Shown: piece after piece, positions 1 to 32,366 of the stretch
How the letters are laid out: each line of letters begins with the position of its first letter
How positions within the stretch are numbered: the first letter of the stretch is position 1
Assembly: GCA_021786845.1 (NCBI GenBank)
Contig: JAJYMO010000039.1
Coordinates: 1 to 32,366, forward strand
DNA from: Pseudomonadota bacterium
GTDB taxonomy: Bacteria; Pseudomonadota; Gammaproteobacteria; Burkholderiales; Sulfuriferulaceae
Length of the DNA: 32,366 nucleotides
Direction: 5' to 3'
The notes under the pieces: generated by a model
Databases searched by the model: none
What the model was told of the DNA's origin: nothing
Seen by the model: only the letters and a program-made list of their open reading frames with translations
Position numbers and translations under genes: made by a program

Positions 1-174
1 TTTTATCGCTCACTCTTTTCGAGAAAATCACTTTACAACAATCACTTACGAACACGAGCGACACTTCAGGCCAGCATCAATTCAATAACCAATTGATTTT
101 AGATGGAATTTAACCGGACACTAGTGATTGGAGTTGGAAGCTGAATCTAATTAAACGCGTAATTTCAAGACAGG

Positions 175-194
175 GATGTCGCCGCGGCGACATC
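175..194. repeat. Perfect 20-bp GC-rich palindrome
   Basis: Positions 175-194 equal their own reverse complement over 20 bases (GATGTCGCCG and its mirror). A palindrome of this length could be a dimeric regulator operator or form a cruciform. There is no T-run on either side, so a simple intrinsic terminator is unlikely. Confidence 0.8.
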
Positions 195-201
195 TTGTAA
201 A

Positions 202-234
202 TACCCGTGAAATTTCAATACAAAATCACGGGTA
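202..234. repeat. 9-bp stem-loop (TACCCGTGA / TCACGGGTA)
   Basis: A perfect 9-bp inverted repeat (202-210 and 226-234) encloses a 15-base AT-rich loop. It starts 7 bases after the 20-bp palindrome. Its role is unknown; it may belong to the 3' end of the leftward regulator transcript or to an operator cluster. Confidence 0.7.
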
Positions 235-252
235 CACGAGGAGATGGGCGTA

Positions 253-285
253 CTTGATCCTGTGTTGCGTCGAACTTGGATCAAG
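253..285. repeat. 8-bp inverted repeat CTTGATCC / GGATCAAG
   Basis: The arms at 253-260 and 278-285 are perfect reverse complements separated by 17 bases. They contain TTGAT and ATCAA, the two FNR half-site words, but the spacing is far too large for one FNR/CRP dimer site, so I call it only an inverted repeat. Confidence 0.65.
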
Positions 286-332
286 AGAAGAAGAGGGCTG
301 GCTTATCTACGGCAATTCGACACATCTCAATG

Positions 333-1034
333 CTAGGCATCGGCCTGTATATCAAGCCAAGCCGAGAGGGCGGCGCAGTGCACGATAATCTTTTTCCCAT
401 TATATGAAACAAGCCCCGCTTGCTTGAATACATTCATGAGTTCGGTGATAGTCTGCCTGCATGTGGCGACCATATTCGCTATATCTTGGTGTGTCAGCGG
501 CACGCCTAATGCAACAGCCTCAGTTGAGGTGTCTCCATACTGTGAGGCTAGGCAAAGCAGTAATTTGCCGAAGCGTATTTTGATATTGTAGGTGCTTAAA
601 TTCTCGATGAAATGCGCTGTTTGAGAGAGTCTCTTACCGATATTGCTAATGATTTTCAGGGCAATGCCGGGCTCTTCCATGAGCATTCTCAAGAAATTTC
701 CGCGCGGCAAAATGCACAGGAAAGACTTTCCAAACGCCTCGGCAAACATGGAGTGGCAAGAGTCTTCACCAAAGACGAAATCCCCAAAGACATCCCCCGG
801 CCCAAGAATCGCGATAATATTTTCGCGCCCGTCTATCGCTAGCCGGTAAAGCTTCACATGTCCTTCGCGAATGAGGTAAACATATTCGGCGGGTTCTTCT
901 GCGGAAAACACGATTTGTTTCGTTTGGAAATATTTTTCCACAACAGTGAAGCCGACCTGTCGGGCTTCGTCGCAGCTTAGTCCTTCAAAGAGTGGTAGCT
1001 CCTTAAGAAAGGGGGCGATCATTACAGGTTCCAC
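333..1034 (-). CDS. CRP/FNR-family transcriptional regulator
   Basis: Predicted cytoplasmic DNA-binding regulator of 233 residues. Residues about 7-120 form a cyclic-nucleotide-binding-like beta barrel, including the GPGDVFGDF turn at 78-86. A dimerisation helix follows (about 123-148), then a winged helix-turn-helix around 180-215 with the recognition-helix stretch ATCRQTITELM. It lacks the N-terminal cysteine cluster of oxygen-sensing FNR, so the effector cannot be assigned. The start is GTG at 1034 with GGAG 10 bases upstream; an in-frame ATG at 1022 is an alternative. The gene is monocistronic and runs divergently from the M16 gene. This is the second CRP-superfamily regulator in the window besides fnr at the right end. 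Confidence 0.9.
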   Translation of the reverse strand: MEPVMIAPFLKELPLFEGLSCDEARQVGFTVVEKYFQTKQIVFSAEEPAEYVYLIREGHVKLYRLAIDGRENIIAILGPGDVFGDFVFGEDSCHSMFAEAFGKSFLCILPRGNFLRMLMEEPGIALKIISNIGKRLSQTAHFIENLSTYNIKIRFGKLLLCLASQYGDTSTEAVALGVPLTHQDIANMVATCRQTITELMNVFKQAGLVSYNGKKIIVHCAALSAWLDIQADA

Positions 1035-1456
1035 TTGTGTTTTACTCCGGGTGGGAGGTCAAAAAAAATCTAGTCGTCGGGGGTACCCTTTGCTGTAATT
1101 GGTGAGTAAGGGTCGGAATGCCTCCAAATTTGAGTATTATATAAGAGTATGACTTTTAATGCCCAACCCCTCGAAAAGGTAAAATTAGTCCCATCGTCTG
1201 ACACAGTGGGCACAGGGGGGATCAACAGCACCAAGCACCACGGCACTGGGGTCAGAAGATAACTCCCCACCTTTAAAGTTGGCACGTGCTGTGCAGCCTA
1301 GAATGGAAGGAAAGTGAAGTTGTTCTGGGGTAGAATAGACGGCAGGGCAAGTGTCAGTAGGCGTTTTTTACGAATCTGTTTTTAGATAATTTACATTAAA
1401 TCAAATGCTTGCTGTATTATTCGCCCCGTTTGTGCAATATTTAGATTAGGAGCGGT
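1035..1456. other. 422-bp intergenic region between divergent genes
   Basis: This region separates the leftward CRP-type regulator from the rightward M16 gene. It should hold both promoters. A 71-codon open frame on the - strand (1070-1285) lacks a recognisable family or ribosome binding site and is not called. In related bacteria a catalytic M16 partner often precedes the non-catalytic gene; no trace of it is visible here. Confidence 0.5.
1390..1420 (+). promoter_or_regulatory. Candidate promoter of the M16 gene
   Basis: TTTACA at 1390-1395 is followed after 17 bases by TGTATT (1413-1418), or after 19 by TATTAT (1415-1420). The match to sigma-70 is moderate. It lies 37-67 bases before the ATG at 1457 in an AT-rich stretch. 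Confidence 0.35.
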
Positions 1457-2783
1457 ATGCGTAGAATATTGATGTTATGCCTGTTAAGTGTTCTGGCGAA
1501 CCATGCCGCGGCGGTATCCATTCAGCACTGGCAGCTTGCCAATGGGGCTCAAGTGTATTTTGTTGAGAACCACGATCTGCCCATGCTGGATGTGAGCGTG
1601 GATTTTCCTGCGGGCAGCGCATATGACCCCGCTCATCAAGCGGGTTTGGCCAGCCTCACGCAACGTATGCTGGATCAAGGTGCTGGCGGCATGAGTGACA
1701 CGCAAATTGCCGAGGCTTTAGCCAATGTCGGCGCTCAATTGAGCGGTCATTTTGACGCGGACCGTGCGGGGATCGTTTTGCGTACCTTGACCCGTGCTGA
1801 TGACGCAGAGCCTGCGCTCAAAATCATGAGCAAGGTGTTGGAACAACCCGTGTTCGCTGAACCCGTGGTAGAGCGTGAACGGGCACGGGTGATTGATGAT
1901 TTGCTCGCTTCCGAAGGACAACCGCAATCACTTGCGGCCGTCGCATTTCAAAAACTGGTATTTGCCGGACAACCGTACGGACATCGGGAAAAGGGGAATA
2001 TTGACAGCGTTAAATCCTTGAACAGTGCAGATTTAAAATCATTCTATCGCAGTCATTACAGTGCGCGAGCGGCGGTGATCGCATTGACCGGGGATGTAAC
2101 CCGTGCGCAGGCCAACCAGATCGCCGGACAATTGACAGCGAATTTGCCGCCCGCCAGTTTGGCCGCCAGCACAGCCATTGCACCCGTGCCGGCCTTGCAG
2201 CAGTCAGTGATGAAACGCATCGTGTTTCCGTCTCAACAAAGCCAAATTTTAATCGGTCAGCCCGGTGTAGCGCGGGGCGACCCGGATTACGTTGCTTTGT
2301 ATGTCGGCAATTATGTCTTGGGTGGGGGAGGGTTTGATTCCCGTTTAATGCACGAGGTACGTGAAAAACGCGGGTTGACTTACAGCGTTTACAGTTACTT
2401 CATGCCCATGCGGCAGGCTGGGGCATTTCAGATTGGGTTACAAACTCGTGCCGATAAAACCGCACAAGCTCTGGCCGTCACCCAGCAAACACTGGCTGAT
2501 TTCGTTGCGCAAGGCGTGACCGCAGCCGAATTGACGCAGGCACAGCACAGCATCATCGGTGGATTCCCTTTGCGCATCGACAGTAATCAAAAACTGCTGG
2601 AATATTTGGCCATGATTGGTTTTTATCAGTTACCTTTAAATTATCTTGATACTTTCCCTGACAAGGTTGCGGCAGTGACCGCAGAACAGATCAAGTTGGC
2701 TTTTCAAACCCATATCCATCCTGACCGCATGGTAACGGTGGTGGTAGGCAATGCCCCAGCGCAACCTTCAAACAGCAAATCAG

Positions 2784-2800
<17 letters not shown>
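1457..2800 (+). CDS. M16 (insulinase-like) peptidase homologue, non-catalytic type
   Basis: Exported M16B-family protein of 447 residues with a signal peptide (residues 1-19, ending NHAAA). An N-terminal M16 domain (about 25-170) and a C-terminal M16 domain (about 185-370) are present; the latter carries the conserved REKRGLTYSVYSYF segment. The zinc motif HXXEH is missing: the corresponding segment at 59-72 reads AHQAGLASLTQRML. In this family such subunits usually pair with a catalytic M16 subunit encoded just upstream, but none is present in this window. GGAG lies 5 bases before the ATG. The 3' end overlaps rsmD, suggesting co-transcription with rsmD and coaD. A chaperone-like or regulatory subunit role is inferred. 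Confidence 0.9.
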
Positions 2801-3874
<1,074 letters not shown>

Positions 3875-3912
3875 TTTTATTCACAGACACCGCAAGTGAT
3901 ATGATCCGGATT

Positions 3913-3964
3913 GAAATATCCGCCGGGTGTATTCACCGTAACACACTCACCCGGTGGATATTTC
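3913..3964. terminator. Long inverted repeat between convergent genes, probable bidirectional terminator
   Basis: Arms at 3913-3929 and 3948-3964 are complementary at 16 of 17 positions, with an 18-base loop. It sits between the ends of coaD (3874) and the leftward gene at 3975, where a shared terminator would be expected. There is no long T-run, so termination is inferred from position and stem strength. Confidence 0.55.
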
Positions 3965-3974
3965 TGCGTCTGCG

Positions 3975-4508
3975 CTAACAGCGCATCGGTGTTAACTCTT
4001 CGCGAACCACGTTGTATACCAGGTTGATATAACGCTGATGCAGAAGTCGCATCCCCAAGATGTATTTTTCTGCGCAACCCCAGTCAGATGGGTCAAAATT
4101 AGCGAAGGTCCATTCGTACATAATACCGTCACCACGGGCTTGCACATCCATAGATGCGCCATTCCAGGTTTGGGACAACTGTTTACTGCCATTGTCTTTG
4201 ACCGGAGCTGACAGAATTTTGGAAATAGGCATAAAGATACCAATACGCAAAATGTCGCCTGCAACGGATATAGAATAATAATAGTGACTTTCGTCACCTT
4301 CGCCGATGAAGTTGGGAGCAACCTCAATGAGCAGGGAACCGAACTCAACATCCATCCGCAACCAGCGTGGCGGAACATGATCCATATCCCAGCCAGTCAA
4401 TTCCTCAACTTCCATTGGCTCCGTTTGCAAGGTGTCAACAATACAGTTAAAAAAATACTCGCGCGCGGCGAGTAAATCAGTTTTACTTTGGATTTGCAGT
4501 GTTTTCAT
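3975..4508 (-). CDS. Conserved-looking protein of unknown function
   Basis: A 177-residue soluble, acidic protein with no signal peptide or membrane helix, and I do not recognise a family. It has an aromatic-rich middle (SHYYYSISV near residue 79) and an EWTFANFDPSDW stretch around 132-143, suggesting a compact alpha/beta fold. The ATG at 4508 is preceded by AGGGG at a plausible distance. It converges with coaD. Just beyond its stop, a different frame on the same strand stays open to 3877 and ends in CGVCE, so a frameshifted longer C-terminus cannot be excluded. Confidence 0.7.
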   Translation of the reverse strand: MKTLQIQSKTDLLAAREYFFNCIVDTLQTEPMEVEELTGWDMDHVPPRWLRMDVEFGSLLIEVAPNFIGEGDESHYYYSISVAGDILRIGIFMPISKILSAPVKDNGSKQLSQTWNGASMDVQARGDGIMYEWTFANFDPSDWGCAEKYILGMRLLHQRYINLVYNVVREELTPMRC

Positions 4509-5013
4509 TCTGGAATACCCCTACTGAGCGAGATAAAGCCAACTCGAATACAGGCGGGTGAATGCCCACGATAAAACGAAAAATCGGCACCCAGTGCACC
4601 CACCCTTTTGACAAACATGGCACACGGTTTTGTGACAACATGTTGGCTTGTGCTGTGTCCGGGTTAGGCTAAAGACGAGTTTATATTTTATGTGTTGACG
4701 TAAAAGATTTTTATTTCCCCTTGTTGTAAAAAGATCAATGCACATCATCGACATTTTTTGAAAAATACGCTGAGGATTTGTTTACGAAACTTCTATTGGA
4801 TGACAACAATGCCCGCTGATACGGAAATGGTCGGCAAACCAAAAAAGCAAGATGCTGGCATGAAACCCACACGCTTACTTGACAAGAATATTACACAAAA
4901 ATATTGCATCAATATTACATCAGCGCATGAAACAAGGCATAAGCATATGAAACAGCGCAATGATGTCAAACCAATTCGGACTGGCCCCGGATCCTGGGTG
5001 TTGATGACACCAG
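4509..5013. other. 505-bp intergenic region
   Basis: No supported gene. A 98-codon + strand frame (4758-5054) and a 77-codon - strand frame (4521-4754) have unusual composition, lack clear ribosome binding sites and resemble no family. Three AATATT words occur at 4887, 4900 and 4911. The leftward promoter of the 3975-4508 gene should lie in the AT-rich part around 4680-4720, but I see no clean -35/-10 pair. Confidence 0.5.
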
Positions 5014-5925
5014 TTACTCGCCATTTTCCACTTTTTCGGCCTCTTGTTGCATGAGGCGTGCGTGGGCATAGGCTTGTGTTTTGACTTCCCGGCTACTGGG
5101 GGTTTCCAGGCTAATGCGGCCAAGCCGGCCACTGCGGTAATCCTGCAATAAGGTTGCGGCCGCTTTATCGTAATCAGGCTCCCCACCTTTGGCGCGAAAG
5201 CCACGTTGTCGTGCGATGCTTTCAATCACGCCCGATGCATCCATCTGCGCGGTATTGAACCCATAGCGCTGATCCAGCATTTGCGGATAGCGCTCCAGCA
5301 AAATACCGGCCAAAAAAGTCGCGACTTCTTCATCGATGATTGCGTTGCGGCCAATGGCATGACTCGCCGCCAGCATGAGCGCGTCTTCTGGCCAATCAAT
5401 TCGCGGCCACATCAAACCGGGCGTATCCACCAAAACCATGTGGTCATTCAGTTCCAGCCGTTGTTGGCTTTTGGTGACAGCAGGTTCATCGCCCACTTTG
5501 GCCACCCTTTTTTTGAGCAAAGCATTCATCAGGGTGGATTTCCCCACATTGGGGATGCCCATAATCATCATGCGCAGCGGTTTGACAGTGGTGCCGCGAT
5601 GCGGCGCCAATTGTGAGCAAAGCTTGATAATCCGTGCCACGTCGGTATTGGTTTTGCAAGACAACGCCACAGCACTCATGCCGTCCTGTTTTTGGTACCA
5701 ATCCAGCCATTCCCGGGTGGCAATGGGGTCGGCGAGATCGGCCTTGTTCAACACTTTCAGGCCGGGGCGTTGACGGTGACGCCGCAAGGTCTCAATCATC
5801 GGGTTTGCGCTGGCTTCGGGCAGGCGGGCATCCACCAGCTCGATCACCACATCGGTGTAAGCCATGGTTTCGGTGGCTTTTTTGCGCGCCGCCACCATGT
5901 GTCCGGGAAACCATTGTATGCTCAT
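5014..5925 (-). CDS. ylqF: Ribosome biogenesis GTPase YlqF/RbgA
   Basis: Circularly permuted GTPase of 303 residues that acts in late 50S subunit assembly. The permuted motif order is visible: G4 NKAD at 60-63, then G1 GIPNVGKS at 123-130, then G3 DTPG at 167-170. The N-terminal MSIQWFPGHMVAARK is the family signature, which fixes the start at ATG 5925; a start at 6027 would add 34 atypical residues. The ribosome binding site is weak. The C-terminal helical RNA-binding domain (about 190-303) is complete. The gene is divergent from the FAD-dependent oxidoreductase. Confidence 0.94.
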   Translation of the reverse strand: MSIQWFPGHMVAARKKATETMAYTDVVIELVDARLPEASANPMIETLRRHRQRPGLKVLNKADLADPIATREWLDWYQKQDGMSAVALSCKTNTDVARIIKLCSQLAPHRGTTVKPLRMMIMGIPNVGKSTLMNALLKKRVAKVGDEPAVTKSQQRLELNDHMVLVDTPGLMWPRIDWPEDALMLAASHAIGRNAIIDEEVATFLAGILLERYPQMLDQRYGFNTAQMDASGVIESIARQRGFRAKGGEPDYDKAAATLLQDYRSGRLGRISLETPSSREVKTQAYAHARLMQQEAEKVENGE

Positions 5926-6069
5926 GTTAAAATTTGACGACTTAAAGACGTGTATTCTACGGTAAGCGCGTTCAAATCGCTTGAAAAACATAGCGGGATG
6001 AAGCAGATTACGGTAATTTTCACCCAACCGGGGTAAAATATCAAATCCAGCTCCCTATATCCCCGCATT

Positions 6070-7674
6070 ATGCTACGCATTACTGAACTCAAGTTGCCTA
6101 TTGAACATTCGGCTGACGCTCTGAAAGGGGCGATTTGCCGTCGCTTGAACATCACTGAAAAAAACCTGCTTGAATTCAAGATATTCCGTCGCGGTTACGA
6201 CGCACGCAAACGAACGATGATACAGTTTGTTTATACTGTAGATGTCCAGGCAAGCAACGAAGCAGGGTTGTTATCCAAATTCAGTTCAGACAAGCATGTC
6301 AGTGTTACGCCCGATACCACTTATCATTTTGTCACGCAGGCACCAGACAGCTTACCTACCCGCCCAGTGGTGATCGGCCTGGGTCCTGCGGGTTTATTCG
6401 CCGGTTTGGTTTTGGCACAGATGGGATTCCGTCCCCTGATTCTGGAGCGAGGGAAATCGGTGCGCGAACGCACGCAGGACACTTGGGGTCTATGGCGCAA
6501 AGGGCAACTGATGCCCGAATCGAACGTGCAATTTGGTGAAGGTGGGGCAGGGACCTTCTCGGATGGCAAACTGCACAGCCAAATTAAAGACCCCAAACAT
6601 TATGCCCGTAAAGTCATCAACGAGTTGATTCTGGCCGGTGCGCCAGAAGAAATCGCCTATGTCAGCAAACCGCACATCGGGACTTTTCGTTTGGTGGGGA
6701 TCGTGGAACACCTGCGCACCACCATTCAAGCCTTGGGTGGCGAGATTCGTTTTCAAAGCCGTGTGGTGGACATGGTGCGTGAGAATAATGAATTAAGCGC
6801 AGTGATATTGGATAGCGGCGAAGTGATTGCTTGCTCCGAAGCTATTTTAGCAATTGGTCACAGTGCACGAGATACTTTTGAAATGCTTTATGCGCGCGGC
6901 GTTTACATGGAAGCCAAACCCTTTTCTGTAGGGGTACGCATCGAACATCCACAAGGCTTGATTGACCGGTGTCGACTGGGCGATGCGGCAGGCCACCCGG
7001 AGTTGGGCGCAGCAGATTACCGTTTAGTGCACCACGCCAGCAATGGGCGGGCGGTGTACAGTTTTTGCATGTGCCCAGGCGGCACAGTGGTTGCCGCCGC
7101 ATCCGAACCAGGCAAGCTGGTCACCAATGGCATGAGCCAATACTCACGCAATGAACGCAACGCCAACAGCGCGATTGTCGTCAATGTCACACCTGATGAC
7201 TATCCGGGACACCCTCTGGCAGGCATTGCATTCCAACGACAGTGGGAAGGCCGTGCTTTTGAGTTGGGTGGCAGCAATTATCACGCGCCCGTTCAGTTAT
7301 TGGGCGATTTTCTGGCTGGTCGTGCGTCCACTCAATTGGGTGAGGTACAACCCTCTTATCAACCAGGGGTGACATTGTGTGACTTGGCCAGCACATTACC
7401 GGATTATGTGATGTCGGCAATGCGCGAAGCCCTGCAAGCCTTTGACAAAGAGTTGCGCGGCTTTGCTTTGCCTGATGCCGTATTAACAGGCGTGGAAACA
7501 CGCACCTCTTCCCCGGTCCGTATACGTCGAAATGAAGACAATTATCAAAGCATTAATACAGCTGGGCTGTATCCTGCCGGCGAGGGCGCTGGCTATGCGG
7601 GGGGTATTTTATCGGCCGCAATAGATGGCATTCGCGTCGCAGAGGCCTTGGCGTTACGTGTCGCGGAAAAATGA
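6070..7674 (+). CDS. FAD-dependent oxidoreductase (COG2509-like flavoprotein)
   Basis: A 534-residue flavoprotein of the large NAD(P)/FAD-dependent family annotated as FAD-dependent dehydrogenase. An N-terminal 90-residue domain starting MLRITELKLPIEH precedes the dinucleotide-binding motif VVIGLGPAGLFAG (GLGPAG at 103-108). Further family hallmarks are FGEGGAGTFSDGKL near 156-169, HSARDTFEML, and the C-terminal FAD-contact stretch YPAGEGAGYAGGI. Its physiological substrate is not established. It converges with the trb block, ending 80 bases from trbL. The ribosome binding site is weak, and the start agrees with the family N-terminus. Confidence 0.88.
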   Translation: MLRITELKLPIEHSADALKGAICRRLNITEKNLLEFKIFRRGYDARKRTMIQFVYTVDVQASNEAGLLSKFSSDKHVSVTPDTTYHFVTQAPDSLPTRPVVIGLGPAGLFAGLVLAQMGFRPLILERGKSVRERTQDTWGLWRKGQLMPESNVQFGEGGAGTFSDGKLHSQIKDPKHYARKVINELILAGAPEEIAYVSKPHIGTFRLVGIVEHLRTTIQALGGEIRFQSRVVDMVRENNELSAVILDSGEVIACSEAILAIGHSARDTFEMLYARGVYMEAKPFSVGVRIEHPQGLIDRCRLGDAAGHPELGAADYRLVHHASNGRAVYSFCMCPGGTVVAAASEPGKLVTNGMSQYSRNERNANSAIVVNVTPDDYPGHPLAGIAFQRQWEGRAFELGGSNYHAPVQLLGDFLAGRASTQLGEVQPSYQPGVTLCDLASTLPDYVMSAMREALQAFDKELRGFALPDAVLTGVETRTSSPVRIRRNEDNYQSINTAGLYPAGEGAGYAGGILSAAIDGIRVAEALALRVAEK

Positions 7675-7754
7675 TCCTGCTGTCCTGTCACAGGATGCGG
7701 GCGCCAGGAATCCTTGCTAGCAATGTCGTTGAATTGAAGTGGCGGAAGCTAACA

Positions 7755-9152
7755 TCACTCTGGTGTCTGTGGGGTTTGTTTTCTGGATCGCGTCGCCGGT
7801 TTTACTGTGGTAGCCTGGGCTTTCGCTGCTGCCCTGGCTTCAGCGACTTGCTTTCTGGCTGAGATTTTTTCAGCGGTCATTTGGGCTTTGGCTGCGGCTT
7901 TGGCCTCTGCCATTTGGGCTTTTTCAGCGGCTTTTGCTTCTGCCATCCGAATTTTTTCCTGTGTTTTGGCTTCTTCCTGTTTGGCGTCCAGGCGTTCTTG
8001 TCGCGCTTTCATTATTTGGGAATATCCCGGCAAGCTGCCAGAAACAGAAGGTTTCAGGCTGCTTAAGCTGCCCATATGCAAGTTGATACCGCCTGCCAGG
8101 GCATGTACAAAATTAGAAATGTGCTTGGTCAAGAAATAAGCAAACAGGCTCCAGAACACCAACAAGAGTGAGTACAGCAAAAATTTTAACAAATCAAAGG
8201 TGCCTGAGAATGCCCCTGCGCCATTCGCCATGATCGCCACATTGCTGCCATGTTTACCCACCTCGATCAGAACTTGCGCCATGATGTCGCCCACCACCAC
8301 CGCCACCAACTTGTATATGCCGCCCGAAATGACAAAACTCATCCAGTTTTGGAAATAGCCCTGTGCAGGGGGGAAAACCAGCGTGGCCACAAACACTGGA
8401 CCGACCGCTAAACCGATGTACACAATAAAAGCGCCAATGTTGACGTAAATTAAAGCGTAGGTCATGGACAACATCAGTAGTGCAACACAAATCAGGGCCA
8501 CCACCAGTGTCAAAATAGCCATTAACAACATCCAGCCCAACCCGCCACTCACGGCAGACTTCGCCACGCTGTAGAGCGAAAAGCTCGACAGGTCATTCGT
8601 CACCATGCTAAACATACCCTGTATCGCTTGATAATACACATCGATCACTTTGTCAGAAGGGTCTCCGGCCTGTGTAAATGGCGTGCTTAACTCATCCAGG
8701 CCATACTCAAGAAAATGAGCCACCCCTACACCACTCGGACTTCCCCAACTGGCCAGCAATTCCATCGCAATCATGGCACGCATGGTATGCTGAATAATTT
8801 TACGGAACATGCTGTCCAGTTGTTGTTCGGCCATGCCTTCGAAAATATACCATACCAACATGATGGCAAAGAACACGCCCAGTAACTGCTCACCCACCGG
8901 AACCAACCTGGACGCCAGGGCCGCACCAGCGGTGTGCATAGCCGACAATCCTGCGTACAACTCTTTGCCAAAATCCGGCGCAGGGGGTGCGGAAGCCACC
9001 GTATTGACTGGCTGCCCGACCCCGCTGCCGAGTTCCGCACCCGTCGCATTGCCAGCCCATGCCACATTGAACAGTGCGATGCCAATTATCAAGACTGCAC
9101 AAACCCACCGTTTTATCCACGCCCTGTGCCGAAGGCTTGAACACGCGATCAC
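7755..9152 (-). CDS. trbL: TrbL/VirB6 family mating-channel membrane protein
   Basis: Polytopic inner-membrane component of the type IV secretion channel, 465 residues from GTG 9152. An N-terminal hydrophobic signal-like helix is followed by a periplasmic stretch and at least five membrane helices, the TrbL/VirB6 layout. The last 85 residues form a charged Ala/Lys/Glu/Gln tail with three 11-residue repeats (MAEAKAAEKAQ, MAEAKAAAKAQ, VAEARAAAKAQ), predicted to be a coiled coil. The GTG start overlaps the preceding stop as GTGA and has GGTGG just upstream; a longer frame to 9260 lacks such support. trbF, which normally follows, is missing: the next gene is convergent and unrelated. Confidence 0.85.
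   Translation of the reverse strand: MIACSSLRHRAWIKRWVCAVLIIGIALFNVAWAGNATGAELGSGVGQPVNTVASAPPAPDFGKELYAGLSAMHTAGAALASRLVPVGEQLLGVFFAIMLVWYIFEGMAEQQLDSMFRKIIQHTMRAMIAMELLASWGSPSGVGVAHFLEYGLDELSTPFTQAGDPSDKVIDVYYQAIQGMFSMVTNDLSSFSLYSVAKSAVSGGLGWMLLMAILTLVVALICVALLMLSMTYALIYVNIGAFIVYIGLAVGPVFVATLVFPPAQGYFQNWMSFVISGGIYKLVAVVVGDIMAQVLIEVGKHGSNVAIMANGAGAFSGTFDLLKFLLYSLLLVFWSLFAYFLTKHISNFVHALAGGINLHMGSLSSLKPSVSGSLPGYSQIMKARQERLDAKQEEAKTQEKIRMAEAKAAEKAQMAEAKAAAKAQMTAEKISARKQVAEARAAAKAQATTVKPATRSRKQTPQTPE
7815..7946 (-). repeat. Region encoding hendecad repeats in the TrbL tail
   Basis: Two adjacent 33-base units encode MAEAKAAEKAQ and MAEAKAAAKAQ, and a third diverged unit a few codons later encodes VAEARAAAKAQ. 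They look like tandem duplications within the coiled-coil tail. Confidence 0.7.
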
Positions 9153-9412
9153 GATAACCACCTGACCAGCATCATTACCCCGAACAACAGACTGGAGAGC
9201 ATGGACCCCGCCAACAATAACGGGGTTTCTGTCATCACCATTGCCCATGCCAGTGCCCAACGCACCCGCCAGACATAACGGAATTCGGGCGGTGAACGAT
9301 ATTTCGCACGGTCAATCGTGGACATGTTTCGCCACAACACGATTTGGCGTAAAAATACGCGTTGCTCAAGCCCATTCACCCAAAACAATGCAAATCCCAG
9401 CATGATTTTCAT
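9149..9412 (-). CDS. Small membrane protein in the trbK position
   Basis: An 87-residue protein lying exactly between trbJ and trbL, the place occupied by trbK (entry exclusion) in Trb operons. An N-terminal hydrophobic helix starts MKIMLGFALFWV, a basic middle contains RAKYRSPPEFRYVWR, and a second hydrophobic region lies at about 55-84. It overlaps trbJ by ATGA and trbL by GTGA, so it is clearly part of the operon. RP4 TrbK is a lipoprotein; no lipobox is visible here, so equivalence rests on position only. Confidence 0.7.
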   Translation of the reverse strand: MKIMLGFALFWVNGLEQRVFLRQIVLWRNMSTIDRAKYRSPPEFRYVWRVRWALAWAMVMTETPLLLAGSMLSSLLFGVMMLVRWLS

Positions 9413-10239
9413 GGTGTGATGGCTGCTGCCCATGCCTTGTGTTCCATCTGACTTTGACTGTAACCGGAGGGGGTATTGGCGCTGCTTGAAACCTGCTGCT
9501 GTTCCGCTTGCTGTTGTTGCGCCCATTGCAGGGCTGCACGCTGTCGCTGAGCCACATCAGTTTGTTGCCGTTGTGTGTGGTATGCCTGCTGCGCATGATG
9601 TTCCGCACTGGCTTGTGCAAATTGCCTGTTCAAATTGACGGTTTCTCCAGCCACCATCGCCATCAAAGTATTCAATTTATCCAGACCTTCCAAATTACCT
9701 TGACTGGGTAATTGCGTCATCATATTTTCCAAAGACGTCGATTTATCCGCCACATCCTGCAGGGTTTGGGTATCACGCTGATAGGCGGTTTGATATTGGC
9801 CCCCTTTTGTAGCGGCCAGCTGGGCTTCCATTTCCAGGTATTGTTGTGGATTAGTGCCCAAAGCCTGTGCTTCAACCATACGTGACCCCAGCATCTGTGT
9901 GGCCTGCTGATAAGAGGTTTGCATGGCATTCAGGTCATTTAATAGCTGCTGGGTTTGTTGACGCTGTGTTTTGTACACCGCAAGCGTGCCGTGTATCAAA
10001 TCCGCTGGCGCATTCACCAGATTTTTTTCTGCGTCCATCAACGTATTGATGCGTGTAATTTCGGCCTGCGCCTGATTTTCCAGCATGATCCCCTCTTTGA
10101 TGCCACTGTCCATCAATTTGATAAAATTGGCAATTTGTGTCCATTCTGTCGCCCATGTAAAGGCATGACCGGATTGCGAATAGGTCAGCATCCCTAACAT
10201 GACGCTGACAAACAGGTGTTTTTTTAGGGTGCTTTTCAT
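9409..10239 (-). CDS. trbJ: TrbJ/VirB5 family conjugal transfer protein
   Basis: Secreted minor pilus or mating-contact component, 276 residues. A signal peptide (residues 1-26, ending SQSGHA) is followed by FTWATEWTQIANFIKLM, the TrbJ-type start of the mature protein. A long helical Gln-rich body follows (about 50-240) and the C-terminus is low-complexity Gln/Ser/Ala. It lies 12 bases after trbE, and its stop overlaps the next gene by ATGA. The length and helical composition fit TrbJ better than short VirB5 proteins. Confidence 0.85.
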   Translation of the reverse strand: MKSTLKKHLFVSVMLGMLTYSQSGHAFTWATEWTQIANFIKLMDSGIKEGIMLENQAQAEITRINTLMDAEKNLVNAPADLIHGTLAVYKTQRQQTQQLLNDLNAMQTSYQQATQMLGSRMVEAQALGTNPQQYLEMEAQLAATKGGQYQTAYQRDTQTLQDVADKSTSLENMMTQLPSQGNLEGLDKLNTLMAMVAGETVNLNRQFAQASAEHHAQQAYHTQRQQTDVAQRQRAALQWAQQQQAEQQQVSSSANTPSGYSQSQMEHKAWAAAITP

Positions 10240-10251
10240 GCTGTCTGCTCA

Positions 10252-12705
10252 TCAGGAAAGCATGGCTGCCATATAATTCTCCCGCCAATTGGTCTGTCCC
10301 GATTCATAATGGTGTTGAAACTGCGTTTGCGCCAAAGAATCAGAACGCACGATCGCCAGTGTCACCGGATCAATGGACAGGATTGCCTGTCGAAATACGC
10401 CTGGTTGCTGAATGAAATAATCCCGCTTCGGTGTACCCGACGCGATTTGCGCCACATGATCTTCATGCAAACCAAACTGTTCCACATACAGGGGCAGCAT
10501 TTGTGGTGAAAGCGCATTGCTGTTAGGCAGATAGATTCTGGTCTGAATGTTGTCGCGCAAACTGGAAAACACACGAGAATCGGCAATGTCCTCCAGGGAC
10601 TGCGTTGCCATCACCAATTGCGCAACCAGTTTGGCAAAGGTTTTAGTCCAATCGCGAATTTTCTGTTCGAAATAAGGATTTTCCAGCATGAACCAACATT
10701 CTTCGACATAAATCAGTGTGGGAGTGACGCCATGCAGTGGATCACGCAACAAGGTATAAATACGGTAAAAGGCGTAATCCATAAATGCACGGGCCACATG
10801 CTCTTTTTGTAAAATTTCGCCCATTTCTATGCAGCAAAATTCCGATATGGAAAAGGTGTCTTCGTGATTATCAAAATAATGTGCCAATGCCCCTGAACCT
10901 ACCCATGCATCCAATTCATTTTGCAATGACGGTGCCAACACGGAATGCAAATGCCCCAACGTCCAATGCGCGGCATCTTGCGCGGATAAACCCTGTAAAG
11001 CATGCCAAACATCCTTCACATCCTCTGCCGTATAGCGATAACCGCGATAGCAGATTAAGCCTTCTACCCAACTTGCTAACCATTCCAACGCCCTGGCATC
11101 ACCCAGCAAACTCAGTGGATTCCAACGATTATGGCTATGCGCTGAAATATCGATGTGATCGCCGCCCATCATTAAAGTGGCGATACGACAAGATCGGTCC
11201 TTATCAAAAATAATGATTCGTGAGGGCGTGTATTTTCTAAATTGTGCAATCAACACATTCATCCCGGTAGATTTTCCTGATCGGGAAGGTCCTACTACCA
11301 AAGCATGTCCCAAATCACCCACATGCAAATTCAGGTAATACGGGGTGTTGTAAGCCGTTTCCAGTAACATGAGCGCAGCGGAATATTGACCACGTTGCTG
11401 GGTCAAATAAGCATTGCTTTGTTGTCCTGGATCTACAGTACGTAGCGGGGTAAGGTCCGACAAAGAGGGAATCTCCAACATAAACCAGCGCTTCTGTGTG
11501 GCATACATGCCGGCAATTCCCCCTGCAAATGCCGATAGCAAATGCGTTTTTTCTTTTATTACAGTCAAATTATTGAGTTCCAGCGCCGCAGACACTTTGG
11601 CAAGTACCTGCTCGGCGGCTTGTGCCGTGCCTGCAATTGCCATGACCTGAGCAGCATACCAGCCATAATAAGCATCATTCATTTCTACCCGGTTACTTGC
11701 CCGATGCGCTGCTTCAGCCGATTCCATCCTGGCATCATTAGTGCGCGCATCGGCATGACCGTTGAAAGCGAGGTACAGCCAAGTCAGTGGCGAATATTTC
11801 AGCAAATCATTATACTGGCGGACACTGGTTAAATAGCTTGTCACCTGCTTCTTGCTGGCAAAATGGAAATTTTGTGAGAACACCAGTTCACCATCCATGG
11901 ACAACAACTGATCAAATAGCCCTTGATAGGTCATCCGTGGCGGTTCTTTCAACGAAACACCCATGACATACGTACATTCATCGAAGAGCAAGTACTCGCG
12001 TTCAATGACCAATTCTGCGTTGGGTATATGTGTATCCAAAAATGGCATTGCGACCAACGCTTCCTGAGTGGATGAAGGGTTCACGCAGCGGCGTAACAAT
12101 CCCCTCAATGAATTGCCTGCGACACGCGCGATACCTAAACCGGATAAACGCTCCACAAAACGATCAAGCAAGCCATTAAATTTTTCTGTGCGACCGGCCA
12201 ATTCACTGGCCGCATAGGCAAATGCTTCATTGCCACGCAACAAAGATCCCAGCGTACGGCCCATGGCACGAAATACACCATATCCATTTTGCAGATAAAA
12301 TTGCATCCTCGTGGCAAGGCCATTCAATCCGCGATCGGGAATCAGGGTGATGGCCAAATAATTTCGGTTGCTAAAGTTGTTGCCAGAATCAAATTGCGCT
12401 TTCCGCTGCGCATCAATTAATTGGGAGTAGGGGTCGGGAAACACAGCGACCGGATAATGCGGACACTGTTGACGGTGCACCAACCAGGTAAATATGCAAG
12501 GTGCCTCTTTAAATACTTCATACGCCTGATCTAAAGCCTGAAGAAAATAGGCGACGTCGCCCGAACTTGATCCATCAATGTCGATACCCGCCACTTCAAA
12601 AAACACCGTCAATGAGCCGTCCTTGTTCACCACCACATCATCATCGCCATAGGTAAACATCCACGGCAACAACTCGGAAAATGGGCGCTCGTGATGCGTA
12701 TTCAT
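10252..12705 (-). CDS. trbE: TrbE/VirB4 family conjugal transfer ATPase
   Basis: Large cytoplasmic/inner-membrane ATPase powering pilus assembly and substrate transfer; 817 residues, the normal full length. The CagE/TrbE/VirB N-terminal domain spans about 1-400. The ATPase domain carries Walker A GPSRSGKST at 472-480 and a Walker B-like IYVEECWFML at about 665-674. The usual aspartate-glutamate pair is glutamate-glutamate here. A conserved ATQSLEDI segment follows at 700-707. The ATG overlaps the trbD stop by ATGA. The frame is intact, so the protein is probably made. Confidence 0.93.
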   Translation of the reverse strand: MNTHHERPFSELLPWMFTYGDDDVVVNKDGSLTVFFEVAGIDIDGSSSGDVAYFLQALDQAYEVFKEAPCIFTWLVHRQQCPHYPVAVFPDPYSQLIDAQRKAQFDSGNNFSNRNYLAITLIPDRGLNGLATRMQFYLQNGYGVFRAMGRTLGSLLRGNEAFAYAASELAGRTEKFNGLLDRFVERLSGLGIARVAGNSLRGLLRRCVNPSSTQEALVAMPFLDTHIPNAELVIEREYLLFDECTYVMGVSLKEPPRMTYQGLFDQLLSMDGELVFSQNFHFASKKQVTSYLTSVRQYNDLLKYSPLTWLYLAFNGHADARTNDARMESAEAAHRASNRVEMNDAYYGWYAAQVMAIAGTAQAAEQVLAKVSAALELNNLTVIKEKTHLLSAFAGGIAGMYATQKRWFMLEIPSLSDLTPLRTVDPGQQSNAYLTQQRGQYSAALMLLETAYNTPYYLNLHVGDLGHALVVGPSRSGKSTGMNVLIAQFRKYTPSRIIIFDKDRSCRIATLMMGGDHIDISAHSHNRWNPLSLLGDARALEWLASWVEGLICYRGYRYTAEDVKDVWHALQGLSAQDAAHWTLGHLHSVLAPSLQNELDAWVGSGALAHYFDNHEDTFSISEFCCIEMGEILQKEHVARAFMDYAFYRIYTLLRDPLHGVTPTLIYVEECWFMLENPYFEQKIRDWTKTFAKLVAQLVMATQSLEDIADSRVFSSLRDNIQTRIYLPNSNALSPQMLPLYVEQFGLHEDHVAQIASGTPKRDYFIQQPGVFRQAILSIDPVTLAIVRSDSLAQTQFQHHYESGQTNWRENYMAAMLS

Positions 12706-13022
12706 AACATTTGGTCTCGTCCAAATCCAACCGGACGACGATTAAACCGGTAATGCCCCGGCACTGACCAGGGCGTATAGTGGTCAGACTGTCTGGTGTA
12801 TTCGAGATAAATCTCTCGTGCTTGCAAATCTGATTTGGCCGCAAAAATCAGCACCCCGTGCAACCCCCCTACTATCAGAACGTACTGCCACACATGCAGC
12901 AACGCAATAGCCATAAAGCCGAAGGCCAGATTAGCCACCACCAGCTTAAACTCCCCACCGGCGAGCATCTTCACCTCGGATAATCGGGTGGCGACTTGTG
13001 TTCGGCGCACTATAGGCCGCAT
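12702..13022 (-). CDS. trbD: TrbD/VirB3 family conjugal transfer protein
   Basis: A 106-residue inner-membrane protein with a short cytoplasmic N-terminus, a hydrophobic hairpin at about 27-63 (KLVVANLAFGFMAIALLHV and following) and a C-terminal cytoplasmic segment, the TrbD/VirB3 layout. It lies directly upstream of trbE and overlaps it by 4 bases, as in known operons where the VirB3 type partners or fuses with VirB4. Assignment rests on topology, size and gene order. Confidence 0.82.
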   Translation of the reverse strand: MRPIVRRTQVATRLSEVKMLAGGEFKLVVANLAFGFMAIALLHVWQYVLIVGGLHGVLIFAAKSDLQAREIYLEYTRQSDHYTPWSVPGHYRFNRRPVGFGRDQML

Positions 13023-13068
13023 GGTTTCGAATATTGATGCAAAGTGAGATGCCCAAAATATCAGGATA

Positions 13069-13344
13069 TTAATGCACAGGTGCGGCCGAAATGCTTGCCA
13101 CAGTCGTTTGATTACAAGGCAAAGCGATACCCATGCCGGCCATAATGGCCGGTATTCCCAACAACATCCCGGCGCCGATACCGACCACTAAAAAGGTCAT
13201 CACCGGGAAACCGCGCCCACCCATATCTGTTAGCCATGCAATCACGCCCACGGCTAAAGTGATGGCCACAATCAGCCCTATCATGGCAGGGCTATCAAAA
13301 AAATTGCTTAAAATATAGCAAAATGGTTGGTATAAAGCATTCAT
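13069..13344 (-). CDS. trbC: TrbC/VirB2 family pilin-like protein
   Basis: A 91-residue, very hydrophobic protein with two membrane helices (about 19-40 and 48-72) separated by a short Gly/Arg loop, MGGRG, the VirB2/TrbC pilin arrangement. It probably is the major pilus subunit. GAGG lies 7 bases before the ATG. No classic cleavable signal peptide is obvious, which is somewhat unusual for the family. The assignment is supported by its position between trbB and trbD. Confidence 0.78.
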   Translation of the reverse strand: MNALYQPFCYILSNFFDSPAMIGLIVAITLAVGVIAWLTDMGGRGFPVMTFLVVGIGAGMLLGIPAIMAGMGIALPCNQTTVASISAAPVH

Positions 13345-13393
13345 ATGCTGTCCTCATTAAATGAAACTGGCCATCATCCTGGTACACGCCAAC

Positions 13394-14473
13394 TCACTGC
13401 GGATGCCCTGCGGGAAAACGACTAAAAATTTCTCGAAACTGATACCTTTCTTGCTCAAAACCCATTATTTCCACCACCCGTACCGGTCCACGCTGACCCC
13501 CCAAATTAGCCGCTTGCACCACAAAGCGAAAAGTCTGGGCAATTTGACGCGCCATCGCCGCTTGCGGGAAATTAACGGCTTCCGGCGACATGCGCATTAA
13601 ACTCTCCAGGCGATTCAGCGCTGATTCTGCCGTGTCAGCATGTATCGTGCTGATACCCCCTGAGTGTCCGGTATTCAGCGAATCCACCAAGTCGTAGGCT
13701 TCGCCGCCACGAATTTCTCCCACCACAATACGATCTGGACGAAAACGCAGACAAACCCGAACCAAAGCACGCACATCCACACCCAAATCGCGATTGGCCT
13801 CAAATGACACCCGATTAGGCGCATCTAACTTGAGTTCGGCCGTGTCTTCTATCGTAATCACCCGTTGATTTGCAGGTATTGCTTGTAACAGGGCATTGGT
13901 CAAAGTGGTTTTACCCGAACTGGTTCCTCCTGCAATGAGCACGTTATGTCGATGTTCTACCGCCCAAGTTAAAAACTGGCGTAAAAAATCTCCACCTTGT
14001 TGTACCAGCGTCTCAGATGGGCGCTGCGCGCCAACGCGATAGCTTTGCTGGGCTTCAGCCACCTGGAATGGCGAAAATGCGCCATTTGCCACATATTCAT
14101 GCAATGAAATTTGTTGTGCCGCATGTTTACGCAGGCTCATCGCATGGCCATGAATGGCAATGGGATACATCACCGCCGCAACACGCATATCAGGTAATCG
14201 TGCGTCCATAATGGGTGTCAGTTTTTTATCATTATTGGAAGCCAGGGCACGTATTGCCATCTCTACCGCCAGCGGTTGCAAACTCGCCTCTATCCTTTGC
14301 ATCACCCCAGATTCTTCTACCCAAATTTCTTCCGGTCGATTAATCATGATTTCCTGCACATTCGGATTATCCAGATGGGACAAAATTGGTCGCAATGCGC
14401 CGCGCAATACATCCAGTGCTTTGCGCCCTTTGCTACTCTGCACAATCTCACCTCGATTCAATTCCATATTCAT
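13394..14473 (-). CDS. trbB: TrbB/VirB11 family secretion ATPase
   Basis: Hexameric traffic ATPase of the type IV secretion machine, 359 residues from ATG 14473. Visible are Walker A GGTSSGKTT at 182-190, the Asp box ITIEDTAEL, a Walker B region with GEIRGGEAYDLVDSLNTGHSG (252-272), and the His box STIHADTAESALNRLE just after. A TTG at 14479 and an ATG at 14467 are alternative starts. The gene overlaps the upstream transglycosylase gene by 26 bases. It is the first gene of the canonical trbBCDE order. Confidence 0.94.
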   Translation of the reverse strand: MNMELNRGEIVQSSKGRKALDVLRGALRPILSHLDNPNVQEIMINRPEEIWVEESGVMQRIEASLQPLAVEMAIRALASNNDKKLTPIMDARLPDMRVAAVMYPIAIHGHAMSLRKHAAQQISLHEYVANGAFSPFQVAEAQQSYRVGAQRPSETLVQQGGDFLRQFLTWAVEHRHNVLIAGGTSSGKTTLTNALLQAIPANQRVITIEDTAELKLDAPNRVSFEANRDLGVDVRALVRVCLRFRPDRIVVGEIRGGEAYDLVDSLNTGHSGGISTIHADTAESALNRLESLMRMSPEAVNFPQAAMARQIAQTFRFVVQAANLGGQRGPVRVVEIMGFEQERYQFREIFSRFPAGHPQ

Positions 14474-14933
14474 CGGCAATGTTCTTTAGTTTAATAAAAA
14501 CTTGCTGTGCGTAATGAACCCGTTTAATTTCAGTTTTTGCGTTATAAGCGCCGACCGCACGCCAATTCTTGCCATACAAGATAAAATTATTCGCCAATAT
14601 CCAGGCACCCACATTTAAGTTAATGCACGGATTCTTTAATTCCTCGAACCCAATGCCATAGGGCTTTAATACAGGCAACCATGATGTATTTATCTGCATC
14701 AAACCAATATCATATGACCCGTTTTCATTGTGGTTAACTGCATGAGGATTCAACCCTGATTCATGTTCCGCAATGGCCAGCAATAAATACCGGGACACGG
14801 CAAACCGTGCCTCGACATCGCCCCAGCAGTCCGCATGGCTTTCTGCACAAAATATCATTCCTAATAATATAAAATATTTCATTAAAATGCGTATTATTTT
14901 TAACAAACGCACGAACGACTTAAATTTAATCAT
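14448..14933 (-). CDS. Lytic transglycosylase (VirB1/TrbN type)
   Basis: Secreted murein-degrading enzyme that opens the peptidoglycan for the secretion apparatus. A 161-residue SLT-like domain: catalytic glutamate E58 in AEHESGLNP, then YDIGLMQINTSWLP (75-88) and VGAYNAKT near 127-134, all family hallmarks. A hydrophobic export signal ends at SHA before DCWGD. The ATG at 14933 gives a long N-region; the ATG at 14882 would give a compact 17-residue signal and may be the true start. Neither start has a ribosome binding site. It is the first gene of the block and overlaps trbB. Its base composition is more AT-rich than that of its neighbours. Confidence 0.87.
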   Translation of the reverse strand: MIKFKSFVRLLKIIRILMKYFILLGMIFCAESHADCWGDVEARFAVSRYLLLAIAEHESGLNPHAVNHNENGSYDIGLMQINTSWLPVLKPYGIGFEELKNPCINLNVGAWILANNFILYGKNWRAVGAYNAKTEIKRVHYAQQVFIKLKNIADEYGIESR

Positions 14934-14950
14934 TTAAATAATACAATTTG

Positions 14951-14980
14951 TTGAAAACCCTCTTGCGTTGTTTTTATTAT
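14951..14980 (+). promoter_or_regulatory. Candidate promoter toward the GGDEF gene leader
   Basis: TTGAAA (14951-14956), an 18-base spacer and TATTAT (14975-14980) give a good sigma-70 match. Transcription would start near 14987 and run into the structured element ending at 15165. Confidence 0.5.
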
Positions 14981-14981
14981 A
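14976..14981 (-). promoter_or_regulatory. Consensus -10 box of the trb operon promoter
   Basis: TATAAT reads on the - strand at 14981-14976, about 43 bases before the first trb-block ATG. The -35 region is poor (TAACAC-like at 17 bases). The box overlaps the -10 of the rightward promoter at 14951-14980, so the two directions would compete for polymerase. Confidence 0.45.
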
Positions 14982-14986
14982 CCTAA

Positions 14987-15165
14987 TTATGTTTCAAGTG
15001 TTAATAATATATAAAACCAGGATGGTGTGCAAGTACTTCACGAAAAATTACGTGACCGCCCAGAATTTACTATCCTGCTGGCCGAAGATTTCGAAGGGCG
15101 GCAGGGGCACTGAGCTCCGTCCTGATGGGCTCGGTCAGGGTGTGAGGCGTCCCGCCTGATTTTTT
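14987..15165 (+). ncRNA. Candidate structured leader or small RNA
   Basis: A rightward transcript of about 180 bases is predicted between the promoter at 14951-14980 and the intrinsic terminator at 15145-15165. It contains CCGCCC/GGGCGG arms (from about 15057 to 15101) and two interleaved pairings: GAGC (15112-15115) with GCTC (15129-15132), and CCTGA (15121-15125) with TCAGG (15135-15139). These form either alternative hairpins or an H-type pseudoknot. It matches no riboswitch class I can name. Its position in front of a cyclic-di-GMP gene suggests an attenuating leader, but a free small RNA or decayed gene end is equally possible. Confidence 0.35.
15145..15165 (+). terminator. Intrinsic terminator
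   Basis: A 5-bp stem AGGCG/CGCCT with a TCC loop (15145-15157) is followed by GA and six T residues (15160-15165). The orientation is rightward and no protein gene ends just upstream, so it closes the candidate leader RNA or an old gene. Confidence 0.6.
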
Positions 15166-15387
15166 AACCCCCGGTATAGAACAGGAGATATGCCATTTCG
15201 CTTTAAGCCAACACATTATTTCCCGGGCATAAAAAACGACCCCTTGAAAATTAGCAGCAAACATTGGATGATTCGTACGTGAAGAGGTAGAATATGACGG
15301 TGTAGCATTCAGGGGTATTATCTTCAGTTGCAACCGCCCGCCGACAAGAAATAAAGTTGGGTGAGTATTAATGCCGTGAGATACGCG

Positions 15388-16248
15388 ATGACAACAAACC
15401 CTCAAAACATACAAAAAATACTCGTTATTGGTGCAGGGCGTGGCGGCACGGCAATGCTCGAACTCTTTAGTGACGACCCCCTGATTAATATCGTCGGTAT
15501 TGTTGATGCCAACCCGCTAGCACCAGCACTGGCTCTTGCGAAACAGCTCGGCGTGCGGAGTTTTACTGACCTTGCCGACGCAATTGGAGCAAGCCGTCCC
15601 TGTCTGGCGTTCAATCTCACTGGCGATGACAGTGTCACCACCTACGTTGCCGCCCAACTGGGCCATGGAAACATTATTGGCGGCTTCCAGGCACGCTTTA
15701 TCTGGAATTTGTTGACGCGCCTTAAACAAACAAACGAACAAATTACCAGTCTCGCTCACCACGACAGCCTGACCACGCTTCCTAACCGCATCCTGTTCTA
15801 TGATCGCCTCAACCAGGCCATCACAAGGGCGCACAGAAACAAAGTATCGGTCGCCGTTCTTTATCTTGACCTTGACGGGTTCAAACACGTCAACGACACA
15901 CTCGGACACAGTGCTGGCGACACGCTCCTCTGTGAGGCTGCCAAACGAATTGTGGCATGTGTACGTGACTCGGACACCGTGGCGCGTATGGGAGGCGATG
16001 AATTTACAGTGATCCTCTCCGATGCGCGCGCGCCAAATGGTAAAGATCGTGTGGCCAGGAAAATTATTGAAGCCATCGCTCGCCCATTTGTGATAAATGG
16101 AAAAAACTGCTCAATCAGCCTCAGTATTGGCATCGCCCTCTATCCTGACCATGGAGAAACAGCAGAACAGCTGGTAAAAATTGCCGATGCCGCAATGTAT
16201 TTGGCCAAACACAGCGGCAAGAACTGCTACCGTTCCGCCGGCAACTGA
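15388..16248 (+). CDS. Rossmann-fold domain fused to GGDEF diguanylate cyclase
   Basis: Predicted cytoplasmic diguanylate cyclase making cyclic di-GMP from GTP. Counting from ATG 15388 (286 residues), about 10-110 resemble an NAD(P)- or CoA-binding Rossmann domain: ILVIGAGRGGT nucleotide loop, an acidic residue in VGIVDANP ending the second strand, and LAFNLTGDD. A linker helix leads to a GGDEF domain that starts SLAHHDSLTTLPNR and contains MGGDEF. An RxxD product-inhibition site (RDSD) sits five residues before GGDEF, so activity and feedback control look intact. A GTG at 15361 is an alternative start. There is no PAS or membrane sensor; sensing of a dinucleotide is inferred. Confidence 0.88.
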   Translation: MTTNPQNIQKILVIGAGRGGTAMLELFSDDPLINIVGIVDANPLAPALALAKQLGVRSFTDLADAIGASRPCLAFNLTGDDSVTTYVAAQLGHGNIIGGFQARFIWNLLTRLKQTNEQITSLAHHDSLTTLPNRILFYDRLNQAITRAHRNKVSVAVLYLDLDGFKHVNDTLGHSAGDTLLCEAAKRIVACVRDSDTVARMGGDEFTVILSDARAPNGKDRVARKIIEAIARPFVINGKNCSISLSIGIALYPDHGETAEQLVKIADAAMYLAKHSGKNCYRSAGN

Positions 16249-16335
16249 CCACCGCTGTTAAAAAAGAATGGCCGTCTTCGCGCCATGCCAGACGACATTC
16301 ATCAACGAAGTCAGCGCCATCATATCGGACCACCT

Positions 16336-16824
16336 ATGCCCCATCACACCTTGCATCCACTGCCCCATTTCGAATGTCACCTTGATGATGAAGCCGCCAC
16401 ATTGCTTTTAGGTACTGCGCTTTCTCAGTCACTGGTTACAGGGATGATCATTTATCTGTACGGAGATCTTGGGGCAGGAAAAACCACCCTGGTTCGCGGC
16501 ATATTGCGCGGACTCGGTTATACCAGTACGGTAAAAAGCCCAACTTATCATTTGGTCGAAGCTTATTCTGTTTTTAACTTAAATCTCTACCACTTTGATT
16601 TATATCGTTTCAAGAATGCGCTAGAATGGGAAGAGAGTGGATTTAGTGACTATTGCGGTACGGAAAGTTTGTGTCTCATCGAGTGGCCGGAAAAAGGCTT
16701 ACCCCTGCTGCCCCCAGCCGACGTGCATATCCACCTGAACGAACAGGACGACGGACGCAGTATGCGCGCCGTTGCTTTAACCCCTTTAGGCGCGCGATGC
16801 GTAAACAAATTGATAATATGCTGA
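16336..16824 (+). CDS. tsaE: tRNA threonylcarbamoyladenosine biosynthesis ATPase TsaE
   Basis: ATPase partner of TsaB/TsaD in N6-threonylcarbamoyladenosine modification of ANN-decoding tRNAs. Walker A GDLGAGKTTLVRGIL, SPTYHLVEAY, the LYHFDLYRF strand, and CLIEWPEKG with the conserved glutamate-tryptophan are all present. The 162-residue length fits the family. ATG 16336 was chosen because the family begins shortly before the domain; an ATG at 16285 would add 17 residues. The 3' end overlaps amiC by 28 bases, giving the familiar tsaE-amidase-mutL order. Confidence 0.93.
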   Translation: MPHHTLHPLPHFECHLDDEAATLLLGTALSQSLVTGMIIYLYGDLGAGKTTLVRGILRGLGYTSTVKSPTYHLVEAYSVFNLNLYHFDLYRFKNALEWEESGFSDYCGTESLCLIEWPEKGLPLLPPADVHIHLNEQDDGRSMRAVALTPLGARCVNKLIIC

Positions 16825-18170
16825 AATTGTTGAACATTATTCTTGTTGTGTTGCTAAGCTGGCTACCTTGCACCGCAATGGCCGACAACAGCTTAAATGC
16901 AATACGGTATTGGCCGTCCATCGACTACAGCCGCATCACCCTTGAATCGCCTCAACCCATCGATTACAGCATGTTTGCGCTTGACCATCCCAAACGCTTG
17001 GTCATCGACTTAAAAGGTGTTCAGGCCAACAGCGCGCTACAGAATTTATGCGATAAAATCAATGCTGGCGGCGACCCCTGGATCAGCAAATTACGTTTCG
17101 CCACCAATCGCCCCAAAGTATTGCGCCTGGTCATGGAATTACGTGATGACGTCAAACCTACCAGCTTCAGCTTGCAACCTGTCGGTGATTATGCCTACCG
17201 GTTGGTCATGGACATCTACCCAGGAAATGCAACAACCAGCACGGCTTTTCACAACAAGGTCACAGCTGGGGTGAATCCAATACCGGTATCCGACACGAAC
17301 TCCAGCCATCAAATTGAAAATATCGTCCCGATTCAAGCGAATCCGCATGACACCGACAATCTGTCCACCACAAGCGATGAACCTACCCTTGCCAAATTAC
17401 TCAAAACGCCACCCCAGGATTTAAACCGCCATCATCAGCATATTGTGATCACACACCCCATTACCATTGTCATCGATCCTGGACATGGTGGTGAAGATCC
17501 CGGTGCACACGGACAAGGCGGCACTTTGGAGAAAAATGTCACCCTTGCCATTGCAAGACGGGTAGCCGCCAAACTGAATGCCATCAATAATGTTCATGCG
17601 CTACTCACTCGCAACGATGATGTTTTTATCCCACTGGCCGAACGGGTCAATAAAGCCCGGCGCTGGGGTGCCGATTTATTTGTCTCCATTCATGCCGACG
17701 CGTACATCACACCGGACGCCCACGGCTCCAGCGTCTTCACCTTATCGGAACATGGCGCCAGTAGCGCCGCCGCGCGCTGGCTCGCGAAATCTGAAAATGA
17801 AGCTGACTTGGTGGGCGGGGTCAACGTGGGCGTAAAAGACCGTGATCTGGCAAAAACGCTTCTCGATTTATCACAAACCGCCACTAACAATGACAGCCGT
17901 CATTTAGCACACAATGTGCTCGACCAATTGTCCGAAATTTGCCAATTGCACCATGACGGCGTGGAGCAGGCTGGGTTTGCAGTATTGAAAGCGCCCGACA
18001 TTCCATCGATTTTGGTTGAAACCGCTTTTATTTCCAATCCCGAAGAGGAAAAACGGCTTACCGATGACAACTACCAGAATCAACTTGCCAGCGCCATTGT
18101 CTCAGGGATACAACACTATTTCGCCAGCAATCCAGCCACCGCACGTGCCAATCTGGCAAAACAGCCGTAG
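16797..18170 (+). CDS. amiC: N-acetylmuramoyl-L-alanine amidase (AmiC type)
   Basis: Periplasmic zinc amidase that splits septal peptidoglycan during daughter-cell separation; 457 residues. A signal peptide (1-29, ending CTAMA) precedes an AMIN targeting domain (about 35-150), a Ser/Thr/His-rich linker and an Amidase_3 domain. Zinc and catalytic residues are visible in DPGHGG (227-232), E245 of LEKN, SIHADA (297-302) and VETAFISN (407-414). ATG 16797 is preceded by TTTAGG and supplies a basic signal N-region; ATG 16818 is an alternative. The gene overlaps tsaE and is followed by mutL after 46 bases. Confidence 0.94.
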   Translation: MRKQIDNMLKLLNIILVVLLSWLPCTAMADNSLNAIRYWPSIDYSRITLESPQPIDYSMFALDHPKRLVIDLKGVQANSALQNLCDKINAGGDPWISKLRFATNRPKVLRLVMELRDDVKPTSFSLQPVGDYAYRLVMDIYPGNATTSTAFHNKVTAGVNPIPVSDTNSSHQIENIVPIQANPHDTDNLSTTSDEPTLAKLLKTPPQDLNRHHQHIVITHPITIVIDPGHGGEDPGAHGQGGTLEKNVTLAIARRVAAKLNAINNVHALLTRNDDVFIPLAERVNKARRWGADLFVSIHADAYITPDAHGSSVFTLSEHGASSAAARWLAKSENEADLVGGVNVGVKDRDLAKTLLDLSQTATNNDSRHLAHNVLDQLSEICQLHHDGVEQAGFAVLKAPDIPSILVETAFISNPEEEKRLTDDNYQNQLASAIVSGIQHYFASNPATARANLAKQP

Positions 18171-18216
18171 AACACGCATTTTCTACGACACCTATCTCAA
18201 TATCTCAGGCCAAGTT

Positions 18217-20031
18217 ATGTCCACCATCCAGCAGCTTCCAGACTTACTCATCAGCCAAATTGCGGCGGGTGAAGTCGTTGAACGTCCGGCCTCCGCGCTC
18301 AAGGAACTGTTGGAAAACAGTTTGGATGCTGGGGCGACCGATCTGCGCATACAGCTGGAAGAGGGCGGCCTACAAGCTTTAAAGGTGGTAGATAACGGCC
18401 ACGGCATCATGGCCGATCAACTTGTCCTTGCACTCGCACGCCATGCCACCAGTAAAATTACCAGCCTGGATGACCTGGAAAGCGTCGCCAGCTTTGGATT
18501 CCGCGGCGAGGCACTGGCCAGCATGGCCGCCGTTTCCAAACTGCGTTTAGCCAGTCGCCATGCAAATACGCTCCACGCACATGAAATCTTTGCCGAAGGC
18601 GGCAAACTCGGTGCGACTGTTCCCTGTGCATTGAATGATGGCACGACAATAGAATTGCGAGAATTGTTTTTTAACACGCCCGCCCGTCGCAAATTCCTTA
18701 AATCCGCCTCCACCGAATATGCCCATTGCGACACGACGGTATTGCGCATAGCACTTGCCCGCCCCGATGTGTCCTTCACCCTCACGCACAATGGTCGCGT
18801 TCAACGGCAGTTGCGTGCCGAATCGCATGCCGAGCGCATGAAAACCCTGCTTGGCACAGAATTTTCTCAGGCGGCTCAAACGGTTCTGGTCACTGCGGGT
18901 CCGCTCAGTTTAAGTGGGTTGGTCGCATTACCCGCCTATGCGCGCACCGGTCGCGACATGCAGTTTCTGTATGTCAATGGTCGCTTTGTGCGAGATAAAT
19001 TACTCAGTCACGCATTGCGGCAGGCTTGGCAAGATGTGCTGCACCATGACAGGCATCCTGCCTACTGCCTGTTCCTCAACGTGGACTATACCGCCGTAGA
19101 CGTGAATGTTCATCCCACCAAAACCGAAGTGCGTTTTCGTGACAGCCGTGCAGTACATCAATTTGTTTACCATGCCGTCCAACAGGCATTGTCCAGCTCA
19201 GCCCAGATTTCTGCTGCCGTACCCGCTTCGTTGCGCCCGGCAATAGATGGCGCCTTCGATTCCGCCAGCACTTTTAGCTCAAGCCACGCCTTATCAAGCA
19301 GCGGCCCAACTCACACGGCATCCGCGCGCCACCCTTTTGCGCCACAACAAGGCCAATTCAGCCATTGGGTGGCGCAAACGCCACCGCCTTATGAACCCCA
19401 AACTGATTTAACGGATGCCGCGCCTGCGCCGCACATGCCTTCCGACGATCACCCGCTCGGTTACGCCATCGCACAACTGCATGGCATTTACTTGCTGGCA
19501 CAAAACCAGGCTGGTTTGGTGCTGGTGGACATGCACGCCGCGCACGAACGCATCCTTTATGAACGGCTAAAAACCTCCTTCGCACAACACAGTTTAGCCA
19601 GCCAGGTACTGCTCATTCCCATCACCTTTGAAACCTGCGCACTCAGCGTTGCCACTGCCATCGAACAGGCCGATTTTTTGCAAAGTCTTGGTTTACACAT
19701 CACACCGATTTCACCCACGACGTTGGCAGTGCGTAGCGTACCCCATTTGCTACAACATAGCGATCCCGCCCAACTGGCCCGTGACATCCTGCGTGACTTG
19801 GCAGAACATGGGCAAACCCATACGCTGGAAGAACGGCGCAATGAAATGCTCGCCACCCTGGCGTGCCATGGTGCTGTGCGTGCGCACCGCCAACTGTCCC
19901 TGAATGAAATGAATGCCCTGTTACGTGACATGGAAACCACCGAGCGTGCCAATCAATGCAACCATGGCCGCCCTACCTGGTTTCAGTTTAGCATCCAGGA
20001 ATTGGATAAGCTGTTTATGCGCGGGAAATAA
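18217..20031 (+). CDS. mutL: DNA mismatch repair protein MutL
   Basis: Mismatch-repair mediator of 604 residues. The GHKL ATPase motifs are ENSLDAGAT (33-41), DNGHGI (59-64) and GFRGEAL (94-100). A proline/serine-rich linker (about 330-410) leads to the C-terminal dimerisation domain. That domain has DMHAAHERILYE at 438-449, a version of the DQHA(X)2E(X)4E metal site, plus ACHGAVRA (549-556) and CNHGRP (581-586). It is therefore the endonuclease-competent type, as expected where MutH is absent. ATG 18217 matches the family N-terminus MSTIQQLPDLLISQIAAGEV. miaA and hfq, frequent downstream neighbours, do not follow here. Confidence 0.96.
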   Translation: MSTIQQLPDLLISQIAAGEVVERPASALKELLENSLDAGATDLRIQLEEGGLQALKVVDNGHGIMADQLVLALARHATSKITSLDDLESVASFGFRGEALASMAAVSKLRLASRHANTLHAHEIFAEGGKLGATVPCALNDGTTIELRELFFNTPARRKFLKSASTEYAHCDTTVLRIALARPDVSFTLTHNGRVQRQLRAESHAERMKTLLGTEFSQAAQTVLVTAGPLSLSGLVALPAYARTGRDMQFLYVNGRFVRDKLLSHALRQAWQDVLHHDRHPAYCLFLNVDYTAVDVNVHPTKTEVRFRDSRAVHQFVYHAVQQALSSSAQISAAVPASLRPAIDGAFDSASTFSSSHALSSSGPTHTASARHPFAPQQGQFSHWVAQTPPPYEPQTDLTDAAPAPHMPSDDHPLGYAIAQLHGIYLLAQNQAGLVLVDMHAAHERILYERLKTSFAQHSLASQVLLIPITFETCALSVATAIEQADFLQSLGLHITPISPTTLAVRSVPHLLQHSDPAQLARDILRDLAEHGQTHTLEERRNEMLATLACHGAVRAHRQLSLNEMNALLRDMETTERANQCNHGRPTWFQFSIQELDKLFMRGK

Positions 20032-20434
20032 TCTGTGCGGAATTCAACGCGGATAAACTTGGGTGATCATCATCCGCTTAGTCAGAATTTTGCGCCCGAA
20101 GCGCCCTTGAAACTCAAACGATGGATTTGTTCCGCTGTACGCACAGCAAATTAATTGTTGAAAAAATTCAAATAGCCACATGACCTCAGCCCATTCAATT
20201 CATCTGTATTTTCACACGCGCCGAGTTACAGGCGGCATCTTGTTAGGCAATTGTTTTTAAATGCAAAAATAACAGGAAAATATCCTGTTGAAAACAGAAA
20301 TGAAATTGACAACAAGGCGTGTAAACTGTCACTGTCATAGCAAGCAAAGTGACATCACTCATACCAGACGATCACATCGCCAACCTGAAACACCATGGTA
20401 ATTCGACATAATTTTATAAAAAGGGAAACATAAT
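20032..20434. other. 403-bp intergenic region
   Basis: No gene is seen. A perfect 7-bp stem (AACAGGA/TCCTGTT) with a 5-base loop lies at 20271-20289. A TTGACA word occurs near 20307, but without a well-spaced -10. The region becomes increasingly AT-rich toward the next gene. Confidence 0.5.
20271..20289 (-). terminator. Hairpin with a T-rich flank on the - strand
   Basis: The stem AACAGGA/TCCTGTT with loop AAATA is followed, read leftward, by ATTTTTG. It would end leftward transcription, but no leftward gene precedes it. It may also end mutL read-through in the other direction, although there it lacks a T-run. Confidence 0.3.
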
Positions 20435-20878
20435 ATGAATTACAGTCGCACTTTTCATACAGTGATAGATGCCTTTTCAGAAATATTAATTCTGAGCATT
20501 CCCGTATTTATTTATCTTTTTTTCATTATAATCAGAATATATAGTGGCCAAATTGCTGATATAAGCCTTGAAATGTCACTCATGTCAATTATTTATTATG
20601 CTGACTCAGTATTGATAGTAAAAAAATTAACGCCTGGATCTTTAAGTATGGGCAGCAATGTTTTGCTTATTATTTTAATTATATTCTCGTCTTCCCTGTT
20701 TACACTTGAGCTGCTTTCCAATGGCACACATACGGCGACAATCATAGACAGATTAAGTGCAGGGGCCTTCAGAGATATGCAGGTTGCCAATACCGTCTTG
20801 ATTATTACCGGCTTTACGACCAATTTTCTTCTCAGAATTATCGTTAGCTCCCAGAGCAACAAAACTGGGGATGCGTGA
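20435..20878 (+). CDS. Small integral membrane protein, unknown function
   Basis: A 147-residue protein with at least three hydrophobic helices (about 16-34, 75-94 and 118-138) and possibly a weaker one near 47-61. AAGGG lies upstream of the ATG at a reasonable distance. I recognise no family. The gene is strikingly AT-rich and Ile-rich compared with mutL and rpoH on either side, which suggests recent acquisition. It has no operon partners. Confidence 0.65.
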   Translation: MNYSRTFHTVIDAFSEILILSIPVFIYLFFIIIRIYSGQIADISLEMSLMSIIYYADSVLIVKKLTPGSLSMGSNVLLIILIIFSSSLFTLELLSNGTHTATIIDRLSAGAFRDMQVANTVLIITGFTTNFLLRIIVSSQSNKTGDA

Positions 20879-21051
20879 ATAGATGCCATAGGCTAAACAA
20901 AATATGTACGCCATCAAACTGACGGCGAGCGGAATTTATGTTACGGTTAAAACATTAACCTGATTTTCACCCTCTACGACACGGGAACTTTGCGCCCATG
21001 GCACACTCATAGAAACGGTGATAAAATTGTGCTTATGGAGGCGAAACTGTT

Positions 21052-21906
21052 ATGACCAATACAATGACACTACCAGTATTAAGTAACCATGCCACCAGTT
21101 TGGAAAGTTACATTTATACTGTAAACAATTACCCGATACTGAGCCAGGAGGAAGAGACTTCGCTTGCCTACCGTTTACGTGATCAGCAGGATGTCGACGC
21201 TGCCGGACGCTTGGTGATGTCGCATTTGCGTGTAGTGGTCAGCATCGCACGCAAATACATCGGCTATGGCTTGCCGCAGGCTGATCTTATCCAGGAAGGC
21301 AACATTGGCTTGATGAAGGCGGTTAAACGGTTTGATCCTGACCGTGGTGTACGTCTAGTCTCTTTTGCGATGCATTGGATTAGGGCGGAAATTCACGAAT
21401 ACGTATTACGCAATTGGCGAATGGTGAAAATTGCCACCACCAAAGGGCAGCGAAAATTATTTTTTAATCTGCGCAGTTTGAAACAGAACAGTCACAGCTT
21501 GACCCATACCGAGGCAGAGGCGATGGCCAAAGAATTGGGTGTCAAACGTGAAGAAGTTCTGGAAATGGAAACACGTTTTAGCGGGCAGGACGTCGCTTTG
21601 GATACCAGCTTTGAAGATGGTGAAGAAGCTTTTACACCCATTGCTTATTTATCAGACCCTGAAGCAGAGCCCTCACGAATTCTTGAGCGTGCTGCTGCAG
21701 AACGTTTGGCTGGATCAGGGTTAAGCGAAGCATTGTGCCAGCTTGATCCCCGTAGCCAACGCATTGTTCAAGCGCGCTGGCTCAATGAGGAAAACCCTTC
21801 TACGTTGCATGAATTAGCTGCAGAATTTGGTATTTCAGCTGAACGGGTGCGGCAAATTGAAAACAAGGCCATCTTGAAATTGCGCCAAGCGCTGAAAACT
21901 GCTTAA
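21052..21906 (+). CDS. rpoH: RNA polymerase sigma-32 factor RpoH
   Basis: Alternative sigma factor for heat-shock genes, 284 residues. Region 2 contains the core-binding DLIQEGNIGLMKAVKRFDP and the -10 recognition stretch VSFAMHWIRAEIHEYVLRNWR. The RpoH box QRKLFFNLR at 133-141 separates it from the primary sigma factors. Region 4.2 includes ISAERVRQIENKAILKLR. GGAGG lies about 9 bases before the ATG. The upstream 170 bases may hold the promoter and a translational thermosensor, but I could not fold it reliably. Confidence 0.96.
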   Translation: MTNTMTLPVLSNHATSLESYIYTVNNYPILSQEEETSLAYRLRDQQDVDAAGRLVMSHLRVVVSIARKYIGYGLPQADLIQEGNIGLMKAVKRFDPDRGVRLVSFAMHWIRAEIHEYVLRNWRMVKIATTKGQRKLFFNLRSLKQNSHSLTHTEAEAMAKELGVKREEVLEMETRFSGQDVALDTSFEDGEEAFTPIAYLSDPEAEPSRILERAAAERLAGSGLSEALCQLDPRSQRIVQARWLNEENPSTLHELAAEFGISAERVRQIENKAILKLRQALKTA

Positions 21907-22212
21907 TGCTTACGCCGTCATTTTAACAACTGCGGGATTCAATCCCATGGGGGGGCGACCTGAGACAGGGTGAAATGAGTTCGTTAAAGTGCGTGCCCAG
22001 CACGCCACCTTTAACTCAGGTACGCCTCTTTGCCGCAACACATGAGCCATCGTTTTCACCATTTTGGGGCAGTGAAAAACCTCTCCCACAAAATGGGCAA
22101 ATGAACTATCCCGGCCTTGCACCACGGGGTGAAGACTGAAAAAACTCATTCAACCCGCTTCATTCACACCATTGATTTCCAAGTCCGGCCTCCAACCAGC
22201 ATCAGTAAAGAA
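21907..22212. other. Region between rpoH and the small-peptide genes
   Basis: A short GGGATT-C-AATCCC inverted repeat lies about 30 bases after the rpoH stop. The only sizeable open frame is the doubtful leftward 79-codon frame at 21910-22149, listed separately. No other feature is seen. Confidence 0.45.
21910..22149 (-). CDS. Doubtful small protein, unknown
   Basis: A 79-codon leftward frame from ATG 22149 that stops 3 bases from the rpoH stop. The composition is fairly protein-like (cysteines in FHCPKM and VACWAR), but there is no good ribosome binding site and no family that I recognise. It may be a gene remnant or chance. Confidence 0.22.
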   Translation of the reverse strand: MSFFSLHPVVQGRDSSFAHFVGEVFHCPKMVKTMAHVLRQRGVPELKVACWARTLTNSFHPVSGRPPMGLNPAVVKMTA

Positions 22213-22317
22213 TTACCAACGAAAAATCACCGAAAAAAAACTCAACCAAGCCATAACAATCAGGCCCACAATGATGGTTAGGGGGAAATTGGCTTTACCA
22301 AAAAAATATTGAACCAT
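22213..22317 (-). CDS. Single-helix membrane peptide A beside the cbb3 locus
   Basis: A 34-residue peptide with a short N-terminus containing FGKANFP, one membrane helix (about 11-32, with LIVMAWLSFFSV) and an FRW end. GGCAAGGAG lies 7 bases before the ATG, a strong ribosome binding site. It is clearly paralogous to peptide B at 22567-22674: both share FGK, NFP, LIV and AWLSF in register. An extended -10 promoter lies just upstream. Placement after ccoS suggests an accessory subunit of the cbb3 oxidase comparable in kind to CcoM, but homology to CcoM is not evident, so the role is inferred only from location. Confidence 0.7.
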   Translation of the reverse strand: MVQYFFGKANFPLTIIVGLIVMAWLSFFSVIFRW

Positions 22318-22364
22318 TGCGATACTCCTTGCCCAGTTAAAAGAGTTAACTATCTATTTGTCAC

Positions 22365-22373
22365 ATATTAGCA
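22365..22373 (-). promoter_or_regulatory. Extended -10 promoter of membrane peptide A
   Basis: On the - strand the motif TGC-TAATAT (22373-22365) fits an extended -10 element. It predicts a start near 22358, about 40 bases before the ATG at 22317. The -35 is weak (TTGCAA at 20 bases). Peptide A may therefore be transcribed separately from peptide B. Confidence 0.45.
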
Positions 22374-22566
22374 CAACTAAATAACAATTCTTGCAACACA
22401 TACAAAGAATTTAAGAGGTATTTATATCATTTCACGAAAACCAGCCAGTAAGTCCTGGTCACACAGTCGTGGAAGACATTCATTGTTACAAAAAAAATTT
22501 TAAATCAAACCAGCATGCCACGTGCATGCCTGCCTGACATCATCTCTTCAATGATAAAACATGAAA

Positions 22567-22674
22567 TCAAGAAGCGATCACCACCGAAAGAAAACTTAAC
22601 CATGCCGTGACAATTAAAGCCACAACCAGGATCATAGGAAAATTGGTGCTTTTACCGAACATAAATTCTTTCAT
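22567..22674 (-). CDS. Single-helix membrane peptide B beside the cbb3 locus
   Basis: A 35-residue peptide, MKEFMFGKSTNFP followed by one membrane helix (about 13-34, containing LIVTAWLSFLSVV). AGGGAGAG stands 5 bases before the ATG. It aligns with peptide A over its full length with conserved FGK, NFP, LIV and AWLSF. The gene lies 149 bases downstream of ccoS on the same strand. The shared AWLSF-S-V core suggests a helix packing against a larger membrane complex, and the cbb3 oxidase is the obvious candidate. Function is not demonstrated. Confidence 0.72.
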   Translation of the reverse strand: MKEFMFGKSTNFPMILVVALIVTAWLSFLSVVIAS

Positions 22675-22823
22675 TTATCTCTCCCTGATTTAACCCAAAT
22701 AACTTGTTTTGCGGCATCTGTGAACCGATGCAGGCGCAGAAAAATATGCAGGCTTAATTGGCGACAATATCAACATCGACTAAAAAACCGGACAGCACGC
22801 TGGAATTCTAACACAAACTGCGC

Positions 22824-23045
22824 TTAATGTGATTTTGAAACAGGCGTGTCATCCAGCGTTGTCGCATTAATAACAACCTGATTCCCCGGCAAAAGCGGGT
22901 CATCCTCGTCCATTAAAATACGCTGTGCAGGCCCTTCCAAATCTTCAAACTGCCCACTTTTAATTGCCCAAAAAATACCCAGCACCAGAAACGCAATAAA
23001 TAGACTGGTCATGGCCAGCAAATACACCAAAGTTGAAGTAATCAT
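22824..23045 (-). CDS. ccoS: cbb3-type cytochrome oxidase assembly protein CcoS
   Basis: A 73-residue single-helix membrane protein needed to insert cofactors (heme b, copper) into cbb3 oxidase. The helix at about 6-28 is followed by the family signature FWAIKSGQFEDLEGPAQRIL and an acidic DEDDP stretch. It lies 271 bases after ccoI on the same strand, separated by a hairpin. Its C-terminal tail after LPGNQ is longer than the minimal family core. Confidence 0.92.
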   Translation of the reverse strand: MITSTLVYLLAMTSLFIAFLVLGIFWAIKSGQFEDLEGPAQRILMDEDDPLLPGNQVVINATTLDDTPVSKSH

Positions 23046-23080
23046 TTAGGGCTCATAATCAGTAATTTAAAATTAATGGG

Positions 23081-23102
23081 GGGTCGCTTTGGGATGCGAC
23101 CC
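23081..23102 (-). terminator. Hairpin between ccoI and ccoS
   Basis: GGGTCGC/GCGACCC forms a perfect 7-bp stem with an 8-base loop. On the transcribed (-) strand it is followed by CCC and an AT-rich run, not a clean T-tract. It may act as a partial terminator or as an RNA-processing stem that sets the ccoS level. The surrounding 271-base gap has no supported gene. Confidence 0.4.
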
Positions 23103-23316
23103 AAGGCGCGAGACATGCGGTTGTATCACTCACAACAAGCGGTTTGCTGCGTCGGGATGTGCGCAAACAAAGCGACTCCAATCCGGAAGGTTGCCATGTA
23201 TTTGTGTGTCCGCAATGTCGCAAAGCTTGCGAATGGAACAACCATTTGCCGCGCTTTACACTTTGCATCTATCACAAATACACGACAACATAAGTCAAAC
23301 TTTTTTTCACAACCGC

Positions 23317-25734
23317 TCAACGCAACCTTAACGCATTTAATACCACAATCAGCGAACTAAAAGACATGCCCAATGCAGCCAGCCAGGGTGACACATAGCC
23401 CAACGCTGCCATAGGCAGTGCGACCAGATTATAAACCAATGCCCACCATAAATTTTGGTGCATCACTTTCCGTGTCGCCATGCTGGTTTCTATCGCACCA
23501 GCCACATCCAGCAACCGGCTTGAAAGCAGCACAATGTCACTGCTTTGACTGGTCACATCGACACCAGTTCCCACGGCAAATGAAACTTGTGCACCAGCGA
23601 GTACTGGCGCGTCGTTCACGCCATCACCCACCATCGCTACCACAGCACCTTCTGCTTGTAATGATTTGATGTAATTTAATTTATTGGCGGGGCTTTGTCC
23701 ATAATAATAATTATTCACATTCAGCTGGTGCGCTGTATAGGCCACAGCAGACTCAGCATCTCCCGACAGAATACTCAGCGTCATGCCACGCGCTTGTAAT
23801 GCCTGGATTGCGATCAGCGCGTCATCCCGCAACCGGTCTTGCAAGACAAACAGCGCCAAAAGTTTTTTTTCATCTCGTAACCAGACGCAGGTTGCGCCTG
23901 GGAATATCAAAAGTTGTTCCGCTTCCATGGTTGAGTCGCCGTGACCAACGAACATAGCGTTACCTAATTGATACGACTTACCCTCTATCCGTGCCGATAT
24001 CCCTTGCCCGGGTGTATTGCTGATAAGGTCTACCGCAAACAACGACTGCTTGCTCACCCGGGAAAGAAATGCCTGCGCAACAGGATGTGAAGAGGCCTGT
24101 TCCAAACTTGCCGCAAGACGAATGCTCTGCGCCTCATCGATTTCAGACAAAGGCAAAACCGCGACGATTTGAGGTTTGCCCATGGTCAAAGTGCCTGTTT
24201 TATCAAATACCACATGATTGACATGGGCCAAAGTTTCTAATGCATGGCCGCGCATAACTAAAATACCCTGACGAATCAGATGAGAACCAGACGCCGCCAA
24301 TGCGGCAGGCACAGCCAAAGACAGGGCACAGGGACAGGTCACCACCAAAACAGACAACACAATTTCAAATGCTCGCTGGCGATCATGCCATAACCAAAAT
24401 AGATAGACCAACAGCGCGAACCCCAATAACCCCCAGGTAAACCAGGCGGCCACTTGATCAGCCAGTTGGGCGATTTTTGGTTTTTCGGCTTGTGCTTTAT
24501 CGACCAAACGCACAATACCCGCCAGGACTGTGTGTTCACCCACACCGCCAACCCGAATGACCACCGGGCTATCCAGATTGATACTGCCTGCAATGACCTT
24601 GGCACCGGCCTGCTTGCTGACGGGTCGAGATTCACCCGTCAGCAAGGCTTCATCTGCACTGGTTTGCCCATCCAGTACCTCTCCATCTGCGGCAAAGGTT
24701 TCTCCAGCCTTAACCAAAATGTGATCGCCAACCAGCAATTCCAGCACTGGCACATATGCCTGCTGCCCGTCTCTCACCCGTAAAGCCATCGCGGGTTGCA
24801 ACTTCAATAAATTTTCAGCTGCTTCAACAGATTTTTCCTGGGCACCCGTTTCCAGCATGCGCGACGCCAGCAAAAAAAGGGTAAACATGGCGATGGTGTC
24901 ATAATATACCGACGTACCACCCATCATGGTGACCCATAAACTGCCGACAAATGCACTTAAGATAGCCAACGACACGGGCACATCCATATTCAAGTGCTTT
25001 GAACGCAAGCCACTCCACGCCGAACGATAAAAAGGAGTCGCCGCAAAGAACACCACCGGCAAAATCAGGAACAGGCTGAACCAGCGCAATAATTTTTGTG
25101 TGCTGGCATCTATGCCATACCGGCTACCCGCGTAAAGCGCAACGGCGATCATCATCACTTGTGCAGAGGCAATTCCTGCAATAGCCAACCGCTGCAGTTC
25201 TTTTTTGCGCCGTTGTTGTCGATACGCATCTGCCTGACGTGCGTTATAAGGATGCGCGTTGTAACCCAACAATTGAATTTCTTGCAAAATGCGTGACAGG
25301 TTGATGTATCGCGCATCCCAACTCACACGTGCACGATGGCTGGAATAATTCACATCAACGGTTAACACTCCCGTCAATTGCCTGAGATGCCGTTCATTCA
25401 ACCACACACAGGCCGCACAAGTAATACCTTCCAGAATAAGCACCGCCTCTTTGGCATATTCACTCGTTTGAATCACGAAGCTGCGTTGAATTTCGGGGTG
25501 ATCATACAAAGCCAGTTTTTGAAGCACCTCGGGCAACACCTCTTGTCCACTGGCAGGCATCGCGGTGCGGTTCTGATAATAGTCGCTGAGACCGTTGTCC
25601 ACAATGGCTTGCGCCACAGCCAGGCAACCTCGACAACACATACGACGCTGCTGCGAACTGATCAAAACAGCAAAGTCAGTATGTGGCGGGACTGGCAGGC
25701 CACAATGGTAGCAATCGCCCTCTTGCTCAGCCAT
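23317..25734 (-). CDS. ccoI: Copper-translocating P-type ATPase CcoI (FixI)
   Basis: Inner-membrane P1B-type ATPase that exports copper toward assembly of the CcoN CuB site; 805 residues. The N-terminus has CYHCG and a CCRGC cluster (DUF2318-like/FixI-type Cys-rich region), then an HMA domain with CAAC at 106-109. The membrane core includes CPC at 467-469, the phosphorylation motif DKTGTLT from D511, SSHPVAQAF and GDGVNDAP. ATG 25734 was chosen (MAEQEGDCYHCG); an in-frame TTG at 25764 is less likely. It is 91 bases after ccoH. Confidence 0.95.
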   Translation of the reverse strand: MAEQEGDCYHCGLPVPPHTDFAVLISSQQRRMCCRGCLAVAQAIVDNGLSDYYQNRTAMPASGQEVLPEVLQKLALYDHPEIQRSFVIQTSEYAKEAVLILEGITCAACVWLNERHLRQLTGVLTVDVNYSSHRARVSWDARYINLSRILQEIQLLGYNAHPYNARQADAYRQQRRKKELQRLAIAGIASAQVMMIAVALYAGSRYGIDASTQKLLRWFSLFLILPVVFFAATPFYRSAWSGLRSKHLNMDVPVSLAILSAFVGSLWVTMMGGTSVYYDTIAMFTLFLLASRMLETGAQEKSVEAAENLLKLQPAMALRVRDGQQAYVPVLELLVGDHILVKAGETFAADGEVLDGQTSADEALLTGESRPVSKQAGAKVIAGSINLDSPVVIRVGGVGEHTVLAGIVRLVDKAQAEKPKIAQLADQVAAWFTWGLLGFALLVYLFWLWHDRQRAFEIVLSVLVVTCPCALSLAVPAALAASGSHLIRQGILVMRGHALETLAHVNHVVFDKTGTLTMGKPQIVAVLPLSEIDEAQSIRLAASLEQASSHPVAQAFLSRVSKQSLFAVDLISNTPGQGISARIEGKSYQLGNAMFVGHGDSTMEAEQLLIFPGATCVWLRDEKKLLALFVLQDRLRDDALIAIQALQARGMTLSILSGDAESAVAYTAHQLNVNNYYYGQSPANKLNYIKSLQAEGAVVAMVGDGVNDAPVLAGAQVSFAVGTGVDVTSQSSDIVLLSSRLLDVAGAIETSMATRKVMHQNLWWALVYNLVALPMAALGYVSPWLAALGMSFSSLIVVLNALRLR

Positions 25735-25825
25735 TAAGATGACAGCCCCGATATTGGCAACCAAATTTCACAAAAATGAAAACTTGTTGGGCACTGGCTC
25801 AGTGTATTTGTATTCATTGCATCAA

Positions 25826-26617
25826 TTACTTAAAACTCACTTGCACATCCCGGTCAATCTGAATGCTGTTTTGTTCAACACGGATAGTTGTGCGCATTAA
25901 CCAGTTACCACCTGAGTGAATAATCAGATGACCCAGATACTCACCGTCTGCACCCGGAACCAAGCTAACGGGAGGAATAGCCTCCTGGCTGTCCGCCCGC
26001 ATCAATTGCACTGAAATTTTAGCACCATTTACCGGCAACCCTTGCGGATCGAGCAGCACTAACCGCAATGCGTTAGCCGCTGAGGGATTAACAGAAAGAT
26101 GATTGACGCCATCAATTTCAATTTTCCATCCCAATTTACGCATCTCATCTTCCGCCTTCAATTCCGAATTTTCAGCACTGGCGGCATCTTCATCGTGGCG
26201 GGTAACCCCTGTAAAACCGGTATAAACAGGTTTCTTGCTGGCATTGGGCAAAAACCAGGCAGCCACCCTTGGTGGTACACCATTGAGGGAAATATTGACA
26301 AAGATACCATCTACCACAAACAACACCAGAAAAAAAACAATCAGCGATTTAATTGACCAATGTATCGCACTCTTGCTTCCCTTACGTACCCCAATCACCA
26401 TCGTTAAAACGGTCGCTGTGGACAGGTAAAGCGCCACATGAATTGACAGCACATCCAGTTCCATCCCATGAAACAAACTGTAGCCCAACAAAGCGAATGT
26501 CGGCACTGCGCCCGAAATCACACCGCGCCAATAATTGGCAACACCCATACGACCCAGACCGAAATGCAACACCAGCACTAACGCAATACCACCAAACAAA
26601 GTAATAACCATATTCAC
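25826..26617 (-). CDS. ccoH: CcoH/FixH-like cbb3 assembly protein with extra membrane domain
   Basis: A 263-residue protein. Residues 1-110 contain four predicted membrane helices (about 3-21, 31-50, 56-77 and 88-107). Residues about 160-263 form an FixH/YtkA-like beta domain, including LRLVLLDPQGLPVNGAKISV and GNWLMRTTIRV. Typical FixH has about 150-170 residues and a single helix, so this is an enlarged form with an N-terminal membrane module. The GTG start overlaps the ccoG stop (GTGA); ATG 26611 is an alternative. Its place between ccoG and ccoI supports the CcoH role in oxidase assembly or stability. Confidence 0.82.
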   Translation of the reverse strand: MNMVITLFGGIALVLVLHFGLGRMGVANYWRGVISGAVPTFALLGYSLFHGMELDVLSIHVALYLSTATVLTMVIGVRKGSKSAIHWSIKSLIVFFLVLFVVDGIFVNISLNGVPPRVAAWFLPNASKKPVYTGFTGVTRHDEDAASAENSELKAEDEMRKLGWKIEIDGVNHLSVNPSAANALRLVLLDPQGLPVNGAKISVQLMRADSQEAIPPVSLVPGADGEYLGHLIIHSGGNWLMRTTIRVEQNSIQIDRDVQVSFK

Positions 26618-28050
26618 GATGCACTCAATTCACTAGAAAAATTAGAAGGAATCACTTCAACATCTTTTGGATTAGTTAATGATTTAATCACAAAATTAAA
26701 TTTACGATGCTTCATGATCTGGTCAGGCCACAACAATACACCTACATCCACAAGCACCGTTTGCCCACTGTGCACACGCACTGTTTGCATCACGCCCAAA
26801 TCAAGCGCACCAGCAGGTAAGTCCGGTGTGCTAATTTGGTACACGGCATCTCCTTGAGAATCATTGTCAAGACGTATTTCATATCGATTTCGAATTTCAC
26901 CATTCGACATGACCACATACAGAGGCTGGCGAATCTGCTCCACGCTGTCTTCCATATCCGTTTGATGCAACACGCTCACCACCAGCAATGCACTCATACC
27001 AATAATAGCAATTAAATAGCCCAGCACCTTCAGTCGCTTCCAGGACAAATGCGGTGGCTTTGGGGATCCCGACTCGATATTGTATTCAGAATCGTAACGT
27101 ATCAGCCCACGAGGGAATCCCACTGAGCTCATGACCTCGTTACAACCGTCGATACACAGGCCGCAGGAAATACAACGGTATTGCAAACCATCGCGGATAT
27201 CTATCCCCGCCGGACAAACCTGAACACAAATCCCGCAATCAATACAATCGCCGTGCCCCTGCTCATGACGGGACTCAAGTGATTTTAAATCGCCCTTCAT
27301 GGTCACCCGACCCTTTTCCCCCTCACCCCGGTGGTAATCATAAGCGACAGCCAGCGTTTCAGGCTCGTACATAACGCTTTGGAAACGACCGTATGGACAT
27401 ATGTAAGCACAGATTTGTTCCCGCATAAATCCCGCGGCAAGGTAAGTAGAGAAGGTCAACGCAAAGACTGTGTAATAGGCCGCGCTCGCAGCTTGTCCAA
27501 TAAAGAAACGATGAAGTAAATCTGGTGCATAGCCGAAATACAGTATAAACGTTACACCTGTCCAAAAAGCCAATAACAGCCAAACAGCATGTGTCGCCCC
27601 TATTTTAAGAATCTTCTCACCATTCCATGGCTGCTTCATCAACTTCATTCGTGCGGGGCGTTCACCTTGTACCCACTTCTCAACGAACATAAATAAATCT
27701 GTCCATACAGTTTGAAAACAAAAATAACCGCAGAAAGCACGGCCAATCAATGCTGTCGCAAAAAACAGAAATGTGGCAGCAATAAACAGCAATAAAGCCA
27801 ACCAAAACACATTTTGGGGATACACGACCAAATCGAATACAAAAAATCGGCGTCCCATCACATCAAATGCAACGGCTTGAGGAATACCGCTTTCCCTTTG
27901 CCATGGCATCCACGGCAAAAGAAAAAAAACAGAAAGTGCAAAGACTAAAACGCTCGTTTTAAAATTCCTGAATTTTCCATGTACAGTACGCGGAATAATA
28001 GGAATGCGCTTTTCATACAAGGGAGCAGAATCAAGCACATTGTCTTCCAT
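26614..28050 (-). CDS. ccoG: cytochrome c oxidase accessory protein CcoG
   Basis: Membrane-bound iron-sulfur protein implicated in copper reduction during cbb3 assembly; 478 residues. Membrane helices surround CGYFCFQTVW and CAYICPYGRFQS. Two ferredoxin-type 4Fe-4S clusters follow in CIDCGICVQVCPAG and CISCGLCIDGC. The C-terminal immunoglobulin-like FixG_C domain covers about the last 110 residues. ATG 28050 has GGAG 8 bases upstream; earlier in-frame starts lie inside the upstream terminator. It opens the ccoGHIS part of the locus. Confidence 0.95.
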   Translation of the reverse strand: MEDNVLDSAPLYEKRIPIIPRTVHGKFRNFKTSVLVFALSVFFLLPWMPWQRESGIPQAVAFDVMGRRFFVFDLVVYPQNVFWLALLLFIAATFLFFATALIGRAFCGYFCFQTVWTDLFMFVEKWVQGERPARMKLMKQPWNGEKILKIGATHAVWLLLAFWTGVTFILYFGYAPDLLHRFFIGQAASAAYYTVFALTFSTYLAAGFMREQICAYICPYGRFQSVMYEPETLAVAYDYHRGEGEKGRVTMKGDLKSLESRHEQGHGDCIDCGICVQVCPAGIDIRDGLQYRCISCGLCIDGCNEVMSSVGFPRGLIRYDSEYNIESGSPKPPHLSWKRLKVLGYLIAIIGMSALLVVSVLHQTDMEDSVEQIRQPLYVVMSNGEIRNRYEIRLDNDSQGDAVYQISTPDLPAGALDLGVMQTVRVHSGQTVLVDVGVLLWPDQIMKHRKFNFVIKSLTNPKDVEVIPSNFSSELSAS

Positions 28051-28060
28051 TTTCATCTCT

Positions 28061-28090
28061 CCAAAACAAAACCCCCGCATCAAGCGGGGG
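28061..28090 (-). terminator. Intrinsic terminator after ccoNOQP
   Basis: Read leftward, CCCCCGC TTGAT GCGGGGG (28090-28072) forms a strong 7-bp GC stem directly followed by TTTTGTTTT. It stands 47 bases after the ccoP stop and immediately before the ccoG ribosome binding site, separating structural from assembly genes. Confidence 0.85.
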
Positions 28091-28137
28091 TAATAAACAC
28101 CATGATTGTCATACCACCAAAGAAGGCATGAACAAAA

Positions 28138-29058
28138 TTATTGACCACCACCCAAATCATGCTCATACACAGTAAGCAATTTTATTTGTTCAGCTGACAA
28201 CCGGTTTTTCCATGTCGGCATGACGCCTTTGTTCAATCCGCCCGTAATCACCTTTTTGATTGCATCTTCTTTGTCTGCGATGGTTTTAGCGCCTGGCACA
28301 TTCGCCCACAGCCAAATTCCGTCCGTCAAATTTGCCGAACCATGGACAACACGGCCTTTTGCATCGGCACCGTGGCAATAGTAACATGCCGCAGTTTCTG
28401 AGTGGAACAAAGCATTTCCGGCTTGCGCACTGGCTGGGTTAACGGGAATTTTTTCGAAGCTTAAAATATAATCAGCAAGTTGCGTCATTTGCACATCGCT
28501 GAGTACGGTGCCAAACGGCGGCATATACCCATGACGACCGTCCGTGATGGTTTGCTGAATTTCTTTGTAATGCCCGCCCCATAACCAATCATCATCCGTC
28601 AAATTAGGTGCCAAACCGAATTTTCCAGCACCGCCCTGTTGATGGCACGGTGCGCAGTTATCCGAAAACAGCATTTTACCCGCTGACAGAACAAAGCTGT
28701 TTAACTCAGGATCTTTGGCAATATCCTCAAATGGCGTACTGGCAATTTTATCGTAATAGGGTTTTTGTGCAGCCACCGCCTCATTGGTTTCCTTCATTAA
28801 CAGTGCCCGAGTATTCCAATGCACAGTTTTGGTGATGCCCTGATTATTGGTATAGGTGATCATCATCAGGCCTTTGGTATGCGTACGTCCAATTGGCCAT
28901 GCCGGATACATAAACCAATAGACAATCGCAAACACCACAGTCATATAAAATGCGATTAACCACCAGTTTGGCAATGGGTTGTTATACTCCTGCAAATCGC
29001 CATCCCACACATGGCCAGTTGTTTGCGGAACATGTGGTTGTTTATTGTTTACACTCAT
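28138..29058 (-). CDS. ccoP: cbb3 oxidase subunit III, diheme cytochrome CcoP
   Basis: Membrane-anchored diheme cytochrome c passing electrons to CcoO/CcoN; 306 residues. The FixP N-terminal domain contains WDGDLQEYNNPLPNWW and one membrane helix at about 32-52. The two heme c sites are CAPCH (135-139) and CYYCH (225-229), with later methionines in GYMPPF and GVMPTW as axial ligands. The ATG overlaps the ccoQ stop by ATGA. Confidence 0.97.
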   Translation of the reverse strand: MSVNNKQPHVPQTTGHVWDGDLQEYNNPLPNWWLIAFYMTVVFAIVYWFMYPAWPIGRTHTKGLMMITYTNNQGITKTVHWNTRALLMKETNEAVAAQKPYYDKIASTPFEDIAKDPELNSFVLSAGKMLFSDNCAPCHQQGGAGKFGLAPNLTDDDWLWGGHYKEIQQTITDGRHGYMPPFGTVLSDVQMTQLADYILSFEKIPVNPASAQAGNALFHSETAACYYCHGADAKGRVVHGSANLTDGIWLWANVPGAKTIADKEDAIKKVITGGLNKGVMPTWKNRLSAEQIKLLTVYEHDLGGGQ

Positions 29059-29243
29059 TTTTTCTCTTCCCTCGCGTTGGAATCGTCATCAAGGAACGGG
29101 ATGTTCTTATGGCTTTCAATTGTTTCACCGCGTTTTTTGTTGCCATACACATAGACCAATATCACCACAAAGGTCACAAACAGAATGACCAATGCCAGCG
29201 GTTTGGTATGCTCGTACGATGAAAACCAGTATATCCACCCCAT
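29055..29243 (-). CDS. ccoQ: cbb3 oxidase small subunit CcoQ (FixQ)
   Basis: A 62-residue single-helix subunit (helix about 15-34, PLALVILFVTFVVILVYVY), followed by NKKRGETIESHKNIPFLDDD, a typical CcoQ tail. It supports stability of the CcoNOP complex. It lies between ccoO and ccoP and overlaps ccoP by 4 bases. Confidence 0.92.
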   Translation of the reverse strand: MGWIYWFSSYEHTKPLALVILFVTFVVILVYVYGNKKRGETIESHKNIPFLDDDSNAREEKK

Positions 29244-29264
29244 AACTATGTACCTTAATTTTGA

Positions 29265-30002
29265 TTAACGATATTTTACAAATGCATCGTCATCGTATTT
29301 ACGGAAATCCACCATCGTGCCCAGAACTTGCAAATAGGCCACCAAGGCATCCATTTCGGAAATATGACTGCGATCTCCGTCATAATCACCCTGCTCGGCT
29401 TGCGCGATTAAATTTTGTCTGGCATGTGTGATATCCAGCAACTTGGCCGTGTCAGGCCCAAACTTCTTAACATTTGCATTGTATTCCGCCTGATTCAACG
29501 AATAAGGTACGCCCGTCTGACGCAGCGCCCTCATACGGTCTTCGATATCAGAATAATCAAGTGGCGTAGTCAGTAACCATGGGAAGTTTGGCATCACTGA
29601 CTGAGGCACCACAGATCGCGGGCTTACCAAGTGTTGAGTCATCCACTCGTTGGAGTATTTCTTCCCCACGCGAGCCAAATCGGGCCCCGTACGCTTGGAA
29701 CCCCATTGAAACGGGTGATCATATTGCGATTCAGCCGCCAAAGAATAATGACCATAACGCAAGGCTTCGTCACGGAAAGGACGGATCATTTGTGAATGGC
29801 ACAAGTAACAACCTTCACGTTGATAAATATCCCGCCCGCGTAACTCCAGGGGGGTATATGGACGCACCCCATCCACTTTTTCCACTGTGTCTTTAAGAAA
29901 AAACAATGGTGCGATTTCTACCAAACCACCGATGCTGATGGCCAACATGGTTAACACAGCCAGCAGGCCAATATTTGTTTCTATCCATTCATGCTTGAAC
30001 AT
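29265..30002 (-). CDS. ccoO: cbb3 oxidase subunit II, monoheme cytochrome CcoO
   Basis: Membrane-anchored cytochrome c, 245 residues. An N-terminal helix (about 10-34) precedes [23 protein letters not shown], with heme site CYLCH at 65-69. The conserved [11 protein letters not shown] and GPDLARVG segments follow. GGGAGA lies upstream of the ATG, 13 bases after ccoN. Complete length. Confidence 0.97.
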
Positions 30003-30015
30003 TCATTATCTCCCT

Positions 30016-31467
30016 TTATACACCAGCGCTTGCAAGTTTAACTGCGGGTGAAATGGCTGCTGCACGACCGCCCTGGCGAATGGTCATCATAATATTCGTG
30101 GCCATCAACACCATCCCCGTCAAGAAGAACATGCCACCAAATGCACGCATTACGTACAAAGGATGCATGGCAGCCACAGACTCCACAAATGAATATTGTA
30201 AATTGCCATACTGGTCAAACGCACGCCACATCAAACCCTGGGTGATGCCTGAAATCCACATCGCTGTGATATACATCAGCACACCGATCGTCGCTAACCA
30301 GAAGTGAATACCAATCAGCTTTTCGCTCCATATCTTGGTATTCCACAATTTTGGAATCATGTGATAAAGTGAGCCGAAAGTAATCATCGCTACCCAACCC
30401 AATGCGCCCGAGTGCACGTGGCCCACGGTCCAGTCAGTATAGTGCGACAAGGCATTCACATCTTTCAGCGCCATTAAGGGGCCTTCGAAGGTGGCCATGC
30501 CATAAAATGACAACGCCACAATCATGAAACGCATAATAGGATCCGTCCGCAACTTGTCCCACGCCCCAGACAAGGTCATGATGCCGTTGATCATACCGCC
30601 CCATGAAGGCAGCAGCAGCATGATGGAAAACGTGGCAGCCAGCGTTGAAGTCCAGTCAGGCAAAGCGGTCCAGTGCAGGTGATGTGCACCAACCCACATA
30701 TACAGGAAAGACAATGCCCAGAAGTGGACAATGGACAAACGGTAAGAGTAAATCGGACGCCCTGCCTGCTTTGGCACGAAGTAATACATCATGCCCAGGA
30801 AGGCCGCAGTGAGGAAGAAACCCACTGCATTGTGTCCGTACCACCACTGCGTCATAGCGTCCTGCGTCCCGGCAAACAAACTGTAGGATTTCATTGAGAA
30901 CAGGCTAATCGGCACAGCGAGGTTATTGAAGGTATGCAACAATGCCGTTGCCAAAATGAAAGACAGGAAGAACCAGTTGGCCACATAAATGTGTGGCTGC
31001 TTCCTTTTCATAATGGTACCAACGAAAACAATCAGGTAAGACACCCAGGTGACTTCAATCAGCAGGTCTATCGGCCATTCCATTTCCGCGTATTCACGTG
31101 CCTGGGTATAACCCAGCATATAGCTGATATCGGCCAGCACAATGGCGGCTTGCCAACCCCAGAATGTAAATGTCGCCAGACCTTCGCCAAATAAGCGAGC
31201 CTGACAGGTACGTTGAACGATGTAGTAGGAGGTGGCAAACAAAGCGCTGCCCCCGAAACCAAAAATCACCGAGGAGGTGTGCGCAGGACGCAACCGGCCA
31301 AAGGTAATATAAGGGATATCCATGTTCATAATCGGCCACGCCAATTCCGAGGCGATATAGACCCCTATCGACATGCCAATTAGACCCCATATGATGGCCA
31401 TAAAGGCAAATTTTTTCACAACTTCAAAATTATATTGCTCATTACTACTGATTTCTGTAGCCGTCAC
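30016..31467 (-). CDS. ccoN: cbb3 oxidase catalytic subunit I CcoN
   Basis: Heme-copper oxidase subunit that reduces oxygen at the heme b3-CuB site with high affinity and pumps protons; 483 residues, about 12 membrane helices. Histidine ligands are visible in [30 protein letters not shown] and [12 protein letters not shown], and GMMYYFVP carries the tyrosine of the C-family active site. The start is GTG 31467, with AAGGAGG 5 bases upstream; an extension to 31506 would add 13 residues without a ribosome site. First gene of ccoNOQP, controlled by the FNR-type promoter upstream. Confidence 0.97.
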
Positions 31468-31609
31468 GTGAGCCTCCTTAATAAAATAATTACAACAGTC
31501 AGTCAAACATCACCAACCAAAAATATACGACTAGCTAATATACCACTAACTAATAGCAATAATACAGTCTTAATTGTTCTTTACATTTCTTTTACTTTAA
31601 TATCTTTAT

Positions 31610-31651
31610 ATATTAGATGATCCATGAGATCATAGTTATGATCTGGATCAA
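31610..31651 (-). promoter_or_regulatory. FNR-dependent promoter of ccoNOQP
   Basis: An FNR box, ATGAT-CTGG-ATCAA (31638-31651), matches TTGAT-N4-ATCAA at 9 of 10 positions. On the - strand TAATAT lies at 31615-31610. A start near 31603 puts the FNR box centre at -41.5, the class II activator position. A second inverted repeat, ATGATC-CATGA-GATCAT (31617-31633), overlaps the promoter. This predicts induction of the high-affinity oxidase under low oxygen by the FNR encoded next door. Confidence 0.72.
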
Positions 31652-31945
31652 TAAAAAGAACGAAAAATGTGTTCGGGATGTAATATTTTGAGGGGAACGG
31701 GGTTCTGCCGGATCAAGCCGGAAAATACCGATGCAAAAGAATACATCAAAAACCGCCTTAATCAGTCATTCTCAACCGGATAATTGATCATTTATTTGTT
31801 AAAATAACGATGCGCAGCAAAAGCATGTTTGTATTGCACAGGGAGAATTGTTTTACCAAATCAAAGTCAGTGTAGATCAAGCACATCCTTAATGAGGAAC
31901 AATCCTGAAAATGGCTATATTTTGGGGATAATACGCTCTTTTACC
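31652..31945. promoter_or_regulatory. Intergenic control region between ccoN and fnr
   Basis: This roughly 290-base stretch upstream of fnr contains no gene. A direct repeat GCCGGA-TCAA-GCCGGA lies near 31708-31724. A candidate fnr promoter is CTGAAA (31905-31910), 16 bases, GATAAT (31927-31932). That would start transcription only a few bases before the first ATG at 31946, giving either a nearly leaderless mRNA or use of a later start. Confidence 0.4.
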
Positions 31946-32366
31946 ATGATGCCGCCCACAATGGACGAGTCAAAATCCCGGAGAACCCAATCCAGACTGG
32001 AGCAGTTGGAATCGTTTATGCCCAAGCCATTTAACAAAAACGCCCAGGAACCCGCTTGCGAATTTATTGCCTGCGAAGACTGTGGCATGTACAAATTATG
32101 TCATCTGGTGAGTAACGGAGAAGATCCGCGCATTTCCAATATATTGGTTAAACGACGTTTCGTATTGAGACGCGGGGAATATCTCTACCGCAGAGGCGAT
32201 CCATTCCATTCAATCTATGCAATTCGTCATGGGTCGACAAAAACTTATATTGTGAATGATGATGGCAGAACACAAATTACCAGCTTTCATGGACCAGGTG
32301 AATTAATTGGGTTCGATGCGATTGAAGCCGGACACTTCGACAGCGAAGCCATCGCATTAGAAACAA
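31946..32366 (+). CDS. fnr: FNR-type oxygen-sensing regulator, 3' end cut by window
   Basis: The first 140 codons of a global anaerobic regulator, open to the window edge. Cysteines C43, C46 and C52 in CEDCGMYKLC have the CX2CX5C spacing of the E. coli FNR 4Fe-4S ligands. The sensor barrel follows with LYRRGDPFHSIYAIRHGSTKTY and FHGPGELIGFDAIEAGH, closely FNR-like. The fourth ligand cysteine and the helix-turn-helix lie beyond the edge. ATG codons at 31946, 31949, 31961 and 32018 are possible starts; none has a strong ribosome site. The gene is divergent from ccoN, whose promoter carries an FNR box. Confidence 0.92.
   Translation, partial: MMPPTMDESKSRRTQSRLEQLESFMPKPFNKNAQEPACEFIACEDCGMYKLCHLVSNGEDPRISNILVKRRFVLRRGEYLYRRGDPFHSIYAIRHGSTKTYIVNDDGRTQITSFHGPGELIGFDAIEAGHFDSEAIALET

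Follow-up and report, generated by a model that had tools for sequence, protein, structure and literature searches.

A family of single-helix membrane peptides encoded downstream of ccoS tracks one lineage of cbb3 oxidases

The cbb3 oxidases serve respiration at very low oxygen in many bacteria. Small proteins are known from other terminal oxidases, too, and CydX is a tiny single-helix protein of the cytochrome bd-type enzyme. For cbb3 itself, excerpts of four reports describe CcoM of Pseudomonas stutzeri, a subunit of 36 aa with a role in stability, and point to further small helpers of terminal oxidases (PMC8267372, PMC11955535, PMC9264385, PMC10433244). The excerpt of one of them gives CioY as a protein of 34 aa that is encoded downstream of cydB and binds CioA (PMC11955535). 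In that of another, Campylobacter jejuni Cj1485 has 33 residues with a central helix and was studied alongside Cj1483, the homologue of CcoH; deletion of Cj1485 lowered cbb3 activity without abolishing it (PMC8267372). A peptide at the place described in the following does not appear in the titles and abstract openings of the listed papers on cbb3, a body of text with most subscription papers and all preprints outside its scope.

The window analyzed in this work, a stretch of 32,366 nucleotides, carries two small genes, pepA and pepB, between ccoS and a convergent rpoH. On the minus strand, pepA (22213..22317) encodes a membrane peptide of 34 aa with a single predicted helix, MVQYFFGKANFPLTIIVGLIVMAWLSFFSVIFRW. 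Its paralogue pepB (22567..22674, minus strand) encodes 35 aa, MKEFMFGKSTNFPMILVVALIVTAWLSFLSVVIAS, and starts 149 bp beyond the end of ccoS on the same strand. Ribosome binding sites were read from the sequence for both, AAGGAG for pepA (22325..22330, minus strand), 7 nt before the ATG, and AGGGAG for pepB (22681..22686, minus strand), 6 nt before the ATG. The two proteins align over their full length with 1 gap and 18 residues in common. Each contains one hydrophobic stretch, with a 19-residue hydropathy of 1.73 (pepA) and 1.70 (pepB), and remains below about 50 aa. An own-genome search returned pepA and pepB as the only two family matches. The earlier note on this DNA had described two leftward frames with ribosome binding sites, homologous to each other throughout and following ccoS on its strand, and all of this held, with ccoS identified by both PF03597 and TIGR00847. 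In the gap between the twins, a terminator-like stem-loop with a T-rich tail (22512..22530, minus strand) is a weak candidate, with 3 such sites in the window versus 1.8 expected, and promoter- and terminator-like sites in the window generally come in numbers close to those in shuffles.

Upstream of the twins the operon is complete in the order ccoN-O-Q-P-G-H-I-S, all on the minus strand. Its ccoN (30016..31506; TIGR00780) belongs to the peptide-carrying lineage as judged from identity and tree. There follow ccoO (29265..30002; TIGR00781), ccoQ (29055..29243; 62 aa, PF05545 E 6.2e-8), ccoP (28138..29058; TIGR00782), ccoG (26614..28083; TIGR02745) and ccoH, or FixH (25826..26617; PF05751 E 1e-7, no NCBIfam match). 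The copper P-type ATPase gene ccoI (23317..25764, with an alternative start maybe at 25737; TIGR01511/TIGR01525) was named from its place in the operon, and ccoS (22824..23045; PF03597 E 2.9e-16, TIGR00847) encodes a cbb3 assembly protein. On the other side, rpoH (21052..21906, plus strand; TIGR02392) is the convergent neighbor, a position conserved across loci. About 130 bp upstream of ccoN there is an FNR-box-like site with one mismatch (31638-31651); an FNR-site scan over the window gave 2 sites versus 1.9 expected, which is chance level. Between ccoI and ccoS, in a gap of 271 bp, there is an inverted repeat of 17 nt with 66 nt between its arms (23190-23289). About 7 kb separate the peptides from a type IV secretion or conjugation cluster with TrbL/VirB6, VirB4/TrbE and VirB11 model matches (7755-14933), which is flanked by apparent housekeeping genes.

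Among the described proteins, CcoM is the nearest analogue, although its sequence is unrelated. It resembles the family in size, in its single hydrophobic helix and in cbb3 association, which for the family is given by gene linkage and co-occurrence only. Homology was rejected, as the 36-aa chain N of PDB 5djq yielded an hhalign probability of 0.24% and no BLASTP match; the earlier remark that the peptides do not obviously resemble CcoM was thus borne out. Moreover, CcoM has its basic residues at the C-terminal end, whereas the family has them at the N-terminal end, and the opposite topology is hence predicted. Counted over 71 sequences, K/R number 91 in the N-terminal parts and 4 in the C-terminal tails, and D/E 54 and 0, respectively. 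With this N-terminal K/R surplus, the positive-inside rule for membrane protein topology makes an N-in/C-out orientation likely. CydX and CioY are likewise very small proteins with one helix that go with a terminal oxidase, but they serve a different, bd-type oxidase superfamily. Cj1485 is similar in its described size and central helix. CcoQ (FixQ), also a small single-helix cbb3 component, is separate from the peptides, since a CcoQ is encoded in the window at 29055-29243; PF05545 matches this protein and has no match in pepA, pepB or any of the 22 family members scanned. The CcoS/FixS models PF03597 and TIGR00847 matched, of three proteins scanned, the neighboring ccoS product only. With small oxidase-associated membrane proteins as a kind, the family has in common its size and hydrophobicity as well as linkage to and co-occurrence with an oxidase.

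In Pfam, the 22 members gave chance-level matches only (best E 0.079), and the weak ones, to LapA and others, were rejected as far under the cut-offs. None of the 22 matched any NCBIfam model. Against the PDB, the family profile matched none of the cbb3 chains whose sequence is known, and matches to the mineralocorticoid receptor (best E 0.029) were judged to be chance.

In the order, a 22-row profile was searched against 399 genomes from 158 genera and matched 57 genomes in 20 genera, of which 55 were kept. Two probable false positives were dropped, namely G255 (E 2.2e-5 over 20 residues, without ccoN or ccoS) and G400 (E 0.002, within a 493-aa open frame, in a genome with ccoN and ccoS). G078 (E 1.7e-5) was kept because its match lies beside ccoS. 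Of the 274 genomes in the class sample, 48 had a match to a 71-row profile; they include the window's own, and the weakest matches are possibly false. The carriers include Methylobacillus gramineus VKM B-2591, a Sulfuricella MAG (L035, 29.5 bits) and two Proteobacteria MAGs that are close relatives (L031, L032), of which one shares the tandem twin arrangement. Homologues have 26-44 residues, and a plausible ribosome binding site precedes most. Homologous short frames beside ccoS, which the earlier note had proposed to look for in related genomes, are present in the order and class samples alike. Among 62 peptide-negative class genomes, 25 have ccoS, and its flanks of up to 1.5 kb hold no peptide-like frame. 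A phylum sample of 150 genomes, drawn irrespective of cbb3 content, returned the own genome and one weak match only, and plasmid searches gave no real match to the family.

Selection at the codon level was likewise apparent. For 25 hand-chosen pairs of relatives, the pooled pN/pS was 0.21 (pN 0.080, pS 0.387), with four pairs weakly constrained (0.40, 0.41, 0.59 and 0.99). In a frame control with the 23 equal-length pairs, the true frame gave 0.21, compared to 0.85 and 2.78 in the other forward frames and 0.79, 0.35 and 2.87 in the reverse frames, where r1 at 0.35 was also low. The true-frame value thus stands against 0.35-2.9 elsewhere, and the codon-level constraint, whose absence the earlier note would have taken as a refutation, is present. 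Because homologues share both synteny and codon-level purifying selection, pepA and pepB are more than chance frames; they are real genes under purifying selection. Conservation in the 71 sequences centers on P12 (65), L19 (69), W24 (63, otherwise Y), S26 (68), S29 (68) and V30 (69), and these near-invariant residues suggest a fixed helix partner. A preference of conserved residues for one helix face was not significant in the same 71 sequences (p 0.10-0.20).

The family tracks one cbb3 lineage, and the other sampled lineage is without the peptide. ccoN (TIGR00780) occurs in 296 of the 399 order genomes, far above the peptide count, and cbb3 in general is hence no predictor of the peptide. In a 200-genome sample, the listed CcoN identities to that of the window were either 76-100% or at most 68%, with nothing between. 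With lineage classes defined by this identity, and in counts that ignore shared ancestry, the peptide was present in 30 of 31 genomes of the high-identity class (cross-read by eye) and in 0 of the 107 other CcoN-bearing genomes, 104 of them at 68% or less and three, G027, G167 and G194, with identity unlisted. In the exception, G061, the contig stops about 106 bases past the matched part of ccoS. Among the 55 peptide genomes retained, ccoS is present in all and ccoN in 53; the contigs of the two without a ccoN match, G050 and G136, start inside the operon (L100, L112). Operon order separates the lineages as well, N-O-Q-P-G-H-I-S-pep in the peptide lineage versus I-S-N-O-P-G in the other. Four genomes without the peptide (G320, G348, G218, G247), from two bacterial families that usually have it, contain a single ccoN each in the I-S-N-O-P-G order. 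Where a genome has both ccoN kinds (G001, G006, G007, G066, G121, G149, G225, G304), the peptide stands beside the first kind only.

The same division was found in a CcoN tree with FastTree support values and midpoint root, built from 107 sequences after 6 short-flank ones of the 113 extracted had been left out, and with G008 entering twice (L032, L071). One branch with a local support of 100 splits 66 members from 41. A peptide lies downstream in the examined locus for 51 of the 66 and for 0 of the 41. For 12 of the other 15 among the 66, the genome encodes a peptide at another place; the contigs of the last 3 (L177, L202, L225) stop too early.

Homologous frames beside ccoS in related genomes and codon constraint thus support the proposal of the earlier note that the twins are under selection as small subunits or assembly factors of the cbb3 oxidase, in which membership in the complex is the inferred part. 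Beyond that proposal, the family extends far past this locus and is specific to one cbb3 lineage. We consider it highly probable from the sequence data that the pepA/pepB family has an accessory single-helix role in cbb3, be it as permanent subunit or as assembly factor. That the peptide is a permanent subunit would have about an even chance. The helix would insert so that the charged N-terminus faces the cytoplasm and the C-terminus the periplasm. It would pack on the membrane part of the oxidase via the near-invariant L19, A/S23, S26 and V30, and this packing would stabilize CcoN/O/P assembly or cofactor loading, akin to the presumed action of CydX and CcoM. A tie to one lineage that is kept outside the operon, too, would be expected of a component touching lineage-specific surfaces of CcoN, CcoO or CcoP.

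Alternatively, the peptide could be an assembly factor only, a transient partner of CcoS/CcoI while CcoN receives its copper or haem, and stay outside the finished enzyme, which we regard as possible without being probable. The gene neighborhoods bear on this. Of 103 distinct sites, 87 adjoin ccoS and/or a convergent rpoH, and at 73 of the 103 ccoS lies up to 2.5 kb upstream on the same strand, so the peptide gene usually adjoins the gene of an assembly protein, as an assembly-only role would have it. This pair even persists in the bacterial family f26 (G042, G088, G131, G204) and in Methylobacillus, where the rest of the operon is elsewhere. After ccoI, at the position that ccoS takes in other genomes, Methylobacillus gramineus has two genes that by eye look bacterioferritin-like (L033, 12500-13700). 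At the class level, all 19 loci examined outside the window, from among the 47 other positive genomes, adjoin ccoS, ccoI or rpoH. With 13 of 20 class regions, CcoN is 70-76% identical and the peptide lies downstream of ccoS; the other 7 are without oxidase genes in the examined stretch, and only ccoS, ccoI or rpoH are near. Against a role in assembly only, other genomes keep the peptide by rpoH without ccoS. CcoS and CcoI also accompany the other cbb3 lineage, with which the peptide was not found. As a point against the accessory cbb3 role itself, the ccoN operon moved in some bacterial families and the peptide stayed by rpoH. In G005 (L206, L087), the cco operon is on a separate contig and the pepB-type copy is by rpoH, behind gatA/gatB-like genes.

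The remaining 16 of the 103 sites are away from both ccoS and rpoH; they comprise second copies, some lone single copies and the doubtful L131 and L245. In G005 (L080, 9388-9705) and G015 (L134, 662-982), a small c-type cytochrome gene (PF00034) adjoins the pepA-type copy. The two cytochromes are 90.6% identical over 106 residues, and such a protein is a possible electron donor of the oxidase. One second copy (L093), preceded by an outer-membrane efflux gene (PF02321), stands at the tail of what by eye is an RND operon, and this position would also suit a factor acting in assembly only. Further copies (L083, L088, L094) lie among nitrate-uptake-like genes, as judged by eye, and at L083 one close neighbor is a BTP-family efflux protein. 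Copies thus also exist away from the cco operon, which weighs against the accessory role in cbb3.

Judging from the sequences, pepA and pepB represent an old duplication that is kept in several relatives, with both copies under constraint. Twins occur in the genus and in other class members, and duplication thus is recurrent and sometimes retained. A reading compatible with the accessory cbb3 role, although rather unlikely in our estimate, is that the two copies encode alternative isoforms of a single small subunit, each for its own conditions. Two convincing copies are present in 9 of 18 genomes of the genus, and G000, G008, G005 and G015 have kept both a pepA-type and a pepB-type copy, in G005 and G015 at separate places. 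Adjacent twins are also found in two further class members (L248, L265), and the terminator-like site separates the twins of the window. However, most genomes of the order and class samples have a single copy, and sites of the promoter and terminator type are about as numerous as in shuffles.

It is very improbable that the peptide belongs to rpoH, the gene of the heat-shock sigma factor, be it as a small membrane protein encoded after that gene or as a short regulatory frame. A convergent rpoH is indeed found within 2.5 kb downstream at 77 of the 103 sites and stays when the cco operon leaves. However, rpoH is probably near-universal in these classes, whereas the peptide goes with one cbb3 lineage and was not detected in those sampled genomes whose only cbb3 was of the other. 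Copies without a nearby rpoH exist, and the convergent arrangement of the two genes places the peptide outside the rpoH leader. A functional tie of rpoH to the peptides is thus doubtful. Chance open frames or a spurious repeat can practically be dismissed, for although short frames are common, with 42 frames of at least 25 aa overlapping 3.5 kb, homologues with the same neighbors in many bacterial families and a pN/pS of 0.21 speak against it.

The accessory role in cbb3 thus remains our preferred reading of the family, which is a marker that separates two cbb3 lineages and a concrete case of a small protein missing from Pfam and NCBIfam. The five distinct CcoN sequences among the listed PDB matches score 650-740 bits against the CcoN of the window, which is the range of the other lineage. 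The peptide lineage is hence probably without a solved structure, and such a component could be missed. We may speculate, while holding it for distinctly unlikely, that the peptide is an integral subunit, obligatory yet overlooked, by which a cbb3 lineage of its own in beta- and gammaproteobacteria is defined, with the extra copies as exchangeable isoforms. If so, exchangeable copies, be they tandem twins or linked to cytochrome, efflux or nitrate genes, would retune the stability, electron donor or oxygen affinity of the oxidase.
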